A DNA stretch of 60,218 bases from Halorubrum alkaliphilum (GCF_017873815.1 NZ_JAGGKQ010000018.1:1-60218); one strand, 5' to 3'. Shown: positions 1 to 60,218, counted from the stretch's first letter. Made by a program: numbers and translations. The notes: generated from the letters alone by a model not told the origin.

Positions 1-45
1 CCATACGAAGAGCTTCGTCGAGTCGTCAGCAACAATGAGATTATC

Positions 46-2013
46 TCACGGGCTCACGCTGTGCCGGCTGTCGAGACCTCGGGGTAAACACGTACCCATC
101 GTGTAGTCGTCGACGTGTTTGGAGACACGGTTGTCGATGACGAGGCGGGCGGGATCGACGTCGCCTGCACGCAGTCGAGCAAGGGCACGTTGAAGGCGAT
201 CACAGACGGCTTGTGGTGAGCGTGTCTCAGCGAAGACCGCGAGGGCGTCGGCTTGTAGGTCCTCGACCCATGGGGGAGTTGAGCGCTGTCGCCCCTCGAT
301 GCCGCGGGTTTTGATCGCGTCGCCGAGCTCGCCTTCGGCCTCGGGGACATCTTCGCTGCGGCGTTTGCCGAAATACCTGGTGAGTGCGCCGGACTCGCTG
401 TTACGCATCGGGCAGAACGCAATCCAGTCGAACGCGCATTCGTACTCCAGTTCGATCCCGGTGGCTTCGGTGATTTCGGCGGCGACCGTCTGTAGGTCAC
501 GTTGGTCGCGGCCCGCAGCGGGTGTCACCCAGATCGAGTCGACGATGCCGTGGACGACTCGCCATCCGGCGTCTTCGAGTGCGGTCTTGGCGTCCAAGAG
601 GAGTTCGCGGGCGAACGCGTTGATCGCTTCGTGACACTCGATCCGACCGAACTTCGCGTTCGAGAAGCCTTGGTACCCGAAGCAGGAGACGAGAATCCAC
701 TTGATCGCTGACGACGCCGCTTCCAGCTGCTCGCGTTCTGCGCCGGCGGCGGCTGAGATCTGCTGTTTGATGTCGCTTCGCGCGTCGATCAGCGGGCCGA
801 GTACGTCTGGAAGGTACCCGTCACGATCGCAAATGGAGTACCCGAGGTCGGGGACATCGTTGCTGTCACAGCACCCGCAGCGGACGGTTTCCGGTGAGAT
901 GTTTCGTGTGCGGATGATGTTGGGGTACAGTGAGGCGAAGTCGAGTTCGTGAACGGTCTCGTGAATACCGACGTCGGGGGCGAACGTGGTGCCGCCGCGG
1001 TCGGCGTCGTCTAACGTCAACGCCGTTTTGAACAGTTCGGGTCGCCACGCTCGCCACGGGGTTAGGACGTCCCGACGTCGGGCTTCTCGGATCTGTATGG
1101 CGGTCAGGACCCGACCGATCGACGCCCACCCAAGCTCTTCTAACGGTAATCCGGCGCGTTCAACGAGATCGAGACAGCCTGCGAGGCCGGTTTCGTGGTA
1201 GAAAAACGAGTTGGATTCGTCGATGATGACGCGGCCGGGAACCGTGTACCGCGCCGGTGAGTGACCGACAGTCCCGTAGGAGGTGTATGTCGATTCGCTG
1301 GCGAGTTGGGTGTACCCGGGTTGCCGACCGAGTTCGAGGTTGATGCCGTATGTGTCGGCGGCCTCGAACAGGAGCGGGACGAGGTCAGCGCTCGACATGA
1401 CCAGCACGTCGGGGTCGCGCTCGTTGAGCGTCTCGTGGACGCCTGTAACTACTTCACGTGGTGTTGTTCCGACGCGATCACCGTCAACGGTGAGTTGCGG
1501 GAGGGATTCAATGCCGGATTCGTGGCTGGGAAAGGTAAAGTGGAGCGTTTGAACGTCACGGACTGTTCGGTCGGGGGCGGCTGGTGTTCCTGTTTCGAGG
1601 CAAAACCGTAGTTGTCGCGTGAGATCGACGTTGTAGCACGTGTACGTGTCCGGTTGGTCGAACTGTCGAACACGCTTTGTGATTGTTCGGAGAGCGTCGA
1701 TCGATGTCGCATCAACGCGGAGGAGTGGCCGGGGGTCCGTCCGGAACGTCTGGCGGTGGGACTCCACGTCGAGGGCTGCGACCGCTTGTTGACCGTCAAG
1801 GAACGATCGGAGCTGCGCAAGTGCGTTGGAGAGCTCGGTGCGTGGCGGTGGGGTCGGGTCGGACCCACCGCTCCGTCCGTAGAGATCGCTTGGAGCATCA
1901 CCAACAAACAGGGTCGGTTGGTACTGTTCAATGACTTGGCGGGTGACGCCGTCTGTGGTGAGTGTCCATGCGGCGACGCGGGCGTCATCGAGGTAGTCCA
2001 GCGTGAGGGTCAC
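46..2013 (-). CDS. polB2: PolB2-type B-family DNA polymerase homologue, interrupted near its C-terminus
   Basis: B-family polymerase fold: motif A reads DFASLYPNII and motif B reads KWILVSCFGYQGF followed by GRIECHEAI. Motif C reads HGIVDS where active polymerases have YGDTDS, so one of the two metal-binding aspartates is missing. I also see no clear DxE exonuclease I motif. Archaeal PolB2 proteins are known to have degenerate catalytic sites, so this is probably a non-canonical or structural paralogue. A cysteine-rich stretch (CGCC) follows motif A. The start is GTG, three bases after the stop of the upstream gene in the same operon. The frame stops at TGA (46-48) after SVSP, yet the next 15 codons to the window edge stay open and read DNLIVADDSTK, which resembles the usual continuation SPG..I.YVVVDD. 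The stop therefore probably interrupts a longer gene. Confidence 0.85.
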   Translation of the reverse strand: MTLTLDYLDDARVAAWTLTTDGVTRQVIEQYQPTLFVGDAPSDLYGRSGGSDPTPPPRTELSNALAQLRSFLDGQQAVAALDVESHRQTFRTDPRPLLRVDATSIDALRTITKRVRQFDQPDTYTCYNVDLTRQLRFCLETGTPAAPDRTVRDVQTLHFTFPSHESGIESLPQLTVDGDRVGTTPREVVTGVHETLNERDPDVLVMSSADLVPLLFEAADTYGINLELGRQPGYTQLASESTYTSYGTVGHSPARYTVPGRVIIDESNSFFYHETGLAGCLDLVERAGLPLEELGWASIGRVLTAIQIREARRRDVLTPWRAWRPELFKTALTLDDADRGGTTFAPDVGIHETVHELDFASLYPNIIRTRNISPETVRCGCCDSNDVPDLGYSICDRDGYLPDVLGPLIDARSDIKQQISAAAGAEREQLEAASSAIKWILVSCFGYQGFSNAKFGRIECHEAINAFARELLLDAKTALEDAGWRVVHGIVDSIWVTPAAGRDQRDLQTVAAEITEATGIELEYECAFDWIAFCPMRNSESGALTRYFGKRRSEDVPEAEGELGDAIKTRGIEGRQRSTPPWVEDLQADALAVFAETRSPQAVCDRLQRALARLRAGDVDPARLVIDNRVSKHVDDYTMGTCLPRGLDSRHSVSP

Positions 2014-2016
2014 GGA

Positions 2017-2274
2017 TTACTCGTCGGTGAGTGCGTCGACTTGGGCTTCCAGTTCGGTGATCCGTCGATCCTGTTCGAGCGCGATCGCCATCCAGACCGG
2101 CGCTAACGGATTGGAGTGGTTGAGGTTCCCAGCGGCGTCAGCGTGGTCCCGAGCGTACACGAACAGGTGATCGAAAATGAACTGGTCGTCTCGCCGCAGC
2201 GTCCGGCGGTACTCGCTCCACTCGTTTTCAATCGATCCGAGTTGGTCTCGGTAGGTCGGGTTCGTCCGTCCCAT
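2017..2274 (-). CDS. Small conserved haloarchaeal protein of the PolB2 operon
   Basis: An 85-residue acidic protein beginning MGRTNPTYRD and ending in a short heptad-like helix (RITELEAQVDAL). I recognise it as a small haloarchaeal protein commonly found next to PolB2; no biochemical function is known to me. The ATG at 2274 overlaps the stop of the upstream RecA-like gene (TGATG), and its own stop lies three bases before the polymerase start, so the three genes form one translationally coupled operon. The role is inferred from context only: an accessory subunit or regulator of the RecA-like/PolB2 pair. Confidence 0.75.
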   Translation of the reverse strand: MGRTNPTYRDQLGSIENEWSEYRRTLRRDDQFIFDHLFVYARDHADAAGNLNHSNPLAPVWMAIALEQDRRITELEAQVDALTDE

Positions 2275-2969
2275 CACTGCGTCCCCACAGGGCTTGCGGC
2301 GCGTTCAAGCGTTGACGCCTCGTGCATCCGGGCGCGGTGTTCGAGCACGTCCTGCCAGTACGCGAGTGTCGTCTGTATCCACCCGTCACTTGTGTGGTAC
2401 ACCAACGTCTCCGTGTCACCTGTTCTGTCCTTGAAGGAGGGGCCGAACGGTGTCACTCGGCAGTGGAGGTGTGTCGTTGCGGCGCGACGGAGCGGCCGTG
2501 AGAACTCGTCATCACGGCACCGTGTCACGATAACTGGAATGTCGTGTACGCGGGCGATCCGTGCAATCGACGCGATCGCCCTGATGAACAGTTGTTCGGC
2601 ACGGTCGTCGGTGATGTCGGAAGTGCGGTACGTGCTATCGACCCCGGTCGCAACGACGAGCGACGGGGACACCTCCGTGTTGAGTCGGCCAGCGAGTCGG
2701 TCAAGTAGTGACGTGTGTTGGTGTGCGGTGAAGCCGCGGGCGACGTCGATCCGGGTGAGCACGCGGTCGGCTGGCGCGAGTTCGCGTAGCCGGGTCGTGT
2801 TCGCGCTGTTCGCGCCATCAACCCAGTAGGCAGGGCCGTCCCGGGTGAGGACGTGATCGAGGAGGAGTGCTTGGACGGGTGTCACGCCGAGATCAGCGTC
2901 AACATCGACGAGTGTGATGCCTGGCGTGAGTTCGGGGAGTTGGACCGTCGGTTGGTGTGTCGTTCGCAT
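2274..2969 (-). CDS. RecA/RadA-superfamily protein without a Walker A motif, first gene of the PolB2 operon
   Basis: About 231 residues with a RecA-fold pattern: a hydrophobic strand at the Walker B position (SLVVATGVDSTY), a RadA-like segment (RVLTRIDVARGFTAHQHTSL), and later strands (DIPVIVTRC). Where RadA has GxxxxGKT this protein reads DLGVTPVQALLLDHVL, so ATP binding is doubtful. Together with a catalytically degenerate polymerase it recalls bacterial mutasome cassettes in which a RecA-like protein (ImuA) accompanies an odd polymerase; that comparison is my inference. The ATG at 2969 was preferred over an in-frame GTG at 2975 because a TATA-like box lies about 25 bases upstream, which fits leaderless initiation at the ATG. 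Confidence 0.7.
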   Translation of the reverse strand: MRTTHQPTVQLPELTPGITLVDVDADLGVTPVQALLLDHVLTRDGPAYWVDGANSANTTRLRELAPADRVLTRIDVARGFTAHQHTSLLDRLAGRLNTEVSPSLVVATGVDSTYRTSDITDDRAEQLFIRAIASIARIARVHDIPVIVTRCRDDEFSRPLRRAATTHLHCRVTPFGPSFKDRTGDTETLVYHTSDGWIQTTLAYWQDVLEHRARMHEASTLERAASPVGTQ

Positions 2970-2988
2970 ACTCACGACGATGGACAGA

Positions 2989-2998
2989 TACGTAAAAG
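2989..2998 (-). promoter_or_regulatory. TATA-like box of the RecA-like/PolB2 operon
   Basis: On the minus strand the sequence reads TTTTACGTAT, centred about 25 bases upstream of the ATG at 2969. This is the usual archaeal distance from TATA box to transcription start and implies a leaderless transcript. Confidence 0.5.
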
Positions 2999-3068
2999 GG
3001 GTGAGCCACGCGCGGGCAGTGAAACTGGAAGTGGTATGCGTCCCGGATCTCAGTAGTGTCTCGATTCG

Positions 3069-3460
3069 TTACGATAGCCAGGAGAGGCCAGCGTTGAGAT
3101 CGTTGAGGAACGATGGCTGGATCTGTACTGTGGGTGGACGCGCGAGTTGGTCGCCGTTCCGGTCAAGGATTGTTTCGCGGAGAAACGGGTGCGCTGGATC
3201 GAATGAGGAGCTTGTCTGGATGCGGTAGTCGCTGGCGATAGTGGATAGTGCGGCGTCAAATGCGCGGTGGTGTAGCGAGTTCAATACGAGAACGCTCTCC
3301 GGATGTTCGGCGAGCTCAGGGCGTTGGCTCCGCGGGAGAATATGTGCGAGATTGAGTAGCTCATCTTCTCGAATGCCAGTCAGGGTACACGCGTGATCGT
3401 AGTAGTCGAGTGTCTCTGTGCGGAAAGCGTCGCTGACAGTGACTTCCGCTGGTTCATGTT
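3069..3460 (-). pseudogene. C-terminal fragment of an HNH endonuclease
   Basis: The frame encodes the C-terminal half of a haloarchaeal HNH-type restriction endonuclease: ACTLTG, then LLNLAHILPRS, then NSLHHRAFDAAL (the HNH core), then FDPAHPFLRETI. No ATG or GTG start exists upstream in frame; the open frame runs on into the antisense strand of the ADP-ribosylglycohydrolase gene at 3489. The TTG at 3284 would give only 71 residues and would cut the HNH core. It is therefore a 5'-truncated relic, lying antiparallel and head to head with the next gene. Intact family members carry an extra N-terminal region that is absent here. Confidence 0.75.
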
Positions 3461-3488
3461 TTTCTTGCTGCTTGTTCTTGCGTAGCGT

Positions 3489-4398
3489 ATGGATTCGGAT
3501 CGTGCGCGTGGGGTGTTGCTTGGATTGGCATGCGGGGATGCGCTTGGCCGGCCGGTTGAGTTCAAGTCTGCGTCAGCGATCACTGCTGAACACGGCCGGC
3601 TTGATGAGATGGTCGGGCACGGGACGTGGAATCAGCCGGCAGGGACGGTTACGGACGACACTGACCAAGCGCGATGTATTGCTCAGAGCCTCATCGAACG
3701 GCGTGGGTTCGACCCGGTAGACATCGCGGACCGGTTCGTCGCGTGGTACGATAGCGAGCCGTTCGACATCGGACGGATGACGGCGAAAGCGATCAATCGC
3801 CTCAAACACGGCGACGCGTGGGACGAAGCAGGCCGTCACGTGTGGGAGAACAGTCCAGAGGGGGAGAACGCAGGGAACGGGAGCGTGATGCGGTGCGCGC
3901 CGCTCGCTATCCCGTACGCGAACGATGCCGACCGGCTTATCGAAACAAGTCAGCAGTCCTCGGAGATCACGCACGCAGACCCGCGGTGTACGTACGGGTG
4001 CGCGGTCCTGAACCTCACAATCGCAGGGATTCTGAACGGTACTGCTTCACCGTTACGAAACGCGCTCGATCGTGTCGATCCGGATGCACCCAACGAGCTC
4101 ATGGCAGCACTAGAACCGCTTGCCTGCGGTGAGACACCGGGCTCACTGGACACATCCGGGTTACGTCGTCCATTCGCTGCAAACAGCACTCCACGACGCG
4201 CTCTCTGCAGAGAGTGCCGAAGAAGCGATCGTGACGGCTGTGAACCGCGGCGGCGACACTGATACGATCGGAGCGATCGCGGGGGCAGCCGCCGGAGCGA
4301 GGTTCGGAGCGTCAGCGCTCCCTGGACAATGGATATTCGTCCTTGATGACTCGGACCGGCTCGCTGACATCGCAGATCAGCTCGTGACCATCGTGTGA
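3489..4398 (+). pseudogene. ADP-ribosylglycohydrolase family gene broken by one frameshift
   Basis: Strong family features: GVLLGLACGDALGRP near the N-terminus, TDDT (metal binding) at about residue 55, GNGSVMR in the middle, and NRGGDTDTIGAIAGA with GARFG near the C-terminus. The family removes ADP-ribose from proteins or small molecules. The first frame runs from 3489 to about 4160 and then reads nonsense to 4262. The correct C-terminal part (YVVHSLQTALHDAL onwards) is in the next frame and ends at 4398. Removing one T from the TT at 4161-4162 restores SGYVVHSLQTAL, exactly the expected family sequence. Either a recent single-base insertion or a sequencing error; nothing else in the gene looks decayed. 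Confidence 0.85.
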
Positions 4399-4642
4399 CA
4401 CAGAGGACACGCGTTCGGTACTGTACCGGCCGCTGGGATGGGGACCGCCAGTCCGACTTTCACTCGGGACACCCCTCCCCCGTTGTGGCGCGTTACATCC
4501 GCGCGCAAATCACTACCGACCGAGAGATCTCACAACGATTCGTGTGTAACTCAGTGACCGGAGTGAGGTCGTACGTCGCAGAACTACCTGTAGTAGTACA
4601 GAGGCGGATCTTCACGAAGCGCTAGATCTATTGGAAGAGACG

Positions 4643-4978
4643 ATGGAACTGGCCTCAGAGGATTACGAAGAACGAAACGTCGCAGGGCGACTTGCGGAGA
4701 CACACTGGAAGCTCGCCAAGACGATCAAACAAGAGAACGGTGTGACGGGCGAGTGTGGGGAGCATCTCGACAAGGCTGCTCAGTACTACTGTCAGACGTT
4801 GCCTCGCTACGACGGGAAACAAGGCCTAGCGAAGGTTAAGCGTCAGCAGGGCAAGCAGCATCCCGATGACGGAGACGAAGCGGCCGCCCGCGAATGTCTC
4901 GAAGAAATCGCTACTCTCGAAGGTGAATACGATGTGCACCTCCTCACTGATGCTGATAAACGCCGACTCGACGAGTGA
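4643..4978 (+). CDS. Hypothetical protein with helical, TPR-like character
   Basis: A charged, helix-rich protein of about 111 residues with the alternating small/aromatic pattern of tetratricopeptide-type repeats (VAGRLAETHWKLAKTIK, HLDKAAQYYCQTLPRYDG). An in-frame TTG lies at 4631, and the frame stays open upstream to a stop near 4555, reading EADLHEALDLLEE with the same helical pattern but without a usable start. The gene may therefore be the 3' part of a longer decayed one. No function is assigned. Confidence 0.5.
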   Translation: MELASEDYEERNVAGRLAETHWKLAKTIKQENGVTGECGEHLDKAAQYYCQTLPRYDGKQGLAKVKRQQGKQHPDDGDEAAARECLEEIATLEGEYDVHLLTDADKRRLDE

Positions 4979-5080
4979 CAGTAGCGCGCCACGCTTCAGG
5001 TTTGACGTGTCGAGTATGGTGCCTACTCTCTGACCAAGGACTGGTTGGAGTTTTAGCATTTGGAATTCGTACGCGGCAAT

Positions 5081-5428
5081 ATGTATTCCGACGAGGGGTA
5101 CCGGATTCGAGAAAACACGGGAGATCCATCGGCTCCGTCAGTCGATGCGGTTATTGATCTGGCATTGGAACGCGCCGCTGATCCGCGATCCACCGAACAT
5201 CCAGATGGTCATTTCGACCAGTATATCAGCGACGCTGTCGAGCAATTCGGGGAAGACGACGTAGTGAACTGTATCCGTTTCACCCTCGTCGACGGCTATA
5301 CTCATCGCATGGCGGGTACTGCTGCCTTCGGTGAGGATGACTATGCTTGGGGGATTGACGTTGGTGTCGCAGCGATCGCCTACCTACGAGATCTTCACGA
5401 ACAGCGAGAGTCGGGAAGTGATTCATGA
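5081..5428 (+). CDS. Hypothetical acidic protein
   Basis: About 115 residues from the ATG at 5081 (MYSDEGYRIREN); an in-frame TTG at 5060 would add seven residues. It is acidic with amphipathic helices (PSVDAVIDLALERAAD; DQYISDAVEQFG) and a WGIDVGVAAIAYLRDL segment near the end. I do not recognise the family. After the stop at 5426-5428 the same frame continues open for 36 codons (reading IHDHLNALRDPFVDVYVPV), so the stop may be recent or a second small coding remnant may lie just behind it. Confidence 0.45.
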   Translation: MYSDEGYRIRENTGDPSAPSVDAVIDLALERAADPRSTEHPDGHFDQYISDAVEQFGEDDVVNCIRFTLVDGYTHRMAGTAAFGEDDYAWGIDVGVAAIAYLRDLHEQRESGSDS

Positions 5429-5566
5429 CCTCATGCCATTCCACTCACCACAGCAGGGACGATCCACGACCACCTCAACGCACTACGCGACCCTTTCGTC
5501 GACGTATACGTACCCGTACAGAATCAATACCAGCAGGACTAAAACAGAAATAATTCAGCGCACCAT

Positions 5567-5576
5567 AGATATATAT
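5567..5576 (+). promoter_or_regulatory. TATA box of the HTH/TumE-like pair
   Basis: The sequence ATAGATATATATCG is a good archaeal TATA box about 45 bases before the ATG at 5616. It predicts a transcript starting near 5595 with a leader of about 20 bases. The interval 5429-5566 has no supported gene. Confidence 0.5.
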
Positions 5577-5615
5577 CGCTACAACCGGTAGACCACCGTA
5601 CGGAGCCTCTCACAC

Positions 5616-6191
5616 ATGGACCTCACAGACATCCCCGACGACGCATACGACGGCGGGGAGTCACCGCCTGCTCTCAACGAGCAGGAATCCCCCGACTCGC
5701 TCCTCAAGCGCGGGCCGATCCGAGAGCGACTTCTGGATATTGTCGTCGGGCTTCGCACGCCGACGAAGGTATCGACGATCGCTGAGCGCGCCGACTGTGA
5801 CACCGAAACAGCTCGGGATTACTTAGAGTGGTTCGACGAGATGGGGATGGTTCAGCGGCACGATGGCCGCCCAGTCCGGTACGAACGCAAGGACGCGTAC
5901 TTTCAGTGGCGACGCATCGACCGGATCCGCGAAGAACACTCCGAGCAGGAGATTGTCGACGCACTCGGTGATGCGCTCGAACAGATCGAGGACTACAGAA
6001 CACAGTTCGAGGCAGAACACCCGGACGAAGTCTCACTCGTCGACGCAACCCAAGAGCAAAATCTCTCCACCGAAGCAGCTTGGGAAGCGCTCTCCGAGTG
6101 GGAGACACTCGAACAGCGAGCCGCACTCCTCGACGCAGCACGCCGAAACAATCCAGTCACTGGTAGCAAGCCCGGTCCAGTCGATGCCTGA
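5616..6191 (+). CDS. Winged-helix transcription regulator, probable antitoxin (DUF7342-like)
   Basis: 191 residues. A winged helix-turn-helix occupies about residues 35-90: GPIRERLLDIVVGL, TKVSTIAERADCDTETARDYLEWFDEMGMV, then a wing with RPVRYERK. A charged, helical C-terminal half (EEHSEQEIVDALGDAL, LSTEAAWEALSEWE) could bind a partner protein. I believe this is the haloarchaeal DUF7342-type HTH family. The stop overlaps the start of the next gene, which looks like a TumE-type toxin, so this one is probably the DNA-binding antitoxin and autoregulator. Some members occur without a toxin, so the antitoxin role is inferred from the pairing. Confidence 0.75.
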   Translation: MDLTDIPDDAYDGGESPPALNEQESPDSLLKRGPIRERLLDIVVGLRTPTKVSTIAERADCDTETARDYLEWFDEMGMVQRHDGRPVRYERKDAYFQWRRIDRIREEHSEQEIVDALGDALEQIEDYRTQFEAEHPDEVSLVDATQEQNLSTEAAWEALSEWETLEQRAALLDAARRNNPVTGSKPGPVDA

Positions 6192-6621
6192 GGACACGGC
6201 TGACCCGCCCAGTCGCGGTCCCACCGATACAGAAATCCTCGACCGGATTGCTACACATCTTCTCCGTAGTGAACGGTTCGACGACATCCAGACACGACCG
6301 GAATACGCGCCGAACGCAGTCGTCGCTGACTATGATCTCGAATACTATCCAGGCGGGGTCACCCGCGCGTATCTACGGATCCGCTGGTTCGAGACCGACG
6401 ACTTCAGCATCCACTATTCTGAGCAGTATCAAACGAACAATTCGTGGGAGTGTCGATGGGATCGCCACCCCAACGATCACAACACCCGCGAGCATTTTCA
6501 CCCGCCCCCGGATGCATCAACACCAGGCGACGATGCTGAGTATCCACCCGAGTGGCGAGACGTGCTCGCCTCCGTACTCTCTCGTCTTGACGAACGGATC
6601 GAGGCATTCTGGGACGAGTAA
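6184..6621 (+). CDS. TumE-like (DUF6516) probable toxin
   Basis: 145 residues starting at ATG 6184, overlapping the upstream stop. The core is typical of the DUF6516/TumE family: a strand with YYPGGVTRAYLRIRWFETDDFSIHYSEQY, read here as two consecutive strands, then a WECRWDRHPN segment, then a histidine-containing HFHPPP. TumE proteins are toxins paired with a regulator, in an archaeal and cyanobacterial toxin-antitoxin type; the biochemical target is not settled to my knowledge. The coupling to an HTH gene and the position in an unstable accessory zone support a toxin-antitoxin role. Confidence 0.65.
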   Translation: MPEDTADPPSRGPTDTEILDRIATHLLRSERFDDIQTRPEYAPNAVVADYDLEYYPGGVTRAYLRIRWFETDDFSIHYSEQYQTNNSWECRWDRHPNDHNTREHFHPPPDASTPGDDAEYPPEWRDVLASVLSRLDERIEAFWDE

Positions 6622-6635
6622 AATCGACTCGTGAG

Positions 6636-6749
6636 TTACGAAAACTCCGGCCGCTCAGCATACCCGATCGGATCGCGTGACCCGGCATTCCGGAACGCCT
6701 CAAGCCGGAACGCACACGCATCGTACGTCCCGCACGCCGGTTCCTCGTC
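6636..6749 (-). pseudogene. Relic of the 3' end of queC (copy 1)
   Basis: The minus strand encodes DEEPACGTYDACAFRLEAF and continues to the stop exactly like the last 37 codons of the intact queC at 25026-25139. My hand alignment finds about 12 mismatches in 114 bases. One metal-binding cysteine is changed to tyrosine (GTYDAC for GTCDAC). Similarity ends abruptly upstream of the DEEPACG codons. The copy begins 14 bases after the end of the TumE-like gene and has no promoter or start codon. It is best explained as the displaced gene end left behind by an integration into queC. Confidence 0.85.
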
Positions 6750-6865
6750 CCAATCTCAATCGTCTGCTGAAACGTGCCAAAAGCGCCAGACTGCAATAGG
6801 ATATCTTTGGAAATGATCCGAGTGTGCGCGAGTAAATGGTCGACGAGTCGGCGTCGAGCCGAACG

Positions 6866-7117
6866 TCACCGATGCTCGTCGATCCACTCACACCACGTGT
6901 GAAAGTCGTCGGCTCCACACTGGTCAGCAATCGACTGCAGCGTTCCGGTCGGAATCTCGTCTTCTGACGCCATAGGAACAGTCACGATCCGGACTTCGTC
7001 CGTATCTGGTGATTCATACCGCATTTTCAGGTGACTACCGACACGACCCGCACGCTTGTACCCGAAGTCGTGGAGAACAGACGCAATCTCGCGCCCGGAG
7101 AAGTTCGTCCGGACCAT
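6866..7117 (-). CDS. hicA: HicA-type mRNA interferase toxin
   Basis: 83 residues with the HicA dsRBD-like fold: REIASVLHDFGYKRAGRVGSHLKMRY contains the conserved G-S-H-x-K/R around the catalytic histidine, followed by VTVPMASEDEIPTGTLQSI, the usual HicA second half (normally VPxHxxxxLxxGTLxxI). The usual histidine of the second half is absent (PMASEDEI). HicA cleaves mRNA when not bound by HicB. The gene follows hicB on the same strand; the hicB stop at 7118-7120 directly abuts this gene's start codon. Confidence 0.85.
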   Translation of the reverse strand: MVRTNFSGREIASVLHDFGYKRAGRVGSHLKMRYESPDTDEVRIVTVPMASEDEIPTGTLQSIADQCGADDFHTWCEWIDEHR

Positions 7118-7378
7118 TCACCGCATAAATTCGGGAAGCTCCTTGTCACCGGGCTCCGTATCTTCGATGTCCCACTCTTCGAGGTCCTCATCAGTGACGG
7201 GTTCGCCGCCGCCTTCGTGAAGTTCGATCGCTTCTGCAAGCATTCGGAGAGCTTCCGCTTTCGTCTCGCCGAAGGAGGCGACACCGGTCTCGATATCTCT
7301 CGCAGTGATCGAGCCGTCATCTTCGTGTATGAACTCGACGCCTTCCCCGTTGGATGCGTCGCGTGTCGCACTCGCCAT
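7118..7378 (-). CDS. hicB: HicB-type antitoxin
   Basis: 86 residues from the ATG at 7378 (MASATRD). It has the degenerate RNase H-like HicB core: VEFIHEDDGSITARDIETGVASFGETKAEALRMLAEAIELHEG is read as strands followed by the typical GET..EA...L.EA..L helix. An upstream in-frame start at 7477 would add a hydrophobic, non-haloarchaeal-looking extension and is rejected. Together with hicA and the ribbon-helix-helix gene it fills the interval between the two queC relics, so it looks like an addiction cassette of a small integrated element. Confidence 0.85.
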   Translation of the reverse strand: MASATRDASNGEGVEFIHEDDGSITARDIETGVASFGETKAEALRMLAEAIELHEGGGEPVTDEDLEEWDIEDTEPGDKELPEFMR

Positions 7379-7549
7379 ACTCTTTCTTCGTGGACCGCTC
7401 GAATAAGCGTTCTGTCGGATGCGACCAAAGAAGTACAAGAAATCGGTACTCACGTACAAACAGATATCACTCATCATCGCTTCTCTTGAATGCCTCCATT
7501 AGGGTGGGCTCCGTGATGGGACGTTCCCCAACCCCGCGTTGAAATGGTG

Positions 7550-7732
7550 TTACTCGGTCACCTCCGGATCGACCCGATCATGTCGTTCGTCGATCTCATC
7601 GAGCATATCGAGTGTTTTGCGAATCGAGGCCCGGACCGCGTCGCTTCGGTTGACAAACTTCCCATCATCACCAACGTGGGTATCGAGATCATCAAGCAAC
7701 TCCTGTGGAATCTCCACGCTTACTTTCGGCAT
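7550..7732 (-). CDS. Ribbon-helix-helix DNA-binding protein
   Basis: 60 residues: an N-terminal strand PKVSVEIPQELLDDLDTHV, then FVNRSDAVRASIRKTLDML, the classic MetJ/Arc/CopG arrangement with the R-S-x-A-V-R-x-x-I signature. Such small proteins are often antitoxins or regulators of mobile elements. No toxin partner is visible immediately downstream: the interval to the queC relic at 7853 is empty on this strand. Confidence 0.8.
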   Translation of the reverse strand: MPKVSVEIPQELLDDLDTHVGDDGKFVNRSDAVRASIRKTLDMLDEIDERHDRVDPEVTE

Positions 7733-7852
7733 ACCAATGTATTCTCACAGGAATATCATTAGCGTGTCGCCCACTCACACCAGACACACCACGGTCAGCA
7801 CCTCACACTAAAAAACCGATATGATTGTGCCCGTTGCGTCGTGGGCACTCCG

Positions 7853-7966
7853 TTAGGAGAATTCGGGGCGCTCAGCGTACTCGATCAGATCGCGTGATCC
7901 GGCGTTCCGGAACGCCTCAACCGGAGTACGGACGCACCGCACGTCCCACAGCCCGGAATCGTCAGT
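7853..7966 (-). pseudogene. Relic of the 3' end of queC (copy 2)
   Basis: The minus strand ends EAFRNAGSRDLIEYAERPEF plus serine and stop, as queC does. Upstream the CGTCGA part of the zinc site is in another frame, so this copy carries a frameshift and is more decayed than copy 1. Its right edge meets the end of herA: the herA stop at 7962 lies at the first bases of similarity. This marks the left border of the 17-kb stretch that ends at the intact queC. Confidence 0.8.
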
Positions 7967-9845
7967 TACCGTGTCGGGTGACGCAGTAGGGGAGACCTTT
8001 GACCTCAACCGCTTCGACATCTGGTGCTTTCACGACGGCTTCTCCCTTGCCGAAGTTCGGGAGATCTTTTTTGAACTCGGTGGGGATCGATGGCACGTCA
8101 TCGACGACCTCGGCCTTCAGTCCGAGGAAGATGTTTGTATTGATTTGCTTGATCACGTCGTCGTCAACGTCATCCGGATTCTGTGTGATGAGACACAGTC
8201 CAAGCTTGTACTTCCGTCCCTGCTTGACAGCGACGCGCGCCCGTCGGAGAATGTATTCTTCGCGGAGGCTGCTCGCACTCGCCAGGTAATTGTGCGCTTC
8301 GTCAACCGCGACGAGCATCGGCGTGTCACGAACTGCCGGATCAACCTGATAATCATCGATCTTGTTCTCGATGATGTACGAGAGGATCGACAGTACAGTG
8401 AGGCTCTCTTTCCCGCCGTTGAGGTGACTCGTTGGGATCACCGTCACCTGCCCTTCGCGGAACACCGTATCGGAGATGTCCGGGAGAAACGCAGTTCCCT
8501 GGTCGAACACCTGCCGGAATGTGTCACGGTCAACACGCCGATTCACTGCACTCCACGTTCCCCCCGCAATGTTGTTCTCCTCGCGTAGTCGGCTCTCATC
8601 GTAGTCGTGCTCGTCGAGGAACTCAAGGAAATCAATGTACTTCGGACGGTCAACGGAGCGGTCAGGGTAGCCGCCCTGCGAATCGAAGCACGAAAAGTAC
8701 GCGTTGATGCAGTCTTCGATCGCACCGCGTGTAACCTCGGTCGGCGTGTACGGCATCAGCATTTCAGGCCGACCACGGACGATCTCAAAGGGAATCGAGA
8801 GTTCACGGCTCTCCATCGTCGAAGGCGCATTCGTGCCGGCAACCTGCGGGACGAACACATTCAGGTCGTCGACGCCGCCGTGCTTGATGTTGTGTCGGCG
8901 GAGCTCCTGCTGTACCGCGTCATTGTTCACGACTGCGCTGTTGTCCTCGCGCATCTCCCAGTACTCGTTTTCGGGGTCGATGATGACGAGATTGAGCCGT
9001 CGCTGTTCCTCTTCACCTGTCTCGTGGTGGCGAATTGGATAGCGCTTCTCAGAGACGAACTGTCGCAACACGTTCTTCGTAAAGTGGGTCTTACCCTTCC
9101 CGGTCGAACCCGCAACGAGAGCGTGTCTGAACACGGCGGGCTCACCGTCCTCAACGTCTCCCGTCTCCCGATCGATCCCGGGGTTACTGAGGTAGTATGG
9201 GAAGTTCTCGTTGTTAACCGTCATCGGCTCGCCGCCGACAGAGAGCCATCCGGTGAAAATCCCCTCGCCCGGAATGTTCAGTCCGGTTCGGAGACAATCT
9301 TCATCACGAGCCAGCCGTGCTGGGGAGTTCGGTTTCGGAATCCGGTTGACAATGCCGCTCTCAATGTCATCCGATCCCACGTTTTTGAGAATAGCCAACG
9401 GTTCCAACTCGGCAACTTGGACGAACTCTGACTCGTCAAGGTCAACATGCGCGCTGATCTGGTTGTGGGCGTCAGATTTGTCGTCAAGATCAGTGTACGT
9501 CTCGTAGCGCAGCGAATCCGTCACTGCGAACAACTCACTCCCGTCGTCCGGATACGGGATCTGCACGTAATCACCAAGGCGGATCCCCGCTCTCGCTCCC
9601 GTTCGAATGAACGCGTTCACTTGATAGTCGCGTCTGCTGACGTGGATCTCCTCGCTTGCGAGGACGTGTCCAAGTTCATCATCTGTAGGTGTAGACACGC
9701 CATTCGGGACCGTTCGCTCCGGCACTTCAGTGCCGTCAGGCTCGGTGTCTACTGTACTTGATTCGTCGCTTTGTGTCTGTTCGGACTGCTCGGAGTTGTT
9801 TGCGACCGGGTCCTTGTCGAGAATGTCGTCGATGTTGTCACTCAT
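7962..9845 (-). CDS. herA: HerA hexameric DNA translocase
   Basis: 627 residues from ATG 9845, which overlaps the nurA stop by 8 bases; an upstream in-frame start at 10010 lies inside nurA and is unlikely. The first 60 residues are acidic and low-complexity, followed by the HAS-type beta-barrel (about 65-160), the Walker A motif GSTGKGKT at about 246-253, Walker B MLVAVDEAHNY, and a C-terminal LITQNPDDVDDDVIKQINTN with arginine-finger-like features. HerA is the ATP-driven motor that works with NurA in DNA end resection beside Mre11-Rad50. It is the last gene of an mre11-rad50-nurA-herA operon, and its stop coincides with a queC relic. HerA-like motors are also frequent in defence systems. Confidence 0.9.
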   Translation of the reverse strand: MSDNIDDILDKDPVANNSEQSEQTQSDESSTVDTEPDGTEVPERTVPNGVSTPTDDELGHVLASEEIHVSRRDYQVNAFIRTGARAGIRLGDYVQIPYPDDGSELFAVTDSLRYETYTDLDDKSDAHNQISAHVDLDESEFVQVAELEPLAILKNVGSDDIESGIVNRIPKPNSPARLARDEDCLRTGLNIPGEGIFTGWLSVGGEPMTVNNENFPYYLSNPGIDRETGDVEDGEPAVFRHALVAGSTGKGKTHFTKNVLRQFVSEKRYPIRHHETGEEEQRRLNLVIIDPENEYWEMREDNSAVVNNDAVQQELRRHNIKHGGVDDLNVFVPQVAGTNAPSTMESRELSIPFEIVRGRPEMLMPYTPTEVTRGAIEDCINAYFSCFDSQGGYPDRSVDRPKYIDFLEFLDEHDYDESRLREENNIAGGTWSAVNRRVDRDTFRQVFDQGTAFLPDISDTVFREGQVTVIPTSHLNGGKESLTVLSILSYIIENKIDDYQVDPAVRDTPMLVAVDEAHNYLASASSLREEYILRRARVAVKQGRKYKLGLCLITQNPDDVDDDVIKQINTNIFLGLKAEVVDDVPSIPTEFKKDLPNFGKGEAVVKAPDVEAVEVKGLPYCVTRHGN

Positions 9846-11118
9846 AGGTTCGGGAATCTTCGAGGTGGCTCCAACGCCCGTCGCGGTTATAGTCGAACGC
9901 AGACTCGACCGTTTGGAGCGCGTCACGGATCGTTTCGCGGTTGTCGGGACTGATGCGTGCGATGCGGTCGGCGCGCGCGACGGCTCGCGGCACGTCGCTT
10001 TGACGGGCAATTTCTTTGAGCGCTTTCAGGAGGATCTGTTCTCGACGCTCGTCATCAGTGAGAAACAGTATCGGCGTCTCGATTCGGAACACGTTCCCCG
10101 TTTTTGGTGTGCGAACATACGCGAACGCACGCCGGTACGCGTCCGGTTGACCGTGGCTGAGCTCATCAGACACTGCTGTCAGCAGATCGAATGAGTTGCC
10201 CCGGAGTTCGACATCTGTTTGGACGAACCAGGAGGTGTACGTGAGGTGGTCAAGGCTGTCATCGCGGAGCACTTCCCCGATGAACTGGTGGTCGCGGAGC
10301 CACGGAACGTCATGTAGCGTCCCGTGTGGGCCCCGGAGATCGTGTTGTGTGATCTTCGTTCTGAGCGAATCTGTGAGTTCACCCATTGAGGAGGTCTTCA
10401 CGACGCCCAACACGGGCACATCGCGTTCAAAACATGCATCGACGACTGCGACGTAGTTCTCGATGACATCAGTGGGAAGATCCCAGTTGCCGATCGGTGC
10501 GCCTTGCCCGGCACGGTCGAGCAGCGTCCAATAGATGACGCTGAGCGGATACACAGAACCGTCGAGGAACAGTGGCCCGTCCACCACGTCGAGACACCGC
10601 CGTGCGTGCTTCCCCTCTGCGAGCCGCTGTACGGTGGACGTAAGAATCGAGGTGACATTCGCTCGCTGACGCATCTCAGGGATGCGAATGATTTCGCCTT
10701 CGACACTCCCACGTTCAGTCTGTTCGTGGTGGAGTGTCACATCGTCGTCTTCGAGGTACACCCCAGTGACCACTGTCCCTCGGCGCTCGGCACTTCGATC
10801 GCTGTCAGCGCCGCTCACCCCGATTTTTGCGTGTGCTGTGTCGACGACGAGTCCGTTGTTGTATTCCAACGGCCGGGTCGTACTGGCATCGACACCGTAC
10901 GTCGGCTCGGTCCACGGGTCGTCAGTCCATGTCCCGAGCTCCGCCTTGCGAGTCTTGAAATACTCCGGTTCGCCGATCGGCTCAACCGTTCCCCCGTCAT
11001 ACCCAAGGAGCCCGAACAGTTCGCGGGCGTGTGCGGCCTGATCATTCACTTCGCGCGGGATGCCAGCATCAACGCGTTCGGCGAGCTGTCGCACCACGTC
11101 GAAAGCGCGTTCGTCCAT
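9838..11118 (-). CDS. nurA: NurA 5'-3' nuclease
   Basis: 426 residues. NurA features: an acidic metal site YGVDAS near residue 73, LFLDGSVYP near residue 185, VLGVVKTSS and the conserved C-terminal region with YRRAFAYVRTP. NurA degrades DNA strands when HerA drives DNA through the complex. The ATG at 11118 follows the rad50 stop directly (TAAATG), and its stop overlaps the herA start, so expression is coupled. The length is near the usual archaeal size. Confidence 0.88.
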   Translation of the reverse strand: MDERAFDVVRQLAERVDAGIPREVNDQAAHARELFGLLGYDGGTVEPIGEPEYFKTRKAELGTWTDDPWTEPTYGVDASTTRPLEYNNGLVVDTAHAKIGVSGADSDRSAERRGTVVTGVYLEDDDVTLHHEQTERGSVEGEIIRIPEMRQRANVTSILTSTVQRLAEGKHARRCLDVVDGPLFLDGSVYPLSVIYWTLLDRAGQGAPIGNWDLPTDVIENYVAVVDACFERDVPVLGVVKTSSMGELTDSLRTKITQHDLRGPHGTLHDVPWLRDHQFIGEVLRDDSLDHLTYTSWFVQTDVELRGNSFDLLTAVSDELSHGQPDAYRRAFAYVRTPKTGNVFRIETPILFLTDDERREQILLKALKEIARQSDVPRAVARADRIARISPDNRETIRDALQTVESAFDYNRDGRWSHLEDSRTYE

Positions 11119-14100
11119 TTACTCGTCACCTGGGATGCGTCCACCTCGATACACGTCGACTCTACTGGCGTTCGTGGCGTCGTCGATTGAGACTTCAATC
11201 TCGTGTTCAGCGCCCTGAATGAGTCGCTCGTCATGAGAGACCACAATCACTTGCGGGACATCCCACTCGGAGATACTGTCAAGCATCTGTTCGAGACGCC
11301 CGATGTGGCCCTTATCGAGGAATGTCGTCGGCTCATCGAGGATGAATGGCGGAAGACGACCGCTGTCGCCCTCACGCATTTCGGCGATGAGTTTGTAGAT
11401 GCCGGCTCGGAGCGCGAGGTTGACGATGGCACGTTCCCCGCCGCTGGCGTTACTCGGGTGTTCGAGCGTCCCGTCATCACGAAGTAACTGAATCGCATAT
11501 GGTGTGCCATCGGGGCCCTCTTCGAGGATACGCACCTGCTGGTAGCTACTGTTCTTGTAGATGTCGCTGAAGATGTCGTTCGTGTACTGGTTGATGTAGG
11601 CGAGGTACTGCTCACGGAGATCCGCCTTTGTGCTCCGATACACCGCGATCATGCGATCGAACTCGTCAGAACGCTCTTCTGCCCACTTCCGTTTTTCCTC
11701 TTCGAGTGCGAGTTGGTCGCGGAAGTACTTTAGATTCTCAAGGTCATTTGTAAGCACTGTCCGTGCTTCCTTGAGCGAGTCTAATTCGGTAGTCAGTTCG
11801 TCTAGTGTGGCCTCGCGCTCCTCGATCTTCTGCGTCGCCGTTTCTAACTTTTCTCGCTGCGCTTCGACATCGATGGACCCGAGTTCATCGTTGAGCTCAT
11901 CAATATCTTCCTCAACACCGGTGATCTGGGCGTTCAGGTTTTCGATTGTCTCCCGAGCGTGGCCGATATCCTTCTTATGGCCTGTGATCGTCGTCTCTAA
12001 TTCATCGATCTCTTCGTATGCATCCACCGTATCGGCAACGAGCTCGCGCTGTTCCGTTGCGGTTTCAACCGCTTGCTGAGCGTCCTCAAGCGCCGATTCG
12101 GCCTCAGCAACCGTATCGCGCTGCGCTTCAATCCGCTCGTCGTACTCGTCGATCTCTGCGTTCGCGTCAGCGATTTCGGCTTCAAGCTCCTCCTGTTCAG
12201 CTTCGAGATCAGCGAGCTCATCCGCAAGATCGTCCCGTTCTTGTCGGAGTTGGTCGACGGATTCGAAGGCTGCAACAACGTCTTCGCCTTCTTCAATCTC
12301 CGCTTCGAGCGACTCGATGTCCGACTTGAGGTTAGCGATCGTGGTTTCGAGATCCTCAACCTCCGATTCAGCAGATTCGAGCGTGGTCTCAGCGTCAACG
12401 AGTTCGGACTCGGCCTCGGAATGATCGTCCTGTAACGACTCACGCTCGTCTTCGAGCGTACTCACGCGCTCAGCTTTCACCTCAACCGTATCGTCACGGA
12501 AGCCCCGCAGTTCGATCGCCTCTTCACGACACTCGTCGAGAGCGTCTCGCCGGTCGACAAGCGCATCGTGTTCTTCTCTCGCTTCGGCAAGGTCGGCTTC
12601 AACCTCGGTGAGTTCGGATTCGATGTCTGTGAGTTCGGTCTCAACGTGAGACGGATCGACATCTTGGCCGCACTTCGGGCACGTCGCTACTCCATCGAGT
12701 GCCTGTAGCTCGTCGCGGTCTTCCTCAAGCGTCGTTTTGCGCGCCTCGAATTCCGTGACCGTCGTGTTCGCTGTCTCGATTGCGTCCTGTAACTCTCCCT
12801 TCGTTTCCGGGATCCGTTCGTCGATGAGCGTCTGCAGCGTGTCACCGGACACGCTCAAGTCAACGGTAGTGAGATCGGCATCGAGGCCCTCAAGATCTTC
12901 CTCGAATTGATTTTTTGCCTCCGTTTTCGCCTCACGGGCGTCTTCGAGTTCCGACTCCACCTCCGCGAGGTCGTCCGACAACTGGTCTATCTCGTCACGT
13001 GCGTCCGTGACGGCTGCTTGCGCCTCTTCACGTGTTGATTCGGCTGCGTCGAGAGACGCCTCAGCAGCGGCACGCTCTTCCGACAGTTCATTTTTCTCTG
13101 TCGTCAACCCCTCAACGCGTGTGTCGACAGTCTCTCGCGTCTCGTCAGTAATTGTGTCCGGACAGGACTCGTCTGGGAGGAACTCGGTGGTTACAGCGTC
13201 TCGCTTCTCGACGGCGGTCGCAACGTCTTCCTCCGCAGCCTCGACATCATCCGCTACGCTCTCCTTCTCTTCGAGCAGGTGATCGAGGTCCGCTTCGAGC
13301 TCTGCGGCTTCCTCGCGTGACGCATCTCGTTCGTCGATAAGTCGATCTCGCTCCGTCTCCGCGTGGTCGAGCGTTCCCTCCCGATCTGTTTGCTCGATCT
13401 GTGCCGCTTCGACCGCTTCCTGTGCGGCACTCAACGCTTCTTTAGCGCTCTCTTCCGTCGAAAGATCAGCGGTTATCGGGTCTGTTGTCGATGGGTCATC
13501 GAGCTGGTTGAGTGCCTCTTGGTTCTCGTCGATATCATCGTGGAGCGTGTCGATCTCCGTTTCGGTCTCCGCAATTGCCGTCTCGGCGTCCTCGATTTCA
13601 CGTTGTTTCGCTGCTCGCTCTTCGATGAGTTCCTCGCGCTCCTCTTCGGCCTCTTCAAGCTCGGTCTGTAACTCGTCGTGATTTTCAAGGCGTTGCTCGA
13701 CGTCCTCTTTCGCGTCTCGGAGCTCCTGCAGGAACTCCTCTATCTCCTCGATTTCTGCCTGTTGATCCGAGATCTCCGCCTCTTTATCGGCAATGGCGGC
13801 CTCGTAGCCCTCGACATCATGATCAAACTGCTCGTCAATGGTCTCACGATGGTTCTCAGCGGATTGCTCATTTTCACTCGCAATGCGACCCATCGCACGA
13901 CGGGCACCCTTTGCCCGGAGTTCATAGCGATCGATCCGATCGAGTCCGAGCAGGTCATCGATGAGCTCCGCCCGAGCGTCGTCGTCAAACAGGCTATCAA
14001 CCTCCCCCTGCTGTACGTACACCGAACGAGAGAAACTGTCCTCGTCCATGCCGACCACATCGACGACTTCCGAACTGACGTCACGAATCCCTGAGATGGG

Positions 14101-14427
14101 CTCCGAGAGTGCGGGCGAGTCAAGCTCTGCGCTGTTTTGCCCCTCCGTATCGATTGACCATGTGACGGTGTACGGTGTCTCTGCCACTTCGAACGTCAAC
14201 TCGATCTCGCCTTCTCTCGTACCTCGCCTGACGATATCGTCGAGATTGAAATCGTTCGACCCGACGTTCCGGATATTCGAGAGGAAGAGTCCGCCGAAAA
14301 TCCCCATGAGCAGTGTCGTCTTCCCGGCACCGTTCTCTCCATGGACGAGCATCGTTCCCTCGGGGAACGCGATCGATTCGTCCTCGTAGCTTCGGATGTT
14401 CTGTAGGTCTAGATCAGTGACTTTCAT
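11119..14427 (-). CDS. rad50: Rad50 ATPase, unusually long
   Basis: 1102 residues, longer than the 880-900 usual in archaea. The N-terminal ATPase half has GENGAGKTTLL (Walker A) and the Q-loop VYVQQGEVDSLF. Two very long coiled-coil arms flank a zinc hook CPKCGQDVDPSH at about residue 590. The C-terminal half has the signature ASGGERAIVNLALR and FILDEPTTFLD (Walker B plus D-loop). With Mre11 it holds and processes DNA ends. The ATG overlaps the mre11 stop (ATGA). Arms longer than usual may distinguish this island-borne copy from a chromosomal core copy elsewhere, which cannot be checked here. Confidence 0.92.
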   Translation of the reverse strand: MKVTDLDLQNIRSYEDESIAFPEGTMLVHGENGAGKTTLLMGIFGGLFLSNIRNVGSNDFNLDDIVRRGTREGEIELTFEVAETPYTVTWSIDTEGQNSAELDSPALSEPISGIRDVSSEVVDVVGMDEDSFSRSVYVQQGEVDSLFDDDARAELIDDLLGLDRIDRYELRAKGARRAMGRIASENEQSAENHRETIDEQFDHDVEGYEAAIADKEAEISDQQAEIEEIEEFLQELRDAKEDVEQRLENHDELQTELEEAEEEREELIEERAAKQREIEDAETAIAETETEIDTLHDDIDENQEALNQLDDPSTTDPITADLSTEESAKEALSAAQEAVEAAQIEQTDREGTLDHAETERDRLIDERDASREEAAELEADLDHLLEEKESVADDVEAAEEDVATAVEKRDAVTTEFLPDESCPDTITDETRETVDTRVEGLTTEKNELSEERAAAEASLDAAESTREEAQAAVTDARDEIDQLSDDLAEVESELEDAREAKTEAKNQFEEDLEGLDADLTTVDLSVSGDTLQTLIDERIPETKGELQDAIETANTTVTEFEARKTTLEEDRDELQALDGVATCPKCGQDVDPSHVETELTDIESELTEVEADLAEAREEHDALVDRRDALDECREEAIELRGFRDDTVEVKAERVSTLEDERESLQDDHSEAESELVDAETTLESAESEVEDLETTIANLKSDIESLEAEIEEGEDVVAAFESVDQLRQERDDLADELADLEAEQEELEAEIADANAEIDEYDERIEAQRDTVAEAESALEDAQQAVETATEQRELVADTVDAYEEIDELETTITGHKKDIGHARETIENLNAQITGVEEDIDELNDELGSIDVEAQREKLETATQKIEEREATLDELTTELDSLKEARTVLTNDLENLKYFRDQLALEEEKRKWAEERSDEFDRMIAVYRSTKADLREQYLAYINQYTNDIFSDIYKNSSYQQVRILEEGPDGTPYAIQLLRDDGTLEHPSNASGGERAIVNLALRAGIYKLIAEMREGDSGRLPPFILDEPTTFLDKGHIGRLEQMLDSISEWDVPQVIVVSHDERLIQGAEHEIEVSIDDATNASRVDVYRGGRIPGDE

Positions 14428-15617
14428 TCGTCAACCTCCAACGATTCGACGCCCTCCGGCGTCTCTTCCGGTCCGGCATCATCAAATGCTTCGCGCTGGG
14501 CATCACGGAGCGACTCAGCGAAGGTGTCCGCGACACGATTCACGTTCGTGTCGAGTTCATCCGCTTTCCGAACCTGCTGATCGACGTCGAGCGCAACCGT
14601 CGAAAAGTCCTCATCCGCGAGTTTCTCCTCGATGGCCCCGTCGAGTCCCTGTAGCGACATGGCCTCGATTGACTCGACGTCAAGATCAACGCGCCCACGA
14701 TTGTCGTCGACGCTCACGACAGCAGCACCGGCTTCGCGTGCCATCTGCGTCACCTCGTTGGCAGTGACCGCGGCCCGCTCACCACTCAACTCGATCTTCG
14801 CCACAGCCCCCTCAAGATCATGTCTCTCAAGCACGTCACGGGCGTGGGTCGCCCCGTCATCCTCACCGAAAGCGATTTCAAACACCGCGAACGGTCGCGT
14901 CTCCAACTCAATCTGCCGACGGTGAATCCCGCTGTTATCGATATCGAGCAGCTGTACGACGCCCGTCTCTTCCTGATCTTTCCCGCCACGCTCTGTCGCA
15001 CTCGCGTACCAGACATCAGTCCCGTCCACGACCGAACTCGCCGGCTGGTGGAGGTCGCCCAGCGCGAGCCCATCAAGATCGATCCCGGCTCGGTCAATAA
15101 CCTCGGAAGCTGGGTAGACACGCCCCATTCCGTGAACAAGCGGCGTGAGGAGTTCGTGCATACACAGGATCGTCCACGCCGCCTCCGCAGGCGGTTCTTC
15201 GAGTTCTAAGTCGATATTGTCCCACACGCTCGGCCGCACGGCGTCGATCCCGTACAGCGCAACCTCACCGACCATCGTCGGCTCTTTGCCGAGGCGAGCA
15301 GCAGCGCTCGTCCGCCGGAGGAGATCAAGCCACTGCTCGTCGTTTTTTCGTTCGTGGTTCCCCACGATCCCGTAAAACGGAATTCCGTGCTCTTCAAGCG
15401 GCTTCAACGCATCAGCGGCCCGCATCACCGTCGGGAGCGACGGAACCGGATCGTCAAATAAGTCCCCCGTATGAATCACGGCATCAACGTCACGCTCGAC
15501 CGCAACCTCGATCGCCTGCTCGAAGGCTTTTGCAAAGTCCTCACGTCGAATATCCGATCCATACTGTCGCTTCCCCAGATGGGTGTCACTGATGTGGAGG
15601 ATACGTGTTCTAGGCAC
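14424..15617 (-). CDS. mre11: Mre11 nuclease
   Basis: 397 residues with the calcineurin-like phosphoesterase motifs in order: HISDTHLGKRQ, HTGDLFDDP, GIVGNHER, a later CMHELL, and LGDLHQP where many Mre11 proteins have GHxH. The fold gives a manganese-dependent 3'-5' exonuclease and endonuclease partner of Rad50. The start is a GTG at 15617, about 27 bases from a strong TATA box, and no better ATG exists. It is the first gene of the four-gene operon. Confidence 0.9.
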   Translation of the reverse strand: MPRTRILHISDTHLGKRQYGSDIRREDFAKAFEQAIEVAVERDVDAVIHTGDLFDDPVPSLPTVMRAADALKPLEEHGIPFYGIVGNHERKNDEQWLDLLRRTSAAARLGKEPTMVGEVALYGIDAVRPSVWDNIDLELEEPPAEAAWTILCMHELLTPLVHGMGRVYPASEVIDRAGIDLDGLALGDLHQPASSVVDGTDVWYASATERGGKDQEETGVVQLLDIDNSGIHRRQIELETRPFAVFEIAFGEDDGATHARDVLERHDLEGAVAKIELSGERAAVTANEVTQMAREAGAAVVSVDDNRGRVDLDVESIEAMSLQGLDGAIEEKLADEDFSTVALDVDQQVRKADELDTNVNRVADTFAESLRDAQREAFDDAGPEETPEGVESLEVDE

Positions 15618-15640
15618 TACCAGTAGATGTTAGCGTGGCT

Positions 15641-15650
15641 ATATAAAAGT
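15641..15650 (-). promoter_or_regulatory. TATA box of the mre11-rad50-nurA-herA operon
   Basis: The minus strand reads CTTTTATATAG, a near-consensus haloarchaeal TATA element 25-30 bases before the GTG start of mre11, which predicts a leaderless transcript. The divergent gene at 15889 must have its own promoter in the 240-base gap. Confidence 0.65.
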
Positions 15651-15888
15651 CGAGTAACCGGAGTGAAAGTGGACGACTGCGGCGACTCTACCGTCGTGAT
15701 CGCAGTGGAGTGTAGAGTGACTTGTTATACTCTTCACAGCGGGAATTTCTACGCTCTAGATTACTCGTAGACGGCGTTTGTTCGATGAAATTGCCCTTGG
15801 AATCCCTCTTGTTGCGATGAATAACCATCTATGGGAGCATATGTAAACCGACACATCATTATGACCTGCGAATAGAGTAGAAGTTCAG

Positions 15889-18279
15889 GTGAATCTCTCT
15901 TATCATCATGCGAACCCGCGCGGGGGAAATGAGTCCTTCCTCTTGCGATTTCAATCTGCGAACACCGATAGTCCGACAACCATCTTAGTCGATGCCGGGG
16001 CAGAACTTGAGCTTGATCGGATACTGAATCCCGGCGAAACAATTGATGCTGTCTGTCTCACTCACGCGCACTCGGATCATTACCAGTCTCTCAATCAGTG
16101 TGTAGACCCCGACACGTCAGTATACACCTCGCCAGCAACGGCGAAAATCATCGGCGACGTGTTCGATATCGCCACACAACAGACAGGCGTTGAAGCGGAT
16201 GATTCGATGGTAGCGGCGATCGAACCGGTCGACGAGTGGACGTCGGTCGGATCAGAAGTAGCGTTTCATCCGGTTCCTGCCGGCCACGTCCCAGGGGCAG
16301 TGGGGTACCTATTCCGATTTGAGAAGGATCAGGGTGTCGACACCGGGTATATTCTTGCGACGGGTGATTTTACACTCACCCGGGCGGGCGGCTATCCGGG
16401 ACTCCCACTTGAGTCGATTCAAGACGTAGATGTTCTATTTCTCACCGTGGCGACGAGCAGCAACTTCTCTTCAGAGTTGTCTGAGGGGCTAGGTATTGCG
16501 CTACAGCAAGCACATAGCGGAATGCAGACACTCGTCACGACAAGCGGTATTGTGGGTGTTCACGTTGCGTATCTATTGGGCGCGTTGATTGAGCAATTTG
16601 AACTTGGAGTCCAAGTACGCGTCGTTGGGCAGGCCGCAAAGCTGTATGAGCGATTGGGATACGAGGCAGACACTGTCCAACCTGTCCCGGAGTTTTCGCA
16701 TACCGATGAGGCCTTAGGACGCGGGATAATCACGATCGCTGGCCCAGATGTTCCGAGTGAACGTAGTTCTGGCCGACTATATGGCGTGTTACGGGATCAG
16801 CCAGACGCGTGTGTCGTACAGCTGATTGGGTCCGGTCAATCTCCGATTCGGAGTGGACAGTGTACCGTTCATGACTTCCGCATCGTGAACCATCCGGAAT
16901 ACGACGCGCTTGAATCGGTACATGAGTCGGCTAACCCACAGCACACCGTTATCACACATACGCATCGCGGGGCTGGTAACCAATTCAATTATCTCGATAG
17001 TAACGTTTGGTCACCATCGGATGCTGACGAGTACACGCTGTACGCGAATGGACAGTGGCGCGCACCGCCGTGGGCTCCCAACGGCGGTCGGACCCCAACA
17101 CAAGCCACGACGCAAAGCGTCCGTGCATTAACTGAAACAGATCTCTTTTCCGATGTTGATTTGCCCAGTCTATCACGTTCCCCAACGGTCGATCTTCCCG
17201 CTGAAGGCATTGACATCGAGCACGTGAAACAGGTACTGGCCCAGGAGACGGCGTATACCGGCCCGACCACAACAGAGGCTTCTGATAGCGCTTCCGGCTC
17301 CTCGACGGCAACTGCCCGAAAATCAGACTCACCCAGCATGACAACCTCAGATGACGATCAGGACGATACTAAATCCGACTCGCAAGGCTCACCTGCCGAA
17401 TCCGTAGGGCTTGTTCGCACTACTGGCGCATCATTCAACCAACTTGATGACTGGGTTGTGTCTGCAATACAATCCGGGGAGCTCTCAAAAGGAGATCTCA
17501 AAGAAATCGTACGGCGTAGTCAGCAGCCAGCGACATCGGCAGACGAAACCGAGTCACCTGATGATGATAATACCGATAGCGCTGGTGATGCCGATCACAA
17601 TACATCACAATCAGATTCAGCTCGTTCAACCGCTGAGTCTGATGATTCGGACGCTACTACGCCGGCAGACAGTGATGAGGATGTGAATTCTCCTGATGCT
17701 CCATCTGTGTCGTCGGATTCGAAGCCGGAAACAGAAACAACCGAAACTCAATCCACATCGGAGAATTCGGAAACAGAAACAACCGAAACTCAACCCGCAC
17801 CAGAATCCCCCACTACATCGCCTGAGCAGGAAGACCACCGGGCATTCTCCGTTGTGTTAGAGCCGCTAACAACTGCACTTGCCACTCACCTCATAGCAGA
17901 GACTGACGAAGGTCCGATGACCATCGCTGATGTTGCTACCGACGCGACGACAGCATACCTTGGTGACCGACTTCGTGGAGCAGAGACTGAGCCGGAGACT
18001 AGTGCCTCCTCACAATCGTCGATAGTGGATCAGGCCTTAGCTGGCGTAGTTGCGGATTCCGATGAGTTCAGTAATCTTGATTCGTTCAAAACCACGGCCT
18101 ACGGAGAACTCCTTGGAGATCTTGTCGGACTCGACAAAGACGATCAGACACCAAGTGTAACGATCCGCGTTGACCCAGCCCTCGTTGACGCCGTTACCGA
18201 ACATCCTGCGTCGCCTACTCAATCACGTGATGATGTCGTCGCTACCGCGGTTCGATGGTACGCAGGGACCGACACATAG
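15889..18279 (+). CDS. Metallo-beta-lactamase-fold protein with long acidic linker and C-terminal domain
   Basis: 796 residues from a GTG start. Residues 1 to about 390 form a metallo-beta-lactamase fold, possibly of the beta-CASP nuclease group: LTHAHSDHYQSL (HxHxDH), PAGHVPGAVGY (next histidine), ATGDFTLTRAGG (aspartate) and THTHRGAG late. Residues about 440-650 are a disordered, very acidic linker with a repeated unit ETETTETQ. The last 130 residues are ordered again and end in a segment that could be a ribbon-helix-helix-like helix pair (PSVTIRVDPALVDAVTEH then DDVVATAVRWY). Such a fold could cut DNA or RNA. It is the first gene of the rightward module in the queC-bounded stretch. The precise substrate is not readable from sequence. 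Confidence 0.75.
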   Translation: MNLSYHHANPRGGNESFLLRFQSANTDSPTTILVDAGAELELDRILNPGETIDAVCLTHAHSDHYQSLNQCVDPDTSVYTSPATAKIIGDVFDIATQQTGVEADDSMVAAIEPVDEWTSVGSEVAFHPVPAGHVPGAVGYLFRFEKDQGVDTGYILATGDFTLTRAGGYPGLPLESIQDVDVLFLTVATSSNFSSELSEGLGIALQQAHSGMQTLVTTSGIVGVHVAYLLGALIEQFELGVQVRVVGQAAKLYERLGYEADTVQPVPEFSHTDEALGRGIITIAGPDVPSERSSGRLYGVLRDQPDACVVQLIGSGQSPIRSGQCTVHDFRIVNHPEYDALESVHESANPQHTVITHTHRGAGNQFNYLDSNVWSPSDADEYTLYANGQWRAPPWAPNGGRTPTQATTQSVRALTETDLFSDVDLPSLSRSPTVDLPAEGIDIEHVKQVLAQETAYTGPTTTEASDSASGSSTATARKSDSPSMTTSDDDQDDTKSDSQGSPAESVGLVRTTGASFNQLDDWVVSAIQSGELSKGDLKEIVRRSQQPATSADETESPDDDNTDSAGDADHNTSQSDSARSTAESDDSDATTPADSDEDVNSPDAPSVSSDSKPETETTETQSTSENSETETTETQPAPESPTTSPEQEDHRAFSVVLEPLTTALATHLIAETDEGPMTIADVATDATTAYLGDRLRGAETEPETSASSQSSIVDQALAGVVADSDEFSNLDSFKTTAYGELLGDLVGLDKDDQTPSVTIRVDPALVDAVTEHPASPTQSRDDVVATAVRWYAGTDT

Positions 18280-18874
18280 TCTACATCTAGCTTCTTGATT
18301 ACGTAAAATCATCAGAATGCGTCGGGATCGGGTCGGTAACCCATTGGTTCGATAATCCTGAGTAGAGAGTTCTAAGCAGAGTCCTCAGAGGAGGAATAGA
18401 AATCAGCCACCATCGAGTGGGCGATCAATCATCTGTTGTATACTCACTTCCACGGCGTCATCAAAATGATATCCTACTCTTGTGTCGAAAACCCATAGAG
18501 ACTGAACCTCCTGGATAATAGTTCGCGGAGAATAAACATCTAGGGAGATAGATTTCGTCAAACAAGACTTGAAATCTCCAGTTGTCACCCACCTTCTTTT
18601 TCGACTACGGCTTGTCAAGCTGGTCAGCAAGATAACCCAGAACGTCTGTTTTCAGTTGCCTCTTTCTCTTCTCAAACTTCTCGTCATCGGCTGTCAGCTG
18701 TACCTCCATATTAGACACACTAAGCGCACGAGGGCCCTGAGAAAAATAGTTGATTTACCAATAATACACTTCCACCGACGGTAACGTTCCCTCACTCCTC
18801 GTTCTCAAGATGACTCGATTCTACACCCGGTTCTCATCAGTAGTTTTTACCTTCATCCTGTCTAGTTTCCTGTA
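18280..18874. other. 595-base interval, mostly without a supported gene
   Basis: The interval separates the metallo-beta-lactamase gene from the 710-residue gene. A minus-strand frame at 18403-18630 (75 codons, ending VEVSIQQMIDRPLDGG) has mildly protein-like composition but no recognisable family and no clear promoter. It may be a remnant. The right end holds the TATA-like box of the next gene. Base composition is more A+T-rich than in the flanking genes. Confidence 0.4.
18843..18851 (+). promoter_or_regulatory. TATA-like box for the 710-residue gene
   Basis: AGTTTTTACC lies 24-32 bases before the ATG at 18875, the right distance for leaderless transcription. Confidence 0.4.
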
Positions 18875-21007
18875 ATGAGCGATAGCGAATCCGGACTCTT
18901 TGCGTCTACCCCGGAAGCGGTGTTCTACTTAGTGTCTGATGAAGATACGGCAGAGGAACTCACGACTGAAAAAATCGAAATTCTCGATGAGCAACCGGGT
19001 GTACAAGCAGCGCTTGAGCTAGAACAGTTGCCCGACTCAAATCTATTCGACCAGATACTGAAACAAGCCAAACTCGGGTCTCGCTGGGGGAAAGACCTCT
19101 CGAAGGTGTACCGTGACTATCTCGAAAACCGCATCGAGCAGGTCGATGAAAGCGTTCTTGCTGATGAACTCGAAGCGCAATTCAGTCGCTACGATGCTGA
19201 CCCATACGAATCAGCTGTTCTCGGCGACCCGATGACGGTTGGGATTGACCTAACGAGCCAAATACAGTCAGAGCTTGATCAGTGGGACCAACAACAATTC
19301 ACACGTGCTGATCTTGCCGCTGCCGTTGGGATCTCAGATCAATCAGATCTAACTGACCGGAACACTCGCGGTGGGATCGTTTTCTCGAGTGGCACTCCGC
19401 TATCTGAGTTGAAGCACAACCGTCAATTCGTGCGCGCAAGTCACAACCTACAACAATTGCTTCTTATTGGGCTCGATGTGGCACTCATCGCCCCGGTTGG
19501 TGGGCCCGACGAACAGGAGACTGTCGAAACAACGTTCCGCGGAGTTGGCTCATTCACGGTTGAGTCAGTATCTGGCGCTGAGTTCAACGTTGGCGATGAA
19601 ATCGCTACAGCCGTTGATGAATGGTATGACAGATTACTCTACTCTGTCGCCGACAACCGGGTCGTTGAAAACGTAGTCCGTCCAGCGAGCGTTACTGCCT
19701 ACGATCTCCCAAGCGAAGACTGGGCACGCCACTTCAAGAACGCGATTACAATCGGGCTTCAAGGCGTATACTCAGAAAAGTCGTTCAGCGAAACTCGGTT
19801 TAACGACATGTGGGAACAGCGGGTTAGTTCCCATGAGAACTACGATCAATACCGTTCACGGCGGAAGACGTTCCCTGAAGTCAAAGTTACTAGGAAAAAC
19901 GATGGTGGGACTCACAACTTTGCGCTTTACCACGAGGGTCCCTCAGCGACTCCGCATGTCTGCGGCTTGCCTACACAGAGTTCGAATCCAGAAGAAGAGC
20001 TCGTGGATCTGATTGAACGATTTCTTGATGCCGATCGTGTCTCTGAACAACGGTGGCAACATCTTCTTGAGGGCTTTGAGGGGATCGCTGAGTCACTTGA
20101 TGCGCCGTCCAAGGATCTCGTCACGAACGCTCTTCTCCACAGACACCGGCGACGGCAACAACTAACTCCGCTTCTCCCCCCGTCTGAAGAAGATACAGAC
20201 ACGTTCAACGCTAAGAGAGAACACCACAACTACGACGATGAATGGTACGAGGATCACTGGGCAACTATCCTCTCCGATTATAAAATTACAAAACAGGGAG
20301 GTGTCAGAGCTATTGAGCGGAAGCAGAACCTCCAAAACTCACTTAATCCTGAGTGTGGCGCAGATACAGCGCTCTACTACAAATTAGAACAGGACATCAA
20401 CAACGCATGGCAGTATTATCTTGATAGTGCTGAAAGGGAAATTCAGCAAAGTCTCCCTGACGATCAAAACCTCAGCATTGAACGTCGAGAGACCAGCTCT
20501 TCAAAAATACTCGATATTACTGTCATTCCCACCAACGGTGAAAAACAAACCGTGACTGTAGAGGTGCTACTCCCCTATAGCGAGGTCTACGTCAACGATA
20601 CTGAAGTTCCTGCGGCCACAGTTACGAACACCGTTAGTGAAGTTATCGACACGCTCGGAACATCTCATCAAGCGCAGTCTCTCAATCTCTCCCACAAGGA
20701 GACAAGCGATGTACTATACGAGATAACAAAGATGTATTTGGACATAGCTGAATTCGAACAGGGAGAGCTCGTGTACTTCGACGACGTAATCGAGTTCTGT
20801 CAGTCATTGTCGAACATACAGGATATTTTCAATACACCTGATGAGAGCGTTGAGAAAAATGTTCGAGAATTTCTCGGAACAGAGGATTATATCAGCCGTC
20901 TCCGATCGAGTGTTAAATTCCATCGGAAGGGGAGCGATCAACACGGAAGTGTGAAAGTTCAGGGAGACCGATATATTGCGATGGAGTTACAAGAACAGTT
21001 ACAGTAA
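18875..21007 (+). CDS. Large protein of unknown family beside BrxD-type ATPases
   Basis: 710 residues. No P-loop, helicase, nuclease or methyltransferase motif is visible. The protein is acidic and mainly helical, with a mixed strand-rich part at about residues 160-250 (GGIVFSSGTPLSELKHNRQF). The C-terminal third contains a small beta-rich part (SKILDITVIPTNGEKQTVTVEVLLPYSEVYV) and a final helical region. The next gene starts nine bases downstream, so it is probably a dedicated partner of that ATPase, for example a scaffold or effector. This gene and the metallo-beta-lactamase gene are the least recognisable parts of the module. Confidence 0.7.
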   Translation: MSDSESGLFASTPEAVFYLVSDEDTAEELTTEKIEILDEQPGVQAALELEQLPDSNLFDQILKQAKLGSRWGKDLSKVYRDYLENRIEQVDESVLADELEAQFSRYDADPYESAVLGDPMTVGIDLTSQIQSELDQWDQQQFTRADLAAAVGISDQSDLTDRNTRGGIVFSSGTPLSELKHNRQFVRASHNLQQLLLIGLDVALIAPVGGPDEQETVETTFRGVGSFTVESVSGAEFNVGDEIATAVDEWYDRLLYSVADNRVVENVVRPASVTAYDLPSEDWARHFKNAITIGLQGVYSEKSFSETRFNDMWEQRVSSHENYDQYRSRRKTFPEVKVTRKNDGGTHNFALYHEGPSATPHVCGLPTQSSNPEEELVDLIERFLDADRVSEQRWQHLLEGFEGIAESLDAPSKDLVTNALLHRHRRRQQLTPLLPPSEEDTDTFNAKREHHNYDDEWYEDHWATILSDYKITKQGGVRAIERKQNLQNSLNPECGADTALYYKLEQDINNAWQYYLDSAEREIQQSLPDDQNLSIERRETSSSKILDITVIPTNGEKQTVTVEVLLPYSEVYVNDTEVPAATVTNTVSEVIDTLGTSHQAQSLNLSHKETSDVLYEITKMYLDIAEFEQGELVYFDDVIEFCQSLSNIQDIFNTPDESVEKNVREFLGTEDYISRLRSSVKFHRKGSDQHGSVKVQGDRYIAMELQEQLQ

Positions 21008-21015
21008 CGCAGATA

Positions 21016-22203
21016 ATGACTGGTAGTGATGCAGGGGACGCCCTCCAGATCGGACAAGATACAGCTATTGATATCCTCACCCGGATTCAACAAGGTGTCC
21101 CACCCAAACCCGAGCATGTGAAACACATCCGCGTCGGTCGGGAGGCAGAAGAACGGCGATTATGCGATAAGCCGACTGAAGGACTCCAAAGCGTCCAGCG
21201 AGGCAGCGGACAAATTTTCTTCGTCTTAGGTGACTTCGGGTACGGGAAATCGTTCTTCATCAATCTGATCGCTGATAGAGCAACCGACATGGGCTTCATC
21301 CGATCCGAGTTCGACATTCAAGACCTCGAAGCAATCTCTGACAAGGGTGAACTCTACCGGGGAATCGTCCAGAACATTCGGTATCCAGATGAGAACGGGA
21401 CTGGCGTCACGCCACTCCTCCGGCAATTCTGTGAAGAAGTATCTCGCAGCGAATTCGAACAGGTAGCCACCCAGTACGGATTTTACGGACATTCAATCTA
21501 CAGTATTCTTCGGAATTTACTCGACGCATGGGCCAACGGGAAACTACACGTTGAGCGTGACGACGTCACACTAGACCGTGTTGACGTACTCAACGCCGCA
21601 AGCGGATATCTACAAGGGGAAAACATTGCACTCGAAGAGTTACACGCGATCGGGAAAGTCGGCTTCGACAGCATTACAAAAGAAAACGAGTACAATTATC
21701 TCCGCCATCTGCGATCCCTCGCCCTTGAGTTAGGGTACAATGGGTTTACGATCCTTATCGACGAAGCCGCGGAGCAACTTGAATGGAACCCCGAATCAGC
21801 GACTACACAACGGCTCATTGACCTATACAATAAATGCTATCAGAAAGGTCAATTCGAGCATATGATGTTCGTTTTTGTCGGAAACCAAGAGAAATGGGAC
21901 TCACTAATTGACGAAGCAGGCCACCAAGCCTTACAAGACCGATATCGAGCAGCGAAGCTCGTCTTAAGCAACTTCACGGAGGAAGATTACGTAACACTCG
22001 TCTCCAAAGTGGCAAACCTACTTGAGATCGCATACGGTGAGTCAGCAACACTCACCGACGATGAAGCCCGTAACATCGTTATGAACGCAGCAGACCACCA
22101 CGGCGGAATCAGTAATCTGAGCCCTCGGCGACTACTCCTCACCCCGACCGGCCAAGGGGAACAACAAACACTCGTAGACGTTCTTGAATCACGTTTCGAA
22201 TAA
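21016..22203 (+). CDS. BrxD-like (DUF2791-type) P-loop ATPase
   Basis: 395 residues. The N-terminus reads HIRVGREAEERRL, then the Walker A motif GDFGYGKSFF at about residue 75 and Walker B TILIDEAAEQL near residue 247. A sensor-like strand follows (MMFVFVGNQEKWD) and then a winged-helix-type tail. The combination of IxVGRExE and G-D-x-G-x-GKSF is characteristic of the ATPases called BrxD or DUF2791 in BREX and related anti-phage systems. The start is nine bases after the 710-residue gene, in one operon. Confidence 0.8.
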   Translation: MTGSDAGDALQIGQDTAIDILTRIQQGVPPKPEHVKHIRVGREAEERRLCDKPTEGLQSVQRGSGQIFFVLGDFGYGKSFFINLIADRATDMGFIRSEFDIQDLEAISDKGELYRGIVQNIRYPDENGTGVTPLLRQFCEEVSRSEFEQVATQYGFYGHSIYSILRNLLDAWANGKLHVERDDVTLDRVDVLNAASGYLQGENIALEELHAIGKVGFDSITKENEYNYLRHLRSLALELGYNGFTILIDEAAEQLEWNPESATTQRLIDLYNKCYQKGQFEHMMFVFVGNQEKWDSLIDEAGHQALQDRYRAAKLVLSNFTEEDYVTLVSKVANLLEIAYGESATLTDDEARNIVMNAADHHGGISNLSPRRLLLTPTGQGEQQTLVDVLESRFE

Positions 22204-22329
22204 CGAATCTGCTTCGGAGAGAGCACCTCTTCTAACGGACGGTCACGACTTGATTATTAGTAGAAATCCACAAGAATAAGCCAGGAATTCGATACTCCTA
22301 ATTAGCCAAGGATTCAGTCCATTCTATAC

Positions 22330-23844
22330 ATGACAACAGCGGTCTCCTCGTGCTCGGAATGCGGAAGCCCATTGGTCTCCGATGCTATATACTGCCCCCA
22401 CTGTTTGATCGACCGACTTAAAGTCGAAGAATCGTGGTTCCCCATCTCAGGCGAGGGACTCGACAATACGACGGTCAACCATACGCTAGTGCCTGAACAC
22501 CGAGTTGTGTCTGAGGAACGAGTTACACAGTTGTGCCGTGAATATTCGATCGACCGGACCGATCTGCCACGTATCAAAACAACCGACCCCGCCATTCAGC
22601 ACCTAGCTTGCGAACCCGGGGACGTCATCGAAATCATCCGCGACAGTCGAACCACAGACACAGCCCGAAGTTACCGTTTAATCATCTCCGGGTCAGGCGG
22701 AACCAGTAGCACCTCCGCACAAGCGGAGTGGCGAAACCCTGCCGGGCCTGCCGAGACAACGTACTCACGCACAGGGGAACTTAATGATGTACAAGCACTC
22801 CACATTATCGAAAACCTCCGGGCACACATCCCACCTTCACAACCCGGAACCTGTCGACAAATCGCTATCGGCCGAGAATCAGCGATCGACACAGCGATCA
22901 CCCGCGTAGAATCCGCACAACCATACACGTTCATCGAAGGTGAACTCGGATTCGGCAAATCCTTCTTCCTCCATTGGATGCGCGATGAAGTTCTGCCATG
23001 GGCTGCTGTGAGTCTCGTAGACCTTGATGACGAAACAAACTTCTTGAACCAAGGAGCGCTCATAGAAACCTTCCGGACGAACCTCGAAACTCCCCGCTCT
23101 CTTGACCACGTAGACTACGCCAATGGACTTGACGAACTATGGGACACGACCCTTCGAAAAGTCGCAGATCTGTGTGCGTCACACTATGAACGAGAAGGCT
23201 TCGAAATCCGGGAATCCCGCATGAAGAAATCGCTCGAATTAGCTGCAAAAGACATTCTGTCAGACACAGCGATTCCCCAACCCGTCATTGATCAAATCGG
23301 AAAAACCGCAAGTGAATACTTCAACAGTACGTCCCAAAGCCTCACTCAGAGTCTTCTCGAAGAAATAGAGAATAATGAACCCATGGACGTGCTCGGGTTG
23401 ATTAGTTCACTCGCACAAATCAATGGGTACAGAGTATTGCTCGGTGTTGACGAACTGGAAAAATCCGTTCGCACCGAAGAACACTTCAAAGCACTTGACA
23501 ACTTCGCTGACGCCCTCCCGAAAAACGTCTCTCTCTTTGTGACCGGGACGCCAGAACTCGTTGAAGGCGGCAAGCAAGGGAACGCACTCCGGGAAACCTA
23601 TCATCCACTATACGAGCGAACAACCACTAACAGAATTCGACTTGACAGCCCCACTAGGGAAGCTCTCATCGAATTCTCCACTCGGATCGTCGATCTAGAG
23701 ACCCAAGCCATCGAAGCACCAGTTAATCGTGAGTACGCCTCCACAATCGACGATCTCGGAGGATTCGAACAAGCAGCAGACTCGTTCCTTGAGCAGTACC
23801 CGCCCGCATTCCGAGCATACCTTGACTATCTCGAACAATACTAA
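22330..23844 (+). CDS. Second BrxD-like ATPase with an N-terminal zinc ribbon
   Basis: 504 residues. The N-terminus has CSECG and, 12 residues on, CPHC, a zinc ribbon. Then about 130 residues of strand-rich sequence, a segment CRQIAIGRESAID equivalent to IRVGREAE of the preceding gene, Walker A GELGFGKSFF at about residue 205 and Walker B LLGVDELEK near 370, with a sensor strand SLFVTGTPEL. The near identity of the two Walker A motifs shows that this is a diverged paralogue of the upstream ATPase. The zinc ribbon may recruit DNA or another component. A 126-base gap separates them, so it may have its own promoter. Confidence 0.8.
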   Translation: MTTAVSSCSECGSPLVSDAIYCPHCLIDRLKVEESWFPISGEGLDNTTVNHTLVPEHRVVSEERVTQLCREYSIDRTDLPRIKTTDPAIQHLACEPGDVIEIIRDSRTTDTARSYRLIISGSGGTSSTSAQAEWRNPAGPAETTYSRTGELNDVQALHIIENLRAHIPPSQPGTCRQIAIGRESAIDTAITRVESAQPYTFIEGELGFGKSFFLHWMRDEVLPWAAVSLVDLDDETNFLNQGALIETFRTNLETPRSLDHVDYANGLDELWDTTLRKVADLCASHYEREGFEIRESRMKKSLELAAKDILSDTAIPQPVIDQIGKTASEYFNSTSQSLTQSLLEEIENNEPMDVLGLISSLAQINGYRVLLGVDELEKSVRTEEHFKALDNFADALPKNVSLFVTGTPELVEGGKQGNALRETYHPLYERTTTNRIRLDSPTREALIEFSTRIVDLETQAIEAPVNREYASTIDDLGGFEQAADSFLEQYPPAFRAYLDYLEQY

Positions 23845-23906
23845 TAGTTCTCTCTACTTTGTTGGTTCCAATGGACGACATCATCAAACTCAGGAAAGAA
23901 ATTAGA

Positions 23907-24485
23907 GGCTCTGTTGAAGTCCCCTTCTTCAGATACAATATCGAGTGAAACAGCCGGTCGGTGAGGGCTGCGCACTGAACGTAAATTATTGAGAGACGGC
24001 TTTATTGAAATCCTTGGTCGTAGATAGTTCGTCGAGGCCGTACTACATACAGAGCGCAAATCTATCACAGAGATCCGATCACAGATCACCCGAGTCAGCA
24101 ACAGAAGGCGATTAAAGACGCTTTGAAGCGAGATTGGTGATAGCCGTCGCCGCTACCAGCGTCACAAGGACGGCAGCGCGTGTGCGTTCTGTCCCAAACA
24201 CAGTTTCAGCGGAACGCCCGATCAGAACGAACGCACCAGCCCATATTGCTGCGTATTTCAACACGGCAAGCCATCCTCGAACCTCAGTCCAAACGAATTC
24301 TTTCATGCCTGCGAGGATCTCCCCGAGGGACTACATACTAACTCCGAACAATATCTGCTGATATGAATGTTCCCCATAATGACATGTGCCATGCTCGGTC
24401 GTGGGAATGAATGCCACCGCCATTGGATTCACACTCAGTATCTCGCACGGCGATCCTATCAGATTTCAAGAATTACAACAGAGCC
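23907..24485. mobile_element. Non-autonomous element with GGCTCTGTTG ends carrying a small membrane-protein gene
   Basis: Left end: GGCTCTGTTGAAGT at 23907, followed by about 60 bases that recur at 53708-53780 and, inverted, at 54784-54855. Right end: AATTACAACAGAGCC (24471-24485), the inverted form of GGCTCTGTTG. The 579-base interval holds no transposase, only the gene at 24112-24306. No clear target duplication was found. The layout matches the element at 54397-54855. Confidence 0.6.
24112..24306 (-). CDS. Small membrane protein, passenger of the mobile element
   Basis: 64 residues with two hydrophobic segments (VLKYAAIWAGAFVLIG and RAAVLVTLVAATAITNLA) separated by a short charged loop, and a basic C-terminus. 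It begins at ATG 24306. The family is not recognised. It lies between the inverted ends of the element and is transcribed toward the conserved end, like the passenger gene of the second element. Confidence 0.55.
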   Translation of the reverse strand: MKEFVWTEVRGWLAVLKYAAIWAGAFVLIGRSAETVFGTERTRAAVLVTLVAATAITNLASKRL

Positions 24486-24648
24486 TTCGAGGGTTAATTT
24501 GACTTGGGCGAGGTCGGCTCTGTAGCTGTACCAAATACTGGTGTGGTGTGCCGGTTTACCAGTCTTAGACAAACAGATCTGGTGACCGGTAAGGGCTCAG
24601 ACACCCAGACACGAATGCTTTTGCGTGGGGTTTGAGAACTCACACGTC

Positions 24649-25002
24649 ATGACAAATCACATGGAGCCCACCGAGGAGTATGACGGGCGAATCAGAGTGA
24701 AACTCCTTGATGACCATGCTGATACACGAGTGATCCCGTGTTCATCCTACACGAAGGCGATAACGCTCGTCAAGAAACATCAACACGAGGTCACCACCGC
24801 GAAAATCATCGACCGAGAGCAAGAAGTGGTCTTCAGCTCAGCTGACATGGACATCGACGTCTGGGAGTCGATTTGGAAAAACGAAAAACGTCGCCTATCA
24901 GTCAACGTCGAGGACCGCGACTGCCCGTACGATAACATCTCCTGCTTTTTCGATGACCTCTGTGTCCAATGTAAGATGGACAAATTACAGGACGAGTTCT
25001 AA
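24649..25002 (+). CDS. Small protein with a C-terminal four-cysteine cluster
   Basis: 117 residues from ATG 24649; an in-frame GTG at 24625 would add eight residues. The body is a strand/helix mix (RIRVKLLDDHADTRVIPCSS, VTTAKIIDREQEVVFSS). The end carries C-x6-C-x5-C-x2-C, a plausible zinc site. The family is not identified. It is the last gene before the stretch that ends at the queC 3' end, convergent with queC. Confidence 0.6.
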   Translation: MTNHMEPTEEYDGRIRVKLLDDHADTRVIPCSSYTKAITLVKKHQHEVTTAKIIDREQEVVFSSADMDIDVWESIWKNEKRRLSVNVEDRDCPYDNISCFFDDLCVQCKMDKLQDEF

Positions 25003-25025
25003 CTCATTCAGCAGGGGCGAAGATG

Positions 25026-25715
25026 TTACGAGAACTCCGGTCGCTCAGCATACGCAATCGGATCGCGTGACCCAGCATTCCGAAACGCCTCAAGCCGGAA
25101 CGCACACGCATCACACGTCCCACACGCTGGCTCTTCGTCACGGTAACACGACCACGTCATCTCGTACGGCACGCCAAGCTCCAACCCCCGCTCCGCAATC
25201 TCCGTTTTCGACCACTCGACGAACGGCGCTTTCAGCTCGATCTCCGTCTCCGGTTTCGTGCCGACGTCGATCACGTTCTGAAAGGCGTCAAAAAAGGCGG
25301 GGCGACAGTCGGGATACCCAGAGAAATCTTCCGAGTGCGCCCCAATAAACAGCGCCTCTGAATCAGTCGCCTCCGCGTACGACGTCGCCATCGACAACAG
25401 ATTGGCGTTGCGGAAGGGGACGTACGACGTCGGAATCTCATCACTCTCAAGATCCGCGTCGGCCACGTCCATCTCCTCATCCGTCAGGCTCGACGCGCCG
25501 ATTTGAGAGAGATGGCCCGTTTCGATGTGGAGGAAGTCAGCCGCATCGACCTCCTCAGCAAGCGCCTGTGCGCACTCGAACTCTTTGTCTTCGGTGCGTT
25601 GCCCGTACGACGTATGGAGAAAGTACGGCTCGTACCCTTGCTCCATTGCTTCGTACACCGCTGTCGCACTATCCATCCCGCCGGACACCAGAATCACCGC
25701 GCTTTTGTTGCTCAT
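25026..25715 (-). CDS. queC: QueC, 7-cyano-7-deazaguanine (preQ0) synthase
   Basis: 229 residues. The PP-loop ATP pyrophosphatase motif SGGMDS lies at residues 11-16, and the C-terminal zinc site is CYRDEEPACGTCDAC. QueC converts 7-carboxy-7-deazaguanine and ammonia to preQ0 with ATP. In haloarchaea preQ0 feeds archaeosine in tRNA; here it could also feed the DpdA-like genes next door. The start ATG is at 25715, 94 bases after the queE stop. Its last 114 bases occur twice more upstream in the window (6636-6749, 7853-7966), which points to use as an integration site. Confidence 0.95.
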   Translation of the reverse strand: MSNKSAVILVSGGMDSATAVYEAMEQGYEPYFLHTSYGQRTEDKEFECAQALAEEVDAADFLHIETGHLSQIGASSLTDEEMDVADADLESDEIPTSYVPFRNANLLSMATSYAEATDSEALFIGAHSEDFSGYPDCRPAFFDAFQNVIDVGTKPETEIELKAPFVEWSKTEIAERGLELGVPYEMTWSCYRDEEPACGTCDACAFRLEAFRNAGSRDPIAYAERPEFS

Positions 25716-25809
25716 GTCTGCTTGGTTGCGTCGAATCGATTATCGCTCTGTTCACCACACCGCGCTCGCGGCACCGCGCTCTGCCGACCGGCCTCTGAAA
25801 GTGACGTAC

Positions 25810-26586
25810 TCATGTTCCCGGGGCGTCGTTCCATAGGTCCACGTGCAGTCGCGGCGTGTACCGGTAGCCGTACTCCATCGCTAACTCGGCGACCTCGCTT
25901 CGCGTCCCATCGAGTTGCTCGCGCGTCATGCCCTCCGGCATCAACAACACGTCATCATCGGCGACGGTCGTCGCCGTCGCTTCTCGTACCCGATCAACCA
26001 GGTCCGTGATCTCTGGGAGGTCCGATTCGTCGGTCACGACGAACTTGAGCTGCGTCTCGTACGCATCGACCATCTGGGAGAGCGCATCCATGTCGATCCG
26101 ATTCTGTTCGTGTTTCTCTTCCCACTCGCCCTCCCCCTTCGGGTCACGCTCCGGTGTCGGCGTGCTGCTCGCCAGTTTTGGGCTGATACTCGCCAGATCG
26201 ATCGGCGCATCCCGGTAGATCGTCCCGTTCGTCTCGATCGTCGCGTGATACCCCTCTTCGTCGAGCCGTTCGAGGAGTTCGACGGACTCCTCGTGGATGA
26301 GTGGCTCGCCGCCCGTGAGTACGACGTGGTTCGCCTGCTCGTGGGAGCGGACTTCCTCCAAAATCGAGTCGACGTCGCGCCACGCGCCGGTCGGCTCCCA
26401 CGACGTATGGTACGAATCACAGAACCAACACCGCAGGTTACACCCAGAGGTCCGCACAAAGACAGAGGGGACGCCAGCAAGCGTTCCTTCCCCCTGTAAC
26501 GAGTAGAACACCTCGTTGATCGGGAGGCCCTCACCAGCCGCGTCAGCGTCCGTTGTGGGCTCCTCGACGTCGCTTGCGACCGGCAT
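25810..26586 (-). CDS. queE: QueE, 7-carboxy-7-deazaguanine synthase (radical SAM)
   Basis: 258 residues. The radical SAM cluster motif is CNLRCWFC (C-x3-C-x2-C), preceded by NEVFYSLQGEGTLAGVPSVF, a QueE hallmark. VVLTGGEPL follows and the C-terminus reads TPRLHVDLW. It makes 7-carboxy-7-deazaguanine from 6-carboxytetrahydropterin, the step before QueC. The ATG at 26586 overlaps the queD stop, so both are coupled in one operon. Confidence 0.95.
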   Translation of the reverse strand: MPVASDVEEPTTDADAAGEGLPINEVFYSLQGEGTLAGVPSVFVRTSGCNLRCWFCDSYHTSWEPTGAWRDVDSILEEVRSHEQANHVVLTGGEPLIHEESVELLERLDEEGYHATIETNGTIYRDAPIDLASISPKLASSTPTPERDPKGEGEWEEKHEQNRIDMDALSQMVDAYETQLKFVVTDESDLPEITDLVDRVREATATTVADDDVLLMPEGMTREQLDGTRSEVAELAMEYGYRYTPRLHVDLWNDAPGT

Positions 26587-27047
26587 TAGTAGGTCGCACA
26601 GAGCTCGCCGGTTTCGCTCACCGACACGGAGACGTCCGAGACGGTGTCTGGGAACGCCTCAAGCATCCGTTGTTCGAGGAGGACGCTCATCACCTCTGCC
26701 GTTGGTGGGTGATCGAGGACGACGAGGGCGTCGCCGTCGCCGGCCTGCTCGAACGCGTCAACGAGCGGGTCGCCTTCCTCAACGAGGAACCGGTGGTCCC
26801 AGGCGTCGATGACGTCCGTGACGTCGCCTTTGTCGACGACCCACCCTTCCTCGGTGAGTTCGCCGCTTACCTCGACGGTGATCTCGTAGTTGTGGCCGTG
26901 TGGCCGCGAGCATTTCCCGTCGTGGTGGAGGATGCGGTGGCCCGAGCTGATTCGGATGGGGTTGTCGGCTCCGATGTGGAGTGTTCGTTGGCCTGCTTCC
27001 TGAAGCACATCTGCTTCGGATTCGTCTCTCGATATACTTCGGGCCAT
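26586..27047 (-). CDS. queD: QueD, 6-carboxytetrahydropterin synthase
   Basis: 153 residues from ATG 27047 (MARSISRD). Zinc-binding histidines occur in SSGHRIL and in HGHNYEI, with the catalytic cysteine just before in KCSRPHGH; WVVDKGDV and WDHRFLVEE complete the family pattern. It converts dihydroneopterin triphosphate to 6-carboxytetrahydropterin. A longer frame to 27209 runs through the TATA box and is rejected. It is the first gene of queD-queE-queC. Confidence 0.94.
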   Translation of the reverse strand: MARSISRDESEADVLQEAGQRTLHIGADNPIRISSGHRILHHDGKCSRPHGHNYEITVEVSGELTEEGWVVDKGDVTDVIDAWDHRFLVEEGDPLVDAFEQAGDGDALVVLDHPPTAEVMSVLLEQRMLEAFPDTVSDVSVSVSETGELCATY

Positions 27048-27067
27048 ACTCGAAGAATATTCGGGGA

Positions 27068-27077
27068 ATATATAAAG
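27068..27077 (-). promoter_or_regulatory. TATA box of the queD-queE-queC operon
   Basis: The minus strand reads CTTTATATATT, a near-perfect archaeal TATA box about 25 bases before the ATG of queD. It predicts a leaderless transcript and fixes the queD start. Confidence 0.7.
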
Positions 27078-27227
27078 ATTGAGTTTCGTTACTTCATCGA
27101 TGGAACAGCAGCACCACTCACGATCGTCTCTCCGCCGACTCTCTCGTTGGCCATCGGTACCCACCTCAGCCGAGCCGCAACACAGCACCGTACGCGGTGG
27201 TCCGGTCACAGACGGTGGTGACAGCTG

Positions 27228-27887
27228 ATGGAGACTGAAGATACTCGTGCGATCTTTACAGCCGTATTCGCCGGCTCAATCGTCCTCGCAAACGTCCTCG
27301 CAGCGAAACTGACGTGGATCGAGCTGCCGGGGCTTGGCGGTGTCGCCGTCCCTGCTGGGTTCGTTGCGTTCGGCGTCGCGTACCTCGCCTCGGACTTGCT
27401 CGTCGAGTACCACGTGAAAGAGTACGCTGCGACTGTGGTCAACGGAACCGTCGTCACGCTCGTCATCGCGTATGCGCTCGTCTTCCTCGCCATTTGGATG
27501 CCGTCTGCACCGTTCTACGGTGGGCAAGAAGCGTTCGTGTCGACGCTTGGCGGCTCCGCATCGATCATCCTTGCCTCCGTCGTCGCGCTTGCCGCCGCCC
27601 AACATCTCGACGTCCGACTCTTCGCCAATCTGAAGAGTCGCACCGGAGGTCAGCATCGCTGGATCCGGAACTGCGGCTCCACGGCAATTAGTCAGGGCGT
27701 GGACACGGTCGTGTTCATCACACTCGGGTTCGCCATCTTTCCGGCACTCGGCCTTGGCGGGGACCCGACGTGGGGTTGGGCGCTCGTGTCGATCGTTGCT
27801 GGGCAGTACATCGTGAAGTTGTTTGTCGCGCTGATTGATACGCTCCCGTTCTACGCCGTTACGGAGTTCGTGGAGCGGCCGGCTTGA
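27228..27887 (+). CDS. Queuosine-precursor (VUT/YhhQ) family transporter
   Basis: 219 residues, six hydrophobic segments, starting AVFAGSIVLANVLAAKL. The family signature appears in FVAFGVAYLASDLLVEYH (positions about 43-60) and in WIRNCGSTAISQGVDTVVFI. YhhQ-type proteins take up preQ0 or preQ1. The gene is divergent from queD and adjacent to the synthesis operon, so salvage and synthesis of preQ0 are placed together. Confidence 0.9.
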   Translation: METEDTRAIFTAVFAGSIVLANVLAAKLTWIELPGLGGVAVPAGFVAFGVAYLASDLLVEYHVKEYAATVVNGTVVTLVIAYALVFLAIWMPSAPFYGGQEAFVSTLGGSASIILASVVALAAAQHLDVRLFANLKSRTGGQHRWIRNCGSTAISQGVDTVVFITLGFAIFPALGLGGDPTWGWALVSIVAGQYIVKLFVALIDTLPFYAVTEFVERPA

Positions 27888-28084
27888 TTACTTCATTTCG
27901 ATTAGCATTAATTATCGATTAAAGGTCGTTTGATACTTTTCGAAGTGAGACAGCATTCTCAGGAGCGTTCCAAGGGCGCTGTGTGCGGCATCATACTTGA
28001 GGAGGGTCAGCATCAGCAGGAGCAAGTACCAACTGGCACCTGCGCTCTAAACCAACATCCTGCTTGTGCCCTTTGAGAATGTCT

Positions 28085-28300
28085 CTACTCACCAAGGTCG
28101 TATCCGAATACCCACTCATCAATCAGCCACCTACTGTCGAAGAATATTCTACCCAGAATCGCTGCGCCGTCGTCTTCATCGGCCAGGAGTCGGGCTCCGG
28201 TAGGAGCGTCGAACAGTGGTTCGACTACTCTACCGGCAGCCACGAAGTACACCCACGAACCGATATACGGCAGAGCGGTGAACAGGCAAAAACAAAGCAT
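28085..28300 (-). CDS. Small hypothetical membrane-associated protein, possibly degenerate
   Basis: About 71 residues from an ATG at 28300: a hydrophobic N-terminus (MLCFCLFTALPYIGSWVYFV) and an acidic body ending WVFGYDLGE. Just downstream (27913-28047, same strand, another frame) is an open tract reading WYLLLLMLTLLKYDAAHS without a proper start, so this may be a frameshifted remnant of one gene. Nothing else was seen in the 445-base gap between the transporter and the DpdA-like gene. Confidence 0.35.
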   Translation of the reverse strand: MLCFCLFTALPYIGSWVYFVAAGRVVEPLFDAPTGARLLADEDDGAAILGRIFFDSRWLIDEWVFGYDLGE

Positions 28301-28332
28301 TTGCGTCCCCACCTGATAGAATACCCGAATAG

Positions 28333-30315
28333 ATGCCGGAATTTGAAATAGAGTTGGATAACGAGGAGGAATTCGGTCGGCTAGGAACATTAGATGTCCC
28401 TCATGGCCCAGTCAACACACCAGCGCTATTTCCGGTAGTGAATATTATTGGGGGAACAACCCCGAAATCGGGAGCTGCGTGGCGACATTTCCGAGACAAT
28501 CTTCTCGATAAGGATCACGTCCAGGGAGTGATGTTCCAGGCGATGAGCTTCCTAGACTACGGAGTTACTGCGAATACGCTCGGACGATGGCGAGATGAGA
28601 CGTTTAGGGAGAAACTGGGTGATGACTTTGTAGATATCAAGTGCCCGATATTCATCGACTCTGGTGGATTCAGTTTGATGAACTCGGATACGTTTGGAGA
28701 TCCGCCTTCTGAGGGGGGAAAAGAAAATGAATGGGGGTTATATACGAATCCGGACAGCATTCTCAAGCTCCAGGCTGATTTTGGAGGCGACATTGTTGCG
28801 ACACTCGATTATCCAATTCCACCCGAGCTCCGCGAAGCTGAGAAGACCGAACGAATGCAGCGCAGTATCGAAAGTGCCGTGCGATGTCTACAACTCATCG
28901 AAAATCCGGAGCAGATTGAAACACGTAATGAGGGCGATCAAGCGAGCATCGAAAGGTTACGTAATAGGAAGACTGAGGGTACCGATCCGGGAGTCTTCGT
29001 CGCAATTCATGGACATGACTACGAGACGATCAGCTGGTATGTCCAAAATTTCCTAGACAGGATACAGGAAGAAGGTATCACACACCGGTTCAATGGTTTT
29101 GCGATCGGATCACTCGTTCCACTTCGAAGCCGAACGAATCTTCTAGTTGATATCGTTCAGGGTGCAAAAGACGCGATCCCAGCCCACTTGGAAGATGAGA
29201 TCGCGTTACACATATTTGGTGTCGGGGGCAAACAAGTGTCCCTCCTCACGCTACTAGGGGCAGATTCGTTCGACTGCTCTACACATATGCAGACTGCTAG
29301 GTATAAGAAGTATGTCGTGCCAGGTACTTGGGAGCATATCAGTCTGGACAATATGGAGGAGTTCTTAGATGACGGCGAATTCCCATGCGAATTAGAGCAC
29401 TGTACGCTCCGTAATCACCCAGAATGGGATCCGAAATCTGTGCGTGAGCGGCTAAATATGGAACCAACCTATGGAGCGGGTCCAACAAAAACGGAACCAT
29501 ATGGGCTGCTTGCGCGGCATAACTTCGAAGTATATAACGACGAGATGCGACGAGTTCGTGAGAAAATTCGGGACGGAGAGCTCCTAGAATACATAATCCA
29601 ATTTGCCCGAGATCACGAGCAAATCAAGCAGGGGCTCAAATATGCTCAAATACGTGATAGGAAACTACAACAGCAACTTCGGGAACGGGGTGCATACGAT
29701 CTGATTGTTGGTCCCGATATTGAAACTGACCAGGCAAAGCTCACAGAATTTGGCGGAGGTGTTGATGATCAGACACACCAACAGCGCGTCTCGCTTCAGC
29801 ACACACCGAACAGTTTCAATATTCTCAATCATCGGTACACGCCACCAGCAGGAAAGAACATCCTTCTGCTTATTCCGTGTAGTAAGCGAAAGCCATACGC
29901 AGAATCTAGAACGCATCGAGTCGTCATCAAACGATTACAGGAACGCCGCGACAATATACATAAAGTGACAATTTCGGGGATGTACGGGCCAGTCCCGGAA
30001 GAGCATGAAACAGATAAGGAAGTGATGGAATACGAGTACGTACTATCTGAACAAGATACGGAACAAATAGAACTTGTCCGTGATCGTCTAATCTCATATT
30101 TACAAGAACACGGTGAGTCATATGATCTGGTAATTGGCTATGCTGCCAGCAGCACCTACCGTGGTGTTATCCAAGATGCGCTGAATGCCTACGGACAGGG
30201 TGAGCTCTTCCCTAAGGAACCAGAGGCGTTACGACTAACGGAACATTTCCGCAAAGAAAATATCAAAGAACTAATGGAGTATCTTGACATTTCAACCGAA
30301 GATATGAGCCTCTAA
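28333..30315 (+). CDS. dpdA: DpdA-like deazaguanine DNA transglycosylase fused to an ArcS-like domain
   Basis: 660 residues. Residues 1 to about 420 are a tRNA-guanine-transglycosylase-type barrel: DSGGF at 109-113 (general-base region), ATLDYPIPP near 160, FAIGSLVPL near 257-264 and GADSFDCS at 309-316, whose second aspartate aligns with the catalytic nucleophile. A CELEHC pair may help bind zinc. Residues about 505-660 carry PCSKRKPYAESRTH (515-528), the PC-x3-KPY-x2-S-x2-H signature of archaeosine synthase. The tRNA-binding PUA domain of archaeal TGT is not evident. Known DpdA proteins exchange guanine for preQ0 in DNA, and ArcS turns preQ0 into archaeosine. Insertion plus amidation in one chain is my inference. 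It is the first gene of a rightward cluster and lies beside the preQ0 genes. Confidence 0.8.
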   Translation: MPEFEIELDNEEEFGRLGTLDVPHGPVNTPALFPVVNIIGGTTPKSGAAWRHFRDNLLDKDHVQGVMFQAMSFLDYGVTANTLGRWRDETFREKLGDDFVDIKCPIFIDSGGFSLMNSDTFGDPPSEGGKENEWGLYTNPDSILKLQADFGGDIVATLDYPIPPELREAEKTERMQRSIESAVRCLQLIENPEQIETRNEGDQASIERLRNRKTEGTDPGVFVAIHGHDYETISWYVQNFLDRIQEEGITHRFNGFAIGSLVPLRSRTNLLVDIVQGAKDAIPAHLEDEIALHIFGVGGKQVSLLTLLGADSFDCSTHMQTARYKKYVVPGTWEHISLDNMEEFLDDGEFPCELEHCTLRNHPEWDPKSVRERLNMEPTYGAGPTKTEPYGLLARHNFEVYNDEMRRVREKIRDGELLEYIIQFARDHEQIKQGLKYAQIRDRKLQQQLRERGAYDLIVGPDIETDQAKLTEFGGGVDDQTHQQRVSLQHTPNSFNILNHRYTPPAGKNILLLIPCSKRKPYAESRTHRVVIKRLQERRDNIHKVTISGMYGPVPEEHETDKEVMEYEYVLSEQDTEQIELVRDRLISYLQEHGESYDLVIGYAASSTYRGVIQDALNAYGQGELFPKEPEALRLTEHFRKENIKELMEYLDISTEDMSL

Positions 30316-30389
30316 TCCGCCTTATGAGAGATCTTGTCTAGAGTAAGAACACCAGTAACGTTAAGGCCGAGGTGAACAAAGCCGTCCCT

Positions 30390-30848
30390 ATGCAAACTCT
30401 CTTAGTACAGTCCTGCTCTAAATCCAAGAGAGAACCAAGTGAGCCGGTTCCTGCGCTAGAATTGTACTCCGGATACTACTACAAAATTATAAAGAAAGCG
30501 AAACGAGAAGATGATTTTGACCCGAATATTGATATTTGTATTCTTTCAGCAAAACATGGCCTAATTGATTCTGACACGAATCTCTCTTTCTACGACAAAA
30601 AAATGGACTCGGGGCGTGCTCTAGAGATTCGGGACGAAGTGAAAGAGGCTCTTAAGAGTCGACTTCATGCTCATACGTACGACGAAGTTCTAATCAATAT
30701 GGGCCAGCCCTACAGAGAAGCGATCCGCGGAATCGAAGAGGAAATCGACACTCCAGTCCATGTAATAGAGGGAAAGCTCGGAGAACGAGGTCGAAAATTG
30801 AAACAAAGAATTCGACAAAGTGCTCCTAGTTCTGTGGGGGCCGATTGA
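30390..30848 (+). CDS. Small DUF6884-like protein related to the ArcS/DpdA accessory fold
   Basis: 152 residues. It begins QTLLVQSCSKSKRE, then ALELYSGYYYK, LSAKHGLIDSD, YDKKM and INMGQPYREAI, the pattern of the DUF6884 family, which often accompanies DpdA. The C-S-x-x-K segment recalls the PCSxxK motif of the ArcS domain in the preceding gene, so it may share that fold and act on the same base. The ATG at 30390 was preferred to the upstream in-frame GTG (30372) because a TTAAGG-type box lies about 25 bases before it. It overlaps the next gene by TGATG. Confidence 0.7.
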   Translation: MQTLLVQSCSKSKREPSEPVPALELYSGYYYKIIKKAKREDDFDPNIDICILSAKHGLIDSDTNLSFYDKKMDSGRALEIRDEVKEALKSRLHAHTYDEVLINMGQPYREAIRGIEEEIDTPVHVIEGKLGERGRKLKQRIRQSAPSSVGAD

Positions 30849-32092
30849 TGGCTGTGGATAACCGACTTCAGCAAGCCGCTGGGTTCAATATTGAGGGAAC
30901 AACAGGTGACGCCCGTGCCGGGGAACTCACTATTAATGGGGTTTCGATGGAGACACCCAGTCTCTTTCCGGTGATCAATTTCTACGGGGGTGGACGAAGT
31001 GGTAGTGTCTTTGGTGGGAGCACTCACCGTACTGTTAAAGAACTCATCAACGGTGATGACAGGGTCGCTGGCGTTGATTGTAGCCATATATTCGAAGGAG
31101 CCATGATGTCGGTTGGGTCTCTTACTGATTATGGCATCAATCGAGATCTCCTACAGACCTACCTTTCTTCACCAATAAAACGGCGCGCTGAGTTTCACGG
31201 ATTTGAGGGAATCATATTCGCGGACTCTGGTGGATACAAAAATCTGACACAAGGGGCCTTAGACGGGAGTGACTTTGAGCTCGAAATGAACCAAGCGCGC
31301 GTGTTCGAGATGCAACAGCAACTCGGCGGGGAAATCATCGTTAACCTTGATATTCCTATCGAACCAGACGATTCATTCGAAGAGCGCTGTCGGAAAGCTC
31401 GTCTGACTGCCGAAAATGTAGACGAGTTTCTTGAGCTGTCCAAGGACTACCCCGCAGCTCGCTATCTCACTGTCCATGGGTATAATTACTCGATGATAGA
31501 CACCTTTATGCAGGAGCTACAGAGCATACTGGGAGATATCGATATTTCTGCCACTTTCGACGGGATTGCGCTTGGCAGTCTCGTTCCTAAAAAAGATGAT
31601 CGGGAATTGCTTATCAACGCCGTTCAAGGCTGCCGCGATGTCATGGCTGAACGGGGTTTTGACGACCTCCCGCTTCACGTTCTCGGGATCTCGAATACAG
31701 CGATTCCGCTGCTTGCAGCCGTTGGTGCGGATACCTTCGACTCCTCTTCATACATGCAAGCTGCGATCAACGGGAAGTACTACAAGTCCCTTCTGAGCAC
31801 GGTTAGAGTCGAAGACGCGGACTTCAAGGATTGCTCCTGTCCCGTATGCTCTTCACCAGAACTCCGATCCCGGATGAACGGCAATACACAGTATCGCAAA
31901 GACCAGATGGGTCCAGCGGCTGTCCACAACTTATACGTACAAATGACTGAGCTCAAGAACATCCGTGAGAGGATACAAATGGATGGTACAGACGGTCTGG
32001 TTGACTATATCGAAAATACAATTGGTCGCAACGATAGTACGCGAAAGCACGCTCATCGCGTCGTCAACGAATCACTTGGAGGGTACTTCTAA
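30848..32092 (+). CDS. Second DpdA/TGT-like transglycosylase
   Basis: 414 residues. Barrel motifs match the first paralogue: FADSGGY at 125-130, VNLDIPIEP near 165-173, IALGSLVPKK near 240, GADTFDSS at 293-300 with the nucleophile-position aspartate 298. It carries a proper TGT-like zinc cluster CSCPVC (329-334). No ArcS-like tail. Two diverged transglycosylases in a row suggest a heteromer (compare eukaryotic TGT, where one subunit is non-catalytic) or two target specificities. Both keep the key aspartates, so both could be active. The stop overlaps the next start (TAATG). Confidence 0.8.
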   Translation: MAVDNRLQQAAGFNIEGTTGDARAGELTINGVSMETPSLFPVINFYGGGRSGSVFGGSTHRTVKELINGDDRVAGVDCSHIFEGAMMSVGSLTDYGINRDLLQTYLSSPIKRRAEFHGFEGIIFADSGGYKNLTQGALDGSDFELEMNQARVFEMQQQLGGEIIVNLDIPIEPDDSFEERCRKARLTAENVDEFLELSKDYPAARYLTVHGYNYSMIDTFMQELQSILGDIDISATFDGIALGSLVPKKDDRELLINAVQGCRDVMAERGFDDLPLHVLGISNTAIPLLAAVGADTFDSSSYMQAAINGKYYKSLLSTVRVEDADFKDCSCPVCSSPELRSRMNGNTQYRKDQMGPAAVHNLYVQMTELKNIRERIQMDGTDGLVDYIENTIGRNDSTRKHAHRVVNESLGGYF

Positions 32093-33678
32093 TGAAACGA
32101 ACACCAACAGTCAATGAAGTCAACGAGTTCCTCGAAATTGCCAGTGATTTTGAGGATCCGCTTGAATTACTCCGTGAATCACTCTCGAACGCGTTTGATG
32201 CAGGGGCTGAATCTGTTGATATCAGAATCAAGTCCCAACCGGACGGCTCTGACATCATTATTGAGGACGACGGACACGGGATGAACGAAGAGGATCTCAA
32301 ATCCTTTTTCGATCTCGGTAACTCAAGCAAGACTGACTCAATCGGATACAAGGGACACGGGACAAAGATATTCTACAAAAGCGATCATATCAAAGTGAAT
32401 ACGAGTAGAGATGGTATCACTCTCTCTGCCGAGATGAAAAATCCGTGGGAAAAGCTCAATAACCGAGTTCTTCCCGAATATGACGTTACAAAGACGGATG
32501 CTCCATCATCCCGATCTGGCACGCTAATACGGATTAGTGGATTCAAATCAGGGGAAGGGTTTAGTCCGGAATCACTCACCTATCCGAAGGTCCATAATTA
32601 TCTGAAGTGGAAGACAATCGTGGGCTCCACGGCGCACTTCTTTGAAGATGATTTTCACGAGATGGATATCACAGTTGAACTGGACGACGAGATTGACGAT
32701 TCGCGTGAGCAGCTCACTACCACAAATAAATTCGAATTCCCGTCGGAACAGCTCCTACCAGGTGACGGGGAATTCCCCGCTGAACGCATGTGTAAGTTGT
32801 ACGGCCCAAATGAAATAACGCTGAACCACGCAGAGGGAACCTCTACTGTCGAAATAATGGGGATGGCAGGTGGAAAAGCAGCACGCAACGAACTCCCTAC
32901 ATTCGGTCGACATTCGACGCAGTTTGGTGTCTGGCTAGCAAAAGATCACATTAAGGTTGAGCGGTTGAACGAAGCCATCTCACATGATAATGAGTTCATC
33001 CACTTTCTTTTCGTGGCAAATTGCCAGGACATAGAGCTCTCGGCCAACCGTGGCAAGATCCGGAATAAATCGAGTAGTGTCTATCAGGCTCTCGAAGAGG
33101 AGCTCAGTCATTTTCTCTCGAAAGTCACCCACGACCCGTGGTTCGAAGGTTATCTAGAAGCTCGACGCCAAGGAGAATTAGCCCGAAAAGCTTCCTCAGA
33201 ATCAACTAAAGCTCACGACCGTGTTGACCGCATCAAATCGAGAGGTCGATTCATGCCAAGTAATGATGCGGAGATTCTCTTTGGGCTACAGCGGCCCTCC
33301 GCCCAGAGTAACGCCCCTGAAATCTTTGTTGAGGATTACCATCCCACAGACGATATTACAGCCATCGTCCGAACCGATGGAACGCTTCAGGCAGCCGCTG
33401 TCAGTTCAACCTTAGTCGATTATTTCGATGATGAAGGCCCGTTGGAACCAGCAGAGCTACTTATTTGCTGGGAGTGGGGAGACACGGACGAATTGCGAGA
33501 GATCCAGCGTACTGGCTACCTTGGCAGCGACGTTGATATTGATTTTGAGCGATCAAAAGTCAGCTACGAGACAAAGGATGGTATTAGTGGCTCTTGTGAT
33601 GTGATCATTGTTAGTAAGTATATTGACACACCTATGGTTGAAGAAGCTGGAACAGTGTCCTCTACATCAACAGACTGA
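32092..33678 (+). CDS. GHKL (Hsp90/MutL/MORC-like) ATPase
   Basis: 528 residues. The Bergerat ATP site is complete: N box ESLSNAFDAG at about residues 30-39, G1 box DDGHGM at about 63-68 and G2 box GYKGHGTK at about 85-92. A conserved second domain follows (HDNEFIHFLF, ANRGKIRNKS), as in MORC or HSP90-like proteins. The last 100 residues are unrecognised. GHKL ATPases clamp or remodel nucleic acids and recur in defence islands. It overlaps the upstream transglycosylase gene and is convergent with the nuclease gene at 33735. Confidence 0.8.
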   Translation: MKRTPTVNEVNEFLEIASDFEDPLELLRESLSNAFDAGAESVDIRIKSQPDGSDIIIEDDGHGMNEEDLKSFFDLGNSSKTDSIGYKGHGTKIFYKSDHIKVNTSRDGITLSAEMKNPWEKLNNRVLPEYDVTKTDAPSSRSGTLIRISGFKSGEGFSPESLTYPKVHNYLKWKTIVGSTAHFFEDDFHEMDITVELDDEIDDSREQLTTTNKFEFPSEQLLPGDGEFPAERMCKLYGPNEITLNHAEGTSTVEIMGMAGGKAARNELPTFGRHSTQFGVWLAKDHIKVERLNEAISHDNEFIHFLFVANCQDIELSANRGKIRNKSSSVYQALEEELSHFLSKVTHDPWFEGYLEARRQGELARKASSESTKAHDRVDRIKSRGRFMPSNDAEILFGLQRPSAQSNAPEIFVEDYHPTDDITAIVRTDGTLQAAAVSSTLVDYFDDEGPLEPAELLICWEWGDTDELREIQRTGYLGSDVDIDFERSKVSYETKDGISGSCDVIIVSKYIDTPMVEEAGTVSSTSTD

Positions 33679-33734
33679 TTGACAAATTAATCTACTGTAG
33701 TCTGAATATCAAAGTTCACATCGAAGTAATCAGC

Positions 33735-34910
33735 CTACTCCCGTGGAATCCAAGGCTTTAGCGAGGGGTCGAAATCAGCCAATTTTCCGCTATGTCCGCT
33801 CGTTTCAGGAGCCAGCACCCCGATGTGTTTGAGCTGTTGGACAAAGTTTTGGAATATGTTTGACCGAACCGCTGCTTTCCAGATTTGCTCGTCTTTGAAG
33901 ATTTGGTCCGCATCACCGGACTCAATAAGAGCACGTGCTTGCTCTCGGCCAGATTCAGACCGACCTGGTGAAGGATTAGCAGTGCAAAAGACGTTCAAGA
34001 ATACGTTCGGGTATTGATTGACGAGGATTTCCACCAGCTCCGGGAATGGGAGTTCACCGGAAACCTCGGAAAGGGCTTGAAATAAGAGCCTGATCTCCGG
34101 GTGCTCAGTATACTGAGACCGAAGAAGTGTCGCTATTTGCGGGTGCTCATCAGCAACAACAGTCCCCCTGGGGGGTTTCAGTTGTTCCAACTCATCGAGT
34201 TCGCTTACACCATATCCGTTGAGCATCGTGCCGGCAAGTCTTCCACGGTCGGTGAGCTTAGATTTATTCTCATCAGATATTAGGCCTAAAACGACGGCAC
34301 CATCATAGATATGCTCGGGTGCATGGAAGTCGTATTCATCTACAATAATATCGTGGAGAGCTGCCTTCGAAACTGATTCACGCTCTTGGAGGATGAGCGT
34401 CGGGGCAAGGAAATTAATGGGTTGTGTGAGCGCCATTCCAGCAATCTCTCCGGCTGACCCACGGCGTTGTAGGCGATACTTGAGTTGCCCAGCAACGTCT
34501 TGAACGTGTACATTAGCCTCCGTCACTGCGGGATTGGACCACTCACTGTTTGTATTATCTACTTCGATCATGCCAAGTCCTTTTGAAAGGGCAACGCTCG
34601 ACACTTGCCGAATAGCTTTAGAATCAGCAGCTAGGTAAGATATGTGAGCCCCTTGTTGATAGGTCAATGCCTGTCCAATCCCCTTCAACATATCACCAGT
34701 ACCCTTCACCTCTATCGCAAAAATACGATTAGTGTTGGTAAATCCAATCACGTCCGGAAAACGCCCCCCAATACTGATTCTGTGTTCACCACACCGCTCA
34801 ATCACCGATCGATATCGGGTGGAATGGGACCCAGGAACGTGAACAAATGCATCATATCCTCTGTCCTCAAGATCGTCTACGACTTTCTCGAAGACTTCCG
34901 GTTCCTCCAT
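33735..34910 (-). CDS. PD-(D/E)XK nuclease-like protein
   Basis: 391 residues. The N-terminal 130 residues form a restriction-endonuclease-like core: GRFPDVIGF supplies the aspartate, IFAIEVKG the E-x-K, and a later glutamine-containing helix GIGQALTYQQGA completes the Holliday-resolvase-like pattern. The rest is helical, perhaps a winged-helix or target-recognition part (VSKAALHDIIVDEY; LTDRGRLAGTML). It is the only minus-strand gene in the cluster and starts at ATG 34910 opposite the promoter region of the PglZ operon. Probable cutter of unmodified DNA; that role is inferred. Confidence 0.75.
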   Translation of the reverse strand: MEEPEVFEKVVDDLEDRGYDAFVHVPGSHSTRYRSVIERCGEHRISIGGRFPDVIGFTNTNRIFAIEVKGTGDMLKGIGQALTYQQGAHISYLAADSKAIRQVSSVALSKGLGMIEVDNTNSEWSNPAVTEANVHVQDVAGQLKYRLQRRGSAGEIAGMALTQPINFLAPTLILQERESVSKAALHDIIVDEYDFHAPEHIYDGAVVLGLISDENKSKLTDRGRLAGTMLNGYGVSELDELEQLKPPRGTVVADEHPQIATLLRSQYTEHPEIRLLFQALSEVSGELPFPELVEILVNQYPNVFLNVFCTANPSPGRSESGREQARALIESGDADQIFKDEQIWKAAVRSNIFQNFVQQLKHIGVLAPETSGHSGKLADFDPSLKPWIPRE

Positions 34911-35467
34911 TCTATATCACACATTTGATACAAGGGTAATAATTGTTTTGTAAATCAGAAGCACGTACTTGCCGAATCTAAACTCGTTCCGTCGATGAGA
35001 TTGATGACCCGAAAAGGCGGAAGTCTCTACAGGACTGTTAGGTACCTCAAACTCCCCGAGCCATCCATTGTTGCTTTTATATTATACAGTGAAACTCGGC
35101 AGCTGCTGTTTCCCGCTTTACCAGAAGGTGAAGACGCTATTCGTCTATCGCTCTTCTGTAGGAGGTTGTTGATACAGTTGTTACTATCTGAGCGGGAACA
35201 CTAATCGATTTTCTAAGCACCTCTACTGTTGACTCACAATTCAATACACGCAGCAGCAAATCGCAAGACGGCAATCCATCAACAATGTGCTACACAAGAG
35301 CATCGTCTATAGTGTAGCTTCAACCGTAAATTGCTAGATATCTGCTACGCCCAGTCTATCGGTTATTTCTAGCACTTTAGGATTGGATCCGCACTAGGTG
35401 GTACTTAGTAGTGCGCTAGATTCTAGCCACATCCCATATTTTTATCCTTCGGGTTAAATGAAAGAGT
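34911..35467. other. 557-base interval between the nuclease gene and the PglZ operon
   Basis: No convincing coding frame: plus-strand frames are short and lack haloarchaeal composition. The interval is A+T-rich and should hold both divergent promoters. A segment with repeated CTAG (around 35330-35425) is noticeable, since CTAG is usually rare in haloarchaeal genes. The right end carries the TATA box of the 35468 gene. Confidence 0.45.
35436..35446 (+). promoter_or_regulatory. TATA box of the PglZ operon
   Basis: The sequence ATATTTTTATCC lies about 25-30 bases before the ATG at 35468, a good archaeal promoter for the six genes that follow without gaps. Confidence 0.6.
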
Positions 35468-37342
35468 ATGCCAGCCGATCACTTCGCCTCTCTTGTGTCA
35501 GAATTAGAATCTCGAAGAGGACCTAGCTATCTACTACTCTACCCCGAAGAGATGGACCGTGGTGACACTATACGGAAGATCAGAGAATCATTCACACAAG
35601 CCTCAGTGATAGAGACAGAACAACGGTCTATCATGGATATCCAACCTGTTGGCTCCGGCCCGCACATCGTTCCTTTGCTCGACTTGTCTGAGGCGACTAC
35701 ACCAGATGAATCGGAGGATCAGGCACTGAAGAGTCTCTGTGAGACATCACAGATAATATTCATCGCCCCTGACTGGTTCGAGATATGTCTGAATTACCCA
35801 TCTCGTCCACGATGGACCTCGAGAGTTGACGTTATTCGACCTCTGGACTCGTCTTCGATAGAGGAGGTTATCACTCGGTTCCCCTCTTCAGCACCTCTTC
35901 TCGATAGGAGTCAGCGTCGGATAATGTATCGATACTTGGAGAATCGTCGATTCCGGAGGGCTGTCGAAGCGATGTCCCCTGAAACAAGTGAGCGTATCAA
36001 CTCGGAGATTGAGCGGTACAGTCTCAACAGTCTCTCGAGTGAGGTCCAGCACTTACTTCCCAAACCGAATGACTCGCTGTTCCGTTCGCTTGCCGCCACC
36101 AAATTGCAAGAACTGGGTCATCTACAGTTGGCGGAATTCTATAGAATTTACGGGGAAAGTAGAACGTTGAGCAGTGTCCCAGAGGACTCACCATTCATCA
36201 ATGCTATCTCGGATTCTCTTGTTGATGAGCTACCTCCGCCTCCATTCGAATCGACCGGAATACGAGTTCTGTTCAGCCTGCTCTTCCGACAGCACGAAAC
36301 AGAGGAAGTTCTTACTGAAGAAGTTCACGAGTGGCAATCCGAAAATCCATCAGATTGGAGGAAACCTGCCGATTCCGGACTGCAGGAATATATCGTGGAC
36401 AGGGTTGATTTGCTGAACAACATCTGTTCTAGTGCCAATCTGAGGGACTTTTACCGTCTTCTTCCCATCTTACTCTTCATTCGTATAATCCGTCACTCCC
36501 CCGCGACTACCGACCTCTTGGAGGGAATCGATCGATACCGGGAGATAAAGAATATCGAAATGACAAAGCTGGCTACAAAATCACTCGCTGATGGTTATCG
36601 GGGTAACGAATACGACGATCTCCACAATGTCGAGCGCATCGCCCGATTTTTAGAGGGTCATCGTCCGAAAGTAGTGCTCGTGGTTGACTCGCTGAATTTG
36701 ATGCAGCAATCCACTCGAGATCTCGTCCAACGTTACCAGAAAGATACACCTGGATATGCTCTCGCACCGCCCGTCTCCAAAACTGATACATTTGTCGACG
36801 AACTTCGTCAGCGAGTCGATTTCGACACACTCGGTGGATATACCGATGGTGAAGATTTAGCCAATAATTCGATTCGAGAATTTGTCAATCTAGACGAAAA
36901 AAGAGAGGAGTTGACGGAACGTCTGAACACTGGTGAGTCATTCATCATATACGATCCGAGACTCGACGTACAGGCCCGATATGAGCAGAGCCGTGATGTG
37001 GAAGTCAATCAATATGTCAGCACGATCGAGAACTTTATCAAGAGCTATCGAGGTGTTGCAGATATCATGGTAACATCTGATCACGGAATGGTTCAGGTTC
37101 AACCCGAGCTCTCAGTAAGCGGAATAGGAGGTGGAACACATGAAAGAGGTCTCCTCACGAAGGAACAGAATCTAAGTGGTGATGATATGATAGAAGTTGA
37201 ACTCGGTACAGATTACAGGGAAGGTTTATTAACACCAGCGAATCCACATAGCCGTATTGGTTCACATAACGAGCCGCTCTGGACACATGGGGGAATCTCG
37301 GTCGAGGAATCGATTGTGCCCTGCATAACCGTAGAGGACTAG
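35468..37342 (+). CDS. pglZ: PglZ-type alkaline-phosphatase-superfamily protein
   Basis: 624 residues. The C-terminal half has the metal sites of the alkaline phosphatase superfamily: VVLVVDSLNLM near residue 403, MVTSDHGMVQV near 535 and THGGISVEESIVP near 604. The HGG-S-EE-VP ending is typical of PglZ, the signature protein of BREX and Pgl systems. The N-terminal 380 residues are a helical region of unknown function. PglZ proteins act with methyltransferases and ATPases in phage exclusion; here no methyltransferase is present and the modification role falls to the transglycosylases. It is the first gene of a six-gene run with gaps of only two to five bases or overlaps. Confidence 0.82.
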   Translation: MPADHFASLVSELESRRGPSYLLLYPEEMDRGDTIRKIRESFTQASVIETEQRSIMDIQPVGSGPHIVPLLDLSEATTPDESEDQALKSLCETSQIIFIAPDWFEICLNYPSRPRWTSRVDVIRPLDSSSIEEVITRFPSSAPLLDRSQRRIMYRYLENRRFRRAVEAMSPETSERINSEIERYSLNSLSSEVQHLLPKPNDSLFRSLAATKLQELGHLQLAEFYRIYGESRTLSSVPEDSPFINAISDSLVDELPPPPFESTGIRVLFSLLFRQHETEEVLTEEVHEWQSENPSDWRKPADSGLQEYIVDRVDLLNNICSSANLRDFYRLLPILLFIRIIRHSPATTDLLEGIDRYREIKNIEMTKLATKSLADGYRGNEYDDLHNVERIARFLEGHRPKVVLVVDSLNLMQQSTRDLVQRYQKDTPGYALAPPVSKTDTFVDELRQRVDFDTLGGYTDGEDLANNSIREFVNLDEKREELTERLNTGESFIIYDPRLDVQARYEQSRDVEVNQYVSTIENFIKSYRGVADIMVTSDHGMVQVQPELSVSGIGGGTHERGLLTKEQNLSGDDMIEVELGTDYREGLLTPANPHSRIGSHNEPLWTHGGISVEESIVPCITVED

Positions 37343-37345
37343 ATT

Positions 37346-38314
37346 ATGGTTAATTATCCACCTCCAAAAGGAAAGTACGAGGCGCTTCTTAATGTTGTAA
37401 AGGTTCTGGCTGAAGACGGTCCGTTGTCCCCAAAAGAGCTTGTTGAGAAGGATGAGATACGAGCATTCGGGTATTCAGAAGCTGACGGGACAACACTAAG
37501 CCCGGGAAATAGCTCTCAAGCATACGACGAACTTGAGGATGTCCTAGGTGTCGTCACCAGCAATACAAATCGGAACCTTCGACTTACTAGGAGCTCCGAA
37601 GAAACCGACCCGTTCCTTCCAGATGCAAGTGGAGAAGGACTGGCCACCCTGCTGAATTCCGATGGCAATCAAGAGTTACGACGTGCGGAGGTGACGGCAT
37701 TCTTACTCAGGAAACTGAATACCTATGATATGAGTATCCAGGGGGGAACAATCGACAAGGCATTCCACGAATTCACGAGAGTTCTCTGGAGAGAACGCGA
37801 TTCTACGACCGGTGTTTACAAATCTGACTGGTCGCCAAAAAACCTCATCGGGAGTGATAAGCTTCCAGGTGGCGGTAAGTGGAATAATAACAAGGTCAAG
37901 TTTATCCGGGATCGGGCAGTCAATCTTGGGGTAGCAGAGCGTGAATACACGAATGCGGGCAGAGATAATCTCCTACCGGTCTTCAGTACAGACGTTTTCC
38001 AAATTGGCTTCTATCTCACTTATCAGTACTTCAAGCAGCAGGAGAACGAAACGAGCCCTGAATTTGAAGAATTTTATCAGAAATTCAAAACTGCGTGGTA
38101 CCCCCTTCCAAGAGAATTCTACAATCGACATATCATGACTCAAGGACTATTAGCCCGTGAAACGATTATCTCCAGAAACTCACATCCGATTCTCTATTCG
38201 AAATTGGAAGAGGAAAACGAAGCTCAAGAACAATTCAAAGTTAGACACTTTGAGGCGGAGACGGCATGGAGTGAGGACATCACAGCGAGCGAATTCGAGA
38301 TTGAGGCAGTATAA
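37346..38314 (+). CDS. DpdG-like protein, probable winged-helix adaptor
   Basis: 322 residues. The N-terminus could be a winged helix: YEALLNVVKVLAEDGPLSPKELVEKDEI followed by YDELEDVLGVVTS and a wing with NRNLRLT. The central part is helical with tryptophan-rich segments (FTRVLWRERDS, DWSPKNLIG). No catalytic motif. Size and the position directly before a roughly 1000-residue ATPase match the DpdG-DpdH order of bacterial dpd clusters as I remember it; sequence similarity was not tested. Starts three bases after the pglZ stop. Confidence 0.6.
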   Translation: MVNYPPPKGKYEALLNVVKVLAEDGPLSPKELVEKDEIRAFGYSEADGTTLSPGNSSQAYDELEDVLGVVTSNTNRNLRLTRSSEETDPFLPDASGEGLATLLNSDGNQELRRAEVTAFLLRKLNTYDMSIQGGTIDKAFHEFTRVLWRERDSTTGVYKSDWSPKNLIGSDKLPGGGKWNNNKVKFIRDRAVNLGVAEREYTNAGRDNLLPVFSTDVFQIGFYLTYQYFKQQENETSPEFEEFYQKFKTAWYPLPREFYNRHIMTQGLLARETIISRNSHPILYSKLEEENEAQEQFKVRHFEAETAWSEDITASEFEIEAV

Positions 38315-38316
38315 TA

Positions 38317-41238
38317 ATGGTAAATGAAAGTCTTCAACCAGTCTTTGGTATCGATCCGAAGCGATTCAATCAAACATTCGCCGAATACTGGCAGGACAAG
38401 GATAGCAGCGAGAACCGTGTTCATGTCGAAACAATCGTCGAACGGGAGGTGATAGATGCAGTCGATGAATGGAGTAACCGAATTTATCAAGAAGCCCAGA
38501 GTGAGGACCAGAGCACTGGTCTCTTTCTGATAATCGAGGGTGCACAGGCAACAGGGAAAACGGCGATGACGAGATACATTCGAGATCAACTGGACCCCCT
38601 CGAAAACACGTCTCGTCAAAATCTACCAATTGTCCTCCCAATCTGGCAGAAGGCCGATAGCAACCCAAGTTCATACAAATACCTCCAACAACTCCAAGAT
38701 GAGGGCGAAGAATATCTTAAGGAGCTTGAGAACGTCCCAGATTTAAATAAGAAGCTCCAGCTTCTAGAGCAAATAAGTACCCAACTTTCAGAAGAAGAAC
38801 TGTCCGCATTAACAGATGGGACGGACATTTCGGGAACCCAGTTCCAGAAGCTAGCAGAGCGGGCTGGATTCTTTGAAGGGGAAATGAATCCGTCGGATGT
38901 AGTCTCCGAACTTACTTCCAAGGGATACACGTTCGTGTTTATCTTTGATGAAATGGTCCCCTCTCATGCAAAGGAAGAGGCTCAAAACGTGCTAAAGTGG
39001 TTTGAGAAGCATCTCAATCCGCATGTGGGCTTCGTCCTGTTCTGCCACCCGGACATCTCGTCTATTACTCGTGATGATATGTTCGATCAGATGCGACGCC
39101 GGAATGGTGATATCACCCTTAATATTGCTGGTACAGAGCACCGGCTAGACGAGAACCACATCATAAACATCCGCGGACGGCAGGATGAGCTGATCGACCT
39201 TCGGCAGCTTCTGAACGAGTATTTCGATGATGTCTACCTTGATGAGCCAGAAGAAAAGTATGGGCCATTTACTGAAGCGAATCTTGAATGGATGAACTCT
39301 TTACTCGGGGCTCATGGACTAATTGGGAATCTTATTGATGGCGTTGGCTCTGCAATGAAGCGGTACGCGAAAGACGCCGATGAATCGAACGAGTATGGGG
39401 ATATAGGTGCGTATCTCTATGACGAATGCGACCGCGCGATGAAGAGTGCCCGACTCAAAACGGCATTCCGATCTGTCAGCAGCCTCGATCCGGATGACCG
39501 TACAGAGGATGTGGCCATCGCAAAAGAGCTCATAGTCGGCTCCAGGAGCGTAGATGACCTCTCTAATAAGCAGAAGGAAACGCTTGAGGACGCGCTAGTA
39601 CTGTACGATGACGATGGTGACCTCAAGATCCACCCTAAATTACTGGATCCCAATTTCGGCACCTCAGATTCAAATATTGAATCCGACTCTCGAGAGCGAC
39701 TCATCGATGAATATCTCCGGAAAGCTGAGGAATTTGAGTCGGAACTAGAGGATGCAGATCGAGATGAACTCCGCCATGATATCGAGGATGCATTAATAGA
39801 CGTTATCGAATGGTTCGGAACCCAACGAGCGAACATAACAGACCGATCCACGCTCTCGGTCCCTGGTCTCGACAGCCCTACATTCGCAGAGACAACCTTC
39901 TCACGGGTGGAGACTGGGGGACAGGCCGAAAAAATTCAGCCGAGATCGGGGGGATTAGAGCAGTACGAAGGCGAATTCCTCACATTCGCACTCTTAAAAG
40001 ACGAATCACTGGCCGATAGCGGAATAAAGAACAAAATCCAAGACTTATATAATAAAGACTATCGAGATTCTGGAATTTTCGTCTTCACTGACGAACCCCC
40101 CGAGAGCTGGGAGAACCCTGACTGGCTCACAGATCAGATATCTACCCACCGTCAATGGACTCCCGATTACACGTGGGGGGATGTTGTCGAACGCGTCTAC
40201 GTATCCAACCTCCAAGAACCGCGAACAATCAGCCGGATCTGTGACAACCGAAATTTCGAAACCGTCGTAGATCGGATATCAGCAATCCAGGCACTCTCTG
40301 AGGATCATCTAGCGCCCGATCTGTACGAGAACTTTATGGGACTAGCCAGTCGACTTCATGAAGGTGCTATCAACCTACAGGATAATATATACCTGAAGTA
40401 CGATGGTCCAACGCTTTCCGAAGCCAAAGCGCTCAAAGAAGTGAAAAAGTTAGTCGAGGAGCACGGATTCATCACCGTAGATGACCTCATCAGCCTCCGT
40501 GGCGATTATCGTCACGAGCTAGAGGCACTCATTGAATCAGGTGGTCTTAAGGAAATCGACGGTACTAATGATACATTCGTGTTCTTGGCAGATGAGTACG
40601 GAGGGATATCCCATCTGACTGGGCGGAGTGTCAATGATCTTCGCAACCTCCGTCCGATTCCAGTTCCTGTTCTGGAAGAACTGGAGGAGATTGCCAAGAT
40701 GCAGGAGGATTTGCAATCCGTCTACCAGAATCAGGACATCAAGGACGCTCTCACCGAACTCGAAGAAGCTGAATCACTAATTAATCATTTCGTCACCAAA
40801 GACAAGAAACTCGAACAGCTAACTGAAGAGATGACCGATATTAGTTCACTCACCTCTGTTCGAGACGATATGGAGTCTGTCGTCGATAATTTCAATTACG
40901 ACGCCTACTCCCGAATAACACCAATGCTGGAAACGGATCGAAAAATTTGGAACGAGATTCAGGAGTTAGAGGATGCAGATATCTCGGATATTCATCGGAC
41001 GCTATTCTACGCTCGGCTAGTTGAAAAAACTCCGAATGCTGCGGAGGACTATCTAGATGATGATGAGTATTACCCCTATTTGTTGTACAAATCCGAAGAC
41101 CAAATCCGCGATATGCTGGTACAACTCCAAAATAAGGAGGATGAAAAAGTCAACGGCTATGAAAAGCAGACAGAATCACTTACTGAGAAACGTCGGAAAG
41201 TAAGAACATTTGTCGAAGGGGGTGATACCGATGAGTAA
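38317..41238 (+). CDS. Large P-loop ATPase, DpdH-like / BrxC-like
   Basis: 973 residues. Walker A GAQATGKT at about residue 75-82 and Walker B TFVFIFDE near 205; a strand GFVLFCHPDISS follows, as in STAND/BrxC-like ATPases. A helical middle part and a C-terminal coiled-coil region (about 790-970) full of E, K and Q follow. Such ATPases organise the complex in BREX and Dpd systems. It begins two bases after the upstream stop and overlaps the next gene (ATGAGTAA). Confidence 0.7.
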   Translation: MVNESLQPVFGIDPKRFNQTFAEYWQDKDSSENRVHVETIVEREVIDAVDEWSNRIYQEAQSEDQSTGLFLIIEGAQATGKTAMTRYIRDQLDPLENTSRQNLPIVLPIWQKADSNPSSYKYLQQLQDEGEEYLKELENVPDLNKKLQLLEQISTQLSEEELSALTDGTDISGTQFQKLAERAGFFEGEMNPSDVVSELTSKGYTFVFIFDEMVPSHAKEEAQNVLKWFEKHLNPHVGFVLFCHPDISSITRDDMFDQMRRRNGDITLNIAGTEHRLDENHIINIRGRQDELIDLRQLLNEYFDDVYLDEPEEKYGPFTEANLEWMNSLLGAHGLIGNLIDGVGSAMKRYAKDADESNEYGDIGAYLYDECDRAMKSARLKTAFRSVSSLDPDDRTEDVAIAKELIVGSRSVDDLSNKQKETLEDALVLYDDDGDLKIHPKLLDPNFGTSDSNIESDSRERLIDEYLRKAEEFESELEDADRDELRHDIEDALIDVIEWFGTQRANITDRSTLSVPGLDSPTFAETTFSRVETGGQAEKIQPRSGGLEQYEGEFLTFALLKDESLADSGIKNKIQDLYNKDYRDSGIFVFTDEPPESWENPDWLTDQISTHRQWTPDYTWGDVVERVYVSNLQEPRTISRICDNRNFETVVDRISAIQALSEDHLAPDLYENFMGLASRLHEGAINLQDNIYLKYDGPTLSEAKALKEVKKLVEEHGFITVDDLISLRGDYRHELEALIESGGLKEIDGTNDTFVFLADEYGGISHLTGRSVNDLRNLRPIPVPVLEELEEIAKMQEDLQSVYQNQDIKDALTELEEAESLINHFVTKDKKLEQLTEEMTDISSLTSVRDDMESVVDNFNYDAYSRITPMLETDRKIWNEIQELEDADISDIHRTLFYARLVEKTPNAAEDYLDDDEYYPYLLYKSEDQIRDMLVQLQNKEDEKVNGYEKQTESLTEKRRKVRTFVEGGDTDE

Positions 41239-42082
41239 CCAACCGGAGAGCGAAGAAGATTCGATTGATAGAACAGATATTGAGACGGCTCCATCGCTCC
41301 AAGAGACCGATCTAGAAGATGCACCTGTGAAGACGCTAACCGAACTCGATTACCAAGAGTCGATCCAGAATATCGGTAATATTGACTCCCAGTTAGATAA
41401 CCTCTCTGATGCTACTGCATATATTCAACGTGTGCAGAGCGCTATCAAGGACCTGAAATCAGAATGTGGTATCACTTCGTTACAAGAACTTGACGAGTCG
41501 GTTGAGTCGAGATATGTCAAAATTGGTGAAGTCCTCATAGAACAAGTCGACGACGAAGAAGTACTATTCAAGACTAGTGACGAGCCGGAGAAACTCGTTA
41601 CTGATATCGAGGATTATTTCGATGCGTTGGAAGACGAGTATGAGCGCCAATCGGCATTAAAGAGAGCTCGGGAGGATCTGAAAGAGTGTAGAGCTGAGCT
41701 GGAGGACCACCCTGGAACAGACGTCAATGAGGCAATCAGTATTTACAAAGACCAGCAGGAGAAACTCGAGACCGCCCATCATTTCCTCCAACTCAAGGAT
41801 GGTGAGTGTAGTAGGTGTGGTGTGAAATGGGAAAATATAAGTAAAAATCGTCGAAGCGAGATTGAGCAGAAGCTAGAGGAACTGGAGGAAGAGTTTGAAC
41901 CAGATGGTGGGAAATTCGATGAGAATTTCGCTCGGGAGACGAAAACCTCCGTTGATTCGAGCCTAGATGAACTTGAAGATCTACAAAACAAAATCCGAGG
42001 ACTTGAGGACGAAATCGATCGCCACGAGCGGCAAGATACCGATACCCTCGATCGTCTCTCTACGACCTACGTGGAGGGCTAA
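41231..42082 (+). CDS. Coiled-coil protein with a zinc-hook-like CxxC, DpdI-like position
   Basis: 283 residues from ATG 41231, overlapping the ATPase stop. Two coiled-coil arms (about residues 110-185 and 205-265) flank GECSRCGVKWENIS, a single CxxC that could dimerise by zinc as in Rad50 hooks. The N-terminus is acidic. Without an ATPase head it cannot be a full SMC-like protein; it may bridge or tether. It is placed between the large ATPase and the helicase. Confidence 0.65.
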   Translation: MSNQPESEEDSIDRTDIETAPSLQETDLEDAPVKTLTELDYQESIQNIGNIDSQLDNLSDATAYIQRVQSAIKDLKSECGITSLQELDESVESRYVKIGEVLIEQVDDEEVLFKTSDEPEKLVTDIEDYFDALEDEYERQSALKRAREDLKECRAELEDHPGTDVNEAISIYKDQQEKLETAHHFLQLKDGECSRCGVKWENISKNRRSEIEQKLEELEEEFEPDGGKFDENFARETKTSVDSSLDELEDLQNKIRGLEDEIDRHERQDTDTLDRLSTTYVEG

Positions 42083-42087
42083 CAACA

Positions 42088-45000
42088 GTGAACGTCCACG
42101 AACTTACAGAACGTGCGGTGGGTCATTCTACAGAAACAATCTGGTGGAACAAAGGACTCACGAAGCTCAATCCTGAGTCAGTTGCGAACTACGATGAGTT
42201 CATGGAAAATCTGGTCCAAGTGCAGGGCCCCTTTCTTGAGAAAGTTCAGCCACCATTGTCGGCAAGTCAAACCTGGCAGGATTTCTGCTCTACTCTTGAA
42301 ATCCATACCGACCTTCAGCAAGCTATCCAAACGGCTATTTTTGGTGATTCAGATGGCCGATTGTACGACCACCAAGATAGAGCTATCCGCCGTATTCTCG
42401 ACTCCGTCGGAGAGATAGAGGGTAACGACGCTGTTCTCACGGTACCGACAGCTACTGGGAAGACGGAATGTTTCCTAATCCCCGCCCTGCAGGTGGCACT
42501 CCAAGCGAAGACGGAGACTAGCAATCAAGATGACATCAAGAACCTGATTATATACCCGCAGAAGGCACTAGAGACAGACCAGCTCAATCGACTGGTAGAG
42601 TACGGGTATTATCTAAATCAGGAACGAGATACTTTCAATCAGATTACGGTGGGAATCTTCGATGGGGATACCCCGCAAGGAGCCTATGAACTGTATGATG
42701 GGCAGAACATCCGCGGACTCCAATGTCCTGAGTGCGACCAGAAGCTCGAGTGGGATGGGAACACCGAATCATTGCTATGTGCCAATACCGATGCTCATGC
42801 TTCGAAGCAGTTCGTGGAAATTGATTTCCTGAAACTTACACGAGGTGCAATCGGGAATGAAGGCGCTGATATACTGATAACAAATCCTGAAGCCTACGAA
42901 TTCCGATTCTTTTCCTCGGACTCCCGTAGCCTCGTTTCCTCCGACCAACTCGATCTAGTCGTCTTTGACGAAGCCCATGTCTGGGATGGCAACGGTGGTG
43001 CCGCCATCTCCCATTTCATCGAACGTTTGCGGGGACGATATGATGCAACGATGGTGCTGGCAAGTGCGACTATCGAGAATCCAGAGGGCTTTGCTAATGA
43101 GCTGCTGCGGCGTGATGAAGCACACATCGATCACATAGATTTTAGGCCTGCTCTTTCTGAATCAAACACGCCCGTAACCCTGGATGAATCAACGTCGATA
43201 GTAGACCCGCACGACGTAATCGAAGAGGTAATCCGGTGGGATGAAGGTACCATATCGACCCTCTCCGGGGAAGTGGCCGCTATTGGAACTGCCGTCGGAC
43301 TTCTCGATGAGAAATCAGTGACTGCGTTCGGGCGGAGTGTGATTTCAGCACTCGACGACCCAGCTGAGTGGGACGATGAACCACTTCTATCGCTCTTTCA
43401 ACAACGACACGATCTTCGTGAAACTTTAGAGACAGAGCTGCTGCAGAACGTACCACAGGTTGCTACAATCCGTCGAGAATTTGGCGATAATAAGTTTGTA
43501 GCACTCGATAAGGTAACTGCTGCAACCTACCCGGAACTCTCAACGACCGAAGCAACCGAGAATCTAGACAAGATCCTGACATGGTGTAAAATCGCCGGGA
43601 TACTGTATGATCGGTATCATTACTTTATCAAGCCCTTCAGAACGTTCTACTTCTGTCCCGAATGCCGAACGTTGCACATCAGCCGGTCCGACAATTGTGT
43701 GTCACGAGGGCATAAGTTCTACCAAGTCGAATCCTGCTCCAACTGTGATACCCTCTATTATACCGATGGTGAATCCCGTTGGCCCATCGATCAAGAATGT
43801 TCGTGTTCTGGGATATATCAATTATCGGAGCAGCGAATCAATTCAACCACGTTCCTCTCATATCTTCTGACACAGTTAGGCCGCGACCTGAAGCAGTTTG
43901 GCCAAGGGAAGGCATTATGCTTCTCCAATCGGCGTAGTGATGCAGAAGGTATCGGTTCACTACTCCGGAGTCTGGATTATTCACTCGAAACACAGCGACT
44001 TTTGATCGCCAAACTTGAACGGGGTCCAAATGATGATAGCGAGCAGTTCTATACTGTAGAAGCTATCCAAGAGACACTCTATGATGAACTGAAGGAGATA
44101 TACATCGACACTCCATATGAGTATCTAGAGGACGAAATTCTCTACAAAGGGCTGTCTCGAGATCTTTATCGATACTCTGACCCGTTGAATGGTGATAGCC
44201 ACCGCCGATTGTTCGATAGTGGACTTATTAGTATAGTCCCGGAAGGGGATTCAGAAGTGGATTTCCTGATGAACGAGGTAGTGAAAGTTCTCGCTTTTAA
44301 GCCCCATCAGGACTTAGATCGGAAGATGAGCGTCCGGCGTGATGGACTTAAGGGTAAACTCGGGAATTCAGTATCACAGTACACGGATGCATCCCCCGAC
44401 GTGAGCGACAAACTGAAGACCGCAATCGAGAAGCTCGAAAACCGCGGGGCTATCAAAGTCGATAGAGTTTCGGATGGAGAGGGAATCTCGACCATTTTGA
44501 CACTTCGTCCAAGATTCCTTCATCTGAAAGCGAATAAAACGTCCAAGATTTGCAGTTTCTGTCACGCAGGTTGGCCGTTCTGGGATCGAAGTTTCTGTCC
44601 GGATTGTGGAGAGGAATTGACAGAGGTTAACCGAGATGGCGAAATGAATGTCCCGCCCTCAAATGGACAGTATACTACTCCGTATTCGCTTGACCACTGG
44701 GGGAAGGTTATCTATCAAGCAGATCCTGACCCAGTAGTCTCGGCGGTTCACAAAGCCGGCATTGACCCTGATACGAGAAACACCATCGAAGAAGCGTTCT
44801 CGGCCGAGCCTCCACGCATAAATATTGTTTCTGCCACAACCACGCTCGAGCTCGGAATCGATATTGGGAGTTTGGATTGCGTCATCAACCTTGGTATTCC
44901 TCCAACGAAGGCAAGCTATACACAGCGGGCGGGCCGGGCGGGACGAGATCTTTCGGAATCGTCTGTCGTCTACACGGTTGCAAATCCTCACAGTGCCGTA

Positions 45001-45915
45001 GATAACTACTATTTTGAGGAGATCGAATCCCGATTCCTGAATGCAGATCCGAAGCCGACTCATATTAACAGTCTTGGAGAGACTCCATTCACTACTCAAC
45101 TGCTGTCGGAAGTACTCACATTCTTAAACCAGAACGGGGGACACTACGAGTCGTACGAGAGAATTGATACAGACGATGACATCGAGACAGTCCTCAATAA
45201 CGTCTACACCAGTGTTGGGCTGTTCCTCAAGGATATCGAGACGAGTGAGGAACAGTTACTGGAGCACTTGACAAGCATGTTCAACTCCAAGTCTCGCCCC
45301 GAAATCCAGCAAAGAATGGAAACTCTCGTCGGGGAAGATGGGATGATCCGCCGACGGACCACGAGGAGGCTCTTCAAATTCTATAGCATTTTTTCTCGAC
45401 TCACAGCATCCGATTCGAGTGTATCTGGTTTAAAACGAAGACGGGTGATCCAGGAGGAGATCCTTTCGGAACTCAGTCAGGAACTCGGATATCTACCGAT
45501 GATACTATCACAAGCCGGACTCATAGCTCGGTTCCGCTCCTCTGATGATGAAGCAGTTCTTCTTAGGGAGGAAGGTTCCGAATCGGATACGAATCATTAC
45601 CAGTATGAATCGAAGAGTCTCGATCAGGCACTCCGGGAGGCGTATCCTGAAGCTGTTGATACGTATTCTGGTAGCAGGTACGAAGTCGTGAACACGCAAG
45701 TTAGCGAGGACCCATTGTACACAGCAAACATTTGTTTGAACAATAGCTGTCCGCTTTCGTTCCAACAACAGCCGTCGGTGCTCACTGACTGTCCGCTCTG
45801 TGGGGAGCCACTCGAATCGATGCCCATACACGAATACCTGGGGGCAATTCTCAAACCAGCAAGGGGTTCAAAACGAACTCGACCGCTTACACTCAGAGGT
45901 GTGAGTGATGACTGA
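42088..45915 (+). CDS. DEAH-box helicase of the MrfA/DrmA/DpdJ type
   Basis: 1275 residues from a GTG start. RecA domain 1: TVPTATGKTECFLIPAL at about residue 115 (Walker A) and VVFDEAHVWDG at about 291 (DEAH). Zinc ribbons are inserted (CPECDQK, then CANTDAH; a second set around residue 520 with FCPECRTLH and CSNCDTL; a third with CSFCHAGW and CPDCGEE). RecA domain 2: TTTLELGIDIGS and QRAGRAGRD at about 945. The C-terminus has a further zinc site CPLCGEP. Helicases with this layout normally carry a DUF1998 domain, which here is a separate overlapping gene. It could unwind or translocate DNA for the nuclease. Confidence 0.82.
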   Translation: MNVHELTERAVGHSTETIWWNKGLTKLNPESVANYDEFMENLVQVQGPFLEKVQPPLSASQTWQDFCSTLEIHTDLQQAIQTAIFGDSDGRLYDHQDRAIRRILDSVGEIEGNDAVLTVPTATGKTECFLIPALQVALQAKTETSNQDDIKNLIIYPQKALETDQLNRLVEYGYYLNQERDTFNQITVGIFDGDTPQGAYELYDGQNIRGLQCPECDQKLEWDGNTESLLCANTDAHASKQFVEIDFLKLTRGAIGNEGADILITNPEAYEFRFFSSDSRSLVSSDQLDLVVFDEAHVWDGNGGAAISHFIERLRGRYDATMVLASATIENPEGFANELLRRDEAHIDHIDFRPALSESNTPVTLDESTSIVDPHDVIEEVIRWDEGTISTLSGEVAAIGTAVGLLDEKSVTAFGRSVISALDDPAEWDDEPLLSLFQQRHDLRETLETELLQNVPQVATIRREFGDNKFVALDKVTAATYPELSTTEATENLDKILTWCKIAGILYDRYHYFIKPFRTFYFCPECRTLHISRSDNCVSRGHKFYQVESCSNCDTLYYTDGESRWPIDQECSCSGIYQLSEQRINSTTFLSYLLTQLGRDLKQFGQGKALCFSNRRSDAEGIGSLLRSLDYSLETQRLLIAKLERGPNDDSEQFYTVEAIQETLYDELKEIYIDTPYEYLEDEILYKGLSRDLYRYSDPLNGDSHRRLFDSGLISIVPEGDSEVDFLMNEVVKVLAFKPHQDLDRKMSVRRDGLKGKLGNSVSQYTDASPDVSDKLKTAIEKLENRGAIKVDRVSDGEGISTILTLRPRFLHLKANKTSKICSFCHAGWPFWDRSFCPDCGEELTEVNRDGEMNVPPSNGQYTTPYSLDHWGKVIYQADPDPVVSAVHKAGIDPDTRNTIEEAFSAEPPRINIVSATTTLELGIDIGSLDCVINLGIPPTKASYTQRAGRAGRDLSESSVVYTVANPHSAVDNYYFEEIESRFLNADPKPTHINSLGETPFTTQLLSEVLTFLNQNGGHYESYERIDTDDDIETVLNNVYTSVGLFLKDIETSEEQLLEHLTSMFNSKSRPEIQQRMETLVGEDGMIRRRTTRRLFKFYSIFSRLTASDSSVSGLKRRRVIQEEILSELSQELGYLPMILSQAGLIARFRSSDDEAVLLREEGSESDTNHYQYESKSLDQALREAYPEAVDTYSGSRYEVVNTQVSEDPLYTANICLNNSCPLSFQQQPSVLTDCPLCGEPLESMPIHEYLGAILKPARGSKRTRPLTLRGVSDD

Positions 45916-46588
45916 CAGACTCGACGAGTTCGCACGACTAATCGACAACGAGAGCTTCGAGATGGAGTTGCTGGAACAGGATGTCAAGACTATCGAAGAA
46001 CGGAAGATCGGACGAATCGAATCCCGTTTCGTAAAGAATCTACAGATACAACGTGCAGTCCCCCATGTCGAAATTACTTATAAATCTACATCAAAAATCA
46101 AAGAGGCCTATGGTGAAATACTTGCTATCGAAGATGGTGAATTAAAAAGTGAGCAGGCGATTGCAGGTTACGAATATCTGACTGACGGTTTTGAACTTCA
46201 ACTGTCGAAGTCTACGCTTCGAAATCACGGTGGGACCACTTCCCCGGAAGATCTGCTTACCGCCCTGTACTCCCTCGGCTACGGCCTTCGAAGTGTCATG
46301 GCGCGACGGCTTGGAGTCAACCCAATAGAAATTCAATGTGAACCGCACCTTTTCCCGGAGCAGATTCGTTTGTTGATTTATGATAACGAATCAGGTGGCG
46401 CTGGGCTCTCGTATCCAATCTTCCAAGACATAGAGGAAGTTATGGATGAAACTGCCTTACAATTGCAATCTTGTACTTGCCCCGACTACTGTGAAAACTG
46501 TCTACTCCTGCCGCGAACGCCGACATTCTTGCTGGAAAATGACTTATTAAATCGTGAACTCGGAGCAGTTCTTCTTGAGCATCGGTAA
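45908..46588 (+). CDS. DUF1998-like protein, split-off C-terminus of the helicase
   Basis: 226 residues. It contains LLIYDNESGGAGLSYPIF and then CTCPDYCENCLL, the DUF1998 signature (a D-x-x-x-GGAG strand-loop followed by C-x-C-x3-C-x2-C). In MrfA-like and DpdJ-like helicases this domain lies at the C-terminus; in DISARM it is a separate protein (DrmB). The start overlaps the helicase stop (ATGACTGA), so co-expression at equal dose is expected. The stop is 17 bases before the insertion sequence, so a further downstream gene may have been separated from the cluster. Confidence 0.75.
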   Translation: MTDRLDEFARLIDNESFEMELLEQDVKTIEERKIGRIESRFVKNLQIQRAVPHVEITYKSTSKIKEAYGEILAIEDGELKSEQAIAGYEYLTDGFELQLSKSTLRNHGGTTSPEDLLTALYSLGYGLRSVMARRLGVNPIEIQCEPHLFPEQIRLLIYDNESGGAGLSYPIFQDIEEVMDETALQLQSCTCPDYCENCLLLPRTPTFLLENDLLNRELGAVLLEHR

Positions 46589-46703
46589 GATGAGGGGAGA
46601 TCCTCAGTACCTCACAAAGCATCGTCAGCTAACCTGACCTGAGCCGCCTATCCTGTTACAATGAGTCGTCGGTAGCGGTTGATCAACGCTGCTCGAAGCC
46701 GGA

Positions 46704-46743
46704 GCTGTCGCTGTCGGCGGCGATCAGCCGCCGACGCGACAGC
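46704..46743. other. Strong hairpin inside the insertion sequence
   Basis: GCTGTCGC, a bulged T, then GTCGGCGGC pairs with GCCGCCGACGCGACAGC across a GATCA loop, a stem of about 17 pairs. It lies between the transposase stop (46779) and the left end of the element. Possible roles are transcription termination or shielding the element from outside transcription. Confidence 0.6.
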
Positions 46744-46778
46744 GTTGCCACTCACGAGACAGTGTACTCGGTCGGTGA

Positions 46779-47945
46779 CTACCGGTGGAACCGGTCGTCT
46801 GGTGGTCGATTCGCGGGGACGGCCCGACGCACCGCGAGGGCCGTCCACGCAGCCCGGCGGACCATATTGATGAACTCCTTGTACGGCCACCACCAGAGAC
46901 GACGCCCGCCTCGGCGGGGCGTCGCCACATATTCGTAGTGGAGATACCGCCAAGCGTTCTGTAACAACAGACTCACCACGACGTACAGCAGTCTCACCGT
47001 CGCATCTCGTGTCGTTGTCGTCGCTATCGCTTGCTCGGACAAGCGATAGCTCGACTCGATACCGAAGCGTTTCGCGTAGTGGTATCGAGCGTCGCGTGGT
47101 GTCTTGATGAACGGCGCGTCAGCGGCGTAGCCGTGACGCGCCACACCGTGTTCGTCATACTTCCCGTTCAGGTACGTACAATCGATGTAGACGGGGAACT
47201 CGACGGTCCAGCTGTGACCGTCGAGATTCCCTGTCAGATCATGCTGAATGACACGACTCCACCCTTCCGAGAGCTCTTGTTGAATCGTCTTACCCCACCG
47301 GATGATCGGGATCACGTACGCGTAGTTGTGCGCTTGAAGCAGTGTGAGGCACTTGCTGTCGTAGAATCCGCGATCAAGATAGACGGCCTTGACCTCGGTG
47401 TCAAGGCCGTCGAGGACACCGAAGAACTCAGCGAGGACGCTGCTGGCGGTGTCGCCGTCTTCGAGACGGCGCACCGCCAGCGTGTAGCGTTTGTTCTTCA
47501 CACGCGCGTAGAGCGTCGCGTAGGCGTGGAACGCAGTGGTTCCACGCTTGGCTTCTGAGTGATAGAGGTTCTCCGTGTCGTCTTCATCGCCGTAGTAGGG
47601 CCGCAGGTGGAGGTCTGCGCAGACCTCCACCTGCTCAGGAAGCAGTTCGACGATATCTTGTCGAAGGAGCGTGTTAGCGACTCGTTCGAGCCGTTCCGGC
47701 TCGAACTTCGTCCGGAGATGGTAGAGGATCGTGTTGGCAGCGGGGCCGTTCTGACTCGACGCACAGAGCGTAGAGACAGAGGTCCCGTCGGCGCAAGCGC
47801 CGACGACGACCTCATAGATGTCCTCAGCAGTGATTTCAGCGTTATTGGCTAAGGATAGCGGAACTTCCTGGTCGAGACTGTTGACGAGAAAGTTAAGAAG
47901 CTGGTCCTCGTGAATCTCACTGTCTGCTTGCTTGTTGGAGTGCAC
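46779..47945 (-). CDS. ISH3-family transposase
   Basis: 388 residues, full length. The DDE-type core includes DLHLRPYYGDEDD, VKAVYLDRGFYDSK and later YAKRFGIESSYRLSEQA, where the Y-x-x-R-F-G-I-E-x-x-Y-R signature holds the catalytic glutamate. The N-terminus is a helical DNA-binding part (NTILYHLRTKFEPERL). It moves the surrounding element by cut and paste. ATG at 47945; no interruption. Confidence 0.9.
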   Translation of the reverse strand: MHSNKQADSEIHEDQLLNFLVNSLDQEVPLSLANNAEITAEDIYEVVVGACADGTSVSTLCASSQNGPAANTILYHLRTKFEPERLERVANTLLRQDIVELLPEQVEVCADLHLRPYYGDEDDTENLYHSEAKRGTTAFHAYATLYARVKNKRYTLAVRRLEDGDTASSVLAEFFGVLDGLDTEVKAVYLDRGFYDSKCLTLLQAHNYAYVIPIIRWGKTIQQELSEGWSRVIQHDLTGNLDGHSWTVEFPVYIDCTYLNGKYDEHGVARHGYAADAPFIKTPRDARYHYAKRFGIESSYRLSEQAIATTTTRDATVRLLYVVVSLLLQNAWRYLHYEYVATPRRGGRRLWWWPYKEFINMVRRAAWTALAVRRAVPANRPPDDRFHR

Positions 47946-48126
47946 ATCCTCAGCAAGCAGACGTTCTAACTAAGCGGCTTTGTGAAGTACTGATCCTCTA
48001 TTACCCTGTCCGATAGTAGTATCAGTATATTAGACCGCTTAGACGTGGAAGTAGCTCAGTTGTTTAGCCAATGATACTGCTAGACAATTTCTCAGCGCCC
48101 GTGAAATCTAGCCAATAATTTTCATA

Positions 48127-48357
48127 CTATTCAGTAACTTCCCATGCGAGTGAATTTCCAATCATCTTTTTTTCTACACGACCTTGATCTAGTAATCTCC
48201 TGAGACGGTAGTCGGCACTCTGGCGGGCAATTTCTAGCTCATCTGCTACTTCTTGGGTGCCGGCAGGTTCGTTCAATCGGACAGCTTGGATGATCTCATC
48301 ATCCGTATGCTCCGCCTCAAATTGACCACTCTCATCCCTTTCTCTATCGCCATTCAT
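48127..48357 (-). CDS. Small winged-helix regulator
   Basis: 76 residues from ATG 48357. An HTH reads TDDEIIQAVRLNEPAGTQEVADELEIARQSADYRLRRLLDQGRVEKKMIGNSLAW, read here in three consecutive parts: first helix, recognition helix (ARQSADYRLRRLL) and wing. It is the common haloarchaeal ArsR/MarR-like mini-regulator. The gene is divergent from the RAMP operon and shares the 178-base gap with it, so it is a good candidate for its regulator. Confidence 0.75.
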   Translation of the reverse strand: MNGDRERDESGQFEAEHTDDEIIQAVRLNEPAGTQEVADELEIARQSADYRLRRLLDQGRVEKKMIGNSLAWEVTE

Positions 48358-48414
48358 TATCGTCAAATCATGGCTATCAACCTTCAGCGTTCTGGCTCAG
48401 ATTCAGATACCAAA

Positions 48415-48424
48415 GATATTTAAC
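48415..48424. promoter_or_regulatory. TATA-like element in the divergent promoter region
   Basis: GATATTTAAC reads as a TATA box on both strands (minus: GTTAAATATC). Rightward it predicts a start near 48445 and thus a leader of about 90 bases before the ATG at 48535; leftward a start near 48395. Confidence 0.4.
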
Positions 48425-48484
48425 CATATGCTACATAGCAGATGGTAGAGAGTCAGGTCGTAGGCATGATCGATCCGGAAATGC

Positions 48485-48504
48485 CCGAGTGCTAGAACAC
48501 TCGG
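48485..48504 (+). promoter_or_regulatory. Perfect hairpin in the leader of the RAMP operon
   Basis: CCGAGTG and CACTCGG form a seven-pair stem with the loop CTAGAA, about 30 bases before the first start codon. The leader is unusually long for a haloarchaeon, so the hairpin could affect translation or be an operator for the divergent regulator. Confidence 0.35.
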
Positions 48505-48534
48505 ACCGGGCTTCTCACTGGCTGAGAGATACCC

Positions 48535-49131
48535 ATGAATAAGGAAATCACAGATTGTCATGAGAGTATCGGTGAGGAACGAATTGAAGAAATATCAAAA
48601 TTAAAACAAGTTGCGCTCGGGGAAGGGCCGGCAGCATGTCAAATCTGCGACCGAAAACTCCGGGAAGGCGACGAGCTGACCGCGTATGCCTTCCGGGCGG
48701 CTGGCAACCCCATTTTTGAAATCGGATACGTGATGTGCGGGGCGGACGAGCACGCGCACCCGACAGAGTTCATGAGGGGCGTCCACGAACTCGTCGTGAC
48801 AGGCCGAATTGGCCTGTGTACCGATGTGGCGACTCAATCATCGTGGCTGGTACTCATCGCGCCAGAACCGATTGTGGAGAGCCGACCTAGGTCAAGCGAC
48901 GCCTACACGATCGGCGAGAACACGACACGAGAGACTGACCCGCTCCACACACACCAGGCCACCGAGGCGGACCCGACATCACCGTTCGGAGGTATCCACG
49001 AGCGCGGGTCCACGCAACTCGAAGGGGCCACTGAACACACAGCTGATTACTCCCAGATAGACGGGACACACCAGGCCGAACACAACGAGCAGGTCCACCA
49101 ACACGCGACCAACCAGGGGGGTGACGAGTAA
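48535..49131 (+). CDS. Zinc-finger-containing protein at the head of the RAMP operon (DUF8112-like)
   Basis: 198 residues. Residues about 30-110 hold a compact fold with CQICDRKLREGDELTAY, then GYVMCG, and a following GRIGLCTDVATQSSWLVLI. The C-terminal 80 residues are low-complexity, rich in H, T, E and Q. I believe the fold belongs to a haloarchaeal plasmid-associated family (DUF8112); the function is unknown. Its place before a Cas7-like gene and its zinc-binding cysteines recall Csf1 of type IV CRISPR systems, but that is position-based speculation. Stop and next start overlap (TAATG). Confidence 0.6.
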   Translation: MNKEITDCHESIGEERIEEISKLKQVALGEGPAACQICDRKLREGDELTAYAFRAAGNPIFEIGYVMCGADEHAHPTEFMRGVHELVVTGRIGLCTDVATQSSWLVLIAPEPIVESRPRSSDAYTIGENTTRETDPLHTHQATEADPTSPFGGIHERGSTQLEGATEHTADYSQIDGTHQAEHNEQVHQHATNQGGDE

Positions 49132-50087
49132 TGCCCCCGGCATTCGACACCGAACACCTCGATCACGAGATGTCGCTCCCAGACGACATCGAGAACCTCA
49201 CACTCCCGGACCTGTACGTGGGGCTCGAAATCCCACTCCTCGCGCCGGGCGATGGGATCGTGACGGACCGCCACCATGCCTCGGCGGACCGGTACGAGGC
49301 GGACGACCCGCAGAACCAAATTGGCGGGATGGTGTCGCCGTTCCCACTCTCGGGGTGGCTCCGCCACGGCTGTGAACGCGTGATACAGGTCGCCGGCGGC
49401 ACGGCGTGTCATCCGGGCGAAGCGAACGCGGACTACATGCTCGAAGACGTGTACGAGCGCGATCTCGACGCCGGGTACCACGAGAAAGGCTCGTGCGTCG
49501 ATGGCGACGCCGGCTGCGTAATCTACGACCTGTTCGGTGGGTTCAACGATCGGGCGGGGCGGCTGATCCGCCGGCCACTCCGATTCTCGCCGATTCGTCG
49601 ACAAGTCGACGTCCTCCAGGGTGAAGCGGAGGCGCATTACCGGCAGTTGAACACGCAGGTGCGTTCACGCAATAGCGAGGATGACGGGCAACCGCTGCGG
49701 ATGGCGTCTCGGGATGTTGTCGGGAATCTGGTGGGGACGTGGAAACTCTCTTTTCGGGAGTTGAAGCCGGAGTACGTTGGGTTGCTCGTTGAGGCGGTCG
49801 ATTACTTGGATGCGCATAGCGATGAGTTTGAGTTGCAGCTCGGTGGGGCGCGGAATTTCGGGGCGGGGATGGTTGATGCGCGTGTGATCAATCCCTTGTA
49901 CTCGGATGCGGAGATCAGGCGGGTGTTTAATCGGGCGCAGGACGCGACGTCGGGGATGGAGGAGAAGGATGAGGTGTGGGCTTCGGAGTGCCGGCAGGAG
50001 TTCGTGAGGGCGTTGCAGGGGCGTGTGGCGTCGCGTGATGGTGATGTGCCGGTGCCTGACGTGTCGTCCGGGGGTGGTGCGGTGTGA
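49131..50087 (+). CDS. RAMP-superfamily Cas7-like protein (Csf2/Csm3-like)
   Basis: 318 residues. The N-terminus has a typical RAMP strand (LYVGLEIPLLAPGDG), then PFPLSGWLRHGCERV, the pattern I-P-x-S-G-x-x-L-R-x-x-x-R of Cas7 backbone proteins. Cysteines (TACHPG, GSCVDGDAGC) could bind zinc, followed by YDLFGGFNDRAGRLIRRPLRF and near the end LGGARNFGAGMVDARV, a glycine-rich RAMP loop. Cas7 proteins coat guide RNA. Codon use changes inside this gene: up to about 49650 C and G are balanced on the plus strand, afterwards G dominates strongly, which suggests a recombinational join. Confidence 0.72.
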   Translation: MPPAFDTEHLDHEMSLPDDIENLTLPDLYVGLEIPLLAPGDGIVTDRHHASADRYEADDPQNQIGGMVSPFPLSGWLRHGCERVIQVAGGTACHPGEANADYMLEDVYERDLDAGYHEKGSCVDGDAGCVIYDLFGGFNDRAGRLIRRPLRFSPIRRQVDVLQGEAEAHYRQLNTQVRSRNSEDDGQPLRMASRDVVGNLVGTWKLSFRELKPEYVGLLVEAVDYLDAHSDEFELQLGGARNFGAGMVDARVINPLYSDAEIRRVFNRAQDATSGMEEKDEVWASECRQEFVRALQGRVASRDGDVPVPDVSSGGGAV

Positions 50088-50341
50088 GCGATGATCGTGA
50101 TGACGGTCGTGGTGAAGATGATGGTGATGGTGTGTGGCCTGGTGAGTCGTATGATTCGCGGAAGGATGAGGTGGTGGAGCCGACGGGGTCGCCGGGGTCG
50201 GTGCAGGAGGTTGTGAGTGATGCGCAGGAGGAGTCGGAGTTGGAGGGTGAGTTGAATGAGGTTGCGTCGGTGACTGATGCGGGGAGGTCGGTGCAGCGGG
50301 TTGTTGAGGAGCCAACTGATGGTGACGGTGATGGTGAGTGA
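50084..50341 (+). CDS. Small, extremely acidic protein of the RAMP operon
   Basis: 85 residues starting with GTG in a GTGA overlap with the Cas7-like gene. More than a third of the residues are D or E; no hydrophobic core is evident, so it is probably disordered. The frame is supported by the overlaps at both ends. It could be a DNA-mimic-like regulator or linker protein; no family recognised. Confidence 0.5.
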   Translation: MSDDRDDGRGEDDGDGVWPGESYDSRKDEVVEPTGSPGSVQEVVSDAQEESELEGELNEVASVTDAGRSVQRVVEEPTDGDGDGE

Positions 50342-51179
50342 TGAGGTGGGGGCGGTGGGGGGTGTGGGTGCGTTGGTGGCGGCGTTCAGGCATGATGTGC
50401 ATAAGTTGCGTGGGCGGTCGCATGCGGATGCGGAGCGGGAGGTGTGTGGGGTGCGGGTGAACGAGTCGGTGGCGTGCGGGGCGGATGGGGATGCGGCGGT
50501 GTTGAGTCGCCCGGACGGGGATCCGGAGGTGACGGTGGAGCGTCATGTGTCGCCGGTGCGTCTCTCGCTCGTGACGGGGGCGACGGTCGCGGATCGCGGG
50601 GAGGTGCCGGCGTCGTTAGAGGAGGTACGTGGGTTGGTGGTGCCGGGGTGTTCGGACTCGGCGGAGTTGCACGCGGCGTGGTTGACGAGTGGCGTGGCGG
50701 CGCGGTTCAACGAGTCGGTGTACGTTCCGTACACGTCGTTGAAGTACCACACGTTGCTGGTGGCGGCGTTGCTCGATAATTATCGGGCGGGGTACGCGTT
50801 CGATGACCTGTTCATGGTGGCGGAGCGCCCGGCGCGTGGCCCGCCGACGGGCGAGGATGATGGAGCGGCGGCGGCGCTAGCTGCGGATGTGGTGGTGTCG
50901 TGCCGGACGGTGTTGTGGACGTCGGAGGTGGCGGTCAGGGTGACGGGTGACCCCCCATGTAACGGGGCGGTGGCGTCGTTGGGTGCGGGGCCGGTCCGGT
51001 CGTTTGCGGACACGTGGTCGCGGTTGACAGCCCAACCGCTGGATTTGGACCGGGAGTGGCTGCGCGTGGTGGATGCGCAGGTGCGTCGCATCCGGTCGTT
51101 TTCGACGGCGCTGCAGTACGTGGAGGATGTGGTGGAGGGCGGTGACGCGGTTGAGTTGCGTGGTGGGGTGGGGAGGTGA
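50331..51179 (+). CDS. Unrecognised protein between the two RAMP genes
   Basis: 282 residues from ATG 50331, overlapping the upstream stop. There is a mixed alpha/beta pattern: PEVTVERHVSPVRLSL, a helix-rich centre (SAELHAAWLTSGVAARFN, SLKYHTLLVAALLDNY) and a C-terminal helical part (LRVVDAQVRRIRSFSTAL). No catalytic motif. The position between Cas7-like and Cas5-like genes and the helical end would suit a small or large effector subunit; this is inference. The coding strand is extremely G-rich. Confidence 0.55.
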   Translation: MVSDEVGAVGGVGALVAAFRHDVHKLRGRSHADAEREVCGVRVNESVACGADGDAAVLSRPDGDPEVTVERHVSPVRLSLVTGATVADRGEVPASLEEVRGLVVPGCSDSAELHAAWLTSGVAARFNESVYVPYTSLKYHTLLVAALLDNYRAGYAFDDLFMVAERPARGPPTGEDDGAAAALAADVVVSCRTVLWTSEVAVRVTGDPPCNGAVASLGAGPVRSFADTWSRLTAQPLDLDREWLRVVDAQVRRIRSFSTALQYVEDVVEGGDAVELRGGVGR

Positions 51180-51637
51180 TCCGGGTGGGTGGGTGGGCGC
51201 GGCGTGGGCGCGTGGCGTCCGTGGTGGGTCGCTGCGCGAGGGGCGTGGTGTTCGTGGTGGGGGGTTGGGTCGTGTCGCTCGTGGTGGGGCGACGCGATCG
51301 TTGGGTGGGTCCAGGGCTGCGGGTCGTGGTGGGCTCGCAGTCACAGTCGGTGCGTGGTGAGGGGAAGTTGGTCACCGGGGCGTTCGTGGTGGGACGGTCC
51401 GTGACTGACGCGGTCCCCGGGATCGGTGGGTGCGGGTTGGGGTGCGTGGTGGCGTGCCGGCCCGTGCGTTCCGTGATGGTCAGTGGTCGTGGTGGGCCAC
51501 TGGAAACGGGGTGTGTGCAGGCGTTGTCTGACGGGGGCTTGGGAGCACTGGAAACGGGGTGTGTGGGATGTTCCGTGGGTCGTGTGGTGTGTGATCGTGG
51601 GTCGATTTGCAGTGGAAGTGGTGGGGTGGTGGCGTGA
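51176..51637 (+). CDS. Possible small basic, cysteine-containing protein in a G/T-rich tract
   Basis: 153 codons starting in a GTGA overlap with the upstream stop and ending in a GTGA overlap with the next gene. That double coupling is the main support, because composition is odd: mostly V, G, R and S, few acidic residues, eight or more cysteines in the last 60 residues, and an in-frame repeat of LETGCV. In such G-rich DNA open frames arise by chance in several frames, so the region may be non-coding or decayed. Confidence 0.35.
   Translation: MIRVGGWARRGRVASVVGRCARGVVFVVGGWVVSLVVGRRDRWVGPGLRVVVGSQSQSVRGEGKLVTGAFVVGRSVTDAVPGIGGCGLGCVVACRPVRSVMVSGRGGPLETGCVQALSDGGLGALETGCVGCSVGRVVCDRGSICSGSGGVVA
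51498..51565 (+). repeat. Two direct copies of a 20-base repeat, 48 bases apart
   Basis: CACTGGAAACGGGGTGTGTG occurs at 51498-51517 and 51546-51565 with 28 unrelated bases between. A third, weak match (CAGTGGAAGTGGTGGGG) follows near 51610. Two units are too few for a CRISPR array, and the period is a multiple of three in a possible coding frame. Confidence 0.5.
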
Positions 51638-52572
51638 CGCAGATTCAACAAGTGTTGTTTGAGGTGGAGTCGCCGTATGCGGGGCGGCCGTATCACGTGT
51701 CGGGGAATGCGTTGTTTAATGCGTTCGCGGACCAGGTGAGTGGTGCGGCGCGGGGTGCGGTGCATGTGAGTCACGGGGTGTTTGTTCCGTCGGAGTACGG
51801 GGAGTTCCCGGCGGCGCATTCGTCGCCTGGGTATGCGGGGAAACTCGGCGGGTCACTACCCGAGGTTGAGGCGTACGCGGATTTGTTTTTGTATCGGGAT
51901 GCGGCGCATCGGTGGTTGTTGGACTCACGCCCGCGGGATGCGCAGAATACGTTGGATGTGCAGACGCATGGTGGGCGGTGGGCGTTTGCGCCGGAGTCGT
52001 TTTTCGGGGTGCCGGAGCATCATCGGAATTCGAAGCGGCGGGTCCCGTGGTTCCTGCACTGTTACGTGCACGCTCCGGGTAACGACTCGGTGCTGCCCGT
52101 GTCGACGGACGCGCTGGACGGCATCCAAGTCGGGGGCCAGCGGAACTACGGGTTTGGTGAGTTGTCGGTGGCGGACACGCAACTCGTGGATCTCGATGAG
52201 GTGTCGTTTGACGGGTTACGCGGGCATGACGAGTTCAGTATTGAATTGCTGTCGCCGTTCGTGCTGCAAAGCGGAGTTTCAGGTGCAGATCGGCAGTCGG
52301 TCCCGTCGTGGTGGGGTGCGTCGCGGGCAGGCGAGGTTGTCGATGGTGATGGGTTGCGGCGACGCGGTGAACGGCTGGTGACGAGTGACGGCGTGTTCGA
52401 GTTGGCGACGGTTGATCACGGGCACGTGGTGCCGTACACCGGAACCGACCCGGTTGGGACAGCTCGGAACGGGATCATGCGTGTTGGGACGCACTCTCGG
52501 TTCGGGTTTGGTGAGTTGCGTGTCAGGCCGGCTGATGCGGATCGTGTGCCGGGGCGGGGTGAGGAGTTGTGA
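51634..52572 (+). CDS. RAMP-superfamily Cas5-like (Csf3-like) protein
   Basis: 312 residues from GTG 51634, overlapping the upstream stop. It contains two glycine-rich RAMP loops at the ends of presumed RRM-like domains: IQVGGQRNYGFGELSV near residue 175 and GIMRVGTHSRFGFGELRV near residue 287. The N-terminal strand QVLFEVESPYAGRPYHVSGN is also RAMP-like (S-G-N after a strand). In effector complexes such proteins bind the 5' handle of the guide RNA or process it. No Cas6, Cas8, Cas10 or DinG gene is visible nearby. Confidence 0.68.
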   Translation: MTQIQQVLFEVESPYAGRPYHVSGNALFNAFADQVSGAARGAVHVSHGVFVPSEYGEFPAAHSSPGYAGKLGGSLPEVEAYADLFLYRDAAHRWLLDSRPRDAQNTLDVQTHGGRWAFAPESFFGVPEHHRNSKRRVPWFLHCYVHAPGNDSVLPVSTDALDGIQVGGQRNYGFGELSVADTQLVDLDEVSFDGLRGHDEFSIELLSPFVLQSGVSGADRQSVPSWWGASRAGEVVDGDGLRRRGERLVTSDGVFELATVDHGHVVPYTGTDPVGTARNGIMRVGTHSRFGFGELRVRPADADRVPGRGEEL

Positions 52573-52808
52573 CGGTGCTGGAGGTGGTGGCGTTTGATAT
52601 CGAGACGACTGGGTTTGACGTGACGGCCGAAGTGACTGTGGTCGGGTTCGCGGTGCCGCTTGGGTGTCGTGTGTTCGTGCGGGGAGACGCTGAGACGGAC
52701 GGTGAGACGGACGTGTTGGTGGTGGCGTTCAACGGGGAGGCGGAGGCGTACTGTGCGAAATCAGAGTTTACAGTGAAGTCGTTAACGCCGACGGGGTACG
52801 ATCAATGA
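52569..52808 (+). CDS. Internally deleted 3'-5' exonuclease-like protein
   Basis: 79 residues starting in a GTGA overlap. The N-terminus VVAFDIETTGFD carries the DxE motif of DEDD exonucleases, followed by VTVVGFAVPLGCRVFV. Then VLVVAFNGE, which in full-length haloarchaeal homologues introduces the second catalytic aspartate region, is joined directly to AYCAKSEFTVKSLTPTGY, which I remember as the extreme C-terminus of the family. The middle of the fold is missing, yet the frame is intact. Probably inactive, or kept as a small binding module. Confidence 0.55.
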   Translation: MTVLEVVAFDIETTGFDVTAEVTVVGFAVPLGCRVFVRGDAETDGETDVLVVAFNGEAEAYCAKSEFTVKSLTPTGYDQ

Positions 52809-52853
52809 TTCGAGACACGAGAGATACGGGACGCTACTGGGAGGTGTACAGTC

Positions 52854-53603
52854 ATGAGTGAGTTTGACGTGTGGGGTGCCAGTGAGTCGTTTGAGACCGC
52901 TGGGACGGAGTCACGTGAGCACTTGTGGGCGAAGCTAGAGTTAGAACGGCGGCGGCGGAGAGAGGAGGATCCGTGGTTTCCGGGGGAGTACCGGTTTGAG
53001 CGGAAGGTTGCGGATCGGGTGCCGGATTGCGTGGTGCTTGGTGAGTCGGTGAATCGGTGGATCGAGTTCGTGGTCGGGTCCGAGCAGGAGTACCGTCAGA
53101 AGACGCGGGAGGCACTCCGGTTAGGGTTTGTGATACACTGGGTGTTCCTTGCGGAGTGTGATGAGGCGATGCGTGAGGCGGAACGGGAGTTGACACCGGA
53201 GTTGAAAGAGCCGTTCCGGTTCGGCGTGTTCGACCCGCGAGACGGGACGCTGGAGTTGGGAGACCCGGTGACGTACAAGAGCTACGCGTTCCCTGTTGAG
53301 GGGATGGGTGAGTTCGAACCGGAATCGATCCTGGGGTATCGGAGCGGTGCGGCAGGGATTCGCCGGCGGTGTGGCGGATTCGATCTCGGGCAGTTCGAGT
53401 TTGCCGGGAGTCAACGGCGTCTCATCGCGGTGGATCCGAAAGGTGCGTATTTCCGCTCTGTGACACCGGGACAGTCACTTGAGGACGCGCCATGGGGGTT
53501 CCCGACGCGGGACGGGTTAGAACGATTAGTTGAGGACGGGCACGTCACGCGGCTCGGCCCAGTCGGGCACGGGAGGCAACTGAGAGACTCGGACGGGGAG
53601 TGA
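52854..53603 (+). CDS. CoiA-like PD-(D/E)XK nuclease-fold protein
   Basis: 249 residues. The segment ERKVADRVPDCVV, then WIEFVVGSEQEYRQKTREALRLGFVIHWVF, is the CoiA-type pattern (R-x-D-V strand, I-E-F-x-x-S, R-T helix, W at the end of a strand). The usual E-x-K lysine is replaced (EFV), as in CoiA proteins that have EFQ. The C-terminus is of mixed type with a second positively charged part. A nuclease that accompanies the RAMP operon is plausible as target cleaver or DNA-uptake factor; neither is shown. It is the last gene before the mobile-element end. Confidence 0.6.
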   Translation: MSEFDVWGASESFETAGTESREHLWAKLELERRRRREEDPWFPGEYRFERKVADRVPDCVVLGESVNRWIEFVVGSEQEYRQKTREALRLGFVIHWVFLAECDEAMREAERELTPELKEPFRFGVFDPRDGTLELGDPVTYKSYAFPVEGMGEFEPESILGYRSGAAGIRRRCGGFDLGQFEFAGSQRRLIAVDPKGAYFRSVTPGQSLEDAPWGFPTRDGLERLVEDGHVTRLGPVGHGRQLRDSDGE

Positions 53604-53704
53604 CGGACGCGGGGCCTGTGGAGGTGATTTTCCACACTGTGAACGGTGCGGGGTTGATCAGGTGTGATACAGTTTTTCATGGTGCTGTGTGGCGATTCAA
53701 CGGT

Positions 53705-53780
53705 ACCAGATCTGTTGAAATCCTATTCTTCAGATATATTCTCACCTGAAACAGCCGGTCGATGAGAGCTGCGAATTGAC
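53705..53780 (+). repeat. Solo end of the GGCTCTGTTGAAA-type element (end A)
   Basis: A slightly degenerate tip (TCTGTTGAAATCC) is followed by the conserved inner part including TGAAACAGCCGGTCGATGAG. The same end occurs at 23907-23980 and inverted at 54784-54855. The genes at 53868-54300 are transcribed toward it, as in the other two elements, but no matching second end was found. Confidence 0.6.
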
Positions 53781-53867
53781 CGCCGAGAATTCTGCCAGCT
53801 CAGAGAGATGTTCTGAGAGACGTGCGAGATACACAGCGCGTATCGCGCATAGGAGATGATTTCCCAA

Positions 53868-54047
53868 TTATCGCTGATCGGTTAACCAAGTGATCCCATT
53901 CTTCGAAGACCGAATCCACATCGTTTCGGTATCCTTGTCTGTCGCATCTTTGGGATAGAACACGTAGATCGTGTCCTCGTCGTATCTCCCAAATTGTACC
54001 ACATCCAATTCGCTTCCCTCGTCACTACGGTCATGCATAGACACCAT
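53868..54047 (-). CDS. DUF7511-like small haloarchaeal protein
   Basis: 59 residues from ATG 54047, one base after the stop of the UPF0058 gene. The pattern of strands FGRYDEDTIYVFYPKDATD, then ETMWIRSS and ending ITWLTDQR matches the small haloarchaeal family I know as DUF7511 (V-F-Y-P-x-D-A-D..W-I-T-A..D-W-R). Function unknown. Operon with UPF0058. Confidence 0.65.
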   Translation of the reverse strand: MVSMHDRSDEGSELDVVQFGRYDEDTIYVFYPKDATDKDTETMWIRSSKNGITWLTDQR

Positions 54048-54048
54048 C

Positions 54049-54300
54049 TTACAAGAGGGGCTTCCCCGTAGAACTGGTTTGTATCTGATGATGAGATTCG
54101 TCAATCAACTGGCTACAGTGACTTGACAAGTGTTTGACTGCGGTCGTGTGTGCGTCCTTCCCACGGTGGATGTCGTGCGGGCGGGTCGGCTGTGTTTTAT
54201 AGTGGACAAAGACATCACCACCTATCGACTCATCTCCTTTGAGATAGTCACCCACCTCGAACAACAATGCGTGAATGTGGACCAACTCTTGCCGTTTCAT
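54049..54300 (-). CDS. UPF0058 family protein
   Basis: 83 residues from ATG 54300. MKRQELVHIHALLFEVGDYL and then YKTQPTRPHDIHRGKDAHTTAV are the conserved UPF0058 segments (K-Q-E-L-x-H-x-H-x-L-L; P-T-x-x-H-x-x-K-x-x-H). The family is widespread in haloarchaea; its function is unknown and the histidines may bind metal. The start is supported by a TATA box about 25 bases upstream; an in-frame ATG at 54315 is too close to that box. Confidence 0.85.
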   Translation of the reverse strand: MKRQELVHIHALLFEVGDYLKGDESIGGDVFVHYKTQPTRPHDIHRGKDAHTTAVKHLSSHCSQLIDESHHQIQTSSTGKPLL

Positions 54301-54320
54301 GCCATCAAATACCATACCAA

Positions 54321-54330
54321 CAGATAAAAG
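54321..54330 (-). promoter_or_regulatory. TATA box of the UPF0058 gene
   Basis: The minus strand reads CTTTTATCTG about 25 bases before the ATG at 54300, predicting a leaderless transcript. Confidence 0.55.
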
Positions 54331-54396
54331 CTAATTTACCACACTTGTGTAGTATTCTTAGGCATCTCTAGTTAGGTCGCTCATACACAACAATTC

Positions 54397-54855
54397 GGCT
54401 CTGTTGAAATTCTCAGGAGGTAAGAAGTTCTACCCGGGCTCCGGTCAGTAGTACACCCAACTATTAGGATAGAAAGTAGTCACCACAGTTATTTTGTTTA
54501 AGACTAACCTGTTCGGATGGGAGACACGAAGGAGTTCTATTATGAGCCGGAAGAGGGTGAGGAATTAAGCGTAGCAGTTGTTGAGGCGGTTGCCGAAGCT
54601 CACGACGAGGATATAATCCAACAACGCTGGCTCATCAGTGAAGACATAAACGCAGACGCGCTTGACGGACTCTTTCAGGAACAAAATCTCAAGATGACTC
54701 TCCAATTTGAGGCGGACTCGACGACGGCGACAATCATTGCTGACAGCGATGGAAACCCGATTATAAAAATTAAATCTCATCGGTAAGTACGCAGCTCTCA
54801 TCGACCGGCTGTTTCAGACAAGAACCTGTCTGAAGAAGAGGGTTTCAACAGAGCC
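54397..54855. mobile_element. Non-autonomous element with GGCTCTGTTGAAA ends carrying a HalOD1 gene
   Basis: Left end GGCTCTGTTGAAAT (54397-54410), right end TTTCAACAGAGCC (54843-54855): a perfect 13-base inverted repeat. The 70 bases inside the right end match end A of the element at 23907. Only one gene lies inside, with no transposase. The passenger gene points toward end A, the same layout as in the other element. Flanking bases show no clear target duplication. Confidence 0.65.
54517..54786 (+). CDS. HalOD1 output-domain protein, passenger of the mobile element
   Basis: 89 residues: LSVAVVEAVAEAHDEDI, INADALDGLF and a C-terminal strand pair (MTLQFEADSTTATIIADSDG) define the haloarchaeal output domain 1. 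Such single-domain proteins are thought to act downstream of sensor kinases; no enzyme activity is known. It lies wholly inside the inverted ends. A related but not identical HalOD1 gene is at 55612. Confidence 0.75.
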   Translation: MGDTKEFYYEPEEGEELSVAVVEAVAEAHDEDIIQQRWLISEDINADALDGLFQEQNLKMTLQFEADSTTATIIADSDGNPIIKIKSHR

Positions 54856-54898
54856 AATCAGCCAGTACACCTTTTCGACGGTCGCCCATATATTATCC

Positions 54899-55549
54899 AT
54901 GGCAATTGAAGCGACGTTCACTGCGACTGGCGGTGAGTTTCCACTGGCTGCCGTCTTCGCTGAATTTCCCGCCGCCGAAATCGAGTTAGACCGCGTCGTT
55001 CCGACAAACGAATTTATTATCCCATATTTCTGGGTTCGAGATGTCGAGATCGAGAACATCTCAATGGAGAACGTCACGCACCCGGGCATCCACGACATTC
55101 GGGTGATTGATGACGTTGATGAGGCAGCGTTCATTCGCATCGACTGGGATTTAGCGTACGAGAGCGTCTTGACCGCAATTATCGAAAACGACGTGAATCT
55201 CATCTCCGCGCACGGGAGTGAAAACCAATGGTCGTTCGAATTTCGAGCTGAATCACGAGAGTCTCTCGCTGACTTCCAATCGTACTGTCGAGACCGCAAA
55301 ATTCCCCTTGAGCTTACGAAGCTTCACGCACTCTCGCCGTTTGAATCGGGGCAAGAGTACGACCTGACCGACGCACAGCGCGAAGCGATAACAGTCGCGT
55401 TCACGCTGGGATATTATGATTCTCCGCGGGAGGCGACTCGTCAAGACATAGCGAACGAACTTGGGATTTCACCGCAGGCCGTTGGGTCTCGGCTACAGAG
55501 AGGAACTCGACGATTGATCGCAAGCACGCTCATGCAACTTGACCAGTAG
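54899..55549 (+). CDS. Bacterio-opsin-activator-type HTH regulator
   Basis: 216 residues. The N-terminal 145 residues are the Bat/HTH-10-associated sensor-like domain. The C-terminus is HTH-10: YDLTDAQREAITVAFTLGYYDSPREATRQDIANELGIS, read in two consecutive parts, then PQAVGSRLQRGTRRLI. These haloarchaeal regulators control genes in response to oxygen, light or redox signals. It starts about 45 bases after the mobile element and begins a run of signalling genes. Confidence 0.88.
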   Translation: MAIEATFTATGGEFPLAAVFAEFPAAEIELDRVVPTNEFIIPYFWVRDVEIENISMENVTHPGIHDIRVIDDVDEAAFIRIDWDLAYESVLTAIIENDVNLISAHGSENQWSFEFRAESRESLADFQSYCRDRKIPLELTKLHALSPFESGQEYDLTDAQREAITVAFTLGYYDSPREATRQDIANELGISPQAVGSRLQRGTRRLIASTLMQLDQ

Positions 55550-55611
55550 TATAAATACATATTTCTTACGAAAAGGCCACTGACATCCTTCCGGCAATCG
55601 TACTCAGGCGT

Positions 55612-55977
55612 ATGGAACACGCACCTACCGATGATGATGAACCCCAGACCGAAAGGACAGAACCATTGGAAACGGCGTCAGGTTGGGATCTGACGGACAC
55701 CCCATTTATTGACGAGCTCGAAGAACAGGAGGGCTTCTATCGTGTGAAGTACGACTCGGGTCAAGCTACGCCGAGCTTCGTAATTATCACCATCGTCTCG
55801 AAAGTCACCGGGATTGACCCGCTGGATCTCGATCAATTATATGACAGCATTGATGGTGATGCATTAGATGCGCTGTGTACTGCTGATTGTTATTCAGTTA
55901 CTCAAGTGACTTTCCAGTATAACGAGTGCGAAATCACAATCGGAACTGATGGCATTGTTGAGGTAGTAGCAGGATGA
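55612..55977 (+). CDS. HalOD1 output-domain protein
   Basis: 121 residues; after an acidic N-terminus, SFVIITIVSKVTGIDPLDL, then LYDSIDGDALDALC and VTFQYNECEITIGTDGIVEV give the HalOD1 pattern. A TATA-like stretch (TATAAATA) at about 55550 suggests a separate promoter with a leader of around 30 bases. The stop overlaps the start of the 48-residue gene (ATGA), which in turn overlaps the kinase gene, so output domain and kinase are translated together. Confidence 0.82.
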   Translation: MEHAPTDDDEPQTERTEPLETASGWDLTDTPFIDELEEQEGFYRVKYDSGQATPSFVIITIVSKVTGIDPLDLDQLYDSIDGDALDALCTADCYSVTQVTFQYNECEITIGTDGIVEVVAG

Positions 55978-56120
55978 GTGACTCTGTAATTTTGGTCGTA
56001 CAATTTCCTGTTCAGGAGAACGAACCGGAGGAGATTCCGAGCGATGAGCCTGTCAAATATGGCGAGATCTTAGCACGTAGCATCCGTGACTGGATTTCGA
56101 GCCTCAAGAGAGAACTATGA
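55974..56120 (+). CDS. 48-residue protein coupled between HalOD1 and the sensor kinase
   Basis: The frame begins MSDSVILVVQFPVQ and ends WISSLKREL. Its ATG overlaps the HalOD1 stop and its TGA overlaps the kinase ATG (ATGATG), a double coupling that strongly supports translation. A hydrophobic strand is followed by an acidic turn and an amphipathic helix. Family unknown; possibly a connector between kinase and output protein. Confidence 0.6.
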   Translation: MSDSVILVVQFPVQENEPEEIPSDEPVKYGEILARSIRDWISSLKREL

Positions 56121-58294
56121 TGGCAACCTCACCATCCCAACAAACCAACGAAGGAACGTTCCGTATTCTTCATGTTGATGATGAGCCTGATCTCTCAGAG
56201 ATGGTCGGCATTTTCCTCGGGCGTGCAGACGAACGATTTGAGATCGTGCAGGCGACCAGCGCCAGCATGGGGTTAGATCAACTGTCCGAACAACCGTTCG
56301 ACTGCGTCATCTCCGATTACGATATGCCCGGCTGTAATGGTATTGAGTTCCTTCAGAAGGTTCGAGAAGAATTTCCCGAGCTCCCATTCATACTATTCAC
56401 CGGGAAAGGCACCGAGGAAATTGCGAGTGATGCGATTTCGGCAGGAGTCACCGATTATCTACAGAAACAAAGAGGGACGGATCAATATACTGTGCTGGGC
56501 AATACTGTTGCGAACGCTGTCGAGTCTTACCAGTCTACACAGATGGTTCGACAGCGTGAGCAACAGCTCCAAACTATCCTCGATTGCGTAACAGATGCCA
56601 TCGTTGAGGTAGATTCTAATTGGCGATTTACCCTCATTAATCAGCAGGCTGAGGAACTCTACAAGATGGATGAGGAGTCTCTCCTCGGGCGTGATTTCTG
56701 GGAGGTCTTCAGCGAGGCGCTCGACACTCGATTCGAAGCGGAGTATCGGCAAGTGATGGAAACACGAGAACCCACCTCGTTCGTCGAATACTTCTCCCAG
56801 CTTGACGGTTGGTTCGATATCGAAGTCTACCCGAAAAACGAAGGGGGAATCGAGTTCTACTTCGTCGAAGTCACCAAACAACGCGAGCGTCAGCACGAAC
56901 TAGAACAAGCGAACGCGGTGCTCTCGACACTATTCGAGACACTCCCCGTCGGTGTCCTCACAGAAGATTCCAACCGAAACGTAATCGCGGTGAACGATCA
57001 CCTGCTTGAACTCTTCGGAGTTGCCGAAGTGCCAGAAGATATCCACGGTATCGACTGTGTACAGTTGACTGAGCAGGTCAGCGATATGTTCGTCGAATCT
57101 AACCGATTCATTAACGGGATTAACAATCTTGTAGCCGCCCGTGAACCAACAGATAACGACCAATTAGTGCTCCATGATGGTCGAATCTTTGAGCGCGATT
57201 ATCGCCCAATCAAACATTCGGATGAGGATGGTCACCTGTGGGTTTATACTGATATTAGTGAGCAGGAAGCACAGCGAAGACGATACGAGGCTGTGTTCAA
57301 TCAGACCTATCAATTCTCTGGCTTGCTGGAGCTTGACGGAACAGTGCTTGAAGCGAATGACACTGTACTGGAGTTCGGCGGCCTTGACCGCGACGAGGTC
57401 ATCGGGCAAAAAATGTGGGAGATACAGTTGTTCCAATACTCTCAAGAAACCAGAAAGCGGGCACAGTCCGCCGTTGAACGGGCAGCTGATGGAGACTTCG
57501 TCCATCACGAGCTACGTCTCCAAGGGGCTGACCGAGAGGCGATTATCGATTTCTCGGTGCGTCCCGTGACCGACGAGGACGGGAATGTTATATTTCTCGT
57601 CCCAGAGGGGCATGACATCACCGAACGGAAAGAGCACGAACAGGCTATTCAGCGAGAACGAGACCAACTCGACGAGTTTGCAGAGGTGGTCAGTCACGAC
57701 CTCCGAAATCCACTGAACGTCGCTAAAGGGCGATTAGAACTCGCCCAACAAGAGCATGACAGTACTCACTTTTCCGCTATCGAGAGAGCATTAGACCGAA
57801 TCGAGCGTATCGCTGAGGATGTCCTTTGGCTGGCCCGTGAAGGTCGGGAAATCGGATCGCTGGATGCGGTTGTGCTTCACGAGACGATAGATGCCGCGTG
57901 GAACCTCGTCGCTGATTGCGCTGCAGATACTGAGTTACATTACGCAGATGACGGTCTCTCGGCGGCCAAAATTGAAGCGGACGATGATCAGCTTAGCCAA
58001 CTCTTGGAAAATCTATTCCGAAACGCAATTGAACACGGTGGTGAGGAGGTGACCGTTACCGTTGGAGTAATGGACGATGGTTTTTACGTCGAAGATGATG
58101 GTCCCGGTATTCCCGAAGACAGACGAGATCGCGTGTTTACTGCAGGTTATTCGACCAGTGAAGATGGGACGGGCTTCGGATTGTCTATTGTGAAACAAAT
58201 TACCGAGGCACACGGCTGGGAAATTTGCATAACCCAGAGCACTGAGAGCAGTACACGGTTGGAGATTACTGGCGTTGAGTTCGTTTCTACATAA
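56117..58294 (+). CDS. Receiver-PAS-histidine kinase hybrid
   Basis: 725 residues. A receiver domain at about 12-130 keeps the acidic pair (VDDEPD), the phosphoacceptor in VISDYDMPG and the lysine in FTGKG. Three PAS-like domains follow (about 150-260, 270-385 and 390-510). HisKA has VVSHDLRNPLN, and HATPase has NLFRNAIEHGG (N box), VEDDGPGIP (G1) and GTGFGLSIVKQI (G2). It is soluble, with no membrane segment. The haloarchaeal order receiver first, kinase last is common. Likely signals to the neighbouring HalOD1 or Bat-type protein. Confidence 0.9.
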   Translation: MMATSPSQQTNEGTFRILHVDDEPDLSEMVGIFLGRADERFEIVQATSASMGLDQLSEQPFDCVISDYDMPGCNGIEFLQKVREEFPELPFILFTGKGTEEIASDAISAGVTDYLQKQRGTDQYTVLGNTVANAVESYQSTQMVRQREQQLQTILDCVTDAIVEVDSNWRFTLINQQAEELYKMDEESLLGRDFWEVFSEALDTRFEAEYRQVMETREPTSFVEYFSQLDGWFDIEVYPKNEGGIEFYFVEVTKQRERQHELEQANAVLSTLFETLPVGVLTEDSNRNVIAVNDHLLELFGVAEVPEDIHGIDCVQLTEQVSDMFVESNRFINGINNLVAAREPTDNDQLVLHDGRIFERDYRPIKHSDEDGHLWVYTDISEQEAQRRRYEAVFNQTYQFSGLLELDGTVLEANDTVLEFGGLDRDEVIGQKMWEIQLFQYSQETRKRAQSAVERAADGDFVHHELRLQGADREAIIDFSVRPVTDEDGNVIFLVPEGHDITERKEHEQAIQRERDQLDEFAEVVSHDLRNPLNVAKGRLELAQQEHDSTHFSAIERALDRIERIAEDVLWLAREGREIGSLDAVVLHETIDAAWNLVADCAADTELHYADDGLSAAKIEADDDQLSQLLENLFRNAIEHGGEEVTVTVGVMDDGFYVEDDGPGIPEDRRDRVFTAGYSTSEDGTGFGLSIVKQITEAHGWEICITQSTESSTRLEITGVEFVST

Positions 58295-58534
58295 CCACTT
58301 TGTATTAACCGATCACTCTCTCCCGTAGATCGGTCTCGTTCGGACCACATTCGTGCCCTACATCTTGCACAGCTATCAGAACACATCTTTAAATTGGTAA
58401 AAATATCCACGGCCAATACGCAGGCACATTCTATCGGCTGGTTCAGGATTCATTTGAGGAAAATAAAGCGGTTCTCGTGCTGACTAGATCCTCTATATCG
58501 GTCACGTCGCTACTGAACGACGTTTGGGAAGTTG

Positions 58535-59239
58535 CTACCCGTGATGGACACGACGTAGTGCATCAGCTGTTGCTGTTCCCGAGATTCGGATGTACTTTTA
58601 AGCAGTCGCCAGATCGCTCCATCCCATTAGGGCTTGGAGCGGTACAGGGGCGACGCCTTTGTAGGCGTGGTAGCTGGCTGCGGTCGCTCGTAGACAGTGT
58701 GGATAGACACGTCCCGAAAGATTGGCTTCGTCAGCCGCAGCCTGTACTCGCCTGTTGATTGTTGACCGCGAGCGCGGAAACGCATCGTACCGGTTAGCGA
58801 AACGTTCAACACACAGCTCAAGTCGAAGTGAGAGATCAAATGGAATGAGCCGCGCCGAAGCGACAGTCTTCGGATGCCACCGAGATGTAAGTGCTTCCGT
58901 AGTAGATAGATCGTCGTTGTGGGTAGTTTCCTGTTTGGCCTGACGTCGGCAGTACCCGCACTGGCACGGTTCGTGTTGTGGGATACGAATCGTGCGACGG
59001 TTCCAGTTCACCCACGCGGTCTGAAAATGTGCGATTTCCCCAGCGCGAAGCCCGAGTCGGCCTGCGATGAGACAAATGAATCGCGCTTCAAAATCGAGTG
59101 GTGCTGGAAGGGCTGAGCATGCTTCCAGTAGGAGTTCGAATTGGCGGTCGGTGAGGACATCTTCGTGAGTGTGACGGGTCGTCAGTGCTTGTCGATGCCG
59201 GTCAGCCCATTCGGTTCCGGGTTGCTTGTGATGAGACAC
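58535..59239 (-). pseudogene. Tyrosine recombinase interrupted just before the catalytic tyrosine
   Basis: From GTG 59239 the frame encodes a short haloarchaeal integrase: GRLGLRAGEIAHF (first arginine), CQCGYCRRQ (possible zinc knuckle), PHCLRATAASYHAYKG (H-x-x-R) and ALMGWSDLATA (W position). At 58598-58600 a TAA stops the frame. The next 20 codons read KYIRISGTATADALRRVHHG and then TAG, exactly the expected tail with the nucleophilic tyrosine in KYIR. A C-to-T change of a CAA codon would explain the TAA. As read, the recombinase lacks its tyrosine and should be inactive. Confidence 0.85.
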
Positions 59240-59400
59240 GCCTAGCTGTTCTCATGCTGGCAGATTGGGAGTACCGCCGAATCATGCTGAATGTAGAGCG
59301 CGTATCGCACATCGACACTCAGTGATTGTGAACGGGTACTCGCGCTAGAACAAAGTTCTCCACAAAGAAGATACTTGTAGACTAAGAACAAAATCAGATT

Positions 59401-60218
59401 ATGTCAGTTGAACGGATGTCAACGGGCGTCAGTGGTTTTGATGAGGTTCTGGACGGTGGTCTCATTCAGGGTCGAAATGTTCTCGTGCGTGGCTCGCCGG
59501 GTTCAGGCAAGACAATCTTCGGATTACACTTCCTCTCGGCTGGGATAGATGCCGAAGAGACGGCTCTGTACATTAATATGGGTGAGCCGCAGGCGTACGT
59601 CGAAGAAACAGCCGACGCGTTCGGCCTCAATACTGAGCAGATACAGTTTCATAACCTCTCGCCGACCCAAGAGCAGTTCTCAGAGCGTAACTCCTACAGC
59701 GTCTTCGAATCAGCCGAAGTCGAACAGCCGGGGTTTATTGAAGATCTACGCGACAAAGTCGACAAAATCAAACCAGATCGTGTGTTACTTGACCCCATCA
59801 CAGAGTTTCGATATCTTACCAGCGACGAACGGCAATTCCGCTCCGGTGTTCTTGGCCTCCTCGACTATCTCAAAGAGGTTGGCGCGACGGTGATGCTCAC
59901 TTCGCAGGCTGGCGATTCAATCACGGACGACGATATTCAGTTCCTCGTCGACGCTGTCGTCACACTTGATGTGACTCCCGAAAGCAGGGCAGTCAACGTC
60001 TCCAAGTTCCGAGGGTCGTCGTTCCGACGTGGAAATCACTCCTACGATATTACTGACGAGGGACTGACGGTCTGGCCGACACTCGTTCCCGGCGAACAGG
60101 AGCGAGAGGTCGAATCAGGCACACTCTCTTCGGGCGTGGCGGAACTTGACGATCTGCTCCACGGTGGCTTAGATCAGGGAACCGTAACAATACTCAGCGG
60201 TCCGACTGGCGTCGGCAA
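59401..60218 (+). CDS. KaiC-like double-domain RecA-superfamily ATPase (cut by window edge)
   Basis: 272 codons are visible without a stop. The first KaiC domain begins STGVSGFDEVLDGGL with Walker A GSPGSGKT, continues RVLLDPITEFRYL (Walker B) and MLTSQAG. The second begins SSGVAELDDLLHGGL with GPTGVG at the last bases, so its Walker A is cut off. Haloarchaeal KaiC-like proteins act in signalling with sensor kinases, not in a clock. It may belong with the receiver-kinase cluster, from which the broken recombinase separates it. Confidence 0.9.
   Translation, partial: MSVERMSTGVSGFDEVLDGGLIQGRNVLVRGSPGSGKTIFGLHFLSAGIDAEETALYINMGEPQAYVEETADAFGLNTEQIQFHNLSPTQEQFSERNSYSVFESAEVEQPGFIEDLRDKVDKIKPDRVLLDPITEFRYLTSDERQFRSGVLGLLDYLKEVGATVMLTSQAGDSITDDDIQFLVDAVVTLDVTPESRAVNVSKFRGSSFRRGNHSYDITDEGLTVWPTLVPGEQEREVESGTLSSGVAELDDLLHGGLDQGTVTILSGPTGVG

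Follow-up and report, generated by a model that had tools for sequence, protein, structure and literature searches.

A haloarchaeal gene cassette with two transglycosylases, one carrying an archaeosine-synthase core: a candidate DNA-modification module of restriction-like defence systems

Most of what is known of deazaguanine marks in cellular DNA concerns the bacterial Dpd system, which makes dPreQ0 and dADG. The original prediction for the locus considered here knew of no described cellular system of its kind, a statement overtaken by two closely related systems, both described by comparative genomics and compared here on the basis of their main texts: BRIGADE (PMC12458937; Bell et al. 2025, preprint) and BREX-Related Capture, or BRC (PMC12839542; Rakesh and Krishnan 2026). 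As presented in its main text, BRIGADE is found in halophilic archaea only, has a predicted 7-deazaguanine derivative cluster, and combines two YprA-like helicases, one of them ARMADA-like, with PLD or PD-(D/E)xK nucleases (PMC12458937). The main-text account of BRC lists PglZ, a BrxC-like ATPase, a BrxA-like protein, HerA, which is universal in the system, and a transglycosylase (TGT); it reports no DpdB or DpdC homologues and suggests dPreQ0 alone (PMC12839542). ArcS, archaeosine and transglycosylases go unmentioned in the BRIGADE main text, as do archaeosine and DUF6884 in that of BRC.

The window (the whole stretch of DNA analysed, 60,218 nt from Halorubrum alkaliphilum) resembles BRIGADE, as its main text characterises it, in coming from a halophilic archaeon and in having a predicted 7-deazaguanine cluster, with queC, queE and queD adjacent to the cassette. 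queC (7-cyano-7-deazaguanine, or preQ0, synthase; 25026..25715, minus strand; Pfam QueC E 2e-73) is the sole copy of a full QueC in the genome. It is adjoined by queE (radical SAM 7-carboxy-7-deazaguanine synthase; 25810..26586, minus strand; Radical_SAM E 7e-18), whose adjacency to the cassette is also kept in other genomes, and queD (6-carboxytetrahydropterin synthase; 26586..27209, minus strand; PTPS E 3e-20). A QPTR/YhhQ-type transporter of the queuosine-precursor uptake family (27228..27887, plus strand; Vut_1 E 1e-36) may, judging from its family, take up preQ0. There follow, all on the plus strand, gene A, a TGT barrel with the ArcS core DUF5591 (28333..30315), gene B, a DUF6884 protein (30372..30848), gene C, a second, stand-alone TGT (30848..32092), and a GHKL (HATPase_c) ATPase (32092..33678; HATPase_c_3 E 9e-14). 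On balance, these four genes probably form the modification half of a defence system resembling restriction-modification, with a 7-deazaguanine self mark in DNA; we infer both the DNA substrate and the nature of the final base. Two TGT paralogues that are catalytically intact and belong to no tRNA family, taken with an ArcS-core fusion, an adjacent preQ0 supply and a restriction-like neighbourhood, make a deazaguanine modification of DNA the most plausible interpretation.

Gene A encodes 660 aa. Its Pfam TGT domain (residues 15-429, E 4e-29) has DSGG at residues 109-112 and the nucleophile-position Asp, D314, within GADSFDC, and is followed by DUF5591 at 498-622 (E 5.5e-18; 65.7 bits against a cut-off of 26). 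Residues 515-528, PCSKRKPYAESRTH, fit the ArcS motif PC-x3-KPY-x2-S-x2-H, so that the ArcS signature predicted there stands. The catalytic Asp positions are invariant across 27 A homologues, which share 40-58% identity with the window protein; this invariance, together with that in the C homologues and the presence of full-length A in 38 of the 391 haloarchaeal genomes, indicates more than chance. Neither the C516/K520-P-Y/S525 motif nor the SG-x-YGPVP loop varies between archaeal and bacterial A. The AlphaFold2 model (pLDDT 87) has a TGT fold. Since the best 50 Foldseek matches listed for the whole model are all TGT structures, the fold of the C-terminal domain rests on Pfam, a sequence match to AF0587 2q07 (E 6e-10) and a moderate profile match to gene B (hhalign probability 77%). 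Like ArcS/TgtA2, gene A joins a TGT-related domain to a DUF5591 with the same motif in a single chain, but ArcS has half a TGT barrel without DSGG, together with TGT_C2 and PUA, whereas A has a full, intact barrel and, in Pfam, neither TGT_C2 nor PUA. The view that no one-chain system had been described was too sweeping, given the half barrel and DUF5591 of the host ArcS and the DpdA of Picosynechococcus and Paenibacillus, in which DUF6884 is fused to TGT and a second TGT adjoins.

Gene B, between A and C, contains the expected DUF6884 (E 8e-14; 52.3 bits against a cut-off of 30, above the gathering score) with the motif C15-S16-x-x-K19. Its fold is of the ArcS-core/YaaA kind, the best Foldseek matches being AF0587 2q07 and E. 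coli YaaA 5caj, and its DpdC-like domain matches DpdC weakly in PADLOC. Gene C has 415 aa counted from the TTG at 30845 (the listed ORF start); the likelier true start is the ATG at 30848, which overlaps the stop of gene B (tgATG). Its TGT domain (116-386, E 8e-26) has DSGG at 127-130, the nucleophile-position Asp D299 in FDS and a complete Zn site (C330-x-C332-x2-C335...H361), and the catalytic Asp positions are invariant in 20 C homologues (45-62% identity). The catalytic Asp pair is kept in every A and C protein compared, archaeal and bacterial, which bears out the prediction of two adjacent TGT-type barrels with DSGG and the nucleophile-position Asp. It counts against the main reading that the position of C332 is Leu in the A protein of the window, so that one of three clustered Zn cysteines, kept by most other A proteins compared, is gone. 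The start of the GHKL ATPase gene overlaps the stop of gene C (TAATG), coupling the two translationally, and in 20 of 20 loci this gene lies on the strand of C, overlapping it or at most 2 bp away.

The description of both transglycosylases as DpdA-like is not borne out. The cut-offs were 350 bits for tRNA TgtA (TIGR00432), 440 for ArcS (NF040592) and 200 for the DpdA equivalog (NF041059). With TIGR00432, A scored 104.5 and C 114.7 bits (host TgtA, 605.8); with NF040592, A scored 100.1 bits (host ArcS, 810); with the DpdA equivalog, C scored 30.2 bits and no match to A was listed up to E 1. Membership of A or C in the DpdA, TgtA or ArcS families was rejected, the scores lying far below the cut-offs. 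A tree separates the tRNA TGTs from A, C and DpdA (support 98/95), consistent with the prediction that A and C do not group with tRNA TGT, and both also stand apart from DpdA; because the branches of 9g DpdA and E. coli Tgt are long, the exact order in which A, C, DpdA and a third haloarchaeal TGT diverge is tentative in this tree. The nearest solved relative of A and C is the archaeosine TGT of P. horikoshii, with which they have the base-pocket segment G-x-x-VP in common (GSLVP versus GGVVP), the preQ1-specific bacterial enzyme having a GGLAVGE-type segment at the same place. Phage G+ modification (9g, nt-1) also yields dG+ or dPreQ0 in DNA, via DpdA or DpdA2 with Gat-QueC or ArcS, but these are separate phage-borne proteins. 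A phage origin of A and C was rejected, since the viral contigs scanned contained no relatives of either and phage records gave weak TGT matches.

tRNA is the substrate of the nearest characterised enzymes, and minimal nucleoside substrates suffice for ArcS (PMC11298593), so A and C might instead insert deazaguanine into tRNA or other RNA, for instance at a stress or defence tRNA position. This is unlikely, as the H. alkaliphilum genome already retains its own full tRNA TgtA, ArcS and RaSEA (the last encoded away from the cassette, at G000:C5:189017), A lacks the TGT_C2 and PUA of the host ArcS, both proteins fall outside the tRNA families by tree and equivalog scores, and their genes occur patchily, on plasmids and beside restriction-type neighbours. 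The missing PUA was rejected as proof of a DNA substrate: the host tRNA TgtA has no Pfam PUA either, so its absence from C does not discriminate. Type IV CBASS likewise brings a TGT-family protein and deazaguanine chemistry into anti-phage defence, and Cap10, the protein so used (PMC11996544), weakly matches C. There, however, a QueC-like enzyme puts the deazaguanine on a protein and Cap10 is remodelled to bind the modified N-terminus of that protein. A and C, by contrast, retain the full catalytic dyad; the cluster showed neither a CD-NTase nor a Cap9-like protein, and it is quite improbable that A and C conjugate or read a protein-borne deazaguanine in the manner of Cap9/Cap10.

If DNA is the substrate, as we prefer, preQ0 would be made by queC, queE and queD, whose family assignment is firm, and C, probably together with A, would swap guanine in DNA for preQ0 by TGT base exchange, for which the fold and residues are in place, the DSGG Asp serving as acid/base and the downstream Asp as nucleophile. 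The GHKL ATPase may open or load DNA for C, as DpdB is supposed to do for DpdA; no match to DpdB (DGQHR/ParB-like ATPase) was found among the cluster genes, where the GHKL ATPase stands in its stead. Two domains of the ArcS/YaaA fold are present, the C-terminal DUF5591 of A and the DUF6884 that makes up B; they would then tailor the nitrile of the inserted base where it sits, and a swappable effector module would, judging from gene neighbourhood, restrict DNA free of the mark. The end base is most likely a preQ0 amidine, a lysine adduct or an amide. Deoxyarchaeosine in DNA was the product first proposed; its deazaguanine part stands, but amidation was too specific, given that the ArcS of T. 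kodakarensis transfers lysine and is active only in complex with RaSEA (PMC11298593). Together with the RaSEA-less bacterial carriers, this leaves a lysine adduct, dG+ and dADG as possible products.

The cassette resembles the bacterial Dpd system (S. Montevideo type) in having a TGT that would insert preQ0 into DNA, a DUF6884/DpdC-type domain, nearby preQ0 genes and a DpdJ-like helicase, but A and C score far short of the DpdA cut-off and do not join its branch, and the cassette pairs an ArcS core with DUF6884. In a less likely though serious alternative, the ArcS core of A serves for binding or as a nitrile hydratase, and dPreQ0 or dADG alone is present in the DNA, as in bacterial Dpd. B resembles DpdC, the dADG maker; none of the 15 A-carrying bacteria tested has a RaSEA match above the cut-off; two DUF6884 proteins take the place of A in some C-only genomes; and phage nt-1 encodes ArcS yet has mainly dPreQ0, some dADG and little dG+ (PMC6884629). 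The invariance of the ArcS motif and the SG-x-YGPVP loop from archaea to bacteria nevertheless exceeds what a passive domain would need, and RaSEA is encoded elsewhere in the genome in the haloarchaeal carriers tested, H. alkaliphilum and two others. Extending our preferred reading, it is possible, if rather doubtful, that chromosomal DNA of some archaea and bacteria contains an archaeosine-type base or an amino-acid-preQ0 adduct so far unreported in DNA, made by a self-contained TGT and ArcS-core transglycosylase that several defence systems would share as their exchangeable modification half.

Among 391 haloarchaeal genomes, A and C occur together in 37, A only in 1, C only in 5 and neither in 348 (Fisher P 3e-45, uncorrected for phylogeny or shared ancestry), so that about one in ten haloarchaeal relatives has the cassette. 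QueC is present in all 43 carriers against 289 of 391 haloarchaea overall (P 9e-7, likewise uncorrected for shared ancestry); exclusivity of queC, queE and queD to the cassette was thus rejected, and it counts against the main reading that most haloarchaea have preQ0 genes in any case, for archaeosine in tRNA. A, B, C and the HATPase lie together, flanked by differing effector modules, in 20 of the 26 loci fetched; A is separate from C in the other six, by up to 180 kb (G002), which also counts against it. The full cassette is restricted to Halobacteria among the loci examined. Genomes with C alone retain B and the HATPase and also encode a GmrSD homologue; in two of three there is a second DUF6884 protein, as if the tailoring part of A had been replaced. 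Carriage on plasmids was seen, and two haloarchaeal plasmid loci add DpdK-like PLD proteins and DpdJ-like helicases. The cassette might merely sit beside housekeeping queCDE and an unrelated defence island, A and C being relics. A transposase-like gene lies at 46779-47945, and the queC and queE beside the cassette in G153 and G133 share more than 90% identity with the window copies, which suggests that the que genes may be a fixed chromosomal site. With active sites invariant, A and C co-occurring near one-to-one even where far apart, and the same genes found in 25 genera beside quite unlike flanks, such a coincidence is very improbable.

Gene neighbourhoods indicate that the archaeal cassette is joined to interchangeable effector modules of PglZ/BREX-like, BRC-like and BRIGADE-like kinds. 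In the window, the module would comprise a PglZ-like protein (35468..37342; weak C-terminal BREX PglZ matches), a large P-loop ATPase (38317..41238; weak AAA_16; same gene order in L093), a YprA-like DEAD helicase (42088..45915; DEAD E 5e-19) and a possible VRR-NUC/PD-(D/E)xK nuclease (33735..34910; VRR_NUC E 9e-4, below the gathering score). The nuclease gene is on the minus strand, the others on the plus strand, as are those of a protein without assigned family adjoining PglZ (37346..38314; kept in G254, 58% identity), a coiled-coil protein for which family searches gave nothing reliable (41210..42082) and an MZB (MrfA Zn-binding) protein (45905..46588; MZB E 8e-12), the C-terminal module of a YprA-like helicase, here a gene of its own. 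The PglZ and nuclease assignments in the window are weak and count against the main reading; VRR_NUC-like homologues adjoin the cassette in several loci. The helicase matches DpdJ (E 2e-36) and DruE (E 8e-36). Aligned with a 1571-aa protein, one of the two helicases at the Natrinema sp. SYSU A 869 locus (L078), it shows 27% identity across about 1,400 columns. The large ATPases of the window (973 aa) and of that locus (969 aa) were compared, and no homology between them is recognisable. The A-bearing loci of Natrinema sp. SYSU A 869 and Haladaptatus sp. YSMS36 (L075), with DEAD helicases and PLD, look like members of BRIGADE as its main text defines it. By the same account the window differs in having one YprA-like helicase, split between 42088-45915 and 45905-46588, a PglZ-like protein and no PLD in the cluster; the VRR_NUC-like gene, with its score below the gathering score, may supply a PD-(D/E)xK nuclease.

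Compared with BRC as set out in its main text, the window shares a TGT, and its PglZ-like protein matches PglZ weakly. It differs in having the DUF6884 protein B and the ArcS core on A, and lacks the universal HerA: no HerA/FtsK translocase was found between 21016 and 46588. A HerA at 7962-10010 adjoins a Rad50-like gene. In the relatives' loci G147 and G294, A and C lie beside a PglZ-, HerA- and BrxC/BrxA-like module that includes HerA. One modification module beside three kinds of effector module thus links the separately described BRIGADE and BRC. The kind of system was already known, and the main texts on BRIGADE and BRC do not name the ArcS-fused transglycosylase, the TGT pair or the bacterial branch. 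Two intact transglycosylases, one with an archaeosine-synthase core, predict further chemistry in cellular DNA that can be tested in cultured haloarchaea, among which Halorubrum coriense, Halorussus amylolyticus and Natrinema salsiterrestre are carriers.

Full-length A is also found in Cyanobacteria, with a carrier in Planktothrix, and in Poribacteria, Chloroflexota and Deinococcales, which extends the TGT and ArcS-core chain to bacteria without RaSEA. Two aspects of this branch count against the main reading: no C, B or HATPase was found near bacterial A in the loci examined, and several bacterial A genes, especially in Poribacteria, adjoin ordinary metabolic genes. Cyanobacterial A adjoins GmrSD_N and HEPN genes.

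The best-supported reading of the cassette formed by genes A, B and C and a GHKL ATPase gene (32092–33678, + strand) is that of a DNA-marking module. This reading is based on protein folds, conserved residues, co-occurrence, the preQ0 supply and the gene neighbourhood, from which we infer the DNA substrate, the order of the steps and the product. Gene A (28333–30315, + strand; 660 aa) combines a TGT domain at residues 15–429 (E 4e-29) with DUF5591, the archaeosine synthase (ArcS) core, at residues 498–622 (E 5.5e-18). The three genes lie at the positions originally predicted, and the motifs attributed to them were recovered: a TGT domain with a DSGG motif and an aspartate at the nucleophile position is encoded by both A (residues 109–112 and D314) and C (127–130 and D299), the ArcS signature claimed for residues 515–528 of A is present, reading PCSKRKPYAESRTH, within the DUF5591 match, and gene B (30372–30848, + strand), between the two TGT genes, encodes a DUF6884 protein with the expected C-S-x-x-K motif (C15-S16-x-x-K19). 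Gene C (30848–32092, + strand), the second TGT, starts with the ATG at 30848 and has a complete CxCxxC...H zinc site; its residue numbers count from the TTG given as its start in the ORF list. The window's gene A has a leucine in place of the middle zinc cysteine. The stop codon of B contains the start of C, and the stop codon of C contains that of the GHKL ATPase gene.

The TGT pair (D109-SGG and D314) is invariant in an alignment of 27 A proteins, as are the ArcS residues C516, S517, K520-P-Y and S525 and the S548-G-x-YGPVP loop; D109-SGG, D314, C516, K520-P-Y, S525 and SG-x-YGPVP remain invariant when bacterial A proteins are added (39 proteins in total). A passive ArcS domain, leaving only dPreQ0 or dADG in the DNA, is nevertheless a serious rival reading, though the less probable one. 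D127-SGG, D299 and all four zinc ligands are invariant in 20 aligned C proteins.

The same genome encodes, elsewhere, its own tRNA archaeosine enzymes: TgtA (605.8 bits; cut-off 350), ArcS (810 bits; cut-off 440) and RaSEA (443 bits; cut-off 212). A and C score only 104.5 and 114.7 bits with the TgtA model, and A scores 100 bits with the ArcS model, all below these cut-offs. Unlike A, in which a whole barrel is joined to DUF5591 and both C2 and PUA are missing, host ArcS consists of half a TGT barrel followed by DUF5591, TGT_C2 and PUA domains. The tRNA TGTs are split from the other groups of a 44-sequence tree (A, C, DpdA and a third set of haloarchaeal TGTs) by a branch with 98/95 support. 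The two transglycosylases had been described as DpdA-like; their separation from tRNA TGTs is borne out, but membership of the DpdA family is not, as C scores 30 bits with the DpdA model (cut-off 200). The tree joins A to its bacterial relatives with moderate support (79/86) and does not settle the order of the groups other than the tRNA TGTs. A TGT-family match was found in 58 of 59 sampled haloarchaea; in nearly all of these, the matches fall at one TgtA-like and one ArcS-like site, which makes A and C additional to the usual set. RNA is a less likely substrate of A and C, given that the genome has a separate, complete tRNA pathway, that A lacks C2 and PUA domains, and that the occurrence is patchy, partly plasmid-borne and restriction-linked. 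A protein could in principle be the target of deazaguanylation, as it is in type IV CBASS. However, Cap10 of that system is described as a member of the TGT family that has been remodelled for binding (PMC11996544), whereas A and C retain the catalytic pair.

The AlphaFold2 model of A (pLDDT 87) has two confident parts joined by a disordered linker (461–488), and its barrel matches TGT structures. The structures closest to the model of B (pLDDT 89) are AF0587 (2q07) and E. coli YaaA. As the A profile also matches AF0587 over the ArcS-core region, and hhalign aligns the C-terminal domain of A with B at a probability of 77%, the two probably belong, as distant relatives, to a single superfamily, which, from YaaA and DUF6884 matches, seems also to hold DpdC.

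Gene A is present in 38 of 391 haloarchaeal genomes (25 of 86 genera). Of the 26 loci fetched, 20 have all four genes together; in every one of these, the frame of the ATPase gene overlaps C or begins within 2 bp of it. Where A stands alone, C is usually elsewhere in the same genome, up to 180 kb away. A and C co-occur in 37 genomes, with A only in one, C only in five and neither in 348 (Fisher P 3e-45, without correction for phylogeny). Each of the 43 genomes with A or C has a QueC gene, versus 289 of 391 genomes overall (P 9e-7). Three C-only genomes of the five were examined; B, C and the ATPase gene are kept together, with a GmrSD-type gene, and two encode a second, shorter DUF6884 protein, which suggests that A has a part in tailoring that another protein of the ArcS/YaaA fold can take over. 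In a plasmid locus of Haladaptatus sp. YSMS36 (9139–13838), C is accompanied by two proteins of A type, one of 673 and one of 654 aa, making three non-tRNA-type TGTs, with a GIY-YIG-looking 185-aa protein between.

If the cassette is a DNA-marking module, guanine would be exchanged for preQ0 by C, and probably also by A, with the GHKL ATPase acting with C; the nitrile would be tailored by the DUF5591 domain of A and the DUF6884 protein B, and the neighbouring effector module would restrict unmarked DNA. ArcS of T. kodakarensis, which works only when bound to RaSEA, attaches lysine to preQ0 nucleosides; RaSEA then yields archaeosine. Use of glutamine, asparagine or ammonia has been reported for ArcS of M. 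jannaschii (PMC11298593). The haloarchaeal carriers tested possess RaSEA, whereas none of 15 bacterial carriers tested has it above the cut-off; the product could therefore vary from lineage to lineage, with dG+, a lysine adduct and dADG as candidates.

Effector modules differ between loci. The window and one other genome (G254) have a PglZ-like protein with a 37346-type partner, which in the window are joined by a YprA-like helicase (PADLOC DpdJ 2e-36, DruE 8e-36) and a large ATPase. Two genomes (G147 and G294) have a 932-aa PglZ-like protein, a wHTH protein, an ATPase of about 1300 aa and HerA, fitting the BRC layout. About ten encode, besides three small proteins, a large helicase, in most cases of about 1576 aa, and an ATPase that weakly matches nSTAND. 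On plasmids of Haladaptatus sp. YSMS36 and Natrinema sp. SYSU A 869, the loci also encode a second DEAD helicase and PLD proteins, which fits BRIGADE. Haloarchaeal systems with a predicted 7-deazaguanine cluster have already been named BRIGADE (PMC12458937), and PglZ, HerA and TGT have been joined in BRC (PMC12839542); the main texts of both make no mention of archaeosine. What our analysis adds is a catalytically intact TGT that is fused to an ArcS core and almost always accompanied by a partner TGT, a portable cassette in which DUF6884 and GHKL proteins join them, and a bacterial branch of A.

One scan of 84,980 species genomes revealed full-length A in Poribacteria, Cyanobacteria, Chloroflexota, Deinococcales, Kuenenia and Thermodesulfovibrio; B, C and the ATPase are absent from the stretch examined around it. 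In cyanobacteria, genes for a GmrSD_N and a HEPN protein follow A; in Poribacteria, the surrounding genes look metabolic. Peptococcaceae and Desulfovirgula MAGs carry a split form of A, in which a divergent TGT and a separate DUF5591 protein adjoin a HerA-like ATPase (assigned by eye). The Dpd branch, too, offers cases of TGT pairing and of a putative insert-and-tailor chain: Picosynechococcus and Paenibacillus have a DpdA with an N-terminal DUF6884 domain and a second TGT gene close by. Another two-TGT system is found on plasmids pHsi139 of Haloarcula sinaiiensis and pBNX82-4 of Haloferax alexandrinus, where a third, distant haloarchaeal TGT (344 aa) is accompanied by queD and a BrxD-like ATPase; the Haloferax locus also encodes a true DpdA (964 aa) with a C-terminal DUF6884 domain.

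Elsewhere in the window, possible RAMP-type genes at 49131–52572 (+ strand) have weak Csm3-like and Cmr3-like PADLOC matches, with no regular repeat array nearby. HerA-like ATPase, NurA-like, Rad50-like and Mre11-like genes lie in a row at 7962–15617 (− strand), and a similar row (619, 430, 1098 and 410 aa) directly adjoins the cassette in G254. A 710-aa protein of no known family and a BrxD/SngB-like ATPase (SngB E 8e-24, BrxD 5e-14) at 18875–22203 (+ strand) possibly form a separate Shango- or BREX-like unit. The gene at 22330–23844 (+ strand) encodes a 504-aa fusion of a zinc ribbon, an RNA polymerase subunit H/Rpb5 C-terminal domain (E 2e-22) and a BrxC/D-type ATPase.
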